A stretch of DNA of 64,000 nucleotides from Globodera rostochiensis. Lineage: Eukaryota > Nematoda > Chromadorea > Rhabditida > Heteroderidae. Below the pieces are notes generated by a model. It had not been told where the DNA came from, did not search any database, and saw only the letters and a list, made by a program, of their open reading frames with translations. Shown piece by piece: positions 1 to 64,000 of this stretch (its first letter is position 1; each line of letters begins with the position of its first letter). Made by a program: the position numbers and the translations under genes. The stretch spans positions 3,114,693 through 3,178,692 of the forward strand of contig JAEVLN010000006.1 of NCBI GenBank assembly GCA_018350325.1. The letters run 5' to 3'.

Positions 1-170
1 GGCGGTTCTGCAGTCCGGTTCCAAAGTGGTTCCACAGTCCGGTTCCAACGGTTCTGCAGGTTGGTTCCAAAGCGGTTTAGCATTTTGGCGGTTTAGCGGT
101 TCCGGATGTTGGCGGTTCCGGGGTCCGGTTCCAATTCTGGCTAAGGCCCTGCCAGTGGCTCTATTTAGTC
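1..170. repeat. GC-rich short-period repeat (ggttcc-type)
   Basis: Irregular reiterations of GGTTCC, CGGTTC and GCGGTTC fill the first 130 bases. The frames open across it are low-complexity and not credible genes. It looks like a degenerate minisatellite cut by the window edge. Confidence 0.5.
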
Positions 171-173
171 CTA

Positions 174-274
174 CCGTATTTCCTCTATTAGTAACCCACT
201 CTTTATTTGAAACCCACCCACCCCCTCGAGGGGGGTTTGAACAATAGTAAAGGGTATTAATAGAGGAAATACGG
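174..274. mobile_element. 101-bp MITE with 17-bp TIRs and TA target duplication
   Basis: The ends are perfect inverted repeats (CCGTATTTCCTCTATTA at the left, its complement at the right), flanked on both sides by TA, as expected of Tc1/mariner-type elements. The centre holds the short palindrome CCCCTCGAGGGG. The element has no coding capacity. Its first bases (CCGTAT) are shared with the larger element at 7201-8364, so both may use the same transposase. Confidence 0.75.
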
Positions 275-276
275 TA

Positions 277-1122
277 TTTTTCTTTTGAAGCGGGGTGGGA
301 GGGGGGGGGGGGGGGGGGGGGGGGGTCAGCCGATGGCGCCGCCGAGAAAATTTTGATTTTGACTCAATTTGTTAAGAGATTGCTAACCCAAATTAAAATA
401 CGGCAATTTGTGAACCTTTTTGGAGTGATAAGAGTCTGGGGAAATTTTTTTTGAGATTTAACGAATGTGTTAAGAAAATTGGGCAAAAAAATTACCAATT
501 TTACAAAAATAAAATTAAATTTCAATTATTTGTTTCGTCAACCATAGATGCTCACCGAAAGTGATAAAAGATAAATTACACAGCCGGAGCCACTCAACTT
601 TGAAGAATGTTTCCACTTTTATTTATCATATAGTTCAGAGAAAAAAAAAACGCAGTCAGGAACCCCCGGTTTTAGGTTTCGGTTTTTGGGCCAAAAAAGC
701 CGGTTTTCGGTTCGGTTGAACGACTGCCAACAACCCTAACATGAAATTTGCGGGACCAACCGAGACTTTTGTGAGAAAATTTCTTTGATCAAACACTAAC
801 ATTTTTATTTTCCGGCAACAAATATTGTTGATCTTCAATCATTCAAAAGAGTTGATAATTTTAACCATTAATTACAGCACTTACGCGCAATCGATTTAAA
901 AAAAATTATAAATAAGTGCTTGACAGAGGGAGACCCCCAGGTGTCCGTGGAGTTTCTGGATGATGAGACGTCGTAACGTTTTATTCGACAAATATACTTT
1001 AAAAAATTAAAAAAGATTTTCATCCTAATTTTGGTTGCTATGCATTGCAAAAATTTTGTTGTGATGATGTCATTTTTGATTTCACTTGTGCCGAATGAGA
1101 TTTGGGCAGACTTTTCCGTCCT
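277..1122. other. Non-coding region with poly-G run
   Basis: It holds a G run at about 300-326, then the motif GGCGCCGCCGAGAAAATTTTG (333-353), which recurs near 6062 and in related form elsewhere, and otherwise AT-rich sequence. A GGTTTTCGGTT-like patch lies at 660-720. No gene is supported. Confidence 0.5.
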
Positions 1123-2027
1123 TTATTCGTCCATATTGGATTTTGGCTTGTCCTGGTCCAGCCCCATGCCGCTGAAGTCATCGAATGCGTCATCGTTAAG
1201 CGGTTCCTCCTCCTCCGCCAAATCGTTGTCTTCATCGAATTCATTGTCCTCAGCTCCAAAATCATCGACGGTGTCAAAGTCATTGGCCGATGCTTCCCCT
1301 ACGTCGCGTTCAGCTACAACTGGAGCACTGGATGGTCCGGGCACCGATGACTCCGGCTTGGGCTCCACTGCTTTGATGGCTTTTGGCGTCGCTTAACATA
1401 TTCAAATAAATCACGCATGTGACAGCAAAAGATTTGAATGCCATTTACCCGGAGATTTTTTGTCTTTGCCTGGCGTTGATTTGGCATTTTTAGGTTTTGT
1501 GGCTAAAATTTGCATTTTAAAAATTGAAACAATGTCAAATAGTACCGGCTTTTACGACGACGCTTTTAGCTTTGGGTGCTTTGTCTTTCTTTGCATCGCT
1601 CTTTGACTTACTTTTTTCATCTATTTTAAAAAAATAACTTTGGGAGAAAATTCAAAAAACAAACCCTTTTTAGGCTTGGAGTCCTTTTTGGTCGGCGACT
1701 TTGAATCTGATTTTTTTATATTAACTATTTTGATGTTTTGATCATACCCCACCTTTAGCTGCTTTACCCTTGGCAGGGGTAGCCGCTTTAGGCGATGCTT
1801 TCCCTTTTGCTGGTGTGGACACTGCTCCTATTATTTATTATGTATTAAGAGATATAGTTTGGATTTGATTTCAAAACCTTTCTTTGCCTTTTTGTCTGCT
1901 GGCTTTGAGTTAGCTGAAATGCCAAAATATTCAAATAGATTTTAATATTTTTGAATAATCCCGGACCCGTTTCCAGAAGAGCGGCCAACACCAGGCAAAC
2001 AACGGCGAGGAAGAGAATGACGCGCAT
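1123..2027 (-). CDS. Secreted protein, lysine/alanine/proline-rich middle and acidic tail (paralogue 1)
   Basis: Seven exons give about 203 residues, and every intron is phase 1. Exon 1 (1967-2027) is a signal peptide, MRVILFLAVVCLVLAALL, cut by an intron straight after LET|G. Exons 2-6 (1878-1913 and on to about 1450) encode short Lys/Ser/Pro/Ala-rich blocks such as STPAKGKASPKAATPAKGK and SKSPTKKDSKPKK, resembling histone H1 tails. The last exon (to 1123) is strongly acidic (DFDTVDDFGAEDNEFDEDND, then EEEEPLNDD). The stop codon lies inside an AATAAA. The architecture and signal peptide match the neighbour at 3272-5003, so this is a tandem family. No known domain is recognised. A secreted effector that could enter a nucleus is inferred from the signal peptide and basic content only. 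Confidence 0.75.
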
Positions 2028-2104
2028 TTTGGAGAAATTAATAAAAATAATTATTAAATGAAAATGGCGGAATTTGAATGTGCTTTCTGCTGCCTTTGCA
2101 ACTG

Positions 2105-2112
2105 CTTTTATA
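2105..2112 (-). promoter_or_regulatory. TATA box of the 1.1-2.0 kb secreted-protein gene
   Basis: On the minus strand this reads TATAAAAG within CGTCCGTATAAAAGC, about 80 bases upstream of the ATG. The same block (CCGTATAAAAGC) lies upstream of the paralogue, at 5059-5066, so it is conserved between the two promoters. Confidence 0.6.
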
Positions 2113-2128
2113 CGGACGCCACCGAGTC

Positions 2129-2134
2129 TGGCAT
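2129..2134 (-). promoter_or_regulatory. ATGCCA hexamer upstream of the 1.1-2.0 kb gene
   Basis: ATGCCA in gene orientation, about 105 bases before the ATG. A second copy in the opposite orientation lies at 2183-2188. ATGCCA was described as the DOG box of Globodera dorsal-gland effectors; its meaning here is inference. Confidence 0.35.
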
Positions 2135-2189
2135 TTTCTGATTGAATTGAAAATAGTTGGGCAATGGAAGAGGTTAGAAGAGATGCCAA

Positions 2190-3270
2190 CAAATTTTAAT
2201 TGATTTCTTGTTGGTTTGGGAATGTTTTTGATTTCTTCATCAATCTGCCAACAACATCCTCTCCATCATATATCCGTCGCCCACATATATATTTTTTAAT
2301 GATCTTGACTTACGATTTATCAAATTTATGCTTAATGTCGGATGACAAATAAATTGCTACAAATTATGTGCTTAAATATTTTAAACAAAATCTGACTACC
2401 TTTTAATTTGCATCAAATTTGCTACTCTTATTAAAAACGCCCTTTTTTTAACTTTTATTGAATATTTAGCTTATTTAATTTTTACTGGATTTGGTCTCCA
2501 AAACGATTGCCTTTAAGCAACTATTGGTTGCTCTACCTTTGACCAAATGCTACTATTTTTATTAATTTAAAAATGCCATTATTGAGCAATTTGATATTTT
2601 ATATATTACTTGGCTTCTTTTACTTTTTACTTTAGCATATATTTACATATATTTTATATTCCAAAATAAACCCAAAAATTATTCCTCAAGTGGACTTTCT
2701 CTCATTTTATTGGGTATATTAAAAATTTGTAAATATTTCGCCAATAAAGTGACAAAAAATGATTCAGACGGACTAGCTTCAAAAAATGCGGTCAATTTTT
2801 AAAATTTTCGTTATATATCTCTTTTTGGATTCGCTGATAGAAGCCCTGTTCCTAGCTGAACCCCAGTGTTTTTGTTCTTAAATAATTACCCTTAACCGCG
2901 GGTGCTAAGCCCTCTTTGATAGTTTATATGACGCGTTCAAATAATGACGTTTTTTATACTGAGTTTATGGTTACAGAAATAGGTACTTTTCTAGGTGACT
3001 CTTGATATAAAGTTGCTAATAGTTGTAAAAAAAGTGTTGAAATTTGTTGCAACAATAAATGTTTGTCCATTCTCTCTCTCCTTTGGTGTTTTGGCCAACT
3101 CGTTCCGATGTTGGCGTTCTCATCTCATTCCGTCACAACTGGCTCTTTCAAGGCGTCGTCTGCTCCAAATGGGTCTTCCTTTGACACCTTATTTGCAACA
3201 TTAAATCAGAAAACTTTTTGTCCTTGACATAATTTTAATATTCATATATCTTTATTGAAAATCCAATTGC
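2190..3270. other. AT-rich intergenic region
   Basis: It separates the two paralogous secreted-protein genes. A short open frame at about 2995-3204 has no gene-like features. No domain, RNA gene or clear repeat was seen. Confidence 0.4.
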
Positions 3271-3271
3271 T

Positions 3272-5003
3272 TCAGCCCACTTCGTTGTTGTCACGCATTG
3301 TTGCAGTCTTTGACCCGCTCTCGTTTGACGCTGAATCCACATCCCCTGAATTTCATAATTGTTAAGTGGGTCGTTTTCTTTGACCTTTAACATTATTGTT
3401 TTCAATACCGTCCATGCCATCTTTGTCGCCGTCATCGTCATTGTCATCGTCGAGAAGTGATTTTGGAGCTTCTGCTAGTTTGATGCCATGATCTTCCATG
3501 CTATCGTCGTCGTCATCGTCATCATCATCATCATTATCAACAAGAAGTGGTGAGTTTGAGCTTTTCGGCGCGCTTTCAGATTTGTCAACCTTCATAACAA
3601 GTCCAGGGTTTTCCAATTCTTCCTCCGGTTCGTTGTCCAACTGCTCCGACTTATTGTCCTCATCGTCGGAAGATGAGTTTTGGGGTTTTATAAATTATTT
3701 TAATTTTTTAATTAAAAACCTTTAACTGGGCTATTTGGTGGCGTGGCTTGTGCACTTGAATGATGTTCATCAATTCCTATAATTGATTTAAAAATGTAAG
3801 TACCTTTTTTTAAATTTCAACTTTAAACTCTAAAATTTTGGCATGTTTTCCAGCTTATGGGACGGCAAAACAAATTTGAATTCATTGCCGTTCTGACATT
3901 ATGAAAATCAAGTTAAAACATAATTGGCCCGCACGCACTTTGAACGTGAGCGGCTTTTTTTTGAACACCGCATTAATTGAATTTTGTCTGTTTTAATTAA
4001 CATTTGGCGATCTGTTTTTGCACCAATGAATTTCATTAGCTTTTTTTGCCGTCCATAAACTCTCCTTAGCTTATTCATACTCATATGGGCTAGTCTATTG
4101 GCACGGATTGGGCTCGACTTCTTTTTCGGTGATTTTGTGTCCTCACTCTTGATTGGGGATTTCGTGGATGGGGATTTTGGGTCGCTCTTGGATGGAGATT
4201 TCTTGGCCTGTGCTGTGGATAACTTCATGGATGGCGAGTTCACGAGCTTCACGGTGCCTAGTTAGTTAGGTAAATACTTTAAAACCGATTCAAAATTAAT
4301 AAAGAACAATTTATCAGTGTTTTCCCTGCTGAGAATCCTTTTAAATTAAAAACCAAAAGTTAATTATAGAAAACCTATCATTTTTTATTTGAATTTTGCG
4401 CTTTTTCTTCACTTATAATTCACAACGAAGCGAATTTACGATATAAGTATCACTCTACCTGCGGCTGGTCCATGTTTGCCAGGGCTGGGCGGTCCAGTTT
4501 TGCCATCGCTGGGCGGTCCAGTTTTGCCATGGCTGGGCGGTCCAGGTTTGCCAGGGCTGGGCGGTCCAGTTTTGTCATGGCTGGGCGGTCCATGTTTGCC
4601 AGGGCTGGGCGGTCCAGTTTTGTCATGGCTGGGCGGTCCATGTTTGCCAGGGCTGGGCGGTCCAGTTTTGTCATGGCTGGGCGGTCCATGTTTGCCAGGG
4701 CTGGGCGGTCCAGTTTTGTCATGGCTGGGCGGTCCATGTTTGCCAGGGCTGGGCGGTCCAGGTTTGCCAGGGCTGGCCGGTCCAGTTTTGGATGATGCGT
4801 TTGTTTTTTTTGGCGATGTTTCTGGCGTTGCACCTGAATTCTCTTCTTGAGTAAGAAATGTAGGTTAAAATTTTAATTTTTTTTTAATTTTTGTTTGTCA
4901 CCACACACAAGAAGGCACTGAAAATTTAAAGCATTTTTTGACCTGTTTCCAGAATGGAGGCCGTGATCAAGCAAAGCACGGCCAAGAAGAGAATGGTGCG
5001 CAT
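3272..5003 (-). CDS. Secreted protein with GPPS octapeptide repeats, basic middle and acidic tail (paralogue 2)
   Basis: Exon 1 (4943-5003, 61 nt) encodes the signal peptide MRTILFLAVLCLITASILET, close to that of the gene at 1123-2027. Exon 2 (about 4464-4852) encodes ETSPKKTNASSKT and then some 13 octapeptides of type GPPSPGKH/GPPSHDKT. Exon 3 (to about 4090) is basic: KKSPSKSDPKSPSTKSP, then SPKKKSSP. A small exon follows at about 3728-3784 (IDEHHSSAQATPPNSPVK). The next exon is acidic, with a run of ten Asp. The last exon probably ends at 3272, with AATAAA at 3251-3256; reading through instead gives a stop at 3362. Most junctions are phase 1. The acceptor of the acidic exon (about 3670) is not clear. 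It is tandem with, and built like, the gene downstream. No known domain is recognised; the repeats are collagen-like only in composition. Confidence 0.65.
4464..4790 (-). repeat. 24/48-bp coding minisatellite inside the 3.3-5.0 kb gene
   Basis: About 13 copies of a 24-bp unit beginning GCTGGGCGGTCCA on the plus strand, alternating between two variants so the higher-order period is 48 bp. Both periods are multiples of three, so copy-number change keeps the minus-strand GPPS frame. Several other frames on both strands are also open across it as a by-product of the periodicity. Confidence 0.9.
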
Positions 5004-5058
5004 TTTGAAGTAATGATAATAATAGTTTTGAATGATGCTTTTGCTGCATTTTTCACAG

Positions 5059-5066
5059 CTTTTATA
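5059..5066 (-). promoter_or_regulatory. TATA box of the 3.3-5.0 kb secreted-protein gene
   Basis: TATAAAAG on the minus strand within GCCGTATAAAAGC, about 60 bases upstream of the ATG. It matches the block upstream of the paralogue at 2105-2112. Confidence 0.6.
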
Positions 5067-5160
5067 CGGCGTTCAATTGATGGCTTAGAATGTGACTTTG
5101 TATAAGCCTTAGAAATAGCATTGCCAGCGAAGAGAGTAGGGGGGATGCGAGACAATGGGT

Positions 5161-5326
5161 TGGCATTTTGCGTGAAGCCAAATTTGGCATTGGCATGATT
5201 TTGCCCTTTTACTAAAAACAGTTTTACACATTAAGAAATAGTGAAAAGATTCCCCAACAAAAGAAAGAAAGGAATTGTCATCAAAATTATACACTGCCCT
5301 ACTTTGACAAAAAGGGTGCGTGGCAT
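5161..5326 (-). promoter_or_regulatory. Cluster of four ATGCCA hexamers upstream of the 3.3-5.0 kb gene
   Basis: TGGCAT on the plus strand (ATGCCA in gene orientation) occurs at 5161-5166, 5185-5190, 5191-5196 (directly adjacent) and 5321-5326, within 160-325 bases of the start. At this base composition the hexamer should occur roughly once per few kb, so the cluster is unusual. It matches the DOG box reported in cyst nematodes; function is inferred. Confidence 0.45.
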
Positions 5327-5329
5327 TGG

Positions 5330-5930
5330 GCTTGTTTAAGTAAATACCCTCCCAAATTGGGGGAGAATTGAAGGGGTGCCTTCATGCCTCATGGGATTTT
5401 ATCATATGGCCAGAAATATTGGTCGATAAATATGTGCACTTGATCACAGGGGTTGCTTTGAGCGGGCGAAGATGATGAGGAACTTTTGTCAATCTTATTT
5501 CTATTTTTTATATTTTTCCGATTAAATTTATCCCAGTCTCGTTCTCGTCACAATTTTCAATTAATTTTTAAAATTTTAGCTGGGCCTATCGTCTTTAGCG
5601 GTTGTCGAGGTCAACTCTACTTTGCTTGTTTTACCGAATGTACCGCTTAAAGACTAAACTTTGATTTAGCAGTTGGCGGTATGTCAAATTTTTTTAGTGC
5701 TTTAAAATTTATTTTAAATTTAATGTATAATCTTATATTGTTCTGACGACCCTCGCCCATAATTGTCGCGTCCGAAATTGTCAATTGCTCTACACATCGA
5801 CGCAAAAAACGAGAGCTGCGCCAATAAATAGAGAGTGCGAAAGAATTATACAAAATCCCCTCTTTCTCTAACCTTCTCTTTGTTTGGCGTTCTCTCTCAC
5901 CTTTTTTAACCAATAAAAAAAGCTCATGTT
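5330..5930. other. Intergenic sequence without a supported gene
   Basis: Mixed-composition sequence. Open frames are short and low in complexity. No repeat boundary or RNA gene was identified. Confidence 0.4.
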
Positions 5931-5935
5931 TTAAT

Positions 5936-6800
5936 TAGAGCCGGAAATCCGAGATCGAGATTTGTCTCGAAATTTCGAGAGTCCAGGTCTCGGACCATTT
6001 TTTGGGCCGGGATCCCGACCGGATTGAGATTTTTCAAAATTTCCTTAGAACCGTTACGCATAGGCGCCGCCGAGAAAATTTTGCATTTTTGATCGAATTT
6101 GTCAAGAAAAATGGCCCAAAAATGCATCGCGGAGGGCAAAAATGTTAGAAAAATTTTAAAAAATTAATTTTTGAGAGTTAAAAATTTCAGACAGTCCGGA
6201 ATTCCAGGTGGTTAATTACTTGTTCGAGAAATTGGAAAGCCATTTTTATTTAGGGTTTTTTGTAGGTAATCGGCGAAGCCAATAGGCGTCGCCGAGAGAA
6301 AAAAATATGAAGATTCTTATGATTTTACTAAAAATTTGTCCAATTCTATAAGTGATGGCGAAAAAAACTAATTCTTTATGTAAATTATTAGAATTATGCT
6401 CCTTATTTTTATCAAATTTATTTGGTAAATTTTTAATGCTGAAGTGAATTCGTGGTGTTAATTTCGCTCGAGGACTTGAACTTTAGGCAAAATTGACTTT
6501 AGGCACACAGTTTAACCACTGATTTGTGAGCTACGTGACATTGTCACAAACAGTTGAAAAAATTCAAATATATTACCACATTTTCGGTTTTCGCTTCGAA
6601 AACAATCCTTTTCAAAATCTCGAAAATCTTGGTCAAAATCGCCGAGACCGAGATCGAGATTGGGGATGGGCCGAGACCAAGATCGATATTTGTCTCGAAA
6701 TTTCGAGAGTCCAGGTCTCGGAGTTTTCGCCAAATTTCCGAGATTCGAGACCTGGACTCTCGGAAAATCTCGGTCGGGATCTCGATCTCGCCGGGCTCTA
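5936..6800. mobile_element. Degenerate inverted-repeat element of the GATCGAGA family
   Basis: The left end reads AGAGCCGG, followed by GAGATCGAGATTTGTCTCG. The right end reads GATCTCGATCTCG, then CCGGGCTCTA, so the ends are inverted and both lie in a TTTAAT-like context. Reiterated CGAGA/TCTCG words fill both flanks, and the middle is AT-rich with a second GGCGCCGCCGAG motif near 6062. The open frames over it are Arg/Asp-rich shadows of the repeat. Confidence 0.45.
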
Positions 6801-7200
6801 GTTTTAATGTCTTATCATTGTTGAAAAAGGTAGGTCAGGCCCAATTTTTGTGCTTCTGGCTCAGAAGACCATTGCCCGTCCGGCTGTTTATGCTCACATT
6901 ACTTTTTCAACGGTAAATTTGCGCCGTTCTAATTCTAAATAAATATGTATTTAAAGTTAGTTTCGGACACTAAACCTAAAAATTTTGCAAAAAAGGTTCG
7001 GCTGTTATACTCGGCGGATCAGTTTCATTTTCGTTCGAGGCAATTTCGACATTCGCACGGTTGAAAGCAAATGTTTGAAAGCGCGAAATGTTGACTTAAA
7101 ATATTGACCCAAAACCCCCCCCCCCAAAATATTGACCAAAAACCCCAAAAAGTGCCATAATATTGATTAAAAATAGGCTAAAACTAACCAAATCCGGTTA

Positions 7201-8364
7201 CCGTATATACTGTTTTAATTCCACATGCGACATTATTGTTCAACCTCCTCAGAAAGGGCGACATTATTACAGGGTGGGACATTATTAGAGGGGGCGACAC
7301 TATTTTTCTACTTGTTTGGCGATATGTTCATCTATCACAAAAATTCTTCACTTTTTCCATACAATTTCCATATTTCAGCTGGCGAAAATTTTTTTGAGAA
7401 AAACTCCAAAAGGGGTCTTTTGTTTTGCAAAATTTATAGTTTTTGAACCAATTTTCTTAGCAAATTCCATCAAAAAACAAAAATTTGACCCCCAAATTGA
7501 TTTTGGAGATTTTTCTTCTGGAAAAATTCTTTAAGGAAAATCTATAAAAGCCAAAAATACAGCCCTAAAATCCAACTTTTTTCGAAAAAATTCCTTAAGA
7601 AAAATAATAAACTCCAAAAATGCACCCTAAAGATTGCCTTTTTCAAATTTCAAAAAATGCACCCCTAAAATCCAACTTTTTTCGAAAAAATTCGGCGTAC
7701 GGACCAAATGCAGACCGGTCCGAATGCAGACCGGGACAGATTGGGCAATAACTTGCTTCAATCTTGACATATTCAGACATTATTATAGTCATTCGAAAGC
7801 TCTTCAAGCGCTAAAGCTATTGTTAAGCAAAGGTTTTGTGACAAGTTTCAAAAAAGTTATGGCCAAAAAACTTTTAAAAAAATTTTTGAATGCAGAATTT
7901 TGGATTTTTTGGCCATAACTTTTTTGAAACTTGTCCAATCACAAAACTTTTGCTTAATAATAGCTTCAGCGCTTGAAGAGCTTTCGAATGACTATAATAA
8001 TGTCTGAATCTGTCAAGGCTGAAGCAAGTTATTGCCCGGTCTGTATTCGGATCGGTCTGCATTCGGACCAATTTATGCTTGGTCTGCATTCGGACCATTC
8101 TGCATTCGGTTCGGTAGCCAAATACTGGGTACATACTTGAAACACACTCGTAGTTTTTTCCCGTTACATCTCATCAAATTTTAGGTAGTGGAAGAGAAAT
8201 GATAAATTTGGATTTATAATTTGAAATGGGTGCGACATTATTAAAGGTTGAGACTGCGACATTATTACAGGGGGCGACATTATTTTCCAACCTCCTCAGA
8301 AAGGGCGACATTATTACAGGGGGTGACATTATTACAGGGTGTGGAATTAAAACAGTATATACGG
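7201..8364. mobile_element. Non-autonomous TIR element, 1.16 kb, with internal palindrome
   Basis: The terminal inverted repeats are CCGTATATACTGTTTTAATT plus CCACA at each end, flanked by TA (7199-7200 and 8365-8366). Inside each end are several copies of GCGACATTATTACAGGG-type words. The core is a second inverted repeat: about 7700-7885 is mirrored by about 7900-8110, containing GCAATAACTTGCTTCA and words such as CTGCATTCGGACC. No transposase frame is present; the open frames follow the palindrome. It resembles a Tc1/mariner-type or foldback element. Confidence 0.75.
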
Positions 8365-8366
8365 TA

Positions 8367-8868
8367 TATGCGTTAAACCCTTCAAAATTCATTAATCTTT
8401 ATTAATTTTGCTCTATGGATTTATTACGGAAAAATTCGCAAATAAAAACATGTAAAAACTTGAAACTCGGCCCTATTCATAGAAGCTGATAAGCCTTAGA
8501 AATAGCATTGACAACGAAGCGGTGGAATCTACGTGATTAAAGGATATTGGAATTAGGTAAGTTAAAATATTGAATATTATTTAAAACATCTCATGGTTAT
8601 TTTTAATTTCCCCCCGGCAACCCCCATCATTTTCATGTTCCAGTTGTGTTGGCTAAACACTTCCGCTTAATTATTGGCAAAACAAGGCAGAAAATCCAAT
8701 TACAATATTCGATTTTTTTCCGGAAAGCATCATATGTTTATCATTTATAAACATAATAATAACATTCAAACAGACTATCTATTTAAAGTCTTATTGATGA
8801 TAATATTCCTCATATTTTTTGACTCAATAAATTTAGCTATTTTATTACTAATTATTAAAATAATCAAA
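8367..8868. other. Upstream region of the 8.9 kb gene with a promoter-like relic
   Basis: At 8488-8522 the sequence nearly repeats the one at 5101-5136 (ATAAGCCTTAGAAATAGCAT, then TG and AACGAAG or AGCGAAG), which lies upstream of the 3.3-5.0 kb gene. It is probably a fragment left by a duplicated family member. The rest is AT-rich. Confidence 0.4.
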
Positions 8869-9438
8869 ATGAATAAAATTTCTTCATTTTTGATGGTTGT
8901 CATTTTTGCAGTCATTTTTATTGAGCTCGGTAAACTTTTTTTTATTAATCATAAAAAAATATATAATTTAGGAAATGCTGGAGCTATTCAATCAAAGATT
9001 AAAAAAATGCAAGGTGATTTTATATTAATACGTAAAAGATGACAAAAATAAAATCATTTTATTAATTCTAACATAACCTAATTTAATATTTTTTCAAAAG
9101 TTTTTAAAAATATTGGCTAAAAGATTAAATATTATAGTAAAACCGAAAAAATTAAGAATCAATCACTGGTGACACGCCATACCACCAAAAAAAGGGCAAA
9201 TCATCCAAACATGAAGAAGGATCAGACTCATCTTCTGATGTACCCCATAACAATAGTTCGGATTCGGACTCGGAAAAGGAAGAAGGTTCTAAGAGTAAGT
9301 TTTTATCCTTGAATCATGAAATTAAAAAAAAATAAACTATCAGAAAGTGAACATAAACATCGCGGAAAAGAAGCTGTAAAGTACACGAAATTGGAGAAGG
9401 TGAAATCGGACGATGCCCCTTCGGGATGTTCAGACTAA
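8869..9438 (+). CDS. Small secreted charged protein (about 97 residues)
   Basis: Three exons fit with consistent phase-1 introns. Exon 1 (8869-8929, 61 nt) is a signal peptide, MNKISSFLMVVIFAVIFIEL. Exon 2 (9157-9294) encodes a polar, Ser/Asp/Glu-rich stretch that begins SITGDTPYHQKKGKSSKHEE and contains DSSSDVPHNNSSDSDSEKEE. Exon 3 (9344-9438) encodes SEHKHRGKEAVKYTKLEKVK and ends in GCSD. A longer frame runs upstream of the ATG but is only AT-rich leader. The first-exon plan is the same as in the other secreted genes here. No domain is recognised. It could be an extracellular or secreted regulatory peptide; its function is unknown. Confidence 0.6.
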
Positions 9439-9864
9439 AAATATTTAGCTAATTTTTGTTCACAATTAGTTATTTCTATTCAAAAAAAAATCCTCAAAAA
9501 TTATTTTACAAATTCTTTTATTATCCATTTTTATTTGATTGCCCTCAGAGATAATGCATAAAACGAATATTCATATTTGAAAATTGGTGGACCCTTTTCT
9601 AAATAAAAATATTTTATAATAAAAATCACTGACAATGGCATAATTTTTTTCAACGGAATAATGAACACACAATTTTCTTTTGGTAGCGCCCGACGGCAAC
9701 TTGCGGTTGCGACGTTTTTGGCGTGTCATGCAAAGCATTTGCGAATTCATTTCGGGCCTAAGGCAGCTAAGTGAATTAAAATTACAAAAAAACCCCGCAG
9801 AGTGCGAATCTTAATACAACCAAATCAGTTAAATTAGAATTCCAAATTACTGAATATAAAGTTT
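9439..9864. other. AT-rich convergent intergenic region
   Basis: It lies between the converging ends of the plus-strand 8.9 kb gene and the minus-strand 9.9-11.0 kb gene and carries the 3' flanks of both. No gene was seen. Confidence 0.4.
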
Positions 9865-10994
9865 TTATTTCTTCACGGAGTGTTCCACTTCAATTCTTTC
9901 AGTTCTTTTTTTCTTTGCAAGCTTCCAGGCCCACAAATTATCATCCGACGACGAGGGCATCGGATGCTGGGAAGTGCTGTAATAAGAAAATAAATCTATT
10001 TATAAATCCTTAAAAATTAAATTGTATTTTTTTTTTAAATGTTTTTTTTTGAATACTCGTTATCCGCAAAAGTTGGGCGGTTGTCCGGCAATGAATGTTC
10101 ATCAACGGAATTTTGATCCAAAATTGGACCAAATTGCTTTTTCCATCTATTTAGTGTTTTTGCACTAATATTCAGCCTTTTGGCAATATCGCTGTCCCTA
10201 ATTTTAGAATTTCTTTGTTTAATTTTGTAATATTTTCCCACCAATTCCAATTTCTCGCTTTCGGAGTATATAATTTGCGCTAAATTAATTTTAATAAATT
10301 TTAAAATTAATATTAAAAGTTTACTTTTAATTGGAAGTCCAAATTCTTTTTCCAAGAACAAAATGTGTCTACAGAAATGTCCAAATTATTCACTAATTTA
10401 TTCTGTTCTCCTGGCCGGCAGAGTTTGATGTCATCAATTCGTGTAATAAATTCGCGCTTTTTCTTTTCATAAAAACTTCTTTTGTTTATTTTTATTTTGC
10501 GGCTTAAGCCAAATTTTTTTTTCCACGATTGACTCCCAATTTGATTCCAATTTTCTGCTCAATTTTAACTCTTTCTGTTGCTGGGAATTTGCCTTTTTTT
10601 TGAATTCTTCTTTCAACGCGTGAAAATTGAAAATAATTTCTCGTTTTTTGCTCAGAGAATTTTTCTTTCGCACCATTTTCTTCATTAATTCCTCATCATT
10701 GCCTTGATCAACGCGATCCGGGTCTTCCTGTGTCAAATTCTGATCAGTCGAATCGGAATTATAAGCTTCAACATCCTGATCTATATTGTCATCATGATCA
10801 GCTTGTTCATTTAGTGCATTTTCTCCCGATAACGGCGATGTTTCCACTTTTATTTGTTGATGGTCATCTTCGTCCCATCCTTTCCCATATATTTCATCAA
10901 AACTTGGTCGAATTTTTCCGACTTTTGGTTCATTAACCGCCAAAATTAAATGTGCTGCATTTAAAAATAAAAATAATACAAGCAACAAATGCAT
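9865..10994 (-). CDS. Secreted protein with two helix-turn-helix-like repeats; two compensating frame breaks
   Basis: The start at 10994 gives a strong signal peptide (MHLLLVLFLFLNAAHLILA). An acidic stretch rich in Asp, Gln and Asn follows, then a basic stretch with RKKNSLSKKR. Two related repeats come next: LVNNLDISVDTFCSWKK (about 10345-10400) and IAKRLNISAKTLNRWKKQFG (about 10130-10195), like transposase or Brinker-type DNA-binding HTH motifs. The end, AWKLAKKKRTERIE, looks like an NLS. Exons: 10325-10994, 10279-10057, 9976-9865. The first repeat is readable only if the frame shifts at a T9 run (10514-10522) and returns at a T5 run (10347-10351). The flanking frames agree, so the two breaks compensate. 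Either these are sequence errors in homopolymers, or the gene is damaged. Without them it is about 334 residues. Confidence 0.6.
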
Positions 10995-12728
10995 TTCTTG
11001 AGTAATTTAGCTCTGAAAATATTTGGAAGAAATTATCATAAAATGTTGTATTAAAATTTTTAATGACGACCTATATTAACGTTAAACATAAATTTATATA
11101 GTGCAAATAAATGCATAAATTGATACTTAGTATTTCATTGGAAAAAGCTTAAGAAGTCAATAATATGATGTGATGAATGTAGTAAGAAATATAAAATGAG
11201 ACGTTATTGAATTCCAATTTTCTTTAAATTTATTTCAAACTTTAGCACCATAGTCGTTTAATTTCTGCAGGCTACATTTTTTTTTTTTTGTAATTTTCGT
11301 ATTCAAATTTTTTTACAAACAGTGAAAACTTTAATTATTTTAAAATCGGCACCGCCGACCTAATAAAACTAACTCAAATTCGGTGCATTCTTTTGATTGG
11401 TTTAAGTTTTCACAATTTTGCTTAAATTAACGCCGAATCGCTCTTCCTAAAGCAAAAAATTTAACAAAAAATCACTGACGCAAGAATGGATTTTATCTTA
11501 ATAAAGAAGCAATTTATTTTGTAAATTGGCATTTATTCGGAACGGATTATGATGGTGAAATAGTAGAAATATTCTGGAGTAATTAATAAAACAAAATATC
11601 AACAAAAATCCGGAACTGATCCTAATTGTCTCGTAATCTGCAAATTCATTCATTTATACAATGTAAAAATTTGGTCCATTCTTATACTCCGTCTGTTTGC
11701 ATATTTTCCCACCAGAGTTTGTTTTGTGTATGCATTTCCCCGCAGGGGTCATTTGTTTTGTTTGCACACTAACGTCTCACAAAGTGCACCAATTCCGCTG
11801 ACCAAATGCAAATCAATGGCCTCTATGTATGTATTCCGTCCGTGATTTTGGTCATAAATAATTAGGGGTGTTTATAAAGAAAGGACCGATCGAGATTTTC
11901 GATCGAAATTTCGGTAAATCTCGACGAGATTTTTTTCGAGATTCTTGATTGATAAAATTTTACCGGAGATTTTTTTGTGATTTTTCAGTAATCGCGAACG
12001 ACTCGATTGATGATATTTTTTCGAGATTTGTTCGACCTCAAGTCCTTTCTCTAGTTGTTATTTCCACATCGAACCGATTCAACAATGCCTGTCCCAGAAA
12101 ATTTTGGTAGGTCCGGTTACTCGAAACTTTCGATCGTTTGATTTCGAAATTTGCATTTTGCACACAAAAATGTGGCATTAAAATGCTTTTTGTCAAAATA
12201 AAAATGATTGTTGGCGGCTAATATTTAAAAAAAAAGCAAAATTTGAATTTATGTTTGAAAACCGAAGCCATCTTTCAAATCGATCACCATCTTTTGCTTT
12301 CTCCGTCCTGCTGCCCTGCCCTTCCCCTCCACCCTTTACTCTCACAGTGGACAAATAAATACATTTTGTCGTCATCCGTGCTGGCCAAACAGCCAAAGCG
12401 CCCAACCCACCACAAATACCTTCAAACGAATGACTCACCGCCATTAAATTTAAATTTTTGACTGAACCAATCGGAAATTTGATAGTTTATTTTGTTTTAT
12501 TTGATTTGAATTGAATAACAAAAATAATTATTGAACAAACACCAATAATTTTTAAAGATTGGAATCAATTCGTGTTATTTTATTTCGTTAAAAATTATTT
12601 TAAAAAATTTGAATTTGATTTACATACCTATAATGGCAAAAATAAAAATCATTAAAATGTCCAATTAACAAACCAATTAACTTTAACAAAGTATGTAAAA
12701 AAGACACGGCCGCCTACCATCGTTATTA
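10995..12728. other. Divergent intergenic region upstream of the bark-like gene
   Basis: AT-rich, between the 10994 start (minus) and the 12729 start (plus). It contains one GATCGAGA-family repeat at about 11878-12050. Open frames at 12193-12461 are unsupported. Confidence 0.45.
11878..12050. repeat. GATCGAGA-family palindromic repeat
   Basis: It begins AAGGACCGATCGAGATTTTC and ends TCGACCTCAAGTCCTTTCTC, so the outer words are inverted. The interior is built from GATCGAGA, CGAGATT and TCGATCG words. Related copies lie at about 22262-22345, 28914-29160, 40158-40262, 40894-41062 and in the second RacGAP copy. Confidence 0.55.
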
Positions 12729-15700
12729 ATGCAAAATTTTGTCATTCTGTTTCTTCTATCGTTTTTGGCATTCTTTTTCGGCACCGTTCATTCACAACAA
12801 CCGCCGTTGGCCGATGGACTGGAGCCAACTCGACAACGAATTCGCAACACTCTTGGCGGCTTCTACTCGGGCAATGTCACACTATTCTTCCGCAACTCAC
12901 CGTACAGGTGAATGACAATTTTTGATGCCAAAAATGGAGATTCAAGACTCAATACAGTTCCGGAATTTACAGGAAGTTTAAAGATTTATGCTCTGAGATT
13001 TGTTACTGCCTTGTTAATTTTGATATGTTCTGACCCAATATCAAACTATTTGAAACGAAATATGATTATTCCACCGATAGGTTCGAGAAAATTGGGATTA
13101 ATTTTAAATTTATGCTACATTTCACTTTATATCAGGACTCCCACCTTATAAAGACTAGGCTAAAGGACAAATATGCTGATTTCTATTTTGTCTGTTTTGT
13201 TAAGGGATTTACAACCAAAATTTCAAAAATGCGGTTCTTTGCGTTCGGCTTTTTTTGCACGAGTAACGATTTAATAAATTAGGTATCCGATATCCTGGAA
13301 ACCGGGTAATAATGATATCATGGTGTTAATTAGCTCTAATTGATCATCTTTTTCAGGGTGGAACGAGAGTTGATTGTCGAATCTGGCTCAACAATGACAA
13401 TTGAAACCGGAGTTCAAATGTATTTTGACACAGGAATTGGCATGAAAGGTAAAAAAAGTGTTGTTTATTTAATCAACAAATTGCACACGTTTATGTTTCG
13501 CAGTTTTTGGCACTTTGCAAGCAATTGGCAACGAATTCGCGCACATTCAAATGCTACCGTATCAACAACAACTTGTCTACGATGAAAAAATGCCTGATTT
13601 TCGTCTAATTGACGGCCCCACCGTTCGGCAAGGCCGCCTACAGGTAATTCAATGAAACATTTTAATAAAATAAAGAAATTATTTTAATTTAAAAAGGCGC
13701 GTTTTCGGAACCGTTGGCGTTCCGTGTGTACTCAGCTGACCAATTGGACCAGTATCGACACGGGCACCGCGTGCCGTTCCATGGGCTTCTCCGATGGCGC
13801 ATTCTGGCGATTTTTTCGGCGCAACAACGACACGTACCCTATTGCAATGCCGAATCCGGAATGCTCACAGGACAAAAGTTCGGACGGAAACAAATTCAAA
13901 TAGAATTTTGGCAATAAAAAATCATCACAATTTTAATTTTCAGATTCACTATGGAATTGCCCAGGCTTTGCACATCATGAACAGATTCCATTATCGGAAA
14001 ATTTGTGCCAGGGCGAGGATGACATTGGCATTTATTGCTGGGGACGTCCCAGCTTCACGGGATGGGCTCGTCATTGGAAAGGTAAAAGAAACTTTAATTC
14101 AAAATTTTTTGAGACAAAAATTGAAATTTTTCAATGTTTTAACTCAAAGTTTAAACAAAGCTAATTTGTAAGACAATTTTTGGATTTCCGAAACATTTAG
14201 ATTTTGGCGGAAGTTGGTCCATTTAGGGGAGCAATTTTTGTGGAGTCTGTTTGAATGTTTGATTTATTATCAGTGTTGATTTTGTAAATATATTTTACAT
14301 TCTGATTATGATTTTATGGTTGTTAAAAAAATTCAACAATTTTTTAAAAATGAGTAGATAAAACTTTAACCGATATAAATAAACAACAAAAATAACATTT
14401 TTTTCAATTAATAAAATTAATTTGTAGGCATCCAGCTGTTCCATTCGCCATTCACTTTTGTGCCGGCGGATCCGGACGGTGTGGCGGTGCAGCGCGAGTC
14501 GTTGAGTCGGCTTGAATTTGTGGACATTTTGTACGGGGGATATGATGGTGCCACAAAAAATGTGACGCCGTCTTTGTACGTGGAGGGCGTGCCGCCGTTG
14601 ATGAACGGCATCCGGGTGCAGCACAGTGCATACGATGGCGTTTATTTTTGGAAGCCGGATGTGAGTGTGGACAATAATTAAATCAATTATTTATTTTAGG
14701 CTTATAAAAAAGGGGCTAAAATTTCAACAAAATAGTTCAATAAAATTACAAGTACACATCTATTCAATTTACACAACTTCAATAATTGATCATTTAATTT
14801 TTTGAGAGTAAATGAGCGGTTGTCAATAATGTTTAAAATTTAAAATTCATATATTTATTAACTTGAAGGCAAATTTTAATCATCATTAATTAATTATTAA
14901 ACACTAATTTTTTTCTATATTTTTCGTTTCTTGAGAACAGGAGTGAATGTTCCATTTCTTATTTATAGGGCCCTATTCTAATTGCCAACTCAACATTTTC
15001 TCATAATCGAGGGCACGGAATTGTGATTGAGAGCGCTACGGATGGACGCGCATTCATCAACCAGACTCGAATTGAGGTCAAATATTTTGCAAAAAAAAAA
15101 AATTATTTGATTTAATTAATTCAAGAGTCTCGACCAATGTTTTCACTAATTCGAATAAATATTCAACAGTTTCAAATTTAATCAAAGTATAGGCTAATTA
15201 CGGTGATGGCATTTTTTACCGGCAAATGCATGACGAATTGTCCGCCACACAAAATTTGCTTGGCCTTGAAATTGGCGTTCCATTGTCGATAGAGGAAGCA
15301 AAATCGGCAAAAAGTATTTATTTTATCCATTTCCATTGTATATTAACAATTTTTTCTTGGCATTTCTATTTAATAGACATTTAATATCTTTTTTTATTAT
15401 TTTTCACGAAGATTCAGCCGCTAGGCACATCGGTGACAGGCCCCGAGTGGACATGTGCCAACCTTCTGCCCAACTTCCCCACAACATTTTCTTTCCGCAT
15501 TTGGTTGTTGCCGAGCTACGGAATGGCACTTTGCTTTCATCGGACCCGCTGTTGATGCCGTTCATTTGCTCGTTGAACGTCGCATTGCCGTCCCGGCTTC
15601 CCTATGTGTACACCATTCAGGTAGAGGGGTGAGGCCAAAAAATTTTGTTTAAATTTTAATGAATTAAATTTCTTTTAAATTTTTATAAATACCTAATGTA

Positions 15701-18700
15701 ATGTGAGGTTTTAAAGCTCAAAAAATCTTAAATAGACGAGGAAAAAATGCCAAAATAGGCACCAAAAATCAAACGCATACTTAAAATTAGGTATGAAAAA
15801 ATATATCAAAATAATGGTTAAAGTTAAAACAAAACATATTTCTTACAATTAAAACATTATATGATATAACAAAAATAACGACCCGCAAGGGATTATTTTG
15901 ATTGCTTTTTTCTTTATTAATTTTTAAAAAAATGACCAATAAATTGGTAGCCTTGAAAAGAAAATTCGAAAATTTTGTTTTTTGCTCTTTTCTTAAATAA
16001 TTTTTGGAAAAAATGCCAAAAATATGTTTTTAAATTCGGATAACGGCGTAAAACCGAATACCCTAAAATTCGCGCAAAATTTTTAAAATAGCTAATTTTA
16101 ATTTCTTTTAACCAATTTTGTTCAGTTTATCAACGTTCGAAATCAGCACCATCTTATTGGAGAGTTTGAGACGCGATCATTTTTTGTGATTTGTAACGGC
16201 AACGCTTCGGTCTGTCCGTTGCTCTAATTGCTAAAATAATTAAAATCAATTTTAAAGGTTCCAACATTATGCCAAACGGAGCGATACCGAGTGCCAATTT
16301 TGGATGGCGTTCTGCCACAAAGTGTGTCACTCAACAGCAATGGCCAGCCAATCTTTTTGGGCATTGAACACAGACCAAAAAGGTAAAAAAACCAATTATT
16401 TTTTAAATAAATTTAAAAATTATAGTTTTTCAATTTTTAGTGATTCTTCCAATACCGTTTCTGCTGATGTGACAGTGCTCTTCAGACTTCATGCTTCCGT
16501 TGATCATAAGGCCTTCTACGGGCTGAACGTCACAAATAGTGCTGTTCTGAATAACACCGGAAATGGGGTGAATGCGAATAAATTTTTTTTTGCAGTAATC
16601 ACTAGGGCCAAGATTTATATTAACTAAAAAATGTTCTATTGACTTAAGCTCCAATTCAAAAATTTTTTGGCGTTATTTTTGGGCTTCTTTGATGATAAGC
16701 TATTCGCAAAAAAAAACATTTTAAAAAATATAAATCTCGGCCTTAGTAATCATATTGTTTAATTATATTTTCTGTTCAAATTATTTAAATAAATCATAAA
16801 TAATAAAAATATATTATTATAATAATAACGGCACAGATCAAAGCGTCACAAATTCGCGATCGATTTGCACTGCATAATGTCAGTGTTGAGGGCAATCAAG
16901 GCTTGGCCGGACTGCTAGTCCGGGATGGCGCTGCCGATATTTGGCTCAATGACACATCCTTCAGTTGGAATTGGGGCGACGGTTTGCGCATTTATAAACA
17001 ATTTTCAAATTAATTTTGGAAATTTTTATTCTTTCTTTCAACAGGCATAAACATTTCATACGCTGGCGGCTCAATTAATTTAAACACATCCAAAATTGTT
17101 GGCAATCGCTGGAGGGGTTTGTAGAAAAAAATTTTGTTCATGAATTTTTTTTTAAATGCCACACTTTCGTAGGCTTTTCCTTTCACCATAATGGCACAAT
17201 TCCGTATTGGCCACTACGACACGAAGTGGTGATCAAGGGTCGTCCGGTGAACAATTTGTTTTTCCCGCGCATGTTAATTTCCGGCAATGCCTGGGGCGGT
17301 GTTTTGGTCGGAAATTTTTGTACACCGACGCCAAATTCATGTTAAAAATAAATGATTGTTGGCATTCCATCTAAACACAAATTTTGCAGTTAAATCGAAT
17401 TGGCCTTCCGCTCTTTTTGGCGGTGTGCCTGATGCCAAAGTATTGATTAATTGGGTCGAATTTTCGGACAACTTCTACCATCCCAATGTGGAAGTGTTCG
17501 CGTGCCAACATTCCGCTCAGCCTTTGATGCATGTTGACTTAAGCGGAGTTCGTTAAATTTGATAGTATTTTAATTGGAGATTTTTATTTAGCCATTATTA
17601 TTATTATTATATTTATTATTTTAAAGAATACATTCATGGGCGGCACTGGCATAGGTTTTCGAATGGAGCCATGCGTGAACACGGAGCTGGTGGTCAACAG
17701 CAACAAATTTCATGGCATTCAAAACACCGCTCTCCTGATCCGAAATGCTCGGTAAGAAAGGATTAATGATTCGCGAGAGTCTCGGATTTTCTCGGGTTTT
17801 TTGGAGCCTTGTCTCCGTTCTCGGGGTCATTTCTCGGTAAATTTTACTTCTTGAGCATAACTAGAAAGGATGATCAGATATTATAATATGACTTTGGACA
17901 TTATGAATTTGATCTGATCCATGTAAAAAATCATTTATTATTTTTAAGATGGCCTCAGCTTTCTGCCCTCCCAGCTCGTGTACATATCGCCAAAAATGAT
18001 ATCAAAATGAACACCGCTCAATTCATTGTTTCTATTGGACTGAACGAAGATTCGCTCCATCAATCATTAGTGTTCAATCAACAAAATGAGGCATAAAAAA
18101 CTAAATATTTTACAATTTTTTGTTATAATTTTTAATAATTAACAAAAACAAATGGATTTAACTATGTTCAAATTGTAAATTGAAATCATTCAGTGATCAA
18201 GACAAAATCTTTAGAAATTGAGTCACAAAATTTGCTATTTTTTAATTTCAAGCAATTGCATATTTATTCATTTTTAAAATAAATTTTAAGATCCGCGGTA
18301 ACACTGTGCTGAACCCATTTCCGTTTTTGAAGCCGCGTTCCACTCCATACGCGGCATTGGTTGTCTCGTCAAGCAATGTTTTGATCAAACACAACTGTTT
18401 TCGCAATCCAAACGCTGATTTTGAAATTGGTAAGTTGAAATTGTTCGGACAAATTATATCGATCAAAATTATATGTATTTTTTTATAAAAATTTATTTTT
18501 TAATAGCTTTTGTATTTTAATATTTTAAAATTCTATTTGTGTTTTTTTTATAAAAATTATTTCTTAATAAATAGATTTTAAAATTTATCGATCAAAATTA
18601 AATGGATTTTTTAATAAGTTTTAAATTTTAAGATTTAAAATTCTTCAGAAATAACAAAATCAAAAAACTAAAAAATATTTATATTAAGGCACTGAATTGA

Positions 18701-21700
18701 TGGAACATGCAAAACGAATTGATGCCCGCGAAAACAATTGGGGTGATCCGCAGGCGAACAATTTCATGAATCGAATTTTTGATCAATTCAATCGATATTC
18801 ATTGGCCACTATTGAAGTAGAGGAGACATTATCCCAAATTTAAAATTAATGAGATCTGACTCCAATTCTGATCATTGTTAAATATAATTAATATTTTTAA
18901 TTTTAAATTAACCATTTTTTAGATTAACCCCTACGCTGCAGTTTGCAATCAACGCGCTCCCACACTCACTTTTTTGCAACAATTTTTCCGACAATTCCGT
19001 GCGCCAAACAACCCTTTTCTGCTCGGGGGCACTGTGTTCGAAAACAACGATTTGCCCCGAGGCAAATACATTGTACAGGTGGCAGCAGTTAAACGATTCA
19101 AAATTACTAATCATCAGCAGCTACTGTATTCAAAAAAAACACCTGACATACGAAAGCTACTGTAATAGTATTGTTTGGTGCTTTTCCTCGTTTGTAAATG
19201 GTGTCTATTTGTTTATTATTTGATTTTTGGGTTCACCAAAAATTACTTTAACCAATGGGGGTTTTTTTGTTGTTAAATATTGTGTCGAATTTGTTAAAAT
19301 AATTAAAAATTCTTATTTACAAATATGTTCAGGATGATTTGCACATTACGCCTGGAGCAAAGCTGACCTTAACGCCGGGCACAACGCTTGAATTCATGAG
19401 TGGCATTGGAATGCTTGTTCAGGCAAAAACTTTTTTATTGATAATTTAATTTACGTAATTTTTAAAAAAAATTTAAAATGTTCCTCAGGGTGAATTGTTG
19501 CGCAACGATCTTTCTGGCGCAGGTCCTTTGCTACCAATTGTGTTCACAGGCCAACCATTGGGCCGAAATCTACCGAAACTTGAGCAACTTCGATTGGTTG
19601 ACGAATTTGGGGATGAAAATGTTTTGGCTGGTCGGCTTGAAGTGCGAAACCAATTTTTTTATTTTAATGAAATTTAATATTTTTTTAAATTTTGACAATG
19701 CTTGCAGGTTCGTCTTGAACCCGATGGACAGTGGGGGACGGTTTGCAATCGTTCATGGACTGCACAACATGCACAGCTTGCATGCAACCAACTCGGCCTT
19801 ACAATGGACCCGCAACATTTTGAAAATTGGCGAATTTTTCCACCTCCTGGCCAACTTTTGATTGTGATGGACAACATTCGATGCGAAGAGCGCGAATGGG
19901 ACTTAACCAAGTGAGAAAATGATTAAAAAAATTGGCCTTATAAAAATATGTTTTTCGTTTTCTTTAATTAATTTAATCATTGTAATTGGGAGCCTCTAAT
20001 TCTTCTGATTACTGCAACAACAAAAAATGGGCGGTAAAATGACGATATTAACTGAAAAGAAAATTCGGCAAAAAGCATTTTTTTATTTCCTTGAAATTAC
20101 TAATGAGACTAATTAATTTATTTTACTATTAAAATATTTCAAGCATCTGAATTGTTATAATTAATTTAATGTATTTTTATTGGTTTTTATTAGTTATTTC
20201 AATTTTTTTGAATTTCATCATTTTTACATGACGTTAAAAACTTATTAAATCAAATAAACTAACATTTTAACGAAGATAATTACAGCATTTTTAGAGGAGA
20301 TTTGATCATTAATTACATTAGCAGAGTATGAGAAAAGTTATTTTAAATTCACCCCAATTTCGGGTTACTGTAATTTCTGTAAATCAAAATATTTAAATTT
20401 ATAAAAATTTCTGTCTGTTTGTCCAGGTGCCGTCACGATGGCACCGCCCACAATGTGCGCTCGTCTTGTCGTCCAACTGAGGTGGTCGGGTTACGGTGTG
20501 CCCCACCGTACTGGGCCGGTGTACGGTACTCGTTGTTGGCCAACCCACCGACGATCACGGGCCAACCAACAATGAGCAATTGGGTGCTGGAGAAGGCTGG
20601 TCTATTTGACTTTAGGACGTCCACATTCGGTCCCGCCTTGCAGGTGCTGTTGCCAAAATAAATTGGACATTTCGCCAAAAAAAAATTTTTGCTTTTGCTT
20701 AAGATTGACTGGAATTATCACAACTTTTTCGGACTGACCATCAGGGACAATTTCCATGATGGTCTGGACATTTTGTATAATGATTTGACCCGAAAGCCAA
20801 CCATCGGGAAATCATTGATTACAAGGAATCGCAGGAACGGAATGGTGATCCGATCAATGGGACTTTCGGCAGAAAATGTATTCTTTATTATAAATATTTG
20901 ATCATTTTTCTTTAATAAAAATTTCAGTTACGAATTGAACGTAATGGCGAGGCAGGAGTACGGTATCTTCCACACATTTCTACCGTTCTCCAGCGTAACA
21001 TTGTTTCGTGGCTTGACCGTGCTGAACAGCCCGAACTTGAGGCAAATGGCATCTATTTGATACCCCAAGAAAGCAATGAACATGGCCAGAAGCGTTTAAA
21101 ATTTTTTGAATCACAATTGGACCAACGCAAATTTTTGGTTGCCCATACGAGCTCGGAATGTCCACTGAGTATTTTACAATTTTTAATTTAAAATTGGTTA
21201 AATCAAAATTTTTTTAAAAGCTCCATTGAAGCCTTGCCATTATGAACTGGACTTGGAAGCAGTCGGGCATGAATACGGCTTGCCCCCTAAATTGGTTGTT
21301 CAAATTGTGAACCGTGCTAACAATGAAAGTGATGAGGACGCAATTTTTGAGGATCCGCAAACAAATCGGTGAAATTTTAATTTTTTTTTGAATTTAAATA
21401 AAAAATAAAATAATTAAATTTAATAGACGCTGGAGTGTTCGTCGTCAATTCATTCAGTTTCCGTTGTTAGCCACTGGGCCACGTCTTCGCATAGTTTACC
21501 GTCGTTCTTATGGGCCTCCATCGCTTGTGCTGCTCGTACTGTTCCTGGACGCTCAGGAATATTTGGACCAATTTGTTCATGGTTAGCCAGCACTTTAGGA
21601 CAATTTAGAATTGGGAATTGGTTCAATTGGACTACAATTGAAATTTGGGCCTAAGTTAAATGGCCTATAAATTTTTTTTAAGTATTAATATTGATTTTTT

Positions 21701-24700
21701 ATACAGTATATTCTTTTATTAGTTTATGACTCAGTCATCTACGGTAACCAATACGGTGTTTCTGCAGTCCATTACAGTAACCACACAACGCAGGACGGGT
21801 CAATGCTGATAAACAGGTCGATTCATTTATTAGTAAATTCTCGCAATGTTCAAATTTTATTATTAAAATTTATTCCTAAAAAAATAATAAAGGACAAAAA
21901 AAAAAAATTAATTTTTTTAAATTTAAGTATGATTTTAAAATTAAATTAAATTAAAGATATCAAATCACTGTTTAAATACTATGACTTTGTTATTCAGATA
22001 TTCCGTGGAAAAATTGTGGTTCCAGCGAGTGAATTTCAGCGAAAATTCGGAGGCCGTCATTTGGGTACACTCGCCTGATCATGTTGTGTTGGACGGCACT
22101 CAGTTGGCTGAGATTGGATGGCACGTGGACAATTGTTCCATTGTCGGAAATCGGGGACCAATTGTGGACACCCACAGAGATTTTGTAAGATGGATTAATT
22201 TAGAGAAAATTAAAAATTTTCCTTTTTTAACAAAAATTTTTGAGCGGTTGATGTGTAGAGTAATTCGAGCACGGAAGATTCTCGATCGAAATTTTACCGA
22301 GATTTATCGAGATTTTTGATCGAAATCTCGATCGGTCTTCAAGTCCATACTCTAGTATTAATTATTCATTTTTTGCACAGTTTGCCAGCGCTAATATTTT
22401 TCATTGGAATTTTTGGTCAAATACTTTTGCCAACAATTCAAATGCCGGTGTCCAAGTCCACTTACCGGATTCGTGGGACCTTCGGGGTAGGCTTCATCAT
22501 TCTTTTTGGATGACCGAGAATCGTTTTGAGGTGAGTTGTTTGAAAAAAACCCTCCTAATTTTATTAATAATTTAATTTGCTTTAGAGAAATACCAACTTC
22601 ATAGTTCAACTGTCCGGCTATTTTGCATTTGCAAACATTTCGTCAAATAATTTTACCGACAATTACGCATCATTTGACCATGTATTTTGAAAAATTAAAT
22701 TTTATTTAAAAATTCCAAAAACAAATCGCCAAACTCTAATTATGTATTACAAACAAATTATGTTAGAAACCCTATGAAGGTGTTCCAGGGGTATTCAGGG
22801 TCGAGGAATCTGAATAGGACCTCCATATTGACCATTCGAACCCCGGATCCGAATTGGAACACTTTTTCAAAAAATCAAAATCTTCCAAAATCAATTTTGG
22901 TTGCAAAATCATTGATTATTTGCATTTTTTTTTTGTTGCATTTTGTGCTTTTAAATAATTGTACTAATTTTAAGTTCGGGTCCAGGGTTCGAAAAAATAT
23001 TTGAATAAAATTGGGGAATATTTTGTGCATTTTAAGAAAAAAAAAATTGCATTTTGTGCATATTTTGAAAATTTTTTGCTCTTTCAATTTTTATCATTTT
23101 CAGGGAATTGTCCAGCTTTTGGGCATGGAAAAACAATTGGTAATGGAACGGAACAGATTCTTCACAAACTTTGGCCATTGGATGGTGCGAATGGAAACAA
23201 CGGGCCAACTTCTCAGGGCCGAAGAAGTGCCGGCACAGATACAGTACAACTATTTTCAGGTACTGTAATCCGCGTTCTGTTTGCCATTCATTTATTATTT
23301 AACAAATGATTACCTATTTATTCATCTAATTATTTGAAAATTTTCATTAAAAGGAACGCATTCATTTTTAGTTTAATCGCTTTTTGCATCCGACTGATGA
23401 TTATGTGGAGATGTGGCCAAGATCGTATACGCTGGGCATATTCGGCATACAAAAAGTGGACATCCACTTCAACAGATTCAAGTAATTTAAAAATAACTTT
23501 TAAACATTTTAATTAAATAATTTTATTGTGCGAGAAATTAATTTTATAATTTAATTTCAGAAATGTTTTGTTGGATTTTGAGCTAGTTGCAGCACTTCAG
23601 CCGCAGTTAGCCGCTTCTTCTAAAGAAATTTTAAATGCTACACACAATTTCTGGGGCGTGGCCAACGAAGCCGAATTGGGACAGAGGGTGAAAAAAAGCA
23701 ATTTTTTAAGATTTTCTAAATCGAGAATATTTATTTTTGTAGTTTAATTTAAATATGAATTCATGGACCAGTGATTGATAAGAATGAATTCATTTATAAA
23801 CATTTATTTAAAGGTGTTCGATGTTGATGATTGGAATTCACTGTGTACAGCCGAAACAAGTCCATATTACACAACGGAAGAACTGTTCATCAATTTTTGG
23901 TGTTCTTATTTAAATGTTTCAATTTTTACAATTTTATTTTTTATTTAAAACTAGGGTTGCTTTCCGACCCTCGGGGGTAGGAATCGGGGGACGCCAAATC
24001 GGGGGTGAGACCCAAAAATGTTGGGAGGTGTTGGAGTCGGGGGGGGGGGGGGGAGCAATCTATGGCGTCGAGGCCTCGGGGACGTGAAACCGGGGGCCGA
24101 GGTGAGGCCCAACCCTATTTAAACCTTTAGACAATAACAATTTTTTAGGTGGGGACCAGAGCGCGGTCAATTGTCTTGGTCTGCCGACCCGCGCACCATT
24201 GATGCACCAGTGCACGATTTACGTGGACGTATTTGGACTGATCGAAGGCTGGCGTTAGAGCCAGAAAAATGGTTTAAAATTTTCAAATTTTTTTTTAATT
24301 TGAATATTTTTTAGGTACCCTTTTCCCTACTATTATCGACCGTTTCGGCCCTACCGTATCACTCGCGATTTGACCATAATGCCCGGTGCTACACTGACCA
24401 TTGAGAAAAATGTTGAAGTGCATGTGTGGCCAAATGTGCGGATTCTGGTTTATGGAAGTTTAATTGCTGATGCTACACTATGGCAGGTCCATGAAAAAAA
24501 TGCTGGGATTTGTTGTTAAAATTAAGATGGAAAATAGGGGAACAATTTTGTGTTGAAAAAAAATTTAAAAAATCTACTAAAATAAAAATTGCAGGAATTT
24601 TATTTGAATCATTGACAACTAAGTCATTGGAAGGAAATTATTTCAATTTTAAAAAAATTAAAATTAAATAAATAATTACAGCCAATACGCTTCAAGCCGA

Positions 24701-27700
24701 TCAATGCAACAGAATTTGCGGAACAACACGGAAGGCGTGGAACAAAATATAAACGGAACACACCGTTAAATGCAGCACTTCGTCACAGTGACAAATTGCC
24801 TAAAATGCGAAAGCATCAAGACCGTAAACGGAGGTATGTAGATATTGGATTTAAAAAATTGTTCATTACATTTAAAATTTTATTAAATATTTAAAAAAAA
24901 TAACTTCAAATCAAATAAACTCGAAAACTTTCAATTAAAAATTTTTATTTTATTGAAACGTTACGAAATTTTTTTGCAATTAAGAATGAAGAATATTTTG
25001 CTAACCCCATTAGCTATGGAATTTGAAAATCAAAATTCGAGAAATTTATTAATTTATTTAAAAAGTTCCAATTTTAGATTTAAGCCATTGGACCTTGAAT
25101 GGCGGTATGTGAGCATGCTCTTAAGCCAAAAAACTTGCCATTTACGACGGCGTCGTCGAAGAATTCCAGCAAAACCTGCTTCAACAACATCAAATCGTGT
25201 TGACGACGATGTTTTTTTACAATTTCCGGAAATTCGACGCGACAATCCCCAAAAACAATTGCTGAATGTCCGTCTGATGGAGCAAGGTCAGCTGAGAAAG
25301 GATCGCGGATTTTTGTTCATCTACAATGCGACGAGTGGGGAGCTGGTGCCTTCATGTGACAGACATTTTACATTGCGCAATGCGCAGGTAAATTTTGACT
25401 CTGCTGAACGTATTTAATGAGGGGAATTAAAAACTGATCATCAAATAAAACATTGAAGGGTCTTCTGATTAAACCTAGGAAAAATTTGATTTGGATCTTT
25501 TTCATGCCAATAAATTTAATCACTATCAGGAGTATCAGCATATTTTGACTGATCAAATATGAACTATTATTATTTTTTGCTCTTCAGTCGATCGACCCAC
25601 CCGGGCTTGTTTATTAGAATTTTCTCAGCTGTCAGACCAGAACCGGGTCCGTGTCTTAAATCACCTGGATCAGAACTACCGGGCTTGGATAAATCCGAGT
25701 CCGGTCCGAATAAATGTCAAAAATAAATGAATTCAACATAATTACAGGTGGTTTGTCGTGAACTAGGTGAAGACCCGCAAAATGCATACAGTTGGCTGAC
25801 TCCACAATGGGACTACAATCCGCAGCTTCGGATCTTGAAAACATACATGGAACCTCGAGAATGCCGAGGTGAAATGGCACAACAATAAACGACATTTACA
25901 CATTTTTTAAAACCATTTAGGCATTGAACGCCATTTGGAGCATTGTGCGCTTCGTCTAACAGCAACATTGAGCGACTGGCAGTGCATTGACTCGGAACAC
26001 TTCAACTATGTGCATTGCGGACCTGAAAGTTGCTTGATTTTTTAATTTAAAAAATGCAAAAATTTAAATTTAATAAAAAACAATTTACCCCACGTAAGTA
26101 GCGTAAAAAATTGATTATGATTTTTTAATTTTTCCAATTTTTAAAAAATACAAAAATTTAAATTTAATAAAAAACAATTTACCCCACGTAAGTAGCGTAA
26201 AAAATTGATTAAGGCGCTCTATCGGCGGACTATGTTGGACATTGGGGTGGCATAACATTTGCAAGGCATTCACTGGAACACGGCGGGGGAGGAGGCGATG
26301 ACGGGTATGCGGATGAACGCTCCATTCTACGCCATGTGGAGGTGAAATGATAGGGAAATTTTTTTTTAGCGCTGCCGGACCTCCCATTTCTAAAAAACAT
26401 CAAAAAATAAGCGAATTTTTTTATAAATTTGGTCGCAAATCTGTTAACAAATTGAATAAAAATTCCAAAATTTTCTCGGCGGCGTCTATCGGCACCGCCG
26501 ACGCACCCGCCCCTTGTCTAAAAAGTAGTTGAAAAAATCGCGCATGAAAAAACGGTGGCGCTCAGTTGGCTTGCCATTTGAGCGCCGGCGCCCAGAAGAG
26601 AACCTCGCAACGCTCAAGCCGCCTCACCCCCCTTGCGCATCTATGTTCGATCGATAAACGATATACGATATTTCGATAAATTATCATTATCGAAAATGAA
26701 GTTCAATAATCATGATAAAACATTTTATAAAAAACATTTTTTACCGATTACGTGTAAAAAAAAACAATCAAATTTCAGGGTTCCCTTTTAAAAGAAATGT
26801 ACTGTTTTCCGATTACTTTTTTTGTACTGCTTCTTTAAATTCGGCCCCCCAACGGAAAATTGGACAAAATTCTGCAGTTTGTGGACCATTTTTTCTTAAT
26901 AAGATATTTCGAAATTATCGTTATCGAAAATTATCAAAATACTAGACCATTACTGTATTCATAAACGGTTAACTTCACGATTAGGTGGTGGGCGGAGGAC
27001 GCGTGCACAACGACACATTGCATGGTGCAGCACTGGTAAATGTGTTGATCAATTTGCTCTAGCAACTTGTTATTATCAAATTATTAACGATCAAAATTTT
27101 ATGCTTATTGTGGTCCACCTCCTGTTTTCAAGCAAGTTGTACGACGCGCACCGTTGCTACAAAATGTGAACGTCACCAACTCGTCCATGCATGCGCTGCA
27201 GCTGCTCCACCCGAGCAACAACATTGTGCTGAGTCGTCTGAACATCTCGGACAACCGGGGCATTGGAGTCAACATTTTGGCGACAACTTTACATGTGACA
27301 TATTTAATTGTTTTTTGCTTTAAATTTTTTTGGATATTTTGCAGTCGACAAGCGACACAATGTCAGGCGCTGCTACTGGTGGTTCTGCTTCATCACGTGT
27401 CCCGCGTGGCCCGATCACAATACCGTATCGAATACCGGGAATGCTTGACATCTGTTCAATGGGCAAGGAGGTGAAGGTGGGTAGAGAAATCGAGCAGTTT
27501 GCCATAAAATGACATCAAAAATGCCAAAAAAAATCAGGTGGCAGGACGTGTTTTGTTGTACTACAAGTACGACTCGTACCCGGTCGACTGTGTGAAGGTG
27601 TTCAGCAGCAGATTGGCCACAGGCGATGTTCAACGTCCATTGGGCTTTCGTCTGCTCCAGGCAAACTTCTATCAGGCACCAGCCGGCGTGCCGAGGCCGG

Positions 27701-30700
27701 ATGCTCTTTATGTTTACGTGGGCACAACCTTTTCGTACGTAATAATATTTTGTAAATCATTTTAAAAAATTCACGTAAATTTTCATATTTAAAACATTCA
27801 ACAACTAATTAGCAAGAAAATTTAAGCTCTTCTGCCCAATTACGAGTTTTTAATGCTTCATCCGATCTGTCCAATGGTGTTGCGTCTGTAGCGACCCAAA
27901 GCCCATCCCTTGGTATCCATTTGCGAGCCACAGCCGCTGACGGAGATTACGGTAAAAGAAAATTGAACGAACAGTTTCCCGCCTTTCCATTTGAATTTGT
28001 TCAAATTTTTATTGTTTTGGAACAAAAAATATATACTGTCGGCGTATCATTTGAATATTAGGATTATTCGAATAATCCTATTATTTGAAAATATTCAAAT
28101 AATACTAGGAGTTAGTATTATTTGAATAAAAAACTATTTTAACTCAGTAAAATTCGAATTTTACTAGTATAATTTGGAAATACCTTTTTATTGTTTCTAT
28201 ATTTTTTCTTGAAAAAAATAGGATTTTTTACTAGAATTTACTAAAATTCAATTTCGTGAAGGTATTCAAATAATACTAACTCCTCGTATTAAATACTAGG
28301 ATTATTCGAATAATCCTAATATTCAAATAATACGCCAACATATATATTATTGAATAAGTACAACTTGGTTTAAGGCTTTTTGGCCGAAGTGGCCACTTTG
28401 CCTACAGCTCCGATCAGCTCGAAGCCGGTCGACGAAGTTTCCCTGAGGGTATCTCGCCTATTAAACAACGATCGAGGAGCATTGCATTATCGTAATGTGG
28501 GAGAGGTGGGCTGTTCAATAAGATATTTAAAATAATTATTTTAATATTGAAATTAAATTTTTAGATGGGCCCAAATGTGATCATTGAACAATGTGTGATG
28601 GACAACAACGGATACCATTTGTATGGCAACATTTCAACATCACTTCAAGCGATGGAACTCCACGTTCACAACACAATGGCACTTATTAATTTTTTAATCA
28701 TTTTAAAATTTGTATTTAAATTTATTATGATAATGATTTTTTTGCAGTTGCTTTTGTTTCGTGCCAATTCGTTGCGCTACAATAGAGGCGGTGTATTGCT
28801 AACGGCAAACAGCTCCAGCCCGTTGGCACGTCTGAGTGCCGTGCTAAAGAGCAACACATTGGCATTCAACACTAATTCCACGTAAAAATTGAACATATTA
28901 ATTAGAGATCGAACTTGTGGACCGATCGAGAATCTCAAAAATCTCGGTCTAGCAAAATTTCTTCGATTGTGATTTCGATCGAGATTCTCGGCAAAAGCTC
29001 GAATCTCAAAACGGTAAAATTTCTTCGATCGAGTTTGATCTAGAATCTAGAGCAATTTCGAAGATCTCGGTAAAATTTCTTCGGATCGCGATTTCGATCG
29101 AGAATCTCGAAAAAATCTCGTCGAGATTTCGATCGAAAATCTCGATCAGTCCGATCTCTAATATTAACAGATCCAAATGAGAATTTACCATAAATTCTTC
29201 TTTTCTGTTTGGTACAAATATAATAATTTTGCGCTAATTTTAAATTATTGCTTTAGTTCCTTGGCTCTCTTTGGCAACGGACTACAGCAAGCGACTTTTT
29301 TGAATAATTTAATTGCGCACAATTACGCCCTCTATGCGGATACGGTAATAGAATCAAATGTTTACGATATTCTCAAAGAATTTTTTTTTGAAAGCCCCAC
29401 TCTCGAGGCTTAAGTAAGAATCAAAATAATATAAAATATTTTGATTTACGCCAATTAAAAATGAAATTTACTTCAGATTCTTATCAATGGCATTTCCTCA
29501 AATTTTTCACACAATTTGATTGTGTCCAATGTCGGATGGCACACAATAGACACGGAAAATTTAAATGGAGGTAATAAAAATATTATTTTTAATTTAAATA
29601 TTTTATTGTTTTTTAAGTCAATTCATGGCATGTCCCATTGCATTTGTTGGACAACGTTTTTGAGGACAATTGGTCGCTAGGCCATGGGCATCAATATATG
29701 GAACGCTATGGGTACCATGACGGCAATGAACGCGACGAATTTTTGTCAAAACGCCCAAAAAGACAGGTGAGGGGGGGGGTATGAAATTTTATATTATTTC
29801 TTTTATTTTAAGGGGGTTTAAGTGGAATTCCTTCGATGAATTTAATTTGACGTTTTCTTGTTATTGGATTTTTTAAACTTTTTAATTCAATATCAAAAAA
29901 CTAACCCCAAATGCTTTGGATTCAAAAAGGAATCAATTAAGGCCATTAGACGTGAAAATCAGAAACCTTTCTAATTATGGCAATTTTATTAATTTGGAAT
30001 AATTACGAATACGCATAATTAAGTCGAAAATAAAACATAATATTATATTTAATTTAAATTTAATTTAATTAAAATTGCACTTTTTTAGATTCTTTCTCAG
30101 CATGGCGTGTCCTTCGACTGGTGGACACATGTGGGACCACGCGAGCTGAGTCGCTATCGCTCAACAGTTTTAATTGGTTCCGCTCATCAGCAACAAATTT
30201 ACAAAAATTTGTTTAACAATCCGAAAAATGATTTTGAATTGACCACCACCGAAATGGCGGTGTGTCTTTTTAATAAATTTATTTTTTATTAATGATGAAA
30301 TTCTCTTGATAGCTCTGATCAATAATTTTCAAATTGTAACTCAGAAAAAAAACGTCAATTCTTTTTAAAATAAGGATATGCAATATTTTTTAAATATTTC
30401 AAAAAATGTAAAATTCTCTAAATTAAAATACGAAAAAATATCGCATCAGGGTGGACCGGCTCGCTTCGATACCGCGGTTGCTGTTGTGGATGCTCGCAAT
30501 AACTATTGGGGCCCGCCAGGGACGGTGATTTTTTTCAATATTTTTTATTAAAAATTTATTTTATTTTTTGTTTTTTTAGGTTGGAGTTGCGTCCGCTAAA
30601 ATTCGTGATCAAAAAGATGATCCGCGTTTGATTCGTGTCAATTTTATGCCGTTGCTCGCGTCAAACATTTCATTACGTGAAGGTAAAGCATAAAAATGAT

Positions 30701-33700
30701 TTTTGAAATTTAAATAAAATAAAAATCGGCAAAAAATCAAAAATTTTCATCAGGTGATTGTTCTCCTGGTTGGTTCCAAGTTGGGCACGAAGAGTTCAAG
30801 TCTTGCTTTCTCTTCGTTGGGGCATCCAGGTGTTTATTTAAATTGTATTTTATTTTTTATTTTAATTAAATTTTGTTGCTTAAAGCACCTATTTGGACGC
30901 GGTCCAATTTTGCCAAGCACTGGACGCATTTATGCCAATTCTGCGCAATGAGGATGAGCGTCGTGAAGAATTGGTATTGTTTTTTAAATTTAATTTATTT
31001 TTAATTTTTATTTTAGGCACGTCGAATTGATGCCCTCGGGCAACAATATGTCACTCAAGTGGAACGGCATAATTCTTTTGGAGTAATTTTTTTTTTCTGT
31101 TTCAACTATATTTTTATGTATATAAAAATGTTAATTAAAAAATTTATTTAAAATTTTTTTGCAATTTTATTCTATGAATTTTAAAGCAAAACATTTGATC
31201 AATTATAGTTTTTAAATTTTGATTATCCGATTATAAAAAAACGAATTTTTGAGACATTTTTATATGTACTAAAATGTTTTTTGGATTTAAAAAAATATTG
31301 CTTTTTTAATTCTGTGAAAAAAATGGGCAAAAAGGGAGTTGCCCATGGCAGGAATCGAACCTGCGTCGCCACGGCCACAACGTGGAGTACTAACCACTAT
31401 ACTACATGGGCCGAGTGAAACGCATTTAGATTTGTAAAAGACCTGTTCAAAAAGTGTGTTCCTCCTCCGCCCGCTTACTCGCACACATATAAATCAATAC
31501 GTTTTCATCAGCATTTCACTTCCCACTCAGCGATTTGCTGCGATCCCCCGAATAAAGTCTTTTTTGGACTCGATGCCAAAGTCAATTGGACAATTTTGAA
31601 CTCGGGCAATCCAATCTCGGGATTGTAGCGGGTTGCACCAATTTTAAACCAGCTCATAGAATCTTTTTATTGTAAATATGTTTAAGAAATAAATGCCATT
31701 TTTAAGAACGATAGTTGTTTTGGATTAATACATAAATAAATGGTCATAAAAGAATTTGGTTTATTTAATTTAAATTTTTTAGATTGCTTATGACATTCCG
31801 GTTTGGATTTCGTCCGTCACAATTCCATCCAATCAGTGTGGCTGGATGAGTTCACGGACGGCTAGTGTCGGCGAACAAAATTGCAACAATTTGTTGCCAT
31901 TTGTGTGTGAAAAGGGTAAATCACAATTAACTTTTATCAAATCGCTCTTTGAATTGATCCCCCTGATCCAGGGTGAGACCACCTGTAAAATCCAAAAAGC
32001 AGGATTTAGCAGCTGAAAAGGCAGGAAAAAAGCATGAAATTTTTAGGCGATTTTTTAGTTTGTTTTTTGAGGGGTGTATTTTCCATTTATATTGCATTTC
32101 TTAAAGAATTTTCCAGAAAGAAAATTTTCTTCAAAAACAAATTTTTTTTCGAGCTGCTTCACTTCTCTGGGGAGGGGTGGGTGGGGAGGAAGAGGCCAAA
32201 GTGAAAAAGAAGGAATTTAGCATGAAAAGCCCCAAAAAGCAGGAAAAACCTGCTAAAGCAGGTACTATGGTCACCCTGATTTGATTGGCTTATTCACCAA
32301 ATTAGCATTAGGAATTGATCAGACAATAGCTCCTGCAGTCCGGGTCTCGGATCAGACCCCAGGTCCAATTTTTTTTGACATTTCAAAAAAAAACTAAAGC
32401 AAATTTGGTGCCAATTCTGTCAAACTTTATCAAAATTACTCAAAAATCGTCCCTTGAAGGGACGCTGCCTTATCGAGAGCCGCTTTTGTGGCGTCGCGAC
32501 TTCCTGATTGCATGCATTTGCCTGATTGCGTTGCTGACCATCATTGCAGCAATTGCATGCTGTGCATGCCAGCGTGCACAACGGAAAGCGCAACAATTTC
32601 CGCATCAAAAGACATTCTTGCGCGAATCGTTGCGCGACAAACGACAAAATGTACTGTAATTGGCATTAAAAGGCGTTTTAATGACAAATTAATTAATAAC
32701 TATACAAAGCTTAATGATTTTTATTAAGCACAACTTTGCACCTTTCTCACCGGTCAGCGCTACCGGTCTTTTGTCTCAGGAAACGTTTGGTCCATCTGCA
32801 GGTTAGTGCCAACCATGGAACTTTCAAGTATGGCGCGGCTTTTTTTCTTGCCTTGCCTATACTACGGTATTGAGTAGTTACTGTAATACAATAAAGCTAC
32901 TGTAGGTACTGCTATTACCCGATGTGATTGCACTGGCACCCGGGAATCCCTCCCAACTCGAAAAATAAATTTAATTCTTGGCTGGATCCCGCCCGACTCT
33001 CTGACAAACTCCCGAAATATTCCCGCCCGGACTCGAGCCCATTTTACACCCAAATTTTTGTTCGAATTCTTTTTCAATTCATTTAAATGTGTTATATTTT
33101 TGATCAACCATTTTTATATTTTTTTAGCATCAACATTGCCAAAGACAGTTTCATCACCAACAACAGAATATGAGAGTTGCTGCAACAGTTCTTTTTCCAC
33201 AAATGCACATCGCTTTCCATTTGTCGAATTTTTAATTTTAAAATAAATTTTATATAATTTTTTTAAAATTAAGGCATCATCGTGCCCAACATGTTCATGT
33301 ACAGTTTGTTGTTGCTGTTATTCTGCAACAAATTCGTCGTCTTCCTCACATTTTTCCGCCGGGGAATACTCTTTGCCTGAAGCTGAATTGAACACATCAT
33401 CGTCCTCTAACTCAACTAAAAAATTGTATTAAATACGTAATATTGATTTAAATTATATCTTTTTTTCTTCTAATGAAAAACCAAAATTTAAATTAAAGTT
33501 TATATTTAAAATTAAATTTAATCGATATTTTTATAAATTTATTTAGGTATTCTTTGTGCAGTGGTTTCTCAGCATCCTCTGTTTCTTCCGACTCAGTCGC
33601 TGATCAATCAATCAATTCCGATTCAACCCTCACTGCACAAAATGTGAAGAGGAGAAATGGGGTAAAATATTTCTCTGAATATTATTGCAATTAAATATTT

Positions 33701-34639
33701 CATAAAAAACAAAAATTAATGTAAATAGTAAATAAAAATAAATAGGGCTGGCACCCCGTCCCCGCAAATTTAGCCTATTTTTTGTTGGATTTTCCCGACA
33801 CTTCTAACCTCGAACCCCCATCCTCGAATCAAAAATGAAATTGAAGTTAAGAAAAAAATTACAAAATTTTAAATTAATGGATTATTTACATTTGTTAAAT
33901 AAAACTTTTAACATTTTCGGGTTAATAAACTTTAATTGATCATTTTTCTCTACCAAAAAAGGGCCAGCGGTGCCGACAGACGCCGCCGGGAAAAAGAATT
34001 CTTCAAAAAAATTCAATTTTAGGTTAACTCGAACCCCCGACTATCCCAACCTCAAAAAACCCCGGCCCCGCAATTCTCAACCCCGACCTCGAGGTGCCAA
34101 CCCTAAAATATTATTAATTTAGTCTTAAAATTAAAATATTGAAATTGATTTCTTAGTAATGCTCTATACTTTTCATTTCATTTGTTCAGCAAAATTGCAC
34201 TAATCGGAACAGCAATGCGTTAGTGGCTGCCACCAATCAGTAAAATTTTTCAAAAACTTTGTAAATAATGAGTTTTTTCAGTAATAAATGGATTAATGAA
34301 AGTGAGGAGACATTATGCCATTACCCTGAGTATGCGCCGCCGGATCCGGCACCATCGACCGGATATGTCAACTTGGGCAGAGACCGAACAACAATGGCAA
34401 ATATTGGCCATTTGCGGCGGCCTCTTCCAAGGCCAATGGCCAAGTAATTTGTTTTTTTTTTGGGTTTTCCATGTGCCACGGATTAATAAGTTTTAAACAG
34501 ATTTTATTTAATGACCCAAATCATGACAAAAATGTAAATTATGTGTTCTCTGCTCAAAAAATACTCCTTACTCAAAATTTTTAGCTTTGTTAAACGAGCT
34601 TCAATGGAAGACATCAAAATATTGGAGACATCGATGTGA
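12729..34639 (+). CDS. Bark beetle/Anakonda-like giant type I membrane protein (SRCR, beta-helix, C-type lectin)
   Basis: More than 40 small exons. It starts with a signal peptide (MQNFVILFLLSFLAFFFGTV). Early exons read like a beta-helix cap (ESGSTMTIETGVQMYF). Parallel beta-helix-type exons follow, with N/G-rich stretches such as NSTFSHNRGHGIVIES near 15000. SRCR-type modules lie at about 13697-14082, 19702-20640 (GQWGTVCNRSWT) and 25080-26030 (VVCRELG). CUB-like exons occur near 21220-21580 and 27340-27740. A C-type-lectin-like part is split over 30750-31080 and 31783-31914 (VWISSVTIPSNQCGWMSS). The TM segment is in the exon ending at about 32650 (LIACICLIALLTIIAAIACC). Tail exons to 34639 contain STGYVNLGRDRTTM and end KILETSM. 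In flies the family organises tricellular junctions. The splice linking the TM exon to the tail is unclear; read straight on, it stops at 32659. Confidence 0.8.
16600..16750. mobile_element. Short intronic inverted-repeat element
   Basis: CTAGGGCCAAGATTTATATT at the left is mirrored by AATATAAATCTCGGCCTTAG at the right, about 150 bp apart, inside an intron of the bark-like gene. It has no coding capacity, so it is a MITE-like element. Confidence 0.5.
22262..22345. repeat. GATCGAGA-family repeat in intron
   Basis: CTCGATCGAAATTTTACCG, then TCGAAATCTCGATCGGTC; the outer words are inverted relative to each other. It is a short copy of the dispersed family, in an intron of the bark-like gene. 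Confidence 0.5.
23954..24118. mobile_element. Intronic MITE with TAGGGTTG-type ends
   Basis: The left end is CTAGGGTTG and the right end CCCAACCCTA, with a G-rich interior (a run of G near 24038-24052) and CCTCGGGG words. The element at 33744-34109 has similar ends, so both probably belong to one family. Confidence 0.45.
26053..26210 (+). repeat. Tandem duplication of a 60-bp intronic segment
   Basis: A segment of about 60 bp containing CAATTTACCCCACGTAAGTA appears twice, 94 bases apart, in an intron of the bark-like gene. Each copy carries the GTAAGTAG word, a potential cryptic donor. Confidence 0.7.
28031..28347. mobile_element. Palindromic MITE, about 320 bp, in intron
   Basis: The ends are inverted: GGCGTATCATTTGAATATTA at the left, and the complement of GGCGTATTATTTGAATATTA at the right. 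Both run on into the perfect palindrome GGATTATTCGAATAATCC. A second inner pair of TAATACTA words extends the symmetry inward. It is non-coding. Confidence 0.7.
28914..29160. repeat. Long GATCGAGA-family palindromic repeat in intron
   Basis: The outer ends read ATTAGAGATCG and CGATCTCTAATA and are inverted. The interior is tandem GATCGAGAATCTCG, AAAATTTCTTCGAT words. It lies between exons of the bark-like gene. Confidence 0.6.
31341..31411 (-). tRNA. tRNA-His (GTG)
   Basis: On the minus strand a full cloverleaf can be drawn. The acceptor stem pairs GCCCATG with CATGGGC. The D arm carries TAGTGGTTAGTAC. The anticodon stem CCACG/CGTGG holds loop TTGTGGC with anticodon GTG, and the T arm has GGTTCGATTCC (B box). 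The base before position 1 is G, fitting the G-1 of tRNA-His. It has no intron. It sits antisense in an intron of the bark-like gene. Confidence 0.95.
31969..32279. mobile_element. hAT-like MITE in intron
   Basis: The ends read CAGGGTGAGACCACCTG and (complement) CAGGGTGACCATAGTACCTG, with inner words AAAGCAGGA on one side and CCTGCTAAAGCAGG on the other. CAGGGT ends are typical of hAT-type elements. It lies in an intron just before the TM exon of the bark-like gene. Confidence 0.6.
33744..34109. mobile_element. Intronic MITE with TAGGG(C/T)TGGCACC ends
   Basis: The left end TAGGGCTGGCACCCCGTCCC faces the right end, whose complement begins TAGGGTTGGCACCTCGAGG. It carries C-rich and GCCGCCGGGAAAAAG words inside. 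It lies between tail exons of the bark-like gene; a shorter relative is at 23954-24118. Confidence 0.6.
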
Positions 34640-35150
34640 ATGAGTTTTTTTATTATTGACGAGTTATATATATTTAAATGTTTGATCTCTTCAATTTTTT
34701 GGCGTTTTTTGTATTATTATAATTTTTCAGCTTAAAATATAAAGCCGAGACAAATCATTATTTAATTGTAATAAAAAATAAAATCAATTACATTGGGTGT
34801 CTTTATCTAACACTTTTATTTCCTCATTTCCGAATTTTGGATATTTTCCTAATTCACTCAGACGATAGTTCTCTCTAAAATCATTCATTTCCGCCAATGT
34901 TCTTGTTGGCAAATAAACAAAATAAGCAACGTTTCAATACATAAATGCGCAAAAATGTCAATTAACAACAAAAAAATTGCGAAATTTTCGTAGAATTATT
35001 TCCAAAATATTGTTGCTATACCTTTGTCAGAATTTAAAAATGCATTTTTGATTTTCTAGTCTTTATTTTATGCTATAATTTTTTTTTCGGTTTTACGAAT
35101 AGATAAATTTTTTACTAAATCCTATCAAAAAATTGTCTAATAACAACAAA
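34640..35150. other. AT-rich region downstream of the bark-like gene
   Basis: It contains the 3' flank of the bark-like gene (AATAAA-type words near 34770) and no supported gene. Confidence 0.4.
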
Positions 35151-35287
35151 ATGCGCGCCATTGCCCTTATGCTAGCAAGTGGGGTTTTATTCATATGGGA
35201 CGGAGGTTTGAAAAATAAATTTGATTTTTTTTAATTTTGCAATTTTAGCACATGCGATGGATGAAGAAAGTGAAAAGAATGGTGACG
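35151..35287 (+). CDS. Possible small secreted protein, 5' part only
   Basis: Exon 1 (35151-35210) encodes MRAIALMLASGVLFIWDG and ends in a phase-1 donor. Exon 2 (about 35250-35287) continues AHAMDEESEKNGDG and also ends in a phase-1 donor. AHA|MD is a good signal-peptidase site, and the exon plan matches the other secreted genes. No convincing downstream exon was found. One candidate starts near 35901 (EKLALPYPLFAAILIAKLNK) but is not persuasive. The gene may be a remnant, interrupted by the G-rich repeat at 35290-35440, or its 3' exons may be very short. Confidence 0.35.
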
Positions 35288-35289
35288 GT

Positions 35290-36630
35290 AAGAAATATTT
35301 TTGTCCGGGACTGGTACTGAAATTTCTATTTTGGGGGACTGGTATGGGGGATTTCCATTTTGGGGCTAAGATTTTGGTAGTCCCGGGTAGAGTTGGTCGG
35401 GATTGGGATCCCGGTCGGGATTATCCCGGTCCCGGTTGAATGGGATTTTTGAGAAAGGCAGTTGGGTTGTGCTGTAGTGGTGAGTGGTGGAGGCAGTTTA
35501 TATTTTAGAAGACAATTCACAAGTTTTTCATTTTGGACAAAATGAAAAAACCATAAGTGGCCTTTGTTTTGCAACATTCCTAATTTTTGGATCAATTTTG
35601 ATTGCGGCGTAAAATTTACTTGTTACAAATCCCAAAACATTTTTTGATTTTTCAAATTCAAAATTTTTTTCGCGCGTCATTTTAATGTTCGCATAAATTA
35701 TGCAGACAGACTGCACGGGGGATGAGGCGGGCGGGGTGGGGTGGGGTAGTCACAAAAATTAATTAATAATTGTTCATCCACTCCGGTCTTGCAACAATGT
35801 TAGAAATTTATAAAACAATTCAATTGATTTTTAATTTAATTATAATGAACTGGTTTGCCCCATGCTGACCCGTTTGTCTTTGCATTCGTTTTCAATAGAG
35901 AAGCTTGCCTTACCTTACCCATTGTTCGCAGCCATTCTCATAGCAAAATTAAACAAATTTTCTTTTAATCTAAGTAGATGGCGAAAATTACGGAATCGGG
36001 AATTTCTCTAGACCGAAATCCCGGAGTTTGAGCGGGACCGTTGAAAACTCCGATAATTCCCGGTTGTTCGCCCAGTAATTCCCGTCCAGATTTTCCTAGA
36101 AATTCTGGTAGCGATTCGAATTGGTAATAATAACAAATGTTATCAGGCCCAGCATTGGGATCAATGCACCTGGAACCTTAACTGTTCTTGAGAGTTTTAA
36201 TTTGTTTTTAATTTTTCAACAAAATGGGATGGATACTGGTGGGGTGGGGAGCTATTCCCTCCTGCATTTTAAATTTTTTTCTACATTTGTTCAAATAGTC
36301 TACTTTTTTTATTTAAACATTTGACAAATTTGCACTGGTTGCAAAGAAATAGAGAGCATAAATCAAAAATCGTTTAAAGCCCGTCTCTGTGCTTTTCCTT
36401 TTTATTCCTTCGAACGACAAACACTTTTTTGATCAATCACTTTTCCTGTTCGTGCATTACAATAAAATGTCATTCATTTCAGTTAAAAAACAATCGATTT
36501 TTGATTGTGACCTCCGATGTGGAATGCCAGTTGAAAAGCTCTTTAACACGAAAAGCAATTTTTTGAAAAATGTTTTCTAGCAATTTGGAAACCTATCAAT
36601 ATTTACATAGGAAAATCTGTAAAAACAATT
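35290..36630. other. Repeat-rich intergenic region
   Basis: GGGATTGGGATCCCGGTCGG and TTATCCCGG words (35395-35440) and CGGGACCG/TTCCCGG words (36020-36090) belong to a dispersed GGGAT-CCGG repeat also seen at about 38385 and 60850. A G/T-rich block lies at 35720-35750. No supported gene. Confidence 0.4.
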
Positions 36631-36637
36631 TATTTTT

Positions 36638-36639
36638 AG
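36638..36639 (+). promoter_or_regulatory. Candidate trans-splice acceptor of the FAD synthase gene
   Basis: ATTTTTAG|GTCAAACAATG puts an acceptor AG eight bases before the chosen ATG, with no upstream coding exon in evidence. This arrangement is typical of nematode spliced-leader addition, and it decides the start at 36648 rather than in-frame upstream ATGs. Confidence 0.45.
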
Positions 36640-36647
36640 GTCAAACA

Positions 36648-38545
36648 ATGAAAAAAAATGCCATAAATCAACTGGAAGGTTCGTTTGCCAAATTCGAAAT
36701 GTTGCTTAGTTCACTGCAATCAAAAGAATTGTCAACGAAAATTATGGACGCAATTCGTACCATTGAGGGAATTTTGGATGAATATGGGTAAAAATATTTA
36801 TTAATTCTTATTTTGTATTTTAATATGTATAATAAATCGATTTGTGAGATAAATGAAACATTGAGAAAAAATTCTTTCAATTTATTTTTAAATTAAAAAA
36901 TATATTTAACAATCTTATTAATTTAATATATATTGTTTTTATTATTTGGTTTATTTTAGAATTGAGAAAACAGCAATCGCTTTCAATGGGGGCAAGGACA
37001 GCACACTTCTTCTCCATTTAGTCCGAATTTGTGTGACCAAAAAATTTGGACCAGACACTCAAATTAATGCATTCTTCATCAGAAGCGAAGACGAATTCAA
37101 AGATTTAATTCATTTTGTACACAAAATGGCTTTGATGTAAGTTTGACATAATTATTTATTAAAATTAAATATATTTAATTTGAAAGATTTAATTTTTTTT
37201 TAAATATTTCCGCCATTTTTATTTTAAATTATTAGCATTAATTTAAATTTTTCCATTTTCTTACAATAAATTTGATTTATTTTTAAACTTTCAGATACAA
37301 GTTGAACTTGATTGAACTGCCCGGCCAAATGAAGCATAGCCTTGCACAATACAAGGAACGGCAACCGCACATTGTTGCCGCGTTGATGGGCACACGTTCA
37401 ACAGATCCAATTGGCAAATATATGAGGAGCAAAATCCAATGGAGCGACCAGGGCTGGCCTCAATTTCTCCGAGTAATTTTTTATGGGTTCAGAAATTGAA
37501 ATTGGACTTTGAAAATTTGGACTTGGTTTTCAAGCTTAATTCATGGCCCCAGAAAATCCATGTTTGCTGGAACACCACTTCGTTACAATTGAAAAAGTCA
37601 TTTTGTTGCCTAAGTGACATTTAAACATATTATGCCTGGGGCAATTTGAAAACTTATAATTTCTTCAAGTTTCAAGCTTTGCCCACTGTTTGATAGTTTA
37701 TTGCCGCACAGTTCAGTGCCATAACTTTTTATTACAAGATGCCATACCTAGCTCTAAATGAGAAAATTATTTGGGGGAAAAACCAAGCGGTTCCATTCGT
37801 TTTTTAAAAAGTTCAATATGTAAAAGCTTTCAAAATCGGGAGTTTGCATAGTTTATTTAATAACTTTTTTATTTCTTTTTATAGACTTTAAAATTGCTGG
37901 CACTGAACTTATGTGTACTCTGGCTTCCAATTTCTTAAATTCATGGCCCCAAAAAATCCAATTTTATCTGCAACAACAATTAAGCCTAAGGGTATTTAAA
38001 CATAGTAATGCCTCGGGCAATTTGAAAAATTATAATTTGTTCACGTTTCAAGGTTTGCCCACTGTTTGATTGGAGCTATTGTGATGTGTGGAAAGGCATC
38101 CGGGGCTTGTCAATTTCTTACTGCAATCTCTACGACGAAGGGTACTCATCATTAGGGGAATGCTCAAAGACAACAAAGAATTCTGCTTTGATCATTGAAG
38201 GCTCCGAGCATCGGTGATTTTAATTTTGAAAAATATTTAAAATTTTCTATTTAATCGTTGCAATAATTTGGTGGGGTTATAGCATCCACTCTCAAATAAA
38301 AAAATTTGGGGGTATTTGTGCTCTTATCATGAATATGAAATTTTATTTCATGATACGAGCTCGAATTGATCTTTTTCTAAAAAAATCCCGATTGGGATCC
38401 ATGACCCGACTACCGAGATTGGTTAAACCGGTATTGGGATTTCAAAACAGATTCAACCTAAATTTGTTATTTTTTTTACAGATATAAGCCAGCCTCTTCG
38501 CTGAATGATGGAAATTTGGAGAGAGCAAATCGTGATCAGGAATAG
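36648..38545 (+). CDS. FAD synthase, PAPS-reductase-type domain only (FLAD1-like)
   Basis: Five exons with consistent phases (36648-36787, 36960-37136, 37295-37472, 38053-38213, 38482-38545) give 239 residues. The enzyme family adenylates FMN with ATP to make FAD. Visible motifs are the ATP-binding loop AFNGGKDSTLLLHL (exon 2), ALMGTRSTDPIG in exon 3, then WSDQGWPQFLR, and in exon 4 DWSYCDVWKGIR and YCNLYDEGYSSLG. The C-terminal YKPASSL matches the family. There is no molybdopterin-binding-like N-terminal half as in vertebrate FLAD1, so this is the single-domain form. Intron 3 contains an imperfect duplication that includes a decoy of the exon 4 start. Confidence 0.88.
37535..38072 (+). repeat. 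Imperfect tandem duplication in FAD synthase intron 3, including a decoy exon start
   Basis: Segments 37535-37695 and 37935-38072 share ATTCATGGCCCCA, TTTAAACATA, GGCAATTTGAAAA and TTTGCCCACTGTTTGAT. The second copy leads into the real exon 4; the first copy breaks after GAT|AG, so using its acceptor would end the frame. Confidence 0.65.
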
Positions 38546-39220
38546 GGCGAATGGATAATTTGTTTATTTTTATAAGTAGGGCCGAGATTTTTAGGATTTA
38601 ACCTTTTTTTTTTTTGCGGATAGGGGAGTTTGACGAGAGAAGCCCAGAAATAGCATTCATTTCGAAACATTTTTGAATTAGAGCGACTTTTTAGTCCTTA
38701 TAAATCCCCTTTTCGGGGTTTTTGAGAATAAATCCCTATTTCGCTATTTTTGCGTTTTTAGTCCCTATTTTGGCACTTTTCCCCAAAATTTGCTATATTT
38801 TAGGCATTTTCCGTAATTTTTCTTAAGGAAGGCAATTAAATACCCAAAAATACACCCCTAAAAAACATTAACTTGGACTAAAAATGCACCCCTAAAGATC
38901 TTTCCTTATTTATAAATATTGTAAAAAAAAGAATACAAATAAATGAAGCATAATAATTTTAATTTAAATCAAATATTTGCCTCAGGCAATCGACGCAACC
39001 TATAAGATTAAAGAAAGGGCAGGTCAAAGACAAATCAATGGAATGTGTGTAACTTTTTCCATCAGAATTTATGCATAGGTCCGTGCCGGGTCATAGATTT
39101 GGATGGCATTCTCCTTGTTATTAATTATTCCATAATAAAATATATTTAAATACTAACATTTTCAAATTGGATTGTTCAAGAAGAAAATTTCTCCAAATTC
39201 CCGACTAAACAGCTCCCAGT
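38546..39220. other. Repeat-containing intergenic region
   Basis: AGGGCCGAGATTTTTAGGATTTAACC and GCGACTTTTTAGT words (38578-38700) resemble sequence at 50120-50230. A patch of AAAATGCACCCCTAAA words resembles 7600-7680. No gene is supported. Confidence 0.45.
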
Positions 39221-42200
39221 TCTCGGCTCTCGAACAACCCAAATAGCAATTTAAAATAAAAAAGATTGGTTTAAAAATTTTTTTTGTATTTTTTGAATCA
39301 TTTTACTGTATTGTTCATGGCCTATTACTGTGGGTGGATTGGTGAGTGAGTGAATGGGTAAGGGCATTTTTCCGAAAGATGTGACCCTTTCTCATTCGTA
39401 CATAGCGTCCTTTTTATTCAAAGCAACGTTCTCTGCCAGGAGGTCATTTTTATAGGGAAGGAGAAGAGATGAATCGATGGATTGCATTTTTAATATTTTA
39501 GTTTAAAGAAGCTCAAAAATTTGCATACCATTCTTTCCTAATAAAATTTAATCTCTCTTTAGTTAAAAAAATCTATTTGTTTAAATTTGAATTAAATAAA
39601 TTAAATTTAAATTCTCAGAAATTCATAAAACACAAACACAAAATGGCACGGGAACTGTATTCGGATACGCTTGGAATAATTGAGCTTTGGTCCCGTGTCC
39701 GTTCACAACATTGCGCCACAACAAAAGCGTTCAGTCCGAAAGGTTCGATTTCCATTGTATGGTAAAATAAAAATATAATAAAGCAGAATAATTCATTTCT
39801 ATGTAATTTTAAATTACGATTTTTTGGGATTCAATTTGTTTTGTTTATAAGGGTCTTATACTTAATACATAATTTATTCAGCAATCCTCCAACATTTTGA
39901 TACGATGGAGCAAATGCAGCAAAAATGCCGCATAACAACACAAAACAATGGCCGTCTCTCAGAAATGAACGATCGACTTAAACGTCAAATAGGGTAAAGG
40001 CTAAATAAAAACAAATATTTACAAATAAATATTTAATGAAGCCTTTAGCTTAATAAAGGGGTAAAAGATTTTCTATTTTCCTTTTTTTTAAATACTTTGT
40101 GAAATGTCTATATGATTTTTTCGCCAATTCTGAATTTATTTTTGAAATGTTTAGCATTAGATCACAGAAGTTCTCGATCAAATCTCGATTGAGATTCTCG
40201 ATCGACGAATTTTTTACCGAAATCTTTGAGATTTTTTGAGCTTCTCGATCAAGTCCAGGTTTTAGTTGGAATTAGAATTTGTTTAAAACAATTTTTGTAA
40301 CAATTAAGTTTTATAGAAATTATGTAACGGAACTGGATGATAGCAAAACGACCATTCATCAACTTGTTTCTGATTTGGCGGCATCAAACGCAAAAAATGA
40401 GTGCTTACAAGCCGAACTTGAAGAACATCGACGCATTTTTGAACTGGCCAACGACGAGCTCAAGGTGTTATGCTTTGATCTGATCCTTCCGTGATCAAAA
40501 ATTTTGGGTTTTGATCAGTGTTATTTTCACTGATCCTTATATTGAGCTGAGATTATCCACATCTTTGATCAGAAGCGTACAATCAATCACATTTTAATAA
40601 TTTGATGATCAATGAGATATACCCGATCACAGGGGTTGAGTCAAAAAATAAATTGTTTTTAAATTTTAAGGTTAAAATTAATTCTAATTAAACTTGTTAG
40701 AAATTGGCAAAAACTGATCGGACCAGTTTTGGTGTACAAATTTTTTAAATTAAATTAATAAAAATAAAATTGATTTACAGAATGTGACCGTACGAAAATC
40801 GACGCTTCAAAGAGAAAGCGAGTGCTTTGTTATCGACAAAAGTGTGCAGGACGGGAACAATCGGCACAGAAATGGGTCTGTCTAGACTAGAGCACGGCCG
40901 ATCGAGATTCTTGATGACGAAATTTTACAGAGATCTTCAAGATTTTTCGAGATTCTCGATCAAAGAATTTTGCCGAGATTTTTTTAGTGATCTCGACCAA
41001 ATCTCGATCCTTTAATTTTTTTCTCGAGATTCTCGATCGAAATCTTGATCGGTCCTCAAGCTGGGTTCTGAATATGTGTCTCTGAATTGGATTAACGAAA
41101 ATTTTCACTCAAAAAAAAAATAAAAATGATTTAATGGAAAATTGGAAATTTAAGGGAAAAAGCTCGATCAAAGCGCCGTTCAAGCTCTCATCATCAGTTT
41201 TTATCCGGCAAACGGTCCAAGCTGGCATCTAACGACACAAAGCATGTAAGCCAGCTTGTTTAAATTGATTTTCATGTAAAATATTTTTTAGTGAAATTTA
41301 AATATAATAATTCACTGGAAATTATTTAAACCCAGTATCTCACTGGCTGAATTCTTAGTCAAAAAGCGCGGCCAACAAACGCGATTTGCTTCAAATTACA
41401 ATATTAAACAATAATTTTTTCGATTGATTACTGTCATACACCGTTGACTACGGTCATCTCCAGCAATTTGTCTCCGGTCCGTGACGATGAGAATGACGAG
41501 CCCGCCCGGTTCGCGCGGCAACCCGCTGCACTTGCAGGTCGCGTGCATTTTTGCAGTGTACCGTCGTCACCTACTCCCATGAAAATATTTTTAAAAAAAA
41601 TTGGGTTTATTCATTAATATTATAATGTTGTAAGTCAGGCATGAGGGTAAATGTTTTTGTGGTACTTTTCGGTTATGATTGCCCCGTTCATAATAAATAC
41701 CGTTCAGGATGCGGGAGTTTTTTACTCACTGATTACGATAGGGCATTTTTATCATGTGACATTATCTTGTTACGATTTGAACTTTTTGATTTTCAAAAAA
41801 TTTTATAAATTAAAATCCGTGTCTCGGTGAGTTTAAGATTATTTAGAGATTTTAGATGATGCGCATTTGCCGTTTTCAATCGCATTTTGCGGCACTAAAA
41901 CCAGTCCTCACATTGGTTCCACAGTTTTGTCTTGCCGTGAGGAAACGCCAAAAAACGCCATATACGGTATTCGAATTTTTGATTGATCAGATCACCACCG
42001 ATCAAATCACCCAATGAAACCTTATTTGACGTCTCCACAAATGCCAATTTTGTATAAATTCCGATTTTTAATTTTTACAGGTCGCACTGCGCGCACCGCT
42101 TGTGCCAGCGGCAGTCGCTTGCCGCTCCGTTTGGCACGTCGTCGTGCCGATGCTGGTCGACCTGCGGCACCTCCGCCGCCCTCATTGCCCGTCATGCGAC

Positions 42201-44656
42201 GTCGTCGTTCCATCTCGGAGCCAAGCTTGCGCGCCAGCAAGATACCAGCCGTTGCTGTTGCTGATGCGAAGCAGGTCAATTTGGGGATTGATCATTCTTT
42301 GCGGTGCATTGTTAACAGTGTTTTTGCTGGCCATGTATATTTTTTATTGTTCAACAAATGAAAAATCTGATTAACGCTGAGATCTGATTAAGACAAAACA
42401 TTCCAACAAATTGTACCAGTCAGGGATGTAATTGGATGCCGGATTCCGGACATTTTTTTGGGAGCCGGGATTCCGGATGCCACTTTTTGACTTTTTTTTT
42501 GGCATTCGGTTACATCCCTGGAACCAATCTATAGGCCATGAATAAATGAATCAATTAAAATCGTTGTGTTAGTATCTGCATCCATAAAAGAATTCCCTCT
42601 ACCTCGTAATGATTTAAACAAAATAAGAATAGGTTATTCTCCCCATCAATTAGTTTTAATTTTTGAATTTTAAAATTGAATTAATTAAAATCATAAACCT
42701 GTTTAGATCAACACTCCAACCTTCCGTCGTTGTAACGGATCCAGGACTCCACAATCGAGTGGTCGAAAGTAAATTTATTGTTTCTCTTTTTTCAAAACCT
42801 TCATTAACCAAATTTATTTTATTTTGGTGTTATCTTTCAAAATGTTAAGATCCTCGAATGTTAACTTATGCACTTTTTACATATTTTTTTTAGATTACCC
42901 GGTTTTGGGGTCGGATGGACTCGCGGTCGGCCAATCCACAGTTGTGATCATCAATTTGCGGAGGAGCATGCGCTCGGAAAATTTTTGCAAAACTGTAAAA
43001 TGTGTGAAAATCGGCTTGGCCTTAGCTACTATAAATGCAAAGGTGGGTTCATACAATTTTTTTTGTTAAAATTTAACTAACCATGAACCATCTTGATTTC
43101 TTAATCATTATTTATATGGATTTAATTCTTTTCAATTATCAAAAAGTATAGTAGGTCACTGATTTAATGGCTTGATCAGGAGACTGATCATGTTTTTCTG
43201 ATCCAGTCATGAAAACACCAAAATCATATTCTCCACTAATCAGCATTTGATTGAAATCCTAAATTTTGTTGAATTTCCGTTTTTGGAACTAAACAGTATT
43301 CTTTTAACCAAACCAGGATTTCATACAGTATGCTTGCAAGTTTTCCACTGTATTCAGACTGCAAATTGTGTGTGCATTTCAACTGCCACTTTCTGGCTCC
43401 ATTGCCTTGCGTACCGTTTGTTGTGCCGTCTGCGACCACAAAAGTTGACGGTAGGACTGCTAATAAATTAAATCAGTGACTAAGCTAAGAATAAAAAACA
43501 ACTAAGTTTATATGTGTTTAGCTTTTTTATTGTTTAATTTAGTCGATATAGAAAAATTAAATATATTTTAAATCAACATTTTACTCAAAAAGGTTTTGCA
43601 CAAAAATTTCGTCTTGCGGATTATTGCCATCCAACAATTCCGAAGGTGCCCGCACAGTTGATTCGTTGTGTGTACGCTATTGAATCTGATCAGAACAACG
43701 GTGTGGAGGTGTATGAGCATATGGAACGAGCTTGGTAATATACAACAAAAATTTTTTCAAACATTTGATATTTTTGTAAAAAAGAAAAAAAATTATTAAA
43801 CAAATTATATTTATATTTGCTTTGTTTGAACAAAACTGATTTCATAACAATCAAAATTCATTGAGGTTCGACCCAAGCATTTTGGCGTTGTTTGATGATT
43901 TTGAAAAGGCACGCGCGGCTACCGTCCTCACTGGTCTCCGTGCTTATACTCTTGCCGGCTTTATTAAATCATTTTTACAAGGGTTGAAGGTGCCCCGTTT
44001 ATTTAAATAAATAAATATTTTACATTAATTCGAATTAAAACATTTAAATTAAATTTAAAAAACACAAAAATTTACTTTTCAGGAGCCTTTGATTCCAATT
44101 TCTTCGTACAACGAATTTCTGCTGGCCGCTCAGCTGAAAGACGATGACCTTTTGCGCAAAGCCATTGACGACCTTTTTCCGTTGCCAAACCGGGACACAT
44201 TAGCCTACTTATGCTTACATTGGCAACAGATGATCAAATGCTCTCAGCAAGCGGAATATGCCAATGTCAATCAATCGGATCAAGATATTGTAGGACTTTT
44301 ATGGTTTATTGAATTCTTATCAAGTCCGGTTGTGATCTGATTTGGGTGATCATTAGAACCCGGTTTTTTGAAAATTCGGGTCAGGGAGTCCTGGAAAATC
44401 CTGTCTGTCCAGAGTCCGGTCCTGTCCAGGCTCTAGTGATCATATCATTTGATCATGAAATCAGGTCATGCCCATGAATCAAATCGTCTGAAATATTTTT
44501 ACTTTTGAGAATAATTTCTCAACAAATAAATATTTTTCGATCCGGCGACTTGCCTGCTCATTGGCACCGACGGTGTGCAGCGCAATGGCGAAGCACGACG
44601 ATTTACCGTCTAAACAACATGAGCAAATTGTCATCATGGAGCAGCTGCTGAACTTT
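39221..44656 (+). repeat. Direct tandem duplication, first unit (5,436 bp)
   Basis: Every landmark in this unit recurs exactly 5,436 bases later, without visible substitutions or indels. The unit begins TCTCGGCTCTCGAAC and runs into the penultimate RacGAP coding exon. At the junction with the second unit only one base (T) is shared by the two break ends. Confidence 0.95.
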
Positions 44657-44695
44657 TCTCGGCTCTCGAACAACCCAAATAGCAATTTAAAATAA
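39643..44695 (+). pseudogene. CYK-4/RacGAP1-like gene, 3'-truncated upstream copy
   Basis: All exons up to the one encoding EQIVIMEQLLNF match the complete copy at 45079-50744. The duplication junction then replaces the rest of the exon and the last exon. Reading on gives SRLSNNPNSNLK and a stop at 44695, so a product with an altered C-terminus is possible if transcribed; it has its own 5' end, including the trans-splice-like acceptor at 39617-39618. The coiled coil, C1 domain and most of the RhoGAP domain would be kept. It is classed as a broken copy because the conserved C-terminal part (SMLGPVTW...) is lost. An assembly artefact cannot be excluded, given the identity. Confidence 0.75.
42421..42520. 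mobile_element. hAT-like MITE in RacGAP intron (first copy)
   Basis: The ends are CAGGGATGTAA and TTACATCCCTG, with inner GGATGCC/GGCATTC words inverted. The flanks are GTACCAGT and GAACCAAT, an imperfect 8-bp target duplication. An identical element lies at 47857-47956 in the second unit, so insertion predates the duplication. Confidence 0.7.
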
Positions 44696-47600
44696 AAAAG
44701 ATTGGTTTAAAAATTTTTTTTGTATTTTTTGAATCATTTTACTGTATTGTTCATGGCCTATTACTGTGGGTGGATTGGTGAGTGAGTGAATGGGTAAGGG
44801 CATTTTTCCGAAAGATGTGACCCTTTCTCATTCGTACATAGCGTCCTTTTTATTCAAAGCAACGTTCTCTGCCAGGAGGTCATTTTTATAGGGAAGGAGA
44901 AGAGATGAATCGATGGATTGCATTTTTAATATTTTAGTTTAAAGAAGCTCAAAAATTTGCATACCATTCTTTCCTAATAAAATTTAATCTCTCTTTAGTT
45001 AAAAAAATCTATTTGTTTAAATTTGAATTAAATAAATTAAATTTAAATTCTCAGAAATTCATAAAACACAAACACAAAATGGCACGGGAACTGTATTCGG
45101 ATACGCTTGGAATAATTGAGCTTTGGTCCCGTGTCCGTTCACAACATTGCGCCACAACAAAAGCGTTCAGTCCGAAAGGTTCGATTTCCATTGTATGGTA
45201 AAATAAAAATATAATAAAGCAGAATAATTCATTTCTATGTAATTTTAAATTACGATTTTTTGGGATTCAATTTGTTTTGTTTATAAGGGTCTTATACTTA
45301 ATACATAATTTATTCAGCAATCCTCCAACATTTTGATACGATGGAGCAAATGCAGCAAAAATGCCGCATAACAACACAAAACAATGGCCGTCTCTCAGAA
45401 ATGAACGATCGACTTAAACGTCAAATAGGGTAAAGGCTAAATAAAAACAAATATTTACAAATAAATATTTAATGAAGCCTTTAGCTTAATAAAGGGGTAA
45501 AAGATTTTCTATTTTCCTTTTTTTTAAATACTTTGTGAAATGTCTATATGATTTTTTCGCCAATTCTGAATTTATTTTTGAAATGTTTAGCATTAGATCA
45601 CAGAAGTTCTCGATCAAATCTCGATTGAGATTCTCGATCGACGAATTTTTTACCGAAATCTTTGAGATTTTTTGAGCTTCTCGATCAAGTCCAGGTTTTA
45701 GTTGGAATTAGAATTTGTTTAAAACAATTTTTGTAACAATTAAGTTTTATAGAAATTATGTAACGGAACTGGATGATAGCAAAACGACCATTCATCAACT
45801 TGTTTCTGATTTGGCGGCATCAAACGCAAAAAATGAGTGCTTACAAGCCGAACTTGAAGAACATCGACGCATTTTTGAACTGGCCAACGACGAGCTCAAG
45901 GTGTTATGCTTTGATCTGATCCTTCCGTGATCAAAAATTTTGGGTTTTGATCAGTGTTATTTTCACTGATCCTTATATTGAGCTGAGATTATCCACATCT
46001 TTGATCAGAAGCGTACAATCAATCACATTTTAATAATTTGATGATCAATGAGATATACCCGATCACAGGGGTTGAGTCAAAAAATAAATTGTTTTTAAAT
46101 TTTAAGGTTAAAATTAATTCTAATTAAACTTGTTAGAAATTGGCAAAAACTGATCGGACCAGTTTTGGTGTACAAATTTTTTAAATTAAATTAATAAAAA
46201 TAAAATTGATTTACAGAATGTGACCGTACGAAAATCGACGCTTCAAAGAGAAAGCGAGTGCTTTGTTATCGACAAAAGTGTGCAGGACGGGAACAATCGG
46301 CACAGAAATGGGTCTGTCTAGACTAGAGCACGGCCGATCGAGATTCTTGATGACGAAATTTTACAGAGATCTTCAAGATTTTTCGAGATTCTCGATCAAA
46401 GAATTTTGCCGAGATTTTTTTAGTGATCTCGACCAAATCTCGATCCTTTAATTTTTTTCTCGAGATTCTCGATCGAAATCTTGATCGGTCCTCAAGCTGG
46501 GTTCTGAATATGTGTCTCTGAATTGGATTAACGAAAATTTTCACTCAAAAAAAAAATAAAAATGATTTAATGGAAAATTGGAAATTTAAGGGAAAAAGCT
46601 CGATCAAAGCGCCGTTCAAGCTCTCATCATCAGTTTTTATCCGGCAAACGGTCCAAGCTGGCATCTAACGACACAAAGCATGTAAGCCAGCTTGTTTAAA
46701 TTGATTTTCATGTAAAATATTTTTTAGTGAAATTTAAATATAATAATTCACTGGAAATTATTTAAACCCAGTATCTCACTGGCTGAATTCTTAGTCAAAA
46801 AGCGCGGCCAACAAACGCGATTTGCTTCAAATTACAATATTAAACAATAATTTTTTCGATTGATTACTGTCATACACCGTTGACTACGGTCATCTCCAGC
46901 AATTTGTCTCCGGTCCGTGACGATGAGAATGACGAGCCCGCCCGGTTCGCGCGGCAACCCGCTGCACTTGCAGGTCGCGTGCATTTTTGCAGTGTACCGT
47001 CGTCACCTACTCCCATGAAAATATTTTTAAAAAAAATTGGGTTTATTCATTAATATTATAATGTTGTAAGTCAGGCATGAGGGTAAATGTTTTTGTGGTA
47101 CTTTTCGGTTATGATTGCCCCGTTCATAATAAATACCGTTCAGGATGCGGGAGTTTTTTACTCACTGATTACGATAGGGCATTTTTATCATGTGACATTA
47201 TCTTGTTACGATTTGAACTTTTTGATTTTCAAAAAATTTTATAAATTAAAATCCGTGTCTCGGTGAGTTTAAGATTATTTAGAGATTTTAGATGATGCGC
47301 ATTTGCCGTTTTCAATCGCATTTTGCGGCACTAAAACCAGTCCTCACATTGGTTCCACAGTTTTGTCTTGCCGTGAGGAAACGCCAAAAAACGCCATATA
47401 CGGTATTCGAATTTTTGATTGATCAGATCACCACCGATCAAATCACCCAATGAAACCTTATTTGACGTCTCCACAAATGCCAATTTTGTATAAATTCCGA
47501 TTTTTAATTTTTACAGGTCGCACTGCGCGCACCGCTTGTGCCAGCGGCAGTCGCTTGCCGCTCCGTTTGGCACGTCGTCGTGCCGATGCTGGTCGACCTG

Positions 47601-50092
47601 CGGCACCTCCGCCGCCCTCATTGCCCGTCATGCGACGTCGTCGTTCCATCTCGGAGCCAAGCTTGCGCGCCAGCAAGATACCAGCCGTTGCTGTTGCTGA
47701 TGCGAAGCAGGTCAATTTGGGGATTGATCATTCTTTGCGGTGCATTGTTAACAGTGTTTTTGCTGGCCATGTATATTTTTTATTGTTCAACAAATGAAAA
47801 ATCTGATTAACGCTGAGATCTGATTAAGACAAAACATTCCAACAAATTGTACCAGTCAGGGATGTAATTGGATGCCGGATTCCGGACATTTTTTTGGGAG
47901 CCGGGATTCCGGATGCCACTTTTTGACTTTTTTTTTGGCATTCGGTTACATCCCTGGAACCAATCTATAGGCCATGAATAAATGAATCAATTAAAATCGT
48001 TGTGTTAGTATCTGCATCCATAAAAGAATTCCCTCTACCTCGTAATGATTTAAACAAAATAAGAATAGGTTATTCTCCCCATCAATTAGTTTTAATTTTT
48101 GAATTTTAAAATTGAATTAATTAAAATCATAAACCTGTTTAGATCAACACTCCAACCTTCCGTCGTTGTAACGGATCCAGGACTCCACAATCGAGTGGTC
48201 GAAAGTAAATTTATTGTTTCTCTTTTTTCAAAACCTTCATTAACCAAATTTATTTTATTTTGGTGTTATCTTTCAAAATGTTAAGATCCTCGAATGTTAA
48301 CTTATGCACTTTTTACATATTTTTTTTAGATTACCCGGTTTTGGGGTCGGATGGACTCGCGGTCGGCCAATCCACAGTTGTGATCATCAATTTGCGGAGG
48401 AGCATGCGCTCGGAAAATTTTTGCAAAACTGTAAAATGTGTGAAAATCGGCTTGGCCTTAGCTACTATAAATGCAAAGGTGGGTTCATACAATTTTTTTT
48501 GTTAAAATTTAACTAACCATGAACCATCTTGATTTCTTAATCATTATTTATATGGATTTAATTCTTTTCAATTATCAAAAAGTATAGTAGGTCACTGATT
48601 TAATGGCTTGATCAGGAGACTGATCATGTTTTTCTGATCCAGTCATGAAAACACCAAAATCATATTCTCCACTAATCAGCATTTGATTGAAATCCTAAAT
48701 TTTGTTGAATTTCCGTTTTTGGAACTAAACAGTATTCTTTTAACCAAACCAGGATTTCATACAGTATGCTTGCAAGTTTTCCACTGTATTCAGACTGCAA
48801 ATTGTGTGTGCATTTCAACTGCCACTTTCTGGCTCCATTGCCTTGCGTACCGTTTGTTGTGCCGTCTGCGACCACAAAAGTTGACGGTAGGACTGCTAAT
48901 AAATTAAATCAGTGACTAAGCTAAGAATAAAAAACAACTAAGTTTATATGTGTTTAGCTTTTTTATTGTTTAATTTAGTCGATATAGAAAAATTAAATAT
49001 ATTTTAAATCAACATTTTACTCAAAAAGGTTTTGCACAAAAATTTCGTCTTGCGGATTATTGCCATCCAACAATTCCGAAGGTGCCCGCACAGTTGATTC
49101 GTTGTGTGTACGCTATTGAATCTGATCAGAACAACGGTGTGGAGGTGTATGAGCATATGGAACGAGCTTGGTAATATACAACAAAAATTTTTTCAAACAT
49201 TTGATATTTTTGTAAAAAAGAAAAAAAATTATTAAACAAATTATATTTATATTTGCTTTGTTTGAACAAAACTGATTTCATAACAATCAAAATTCATTGA
49301 GGTTCGACCCAAGCATTTTGGCGTTGTTTGATGATTTTGAAAAGGCACGCGCGGCTACCGTCCTCACTGGTCTCCGTGCTTATACTCTTGCCGGCTTTAT
49401 TAAATCATTTTTACAAGGGTTGAAGGTGCCCCGTTTATTTAAATAAATAAATATTTTACATTAATTCGAATTAAAACATTTAAATTAAATTTAAAAAACA
49501 CAAAAATTTACTTTTCAGGAGCCTTTGATTCCAATTTCTTCGTACAACGAATTTCTGCTGGCCGCTCAGCTGAAAGACGATGACCTTTTGCGCAAAGCCA
49601 TTGACGACCTTTTTCCGTTGCCAAACCGGGACACATTAGCCTACTTATGCTTACATTGGCAACAGATGATCAAATGCTCTCAGCAAGCGGAATATGCCAA
49701 TGTCAATCAATCGGATCAAGATATTGTAGGACTTTTATGGTTTATTGAATTCTTATCAAGTCCGGTTGTGATCTGATTTGGGTGATCATTAGAACCCGGT
49801 TTTTTGAAAATTCGGGTCAGGGAGTCCTGGAAAATCCTGTCTGTCCAGAGTCCGGTCCTGTCCAGGCTCTAGTGATCATATCATTTGATCATGAAATCAG
49901 GTCATGCCCATGAATCAAATCGTCTGAAATATTTTTACTTTTGAGAATAATTTCTCAACAAATAAATATTTTTCGATCCGGCGACTTGCCTGCTCATTGG
50001 CACCGACGGTGTGCAGCGCAATGGCGAAGCACGACGATTTACCGTCTAAACAACATGAGCAAATTGTCATCATGGAGCAGCTGCTGAACTTT
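44657..50092 (+). repeat. Direct tandem duplication, second unit (5,436 bp)
   Basis: It is identical by eye to 39221-44656 in length and in all reading frames. It ends at 50092 inside a RacGAP exon, where sequence continues normally (GGCAAT|gtaaaa) to the last exon. Confidence 0.95.
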
Positions 50093-50744
50093 GGCAATGT
50101 AAAAGATTCTATTTTTGTAAACTAATAATTGGAGCCCGGATTTTCAGGGTTTAACCAATTTTTTGTTTTTGCAAACATGCATTTATTTTGAAATTTTTGA
50201 GCGACTTTTTAGTTAATATTTAAATCAATATTTTGGCATTTTATGGAAAATTCTTGAAGAAATTCAATATTTTTTAGACATTTTTCCGAAAATTTTTAAG
50301 CAAAAACGGAAATAGGCGGCACCCTTAAAAATCAAAAACATTTTCCCAACTAAAACTACAAACGACTTTTCTTGGACCAAAAATGCTTAAGATCGAATTT
50401 TCCGAAAATATACCGGGTTTGGTAGTTTTAGCACTTTTTAGTCAATATAAATAAATTCGGTATCTACTACTTAAATAATGATTTGGTAATTTAAAAACCA
50501 AAAAAAAAAATTGCAAAAATGCTTTTCTTTTCAGTGGGCACAAATTCTAGTCAAATGTTCTACTTCTGCTGATGTGCCGAAATCAAAAGGCCGTCTGGCA
50601 GAAGCATCGGTTGGCATTCAAAAACTGGAGATGAACAACATTTCAACGCCGTTTGGTGGATTATCGGCGGACAGCTCCATGTTGGGCCCGGTCACGTGGA
50701 CGCCTTCAACTCCGCTTGAGGCGCAAGAGCAACGTAGCAAGTGA
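45079..50744 (+). CDS. CYK-4/RacGAP1-like Rho-family GTPase-activating protein (centralspindlin subunit), complete copy
   Basis: Family role: central spindle and cytokinesis, partner of the MKLP1 kinesin. The start MARELYSDTLGIIELW is set by a trans-splice-like acceptor (45053-45054). Exons 2-3 encode a coiled coil (AILQHFDTMEQMQQKC to LQAELEEHRRIFELANDELK). A basic Ser/Arg-rich linker follows, with RRRRSISEPSLRASK and NTPTFRRCNG. The C1 zinc domain spans two exons (HQFAEEHALGKFLQNCKMC, then DCKLCVHFNCHFLAPLPC). The RhoGAP domain starts LADYCHPTIPKVPAQLI and includes LKEPLIP, LPNRDTLAYL and RRLACSLAPTV. The C-terminus has NNISTPFGG and SMLGPVTW. Where family members have the arginine finger (GxYRxxG), this reads GVEVYEH. 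One junction, before NLSPVRDD (about 46897), does not fit by phase. Confidence 0.85.
47857..47956. mobile_element. hAT-like MITE in RacGAP intron (second copy)
   Basis: Identical to 42421-42520; see that element. Confidence 0.7.
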
Positions 50745-51184
50745 ACAATAAAATTCAAAAAATATTAATTCAAACGTATTCAAAGCTTATTTGTTTATAT
50801 TTTTTTCATTAATTTTTTGTGCATTGGACCAAATGTTAACGTTATTAAAATATATTTTAAATTATGACTTTTTTCTTTTTTATAAATTTTTAATTAACAT
50901 TTTGACTAACTTTTTATTTTTTTCAATAAATCTATACGCTTTTTTAATTTAAGACTCGTAAGCCAAGTGAAGCGCAAAGGACCTTTATTCGATCGGCCGT
51001 ATTGAACAAACATCTTTGATTTATTTTCGCGTTTTTACATTGAAATTTAAAACAAACGTGTTGCATCTCAATAATTGTACATTTTGAATTTAAGGATTTG
51101 AAATAAAACGTAACGACCAAAATTTATTTTTAACACTTTAATTAAAAATAGCCTTTTTTGAGTTTCGACTTTGGGTGGGTATAT
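50745..51184. other. AT-rich intergenic region after the RacGAP gene
   Basis: 3' flank of the RacGAP gene with AATAAA words near 50746 and 50925. No other gene was seen. Confidence 0.4.
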
Positions 51185-51597
51185 GTTCGGGTAATTTTGG
51201 AAATCGGGTAATTCTGGAATTACCCGGGTAATTTTGAAAATTCTAAAGTCTGAAAGTCTATAATTTTTAAACTAATCTAAATCAAACATAAAAAGATAAT
51301 ATTTGAAAGCTCTAAGCTTTTAAAAGTTATTGTTAAACCAAAGCTAACCAATTAAAAAACTCGTGAAATTTAGTTCAATTAAACTATGCAAACCCTCGAT
51401 TTTGGGTGCTTTTCACATTCAACTTTTTACAAAAGTTTTGGACCGCTCTCCTAAATGATTCCTTTCATTTATAACTTTCTAATTTAATTTTATGTTTATA
51501 AAAACCGGTATAGACTCAAAATTGCTTGCTCTTTAGTTTTTCCAAAATTACCCGGGTAATTCCAGAATTACCTGATTTCCAAAATACTCGTAACCTA
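51185..51597. mobile_element. MITE with GGTAATT/AATTACC inverted ends, about 410 bp
   Basis: The left end includes GGTAATTCTGGAATTACCCG and the right end its near-complement (CGGGTAATTCCAGAATTACC). Both sit in TTTTGGAAATC(G/A)GGTAATT contexts. The AT-rich core has no reading frame. Confidence 0.65.
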
Positions 51598-52248
51598 TAC
51601 GCTTTTTAAATATGTTAATACATATTGTGCATTGATATAATTAATATGCCCGTCCCCGTGGACTGTTGGGCCCCCTCCCATCCAAGGGCAAGCCCCTGGA
51701 TGGGAGGGTTCGCAGTCCGGGCTAACCCTCTTAGTTGGAGTGTTTTTGGGGGGAAAGGTCCGAAGGCGATGCGGCAATTACTTTTATTATTCAACCTCCG
51801 CCAAATTGTTAGGCGAACGAACTGATGGACTGACAGACTGACCTCGATCACAAAAAGATCCAATCTTATAAACGAACAATGGGGAGGGATTTGGCCCACA
51901 ACAACTGTTTGGGGGAGGAGAACGAAACATAACGGGAAGGGTTGGGGAAAGGCCGTTAGAGGAAAAGGGAGAAGAGAGGGAGAGGGGAAATTGCGTTGTC
52001 GGTTTGATCAAAGGCCGATCATTTGCTCTCTCTCTTTTCTCATCCATAACAATAATTAATCAATATTTTATTGCGGACATATTGAAAACATTGGCCTCGC
52101 CAGTTGACGTCAGTTAAATTGTAAATATTTAATAACATTTACATTACGTAAATGGGTAATGTAAATGATTATAAATACAAGAAAATCACTTCTCTTATTC
52201 ATAAAGATAATTCAATATTAATAAGCTGCAAATAAAATTTATGCAAAA
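51598..52248. other. Upstream region of the PAH gene
   Basis: It includes a strong short hairpin (CTCCCATCCAAGGG facing CCCCTGGATGGGAG, about 51667-51708), a purine-rich block (51950-51990) and a candidate TATA-like ATAAATAC near 52171. No ATGCCA hexamer was seen within 150 bases of the start. Open frames on both strands look like composition effects. Confidence 0.4.
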
Positions 52249-52940
52249 ATGAATAAAGCGTTGGCCGTGCTTTGCTTGACAATTTTTGTTCAATTAGGTA
52301 ACCTTTAAATTATAATTAATAAATTTGTTTTTTTATTTATTATTATTAGCCATTGCTAAGCCTGTCCAGCCCGAAAAAGACATTCAAACAACATTTGTTA
52401 GTGCCAATTCAAATTCCGCTAATGATAAAAATCAGAAATTGAGCTATTCTGGTAATGTTTCAATAAAATTAAAAAATTTAATATAAATGTATTTGACGTA
52501 TTTTCTTTTAGACAATAAACAATTAATAGGACGTAAACGAAAAGCGTCGGAGTTTGTTGAAGCAATTAATTTTGTGAATAAATTAAAGGTATAAATAAAC
52601 TTTTTAAATTAAAATCATTTGTCTATTTAAGAAAAAATCTTTTATCTTTTTAACTTACATTAATTAAATTTCAGCATTTTTGTACAAAAACCTGCCTAAT
52701 TTAATAAATTTTTAGATCCGTTTCCGCAACAATTTTGATATGTACAAAAAGTTTATGCATATTATATATGAGCATAAAATGAATAACACCTCAAAATTTG
52801 GAATGTATGTGCAAGTTTCTGAACTATTCAAGAATTGCCAAGACCTGTTTGGAGAATTTATAAGATTTATGCCATTTATAGAATTGGATCAACAAAATCA
52901 ACCAGAGGCAAAACGACAAAAATTGATAAGCAAATCGTAA
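52249..52940 (+). CDS. Secreted protein with a Sin3-type paired amphipathic helix (PAH) domain
   Basis: Four exons (52249-52297, 52350-52451, 52512-52588, 52716-52940) give 150 residues. The first 17 or so are a signal peptide (MNKALAVLCLTIFVQLA), in a separate phase-1 exon. A polar linker (about 18-60) ends in the basic GRKRKA. Residues about 61-130 match the PAH fold of Sin3 co-repressors, best PAH2: FVEAINFVNKLKIRF, MYKKFMHIIYEHK, YVQVSELFKNCQDLFGEFIR, then FMP. The tail EAKRQKLISKS is basic. In Sin3, PAH domains bind short amphipathic helices of transcription factors in the nucleus; a PAH domain on its own behind a signal peptide is unusual. With two basic stretches it could act in a nucleus after secretion (inference). 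The rest of Sin3 is absent from the flanks. Confidence 0.8.
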
Positions 52941-53920
52941 AGATGGATTTTGGTGCCAAATTATTGAATGATGAAAAACTTTTTTAGTTGTTTTTTTTAC
53001 GCATTTAAATATTATTTATCGATAAAAATCTGTATGGTTTTGCGTTAATTTTTAGTTGAATAAAGCAAAATCCATTTAATAAAGTCTAAATTGTGTTAAA
53101 TTATTTATTTAATTAAAATTTTGTAATCAATAGCATATTTTTTTTTACTTTTATTTTTGCTTACAATAAAAATTCTTTGTTATTTTGTATGATAAAATAT
53201 TACAATGGCTTTTATGTTCAAGCCAAGACGAATACTCTAGCGTAATTCATAACTTTATTTGATTTGCATTGACGAATCGTTTATTGTCATAAATCCGCTA
53301 ACCTTACCTAAACTACCTACTATATTTTAAAGCTTATTTAATCGAAAATAGTTTAAAAGTTTTCGAAAATTAACAAATGTTAAATTAATTCATTAACTTA
53401 ATATATCCTGTTCCTAAACATCCATTGCTATTCATTTCCTGCATCACATTCATTAGAAAAGTTTAATTATTAAAACTCAAATATTGAAAGGTTTTGCCAC
53501 TTTTCATTTGGTGATTACGAGGCTATAATTGGCCGAGATGCATTGAGGGTGAGGGAGGCACTTTGTGTTTAGAGTGCCAATGGGAGGCCGTGTTTTGAGC
53601 GCCAATATAAATCTGTTGACCCTCGCTATGGACGAATTTGTAATCAGCGTATCAAATAACATACAGTATTTGCGGGATCGGGGACGGGGTGACAACCCTA
53701 GTTTGAAATATGTAAATGATGCTCATATTACGACCCACTTTTTTGTCTTTTAATTATTTTTTAGCTGTTTATATTGCTGGTTCCAGGTATGCTGGTAGGT
53801 TTTCCGATTTTACCGAAAAATCGTTAATTTTTTACAAGAATTAAGAAATTTGCACACCCCAGAACGCCCGAAGCATTCAAAACAAGCTTGAATAGTAATG
53901 TGCAAATCTGAGAAGTGGCA
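52941..53920. other. AT-rich region without a supported gene
   Basis: 3' flank of the PAH gene, then sequence with a GGGACGGGGTGACAACCCTAG relic (53680-53701) related to the TAGGG-ended MITEs. A frame at 53565-53753 is open but has no supporting context. Confidence 0.4.
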
Positions 53921-54049
53921 TAGATGTGTATACAAGAAATGTTCATGTGAAACTCATTCGCCGGATTTCCGGTTTGTAAAATTATCCACATATGTTCAGG
54001 AAATGTCGTGACGGAAATTGGCAGATTATGTCGAGCAAACATTTCTTCA

Positions 54050-54057
54050 TATAAAAT
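54050..54057 (+). promoter_or_regulatory. TATA box of the first VYGWLP-repeat gene
   Basis: TATAAAAT, 75 bases before the ATG. The mirrored boxes are at 57214-57221 and 58700-58707, and the diverged paralogue has one at 59173-59180, 71 bases before its ATG. The near-constant spacing supports it. Confidence 0.5.
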
Positions 54058-54124
54058 AACCCAAAATCCATGGCAAATCATTCAAAAATTTACAACAAAT
54101 CCCGTAAATATTTTATTTTATAAA

Positions 54125-55156
54125 ATGAACAAATTTCTGTTGGCCGCAATTTCTTTATTAGCCTTTTTTCAATTAGGTAAAATAAAAAACATATATTTTT
54201 AAAAATAAATTCAAATTAAAGGCATAACAACACCAGTTCACCATAATGAAGAAGAATCTAAAGTTCCTCTACTGAAAAAAGAAATCGGTAATATTAATGA
54301 CAATATATTTTTCGAACTTTTTGGTTAATTTTTTGTCAAAATAACCACTAAAGCTGCCCAAAAATCCAAAATTTTCAAGCCAAAACCCCGAGACTTTTCT
54401 CGACACGAGACCAAGGTTATGGTCAAGCCAGACACAACAAAATGTTGTACTAGACTAGAATTTTTATAGGGTTTTTAAAAGCAAATGGTCAGATTTTGTC
54501 TGAATTACTTTAAATTTAAACGATTAAATTAAATATTAAAAACTAAATTTTAAGTTCAAACGGCACCAGCCCATTCGGAAAAAGAAATTGCACCTGAATC
54601 AAAAGAGCAAGTGCCACTTTCAAGTGCAGAAATTGGTTTGTTAATAGAGTTCTAGTTTAATAACTTTTATTTTATATTTTTGGTAAAAATTTAAATCATT
54701 CTTAAGCCGGTCCATCAGAGCCGAAAAAAGTACCAAAGCAATCACCTCCAAAACTCGTTGATTATGACGTGAACCGTGTTGCTGCCCGAGCTGTGGTCAA
54801 AGTGTACGGATGGCTGCCAGTTGACAAGCAACCGAAGGCGATCAGTGATGCCGAAGCTGCAAAAAATGCGCCAAAACCACTGGGCGACTATGACGTAGAG
54901 CGAGTGGCTGCAAAGGCTGCGCAAATTGTGTACGGCTGGCTGCCCAAAGAGGCACAGCCAAACATGAACAAAGGTAAGCATTGTTTTAATTAAAAAAATA
55001 TATTTATTTTCAGTTTCTCTATTTTTTCGGCATTGTTTTAAAATGTTACTCATCGAATTTTTCACATTTTTAGACGACTTTTATGCGGATGAAAGTGGAG
55101 CTGATGATATCAAGAATGACCAGCTCGACAAGCTGTCAAAATTGAACATCAACTAG
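54125..55156 (+). CDS. Secreted VYGWLP-repeat protein, copy A
   Basis: Five exons (54125-54176, 54222-54287, 54555-54635, 54707-54973, 55074-55156), all introns phase 1, give 182 residues. Exon 1 is a signal peptide, MNKFLLAAISLLAFFQL. Exons 2-3 are short polar linkers (ITTPVHHNEEESK; APAHSEKEIAPESKEQ). Exon 4 encodes two units of about 26 residues of form DYDVxRVAAxA, then VYGWLP, then QPK or QPN, joined by an Ala/Lys-rich spacer. The last exon is acidic (DDFYADESGADDIKND) and ends LSKLNIN. No known family is recognised. The signal peptide, repeats and multiple copies suit a secreted effector, but the function is unknown. An ATGCCA-type hexamer (TGGCAT) lies at about 53916. Confidence 0.8.
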
Positions 55157-56114
55157 TAATTGAAGGGATTGTGATTTTAGTGATAATTTAGAAATTTTTT
55201 TGAATTTTTTTAAACTTTTGGGATTCATATTTCCATCGCGATATTATGGGCTTCTGACCAAAGCTTTTTGACTAAACCTATTAATTTTCTTTTGTTTTCG
55301 CTGTTTCTTCACATTCTGTTGTGCCTAAAAGTGATATTTGTAATATTGTTTGATAAATGTTTGATAAATTAAATTTTGGATAGCTTAATTTTAATAAAAA
55401 AAAAAATTGGAGCAAGCCAAAAATGTGGAGCTAAAATGCCCTTTAGCTTTAAAGCAATATTTTCATACAATTTAAAACAATGGCCAATTTTCACGTGAAA
55501 TATTGCACTGGAGCAAGCCAAAAATGTGGAGCTTAAATGCCCTTTAGCTTTAAAGCAATATTTTCATACAATTTAAATAACGGCTAATTTTTCACGTGAA
55601 ATATTGCACTTTGTCACAGGGATGGTAATCGAATATTGGCACATTTTTCTTTGCCATTCACTCTGTTTATAAACAATCTGCACAAACGGTTAAATAGTTT
55701 TATAAACAGAGTGAATGGCAAACAAAAATGTGCCAATATTCGATTACCATCCCTGTGACAAAGTGCAATATTTCACGTGAAAATTGGCCATTGTTTTAAA
55801 TTGTATGAAAATATTGCTTTAAAGCTAAAGGGCATTTTAGCTCCACATTTTTGGCTTGCTCCAATTTTTTTTTTTATTAAAATTAAGCTATCCAAAATTT
55901 AATTTATCAAACATTTATCAAACAATATTACAAATATCACTTTTAGGCACAACAGAATGTGAAGAAACAGCGAAAACAAAAGAAAATTAATAGGTTTAGT
56001 CAAAAAGCTTTGGTCAGAAGCCCATAATATCGCGATGGAAATATGAATCCCAAAAGTTTAAAAAAATTCAAAAAAATTTCTAAATTATCACTAAAATCAC
56101 AATCCCTTCAATTA

Positions 56115-57146
56115 CTAGTTGATGTTCAATTTTGACAGCTTGTCGAGCTGGTCATTCTTGATATCATCAGCTCCACTTTCATCCGCATAAAAGTCGTCTA
56201 AAAATGTGAAAAATTCGATGAGTAACATTTTAAAACAATGCCGAAAAAATAGAGAAACTGAAAATAAATATATTTTTTTAATTAAAACAATGCTTACCTT
56301 TGTTCATGTTTGGCTGTGCCTCTTTGGGCAGCCAGCCGTACACAATTTGCGCAGCCTTTGCAGCCACTCGCTCTACGTCATAGTCGCCCAGTGGTTTTGG
56401 CGCATTTTTTGCAGCTTCGGCATCACTGATCGCCTTCGGTTGCTTGTCAACTGGCAGCCATCCGTACACTTTGACCACAGCTCGGGCAGCAACACGGTTC
56501 ACGTCATAATCAACGAGTTTTGGAGGTGATTGCTTTGGTACTTTTTTCGGCTCTGATGGACCGGCTTAAGAATGATTTAAATTTTTACCAAAAATATAAA
56601 ATAAAAGTTATTAAACTAGAACTCTATTAACAAACCAATTTCTGCACTTGAAAGTGGCACTTGCTCTTTTGATTCAGGTGCAATTTCTTTTTCCGAATGG
56701 GCTGGTGCCGTTTGAACTTAAAATTTAGTTTTTAATATTTAATTTAATCGTTTAAATTTAAAGTAATTCAGACAAAATCTGACCATTTGCTTTTAAAAAC
56801 CCTATAAAAATTCTAGTCTAGTACAACATTTTGTTGTGTCTGGCTTGACCATAACCTTGGTCTCGTGTCGAGAAAAGTCTCGGGGTTTTGGCTTGAAAAT
56901 TTTGGATTTTTGGGCAGCTTTAGTGGTTATTTTGACAAAAAATTAACCAAAAAGTTCGAAAAATATATTGTCATTAATATTACCGATTTCTTTTTTCAGT
57001 AGAGGAACTTTAGATTCTTCTTCATTATGGTGAACTGGTGTTGTTATGCCTTTAATTTGAATTTATTTTTAAAAATATATGTTTTTTATTTTACCTAATT
57101 GAAAAAAGGCTAATAAAGAAATTGCGGCCAACAGAAATTTGTTCAT
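56115..57146 (-). CDS. Secreted VYGWLP-repeat protein, copy B (inverted)
   Basis: It is the mirror image of the gene at 54125-55156 in the right arm of the palindrome, with the same five-exon structure and length (1,032 bp from ATG to stop) and an identical repeat exon. It converges tail-to-tail with copy A across the palindrome centre. Upstream sequence beyond the promoter is cut at 57311 by the start of the next tandem unit, so this copy keeps only about 165 bases of 5' flank, including the TATA box at 57214-57221. Confidence 0.8.
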
Positions 57147-57311
57147 TTTATAAAATAAAATATTTACGGGATTTGTTGTAAATTTTTGAATGATTTGCCA
57201 TGGATTTTGGGTTATTTTATATGAAGAAATGTTTGCTCGACATAATCTGCCAATTTCCGTCACGACATTTCCTGAACATATGTGGATAATTTTACAAACC
57301 GGAAATCCGGC

Positions 57312-58797
57312 TAAAGGGCATTTTAGCTCCACATTTTTGGCTTGCTCCAATTTTTTTTTTTATTAAAATTAAGCTATCCAAAATTTAATTTATCAAACAT
57401 TTATCAAACAATATTACAAATATCACTTTTAGGCACAACAGAATGTGAAGAAACAGCGAAAACAAAAGAAAATTAATAGGTTTAGTCAAAAAGCTTTGGT
57501 CAGAAGCCCATAATATCGCGATGGAAATATGAATCCCAAAAGTTTAAAAAAATTCAAAAAAATTTCTAAATTATCACTAAAATCACAATCCCTTCAATTA
57601 CTAGTTGATGTTCAATTTTGACAGCTTGTCGAGCTGGTCATTCTTGATATCATCAGCTCCACTTTCATCCGCATAAAAGTCGTCTAAAAATGTGAAAAAT
57701 TCGATGAGTAACATTTTAAAACAATGCCGAAAAAATAGAGAAACTGAAAATAAATATATTTTTTTAATTAAAACAATGCTTACCTTTGTTCATGTTTGGC
57801 TGTGCCTCTTTGGGCAGCCAGCCGTACACAATTTGCGCAGCCTTTGCAGCCACTCGCTCTACGTCATAGTCGCCCAGTGGTTTTGGCGCATTTTTTGCAG
57901 CTTCGGCATCACTGATCGCCTTCGGTTGCTTGTCAACTGGCAGCCATCCGTACACTTTGACCACAGCTCGGGCAGCAACACGGTTCACGTCATAATCAAC
58001 GAGTTTTGGAGGTGATTGCTTTGGTACTTTTTTCGGCTCTGATGGACCGGCTTAAGAATGATTTAAATTTTTACCAAAAATATAAAATAAAAGTTATTAA
58101 ACTAGAACTCTATTAACAAACCAATTTCTGCACTTGAAAGTGGCACTTGCTCTTTTGATTCAGGTGCAATTTCTTTTTCCGAATGGGCTGGTGCCGTTTG
58201 AACTTAAAATTTAGTTTTTAATATTTAATTTAATCGTTTAAATTTAAAGTAATTCAGACAAAATCTGACCATTTGCTTTTAAAAACCCTATAAAAATTCT
58301 AGTCTAGTACAACATTTTGTTGTGTCTGGCTTGACCATAACCTTGGTCTCGTGTCGAGAAAAGTCTCGGGGTTTTGGCTTGAAAATTTTGGATTTTTGGG
58401 CAGCTTTAGTGGTTATTTTGACAAAAAATTAACCAAAAAGTTCGAAAAATATATTGTCATTAATATTACCGATTTCTTTTTTCAGTAGAGGAACTTTAGA
58501 TTCTTCTTCATTATGGTGAACTGGTGTTGTTATGCCTTTAATTTGAATTTATTTTTAAAAATATATGTTTTTTATTTTACCTAATTGAAAAAAGGCTAAT
58601 AAAGAAATTGCGGCCAACAGAAATTTGTTCATTTTATAAAATAAAATATTTACGGGATTTGTTGTAAATTTTTGAATGATTTGCCATGGATTTTGGGTTA
58701 TTTTATATGAAGAAATGTTTGCTCGACATAATCTGCCAATTTCCGTCACGACATTTCCTGAACATATGTGGATAATTTTACAAACCGGAAATCCGGC
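57312..58797 (-). repeat. Tandem copy (1,486 bp) of the palindrome right arm
   Basis: 55826-57311 and 57312-58797 are direct repeats of 1,486 bp; all landmarks shift by exactly that distance. Only one base (C) is shared at the junction. Homology with the left-arm flank continues past 58797 to about 58840. Confidence 0.9.
57601..58632 (-). CDS. Secreted VYGWLP-repeat protein, copy C
   Basis: Same exon structure and sequence as copy B, in the same orientation, one 1,486-bp unit away. Its upstream flank (to about 58840) matches that of copy A, so it has the most complete inverted promoter. An ATGCCA lies at about 58922 on the opposite strand. Function as for copy A; not recognised. Confidence 0.8.
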
Positions 58798-59145
58798 GAA
58801 TGAGTTTCACATGAACATTTTCTGTATACACATTCTCATGAAGATACAGCTGTTATCCATAAACATGAAGATAACACCCAAGCATGTAATGGTTGAAAAA
58901 AATTAAATCAGTAAGACAAGATGCCACAATTTAAAATTTCTTTGAGTGCAAGAATTTATACCATTAACTTTTTAGTGTTCAAAAAATCCATTGACATTAA
59001 AGCACCGTGTTTGAAACGTTAAAATCATATTACCTCAATCGGTTAGTAACAATTCAATTAATAAAATTCATGTGCAATTCATCGACCGGACTTCCTGTTT
59101 TGTCCAAATTGGCAAATGTCTTCAAACAAATTTCTGATGACAGAA

Positions 59146-59180
59146 TGCCAACATTAAGTCAGCATTTTCTCTTATAAAAT
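59146..59180 (+). promoter_or_regulatory. Promoter elements of the diverged VYGWLP gene (ATGCCA and TATA)
   Basis: ATGCCA is at about 59146 and TATAAAAT at 59173-59180, which is 98 and 71 bases before the ATG. The TATA spacing matches copies A-C. The hexamer is the one also found upstream of the secreted genes at 2 and 5 kb. Confidence 0.4.
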
Positions 59181-59243
59181 AGAGCAAAATTTTGTAAAAT
59201 TCATTCAAAAAATTATTTCTCCAAATTCCTTCAAATATTTAAA

Positions 59244-60055
59244 ATGAATACATTTATGTTGGTCGCCGCAATTTCTTTGGCTGCAATTTTTGAATTTGGT
59301 AAAATTCAAAAATTGTTTTTTTTTTTAAATTCATTAAAAATGTAGGCAACACAACTCCAGTTCATCCTACTGAAGATAAAGCTGCATTAAAAGTTGCACT
59401 GCTCAATGAACAAACTGGTATAAATTTATTAAATAATTATTTTTAAATTTTATTAATTGAAGCTGATTTCTAGATAATGTATATAAATTATAGGCATCAT
59501 AAAGTCTGGCCATCACGATACGATTTTTCATAAGCTAAAATTTTTTTAGAAAAGCCAAAGCCTCCGGTAGAAACAATAAAAGCGCCAGCCGATTATGACA
59601 TGGAGCGCGTGGCAGCCAATGCGGCGGCCAAAGTGTACGGTTGGCTGCCAGCCGACAAGCAGCCGAAGAAGATCAAAGATCAAGAAGCGCCAAAAAACGT
59701 GCCACCGGCCGATTATGACGTTGAGCGGGTGGCAGCAAAGGCTGCCCACGCCGTTTACGGTTGGCTGCCAAAAGAGCAGCAGCCAAAGCTGATGGACGGT
59801 CTGCCAACATTTTATTTTTAAAATATTGTTTAAATAACACATTTTTGAAAAAGCATAACGACAAATCGATATAAGCAAAAAATAATAAATGAAATTAGAA
59901 CGAAAATTAGGTATGTTATTTAAAACTTATACATATTAAATGAAAAATTCTTTTAACTATTTAAAATAAATACTTCTTTTTTTTTGATTGACAATAAATT
60001 GTTTTCGATTTTAGATGACGAACGCGCTTCCCATGTGCCGTCAGCATTGAATTAG
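59244..60055 (+). CDS. Secreted VYGWLP-repeat protein, diverged paralogue D
   Basis: Four exons (59244-59298, 59346-59417, 59550-59798, 60015-60055), all introns phase 1, give 138 residues. The signal peptide is MNTFMLVAAISLAAIF. A linker GNTTPVHPTEDKAALK matches the exon 2 start of copies A-C. Two repeats follow: DYDMERVAANAAAKVYGWLP and DYDVERVAAKAAHAVYGWLP. The last exon gives DDERASHVPSALN, positioned like the DDFYADES exon of copy A. If the third intron is retained, the frame stops at 59821 instead (LMDGLPTFYF). It lacks the exon 3 linker of copies A-C. It is the only diverged member here, so the repeat core is what selection seems to keep. Confidence 0.75.
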
Positions 60056-60560
60056 AGGGCATCAAAATATTCAATCAAACTATTTTTTAGCGGGAATTTT
60101 GCATTTTTTCGATCAAAATTTTATGTCTTTTTTTACCAAGTGCTAATTTGTAAGTGCATTTGTTTTGGATAGATTAAATCGACTGAACGGAACGTGATCA
60201 ATTTGTTTCCTTTTTATTTTTTTTAAATTTGAGAGAAGTCATAATATTTTTTCGTACTTATATATATTTTTTTTAAAAAGTAGAAATATTGATGAATTAA
60301 ATTAAGTCCAAATTTGACCTCCGCTCTATTACAAAAATAGATAGCAAACAATTAAAAAAAAATTCTAGTAATCTTTAACAGAAAGTCAACAATTTTTTCA
60401 AATTTTTTGCTGCGCGCACCGCCAATTCTTTTGTTGTCTTACATTACCAAAAAATTTTATTTGCTAATTCATAAAAGTCCACCTTTTTTTTTTTCAAATT
60501 TTAATATATAATACCATTTTAATAAATGTTGTTAAAATAAAAAATAAAATGTTAACAAAA
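60056..60560. other. AT-rich convergent intergenic region
   Basis: It lies between the 3' ends of the VYGWLP paralogue D and the minus-strand G-alpha gene. No gene or clear repeat was seen. Confidence 0.45.
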
Positions 60561-60561
60561 T

Positions 60562-62623
60562 TCAAAGCATTCCAGTATCTTCCATGTTTTCGTGAATAAT
60601 TGTGTCCAGAACGGAGGTAAAGACCGCATTAATTTGGTTGGTATCCGTTGCGAAAGTCTCGTGAATGTACAACTTTTGCTTATTTCTGTACAATTTGCGG
60701 AATTTCTGGCGCAGATATGCAACACCGTCATTGTAGTTGAGATCTCCTAAAATATGATTTTTAATTATGATTATTAATTGCGATATATCTCAATTAATTT
60801 TCATTTTAATTTTAAACTTTAGATTGGTTATAATTCGGGTGAAGCGGGATCGGGATCCGGTAGGAATCGTTCAAGACCCGTAGTCGGGATCAGAAGGATT
60901 TTATGCGCTCTAAGAATGGCATTTTTGGCAAAATAATTTTTTGTTGGGACAGGCTAATGGCGTTATTTTAACTTGAGATATTTTTGAATAAAAAAAATGC
61001 TAAAAAATGTTTTAACATTGGCAAATCCCGACTACAAAAGTTGATCCCGATCCGATTTGGGTTTTTCAATCCCGGCTAATCCGATCCTAATTTTCCTTTA
61101 AATTCAAATCCTGCTCTAACCCAGTTAGAATCTAAAAATTTAAAATTTTTAATAATCGCACAGATGATAATTTTTTCCAATCATTTCAAAAGAATATTTT
61201 TCATAATTAATTACCATACCTTTATAATTTGGGAACAGAATGTTCAATGAAATTTGTTGAATTTTTTCTTCAAATAAATCCTTTTTGTTCAAGAACAGAA
61301 TCATCGATGATTTAATAAAAAATTTGCTGTTGGAAATTCCGTCAAAAAGTTCTGAAAACAATAATGGTTTTAATATTTCTTTTAAATAATTACCCAATGC
61401 CTCAATTAGACGATTCTAAAATTAAAAATAAATAGGTAAAAACCAATAAAAAAATAAAAAATAATTACAGTTTTGTTGTCTTCTCTAAGCTTTTGGTCAT
61501 ATTCACTGATAGCAGCCACAAAAATGATTGCGTTCACATCGTCAAAAAAGTGAATCCATTTTCTCCTTTCTGACCTTTGACCTCCGACATCAAAAACACT
61601 ACAAATGTTTTTAAATCTTTTTTAAGCAATTATGATTAATATTTATTGAAATATAATTTTAAATTTACTTACTTAAATTCAATATTTTTGAGGTTAAAGA
61701 CCAGCTTCACAACTCCTGTTGTTGCCATTCGCGACATCAAAATGTCTTGATTTGTTGGCCAATAATGTTTTCCTGCCACTCTTTCAACGTGTTCAAAGAA
61801 ACTCAATAAAAATAGTTAATTAAAAAGATTATTTAAAATTAAAACAGTATAATATTTTATATTAAATAGAAAATTTTGATATACATAACAATCGAAATAT
61901 TAAAAATATTTTTTTGATAAAAATTTTTTACTATGAAGCGCTTTCAATGACATGGTAATTGGTGTTGTTTTTGAATGCCGCATTTATTAATGGATCTTTC
62001 CAAAGTCTTTGGATGGCCAACTTCACTTGTGTGTTTATGGGATTATATTCGAGACCATTCTCGACATGCGATCGCAAAACCATAACTTCATTCTAAAATA
62101 TAGGAAAAATAAATGTTTTTAAAATATAATTTTTTGAAAAATAAATTACTTCAAGCGCTCTGTCATGGAATCTGAGACCTAGCTCCTGCATAATTTTCGT
62201 TAGTTCGTACATGCTCCGAACTGAATGAATTATGCTTTAATTTTAACATTTTTGGCATTCTGCACCTGTATTTGAATACACAATACATTTGCGCTCTTCT
62301 AATTCAATTTTACTAAAGCCATTTTTGTGCAAAATTCTGCAAAAAAAAATTAATTAAAAATTTGATTTAAACCTCATAAAAGTTCAAAAATAATTGGAAG
62401 TAAAAACAAAATTGAATAAAATCATACTGCATTTGCTTTACGCATGTGCTTTTTCCACTTTCGGCTGGCCCTATAATGTTTTTTTTCAATTTTTCTAAAA
62501 TTGTTAATTTTTACCTAAAAGCAAAAGTTTTTGTTGGAATCGTTTCTCTATCTGAAGCTCGCGGTCGATTTTGTTAGAAACTTCTTTTGCTTTAATTGCC
62601 TCATGCGATTGGCAAACTCCCAT
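60562..62623 (-). CDS. Heterotrimeric G-protein alpha subunit, divergent (nematode GPA-like)
   Basis: The gene has about nine exons and runs from 62623 to the stop at 60562. The N-terminus [14 protein letters not shown] has G2 and C4 for myristoylation and palmitoylation. Family motifs are the P-loop [19 protein letters not shown] (spanning the exon 1-2 junction, 62515/62470), switch [14 protein letters not shown] with the catalytic Arg and the Thr, switch [20 protein letters not shown] with the catalytic Gln, [12 protein letters not shown], and [10 protein letters not shown] in place of TCAT. The P-loop differs from the usual GAGESGKS: the Ala is Pro and the third residue Gly is Ala. The C-terminus ([10 protein letters not shown]) lacks the Cys at -4 of Gi/Go types and matches no standard class I know. 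It probably couples a chemosensory-type or other 7-TM receptor to an effector at the plasma membrane. Confidence 0.88.
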
Positions 62624-63715
62624 TTTATAAAAAGAAAATATGCTTTAATTTCCAATAAATTTTAAAGAATATTTGGTTATTCAGTAAGTAATTCTGAAGT
62701 TGTCAATTAATTCATTAACAGGCTTATTTCATTCAAATTAATTTGTGACTGTGCTTGTCTTTGGTTTAGGCCAGTTGCTATAGTGATTTTTGGCGCATTA
62801 TAGTAGTGGTTCATACAAAAAATTTGTAGGCCCTTACGGAATTCTCTAGTTTTATTAAACATTTAAGTAATATAATCATTTACAGAGTTTGCTAATATAA
62901 ACCCCAGATAAATTCCTTTATTATATTTTTTAACGCAATTTTATTTTTTCAAAATTATATGGAAATTAAAGAATATGGGTAATTTCTGAGGTTCTAATTA
63001 TTGTTTTTTTCTAAAACATTCCAAATTAATCAAGTCATTGTAGGTTAAAAAAATCTCATATTGAGTTTTAATATTACATATAAGTGAATTAAGCATTTAT
63101 TAATTCAATAAAATGAGAGATTGTAATGGCGGCTGCTGTGTCGTTTGTCAGTAATGAATGACCCAACAATTTTTCAGGTGCATTCTTAATTATAAGTACC
63201 CAACTGTATCTATAATTCATTTATTAAAAAAATGCTTATTAAATATTTGAAATTCAATCATTTGATAAAAAATCATAATTATTGATGAATAATTTAGCTA
63301 ATAACAGTATGTATGCTACCTAAAAAGCCCATCAAAAACGTTGTGACACAAACCTAATTGCATTCGTGTGTAGTCATGGGGACGACCATCATTAAAGGAA
63401 AATCTTTTGTATGGACAAAACTTGTGGTAGGTAACTAACCGTTAAGTTGTCCGTCTTTACCGCTTTGAGCGGGAAATTCCGGAATTAACCGCTTCCGCAA
63501 ATTTACCGTAACATAGACTTTCGCCGAGTAGGGTCAAAATTGGGCATTTCGACGAGTGAAAATTCGCCAAATAAATTTAAAACTCTCAATGTTTTGTTTG
63601 TTATTACAAACTAGTGGAGATGCGGGCATGCCTGTGGAATAGATTTGATTTGCTGTCTCTAGTCAGTTTTAGTTGTTTAGTAAAAAGTTTTTTGCCAAAA
63701 AAAAATAAATTTTTT
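62624..63715. other. AT-rich 5' flank of the G-alpha gene, no further gene seen
   Basis: It holds the promoter of the minus-strand G-alpha gene. No TATA box or other element was assigned with confidence, and no gene was recognised. A TAACCG/GCGGGAAATTCCGG patch lies at 63438-63500. Confidence 0.4.
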
Positions 63716-63719
63716 TTCT

Positions 63720-63950
63720 CTTAGTGCGGGCCTCGCCCGCGCCTTCCCACCCTTCCCTACGCTCGCTTCGCTCGCTTAGTGCGGGCTTCGCCCGCGCCCT
63801 CCCACTCTTCCCTACGCTCGCTTCGCTCGCTTAGTGCGGGCTTCGCCCGCGCCCTTCCCTACGCTCGCTTCGCTCGCTTAGAGAAGGCTTCGTGCGCGTC
63901 CTCCCACCCTTCCCTACGCTCGCTTAGAGAGTGCTTCGCCCACTTTAGAC
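63720..63950 (+). repeat. GC-rich minisatellite
   Basis: About four imperfect copies of a 50-65 bp unit containing CCTACGCTCGCTTCGCTCGC, then TTAGTGCGGGC and TTCGCCCGCGCC. The G+C content is far above the rest of the window. The open frame over it (Ser/Arg/Leu-rich) is a repeat artefact. Confidence 0.85.
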
Positions 63951-64000
63951 ACTTTGTCCAATTTTTCGACACTTTGTCTTAGCACTGAAATGACTCATTC

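What the first reader, a model, noticed from the sequence alone, without database searches (positions are those of the whole stretch)
52249..52940. A secreted, stand-alone Sin3-type PAH domain protein
A clear signal peptide in its own exon is followed by a domain that reads as a Sin3 PAH (closest to PAH2: AINFVNKLKIRF, then YVQVSELFKNCQDLF, GEFIRFMP). Basic patches lie on both sides (GRKRKA, KRQK). PAH domains are known as nuclear co-repressor modules inside Sin3, not as secreted proteins. In a parasite this would suit a mimic that binds host Sin3 partners or competes with Sin3 for repressor peptides, redirecting histone deacetylation. The domain call and signal peptide are from sequence; the host-directed role is inference.
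Basis: partly seen in the sequence, partly recalled or inferred. Interest (0 to 1): 0.88.

Follow-up and report, generated by a model that had tools for sequence, protein, structure and literature searches.

The report
Secreted Sin3 PAH decoy in nematode
This genome, most likely of a potato cyst nematode, has two loci where a signal-peptide-like leader exon precedes the peptide-docking (PAH) domain of the gene-silencing protein Sin3; the encoded proteins are predicted to be secreted and would likely act inside plant cells as decoys that keep repressor proteins away from the plant's own Sin3 complex.

Summary
At 52249-52940 (+) an intact four-exon gene encodes 150 residues: hydrophobic leader, linker with GRKRK, one PAH domain, basic tail. 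Pfam PAH passes its cut-off (E 5.6e-6); the best PDB sequence matches are Sin3 PAH2 (E 3e-15). It is not alone: a second locus (C80) joins a matching leader to two PAHs, and Globodera pallida has its counterpart (UniRef A0A183BJT0, labelled 'globin'), 65/67 identical in the second PAH. Secreted PAHs end FMP; 104 of 104 scored Sin3-type endings have FLP. The window PAH has the Sin3-PAH2 intron at the same codon and phase. The genome looks like a Globodera cyst nematode. My reading: Sin3 PAH2 placed behind a secretion leader, a predicted effector that likely acts as a dominant-negative decoy for plant repressors. Secretion, gland expression, nuclear entry and binding are untested. Against: neither PAH promoter has the dorsal-gland DOG box, in-frame ATGs could start leaderless forms, and the window PAH is strongly diverged. 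No paper on this turned up in the held library.

The parts
52170..52178 (+). TATA-like element 79 bases before the start codon
   Evidence: two leader-bearing neighbours (-75, -71) and the C80 gene (-80) have one at a similar distance; the 8869 gene does not
52249..52297 (+). exon 1: start codon and hydrophobic leader (MNKALAVLCLTIFVQL), ends in a phase-1 intron
   Evidence: splice; hydropathy
52350..52451 (+). exon 2: predicted cleavage site AIA|KPV and polar linker
   Evidence: PV three residues after the codon split by the phase-1 intron is shared with the C80 gene, its G. pallida counterpart and the YGWLP-type genes (leaders typed)
52512..52588 (+). exon 3: IGRKRK basic patch and PAH helix 1 (EFVEAINFVNKLK), ends in a phase-0 intron at the Sin3-PAH2 position
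52547..52588 (+). PAH domain, first part (residues 63-76, helix 1)
52716..52877 (+). PAH domain, second part (residues 77-130, helices 2-4, ends FMPF)
52716..52940 (+). exon 4: rest of the PAH domain, basic C-terminal tail, stop codon
52902..52922 (+). PEAKRQK, resembles the c-Myc-type monopartite nuclear localisation signal (predicted)
   Evidence: pattern in 0.7% of 20,000 shuffles; pattern recalled; c-Myc signal and K(K/R)X(K/R) rule quoted in PMC5288373 (passages)
54125..55157 (+). neighbour: secreted-type gene with the same kind of leader and VYGWLP repeats (context, not part of the PAH gene; end approximate)
59244..60054 (+). neighbour: diverged member of the VYGWLP family with leader and PV at the same offset (end approximate)

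Best explanation
The gene joins a signal-peptide-like leader exon to a lone Sin3 PAH2-type domain, so its product is predicted to be secreted, and in a plant host it would likely act as a decoy that binds repressor proteins in place of the plant's own Sin3 (SNL). Shown by sequence: intact gene; PAH2-type domain; leader; a second leader-PAH locus (C80, two PAHs) with a close G. pallida counterpart; PAH2 introns at the same codon and phase. Inferred: the domain came from the nematode's own Sin3 gene by duplication and gained a secretion leader of a kind used by neighbouring secreted-type genes. Inferred and untested: the protein is made in a gland, enters host cells, and reaches the nucleus through its basic patches. 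There the PAH cleft would bind helical repressor motifs. The protein lacks PAH3, the HDAC-interaction region and the rest of Sin3, so bound repressors could not bring histone deacetylase to their genes: a natural dominant-negative Sin3.
Confidence: 0.5

Rival explanations
1. It is a secreted or ER-retained PAH protein that acts inside the nematode (for example in gland or cuticle secretions) and never meets host chromatin. The PAH helix bundle is used there as a peptide-binding scaffold.
For: No host-side evidence; no DOG box. The C80/G. pallida gene is strongly conserved (PAH-b 65/67), more like a housekeeping role than an arms race.
Against: The gene lies 1.2 kb from a small cluster of secreted-type genes with a similar leader, a layout like the effector islands mentioned for G. 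rostochiensis (PMC4901422, passages); basic nuclear-signal-like tail.
Confidence: 0.25
2. The leader is not used: a transcript starting in intron 2 (ATG 52487) or from another first exon makes a nuclear, nematode-internal PAH fragment that tunes the nematode's own Sin3 complex.
For: In-frame ATG at 52487 gives MYLTYFLLDNKQLIGRKRKASEF...; the C80 gene also has an in-frame ATG before exon 2.
Against: The C80 leader is 17/18 identical to the G. pallida one while the linker is 31/40, so the leader looks constrained; the G. pallida protein record includes it.
Confidence: 0.12
3. A decaying duplicate: a Sin3-derived secreted gene that has drifted, with no present function in the window copy.
For: 27/67 identity to the PAH2 consensus, end branch 3.84 changes per column in the tree, no relative found for the window protein alone.
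Against: Open reading frame and splice sites intact; A68, R78, F79, Y86, F89, I92, V110, L113, F114, D119, L120, F124, F127 and P129 are invariant in a 5-row alignment with C80 and three Sin3 PAH2s.
Confidence: 0.13
4. The PAH came by horizontal transfer from a host plant SNL gene rather than from the nematode's Sin3.
For: Helix 1 (EFVEAINFVNKLK) is about as near the PAH2 consensus as the nematode's own Sin3 helix 1 (8/15 against 7/15) although the rest is more diverged; grouping with plant-type PAH2 costs only 1.6 log-likelihood units, p-AU 0.18.
Against: Shared leader style, IGRK and FMP ending with the C80 gene; PAH-a of its G. pallida counterpart matches the own Sin3 PAH2 exon at 50% over 38 residues (tblastn). 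The shared intron does not decide: two Sin3 fragments of unstated origin carry intron-like inserts at the same site (P0079, P0106).
Confidence: 0.05

Closest known systems
Sin3 co-repressor, PAH2 domain (human SIN3A/B, yeast SIN3, plant SNL)
   Same: PAH sequence, PAH2 intron position and phase, four-helix fold for the family member that was folded
   Different: No PAH1, PAH3, HDAC-interaction or C-terminal region; starts with a leader; ends FMP; 150 aa instead of over 1000
Globodera pallida A0A183BJT0 (UniRef name 'GLOBIN domain-containing protein'; P0001)
   Same: Leader ending QFG then xSTPV, GRK motif, PAH domains ending FMP; counterpart of the C80 gene
   Different: Two PAHs in tandem; only distantly like the window protein (24% over 52% of the query)
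Cyst nematode effector 32E03 (Heterodera schachtii)
   Same: Acts on plant histone deacetylation in the nucleus (PMC12937675, passages); proposed same pathway
   Different: Reported to inhibit HDACs; no PAH or Sin3 link is mentioned in the passages seen ('sin3' has 0 occurrences in that paper)
GS-like effectors of cyst nematodes
   Same: Housekeeping gene duplicated, gained a signal peptide and became effectors (PMC5919673, abstract)
   Different: Enzyme family with gland promoter elements and reported delivery; none of that shown here
SID decoy peptides against SIN3A PAH2 (human cell experiments)
   Same: Competition at the PAH2-repressor interface (PMC5190053, listing only)
   Different: There a peptide blocks PAH2; here the PAH domain itself would be the decoy

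Membership tests
PAH domain (PF02671) | Profile match above the curated cut-off | tested here: met
   26.4 bits vs 21.3
PAH domain (PF02671) | Four-helix PAH fold | tested here: inconclusive
Sin3 co-repressor protein | Several PAHs plus HDAC-interaction and Sin3a_C regions | tested here: not met
   150 aa with one PAH; the genome's Sin3 is a separate gene at C13 with PAH1, PAH2 and a Sin3a_C match
Sin3 PAH2 descent | Best match to PAH2 rather than PAH1/PAH3 | tested here: met
   The best stretch of each of the 5 PDB matches shown aligned is the PAH2-type one; tree puts it among PAH2 rows, though on a long branch
Sin3 PAH2 descent | PAH2 intron after helix 1, phase 0 | tested here: met
   NKLK|IRF here, NRIK|ERF in own Sin3 PAH2; own PAH1 introns have other phases (read by eye)
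Secreted protein | Signal peptide | tested here: inconclusive
   Hydrophobicity and AxA site only; 30 of 990 frames reach the hydropathy; no SignalP
Cyst-nematode effector | Gland expression and delivery to host | not testable with these tools
   No expression or localisation data
Dorsal-gland (DOG box) effector | ATGCCA in the promoter | tested here: not met
   0 in 600 bases for window and C80 PAH genes

The most novel reading that the evidence does not exclude
Potato cyst nematodes have turned the docking domain of their own Sin3 co-repressor into injected proteins that soak up plant repressors: natural dominant-negative Sin3 decoys that lift or reroute histone-deacetylase silencing in the feeding cell. 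This would be the first secreted PAH-domain effector family.
Probability: 0.4. Interest if true: 0.87.

Novelty: new variant of a known kind. Interest (0 to 1): 0.74.

Why it matters
Cyst nematodes rewrite gene expression in root cells to build a feeding site, and how they reset host chromatin is largely open. A secreted PAH domain gives a specific, testable handle: it should bind the same helical motifs that plant repressors use to recruit SNL-HDA19. It would also show a simple route to new effectors, a co-repressor domain placed behind a secretion leader, and would explain a G. pallida protein now labelled as a globin.

Tried and rejected
Single-sequence search of 5.8 billion proteins with the window protein: 8 candidates, none at E<=1. 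P0001 alone found only itself among 290 candidates. Promoter-exon 1 DNA of the window gene found only itself and a weak inverted match inside the same stretch. The C9:420170 match (E 0.0015, 3 stops) shows no PAH motif by eye in three frames and was dropped. My first C80 model ended in VSREWTD; it was replaced when P0001 showed a further intron and a second PAH, so the nuclear-signal hit counted for C80 lies inside PAH-b helix 1 and is not used. The viral structure library gave nothing at E<=0.001. Plant origin was neither supported nor excluded. Leader pattern search: 6 matches in 92.6 Mb against 1 in the reversed control; five are the PAH and YGWLP genes from which I drew the pattern, so it shows rarity, not independent discovery; the sixth (C20) has an in-frame stop.

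Paper searches that showed no PAH/Sin3 nematode effector in what was listed: 50 papers, 20 listed; 0; 9, 8 listed; 17, 15 listed; 5; 0; 141, 12 listed. PMC4213498 (G. pallida effectors) has no Sin3, PAH or globin in its main text (term search); PMC4901422 has no Sin3. Most subscription papers are not in the library.

Full report
What is there. The window gene at 52249-52940 (+) has four exons with GT-AG junctions and encodes 150 residues without an internal stop. Exons are richer in G+C (0.29-0.37) than introns (0.10-0.17). The first 19 residues are a hydrophobic leader ending AIA|KP; 30 of 990 ATG-started frames in the window are as hydrophobic, so this feature alone is not strong. Residues 63-130 are a PAH domain: Pfam PF02671 at 26.4 bits, cut-off 21.3, and 16 of the 17 PDB sequences found at E<=1 are Sin3-family chains, best E 3.1e-15, with the main stretch in PAH2.

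Whose genome. The genome holding the window has 92.6 Mb in 80 contigs. All 150 scored SPRY candidates match, of 429 in the first look, and there are 9 pectate lyase matches. G. rostochiensis Line 19 is listed at 92 Mb and G. pallida D383 at 113 Mb (PMC10946958, passages); PMC4901422 gives a 95.9 Mb draft of G. rostochiensis and about 300 SPRY proteins in G. pallida (passages). Since the C80 gene differs from its G. pallida counterpart, G. rostochiensis is my inference; no tool named the species.

The domain family in this genome. A PAH profile search found five places over the cut-off: two in the nematode's own Sin3 gene on C13 (a Sin3a_C match in the same locus), the window gene, a PAH in a larger gene on C9 (25.4 bits for a rough exon join), and C80. 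The C80 gene begins with MNKCLLLLLSSTIILQFG, a phase-1 intron, then NSTPV, an IGRK motif, and two PAH domains. A profile search (A2, which contained my first C80 model) returned, first among 580 proteins at E<=0.01 (1934 candidates, 120 listed), a 212-residue G. pallida protein, UniRef A0A183BJT0, named as a globin-domain protein but carrying PAH domains and a nearly identical leader. That record joins leader and PAH exons independently of me. C80 against G. pallida: leader 17/18, linker 31/40, PAH-a 58/67, PAH-b 65/67, tail 20/20. Domain and leader look constrained, the linker less so.

What ties the window gene to C80. (i) Both leaders end in a phase-1 intron with PV at the same offset behind it; in the window 17 of 2948 acceptor-like sites show this, a count that includes the window's own leader genes and was not itemised. 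(ii) Both carry IGRK before the PAH. (iii) All three PAHs of the two genes end in FMP, as do both in P0001, while 104 of 104 endings scored by the pattern in the 120 fetched proteins have FLP; that pattern does not score P0001 itself, and a looser F.P count finds M only there (2 of 150). (iv) The intron after helix 1 sits at the same codon and phase 0 in the window PAH, both C80 PAHs and the nematode's Sin3 PAH2, but not in its PAH1 (positions compared by eye). Two Sin3 fragments of unstated origin carry intron-like inserts at the same site (P0079, P0106), so this intron is probably old: it shows PAH2 descent, not which species gave it. Trees on 68 columns do not decide: window with own PAH2 p-AU 0.21, with PAH-b 0.18, with all secreted 0.25, with all secreted and own PAH2 0.14, with plant-type PAH2 0.18.

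Can it bind? PMC7948954 (passages) says 6 of 10 conserved PAH2 binding residues lie in helix 1 and none in helices 3-4. Against the consensus of 44 short-loop PAH2 rows (of 119 fetched proteins), the window domain matches 8/15 in helix 1, 5/15 in helix 2, 5/12 in helix 3 and 6/12 in helix 4 (helix limits set by me). The EFxxAIxFVNKLK face is kept. C80 PAH-a matches 1/15 in helix 1 and may bind differently or not at all; PAH-b matches 4/15.

Where does it act? PEAKRQK near the C terminus resembles the c-Myc signal PAAKRVKLD (quoted in PMC5288373, passages); the stricter pattern, recalled, occurs in 0.7% of 20,000 shuffles, the looser K(K/R)X(K/R) in 38%. The C80 tail has KKK only. Neither PAH gene has a DOG box within 600 bases, while three of the four YGWLP-type genes have one or two, two boxes being counted for both genes of a divergent pair. 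PMC10946958 (passages) reports that dorsal-gland effectors such as CLEs can lack it. The gene lies 1.2 kb from a cluster of four secreted-type genes with the same leader style and VYGWLP repeats.

Mechanism. I commit to a decoy: secreted (predicted), delivered (inferred), nuclear (predicted), binding repressor helices through the PAH cleft (inferred), and unable to recruit histone deacetylase because the rest of Sin3 is missing (length and domain content shown, consequence inferred). Plant SNL PAH domains are known docking sites: HDIP1 helices 2/3 bind them (PMC12170880, passages). A cyst nematode already targets this pathway by another means, 32E03 (PMC12937675, passages). Effectors born from a housekeeping gene plus a signal peptide are known (PMC5919673, abstract).

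Novelty. No listed paper in the held library links PAH or Sin3 to a nematode effector (PMC4213498 main text by term search). I rate it a new variant of a known kind: a repurposed housekeeping domain as a candidate effector, with a domain not reported for that use in what I could search.

Noticed in passing
G000:C80:918419-921126 (L011, minus): Second leader-bearing PAH gene with two PAH domains, counterpart of G. pallida A0A183BJT0, which UniRef labels a globin-domain protein.
   Followed up: yes
window 54125-60054: Four secreted-type genes with VYGWLP repeats; copies at 54125 (+), 57146 (-) and 58632 (-) share an identical 224-base start, and 59244 (+) is diverged; a match to that start also lies at C56:3091552 upstream of the window.
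   Followed up: partly
window 40000-50750: A tandem duplication of about 5.4 kb of a gene whose translation recalls a C1/RhoGAP CYK-4-type protein (read by eye; recalled, not searched).
   Followed up: no
window 8869-9440: Another short gene with a signal-peptide-like first exon followed by Ser/Glu/Lys-rich exons.
   Followed up: no
L013 (G000:C13:712500-722400): The own Sin3 locus carries a repeated C-terminal part: open frames at 1335-3440 recur at 7662-9767.
   Followed up: no
L012 (G000:C9:292500-298500, minus): A PAH domain (25.4 bits for a rough exon join) in a larger gene in which I saw no leader; its identity was not worked out.
   Followed up: partly
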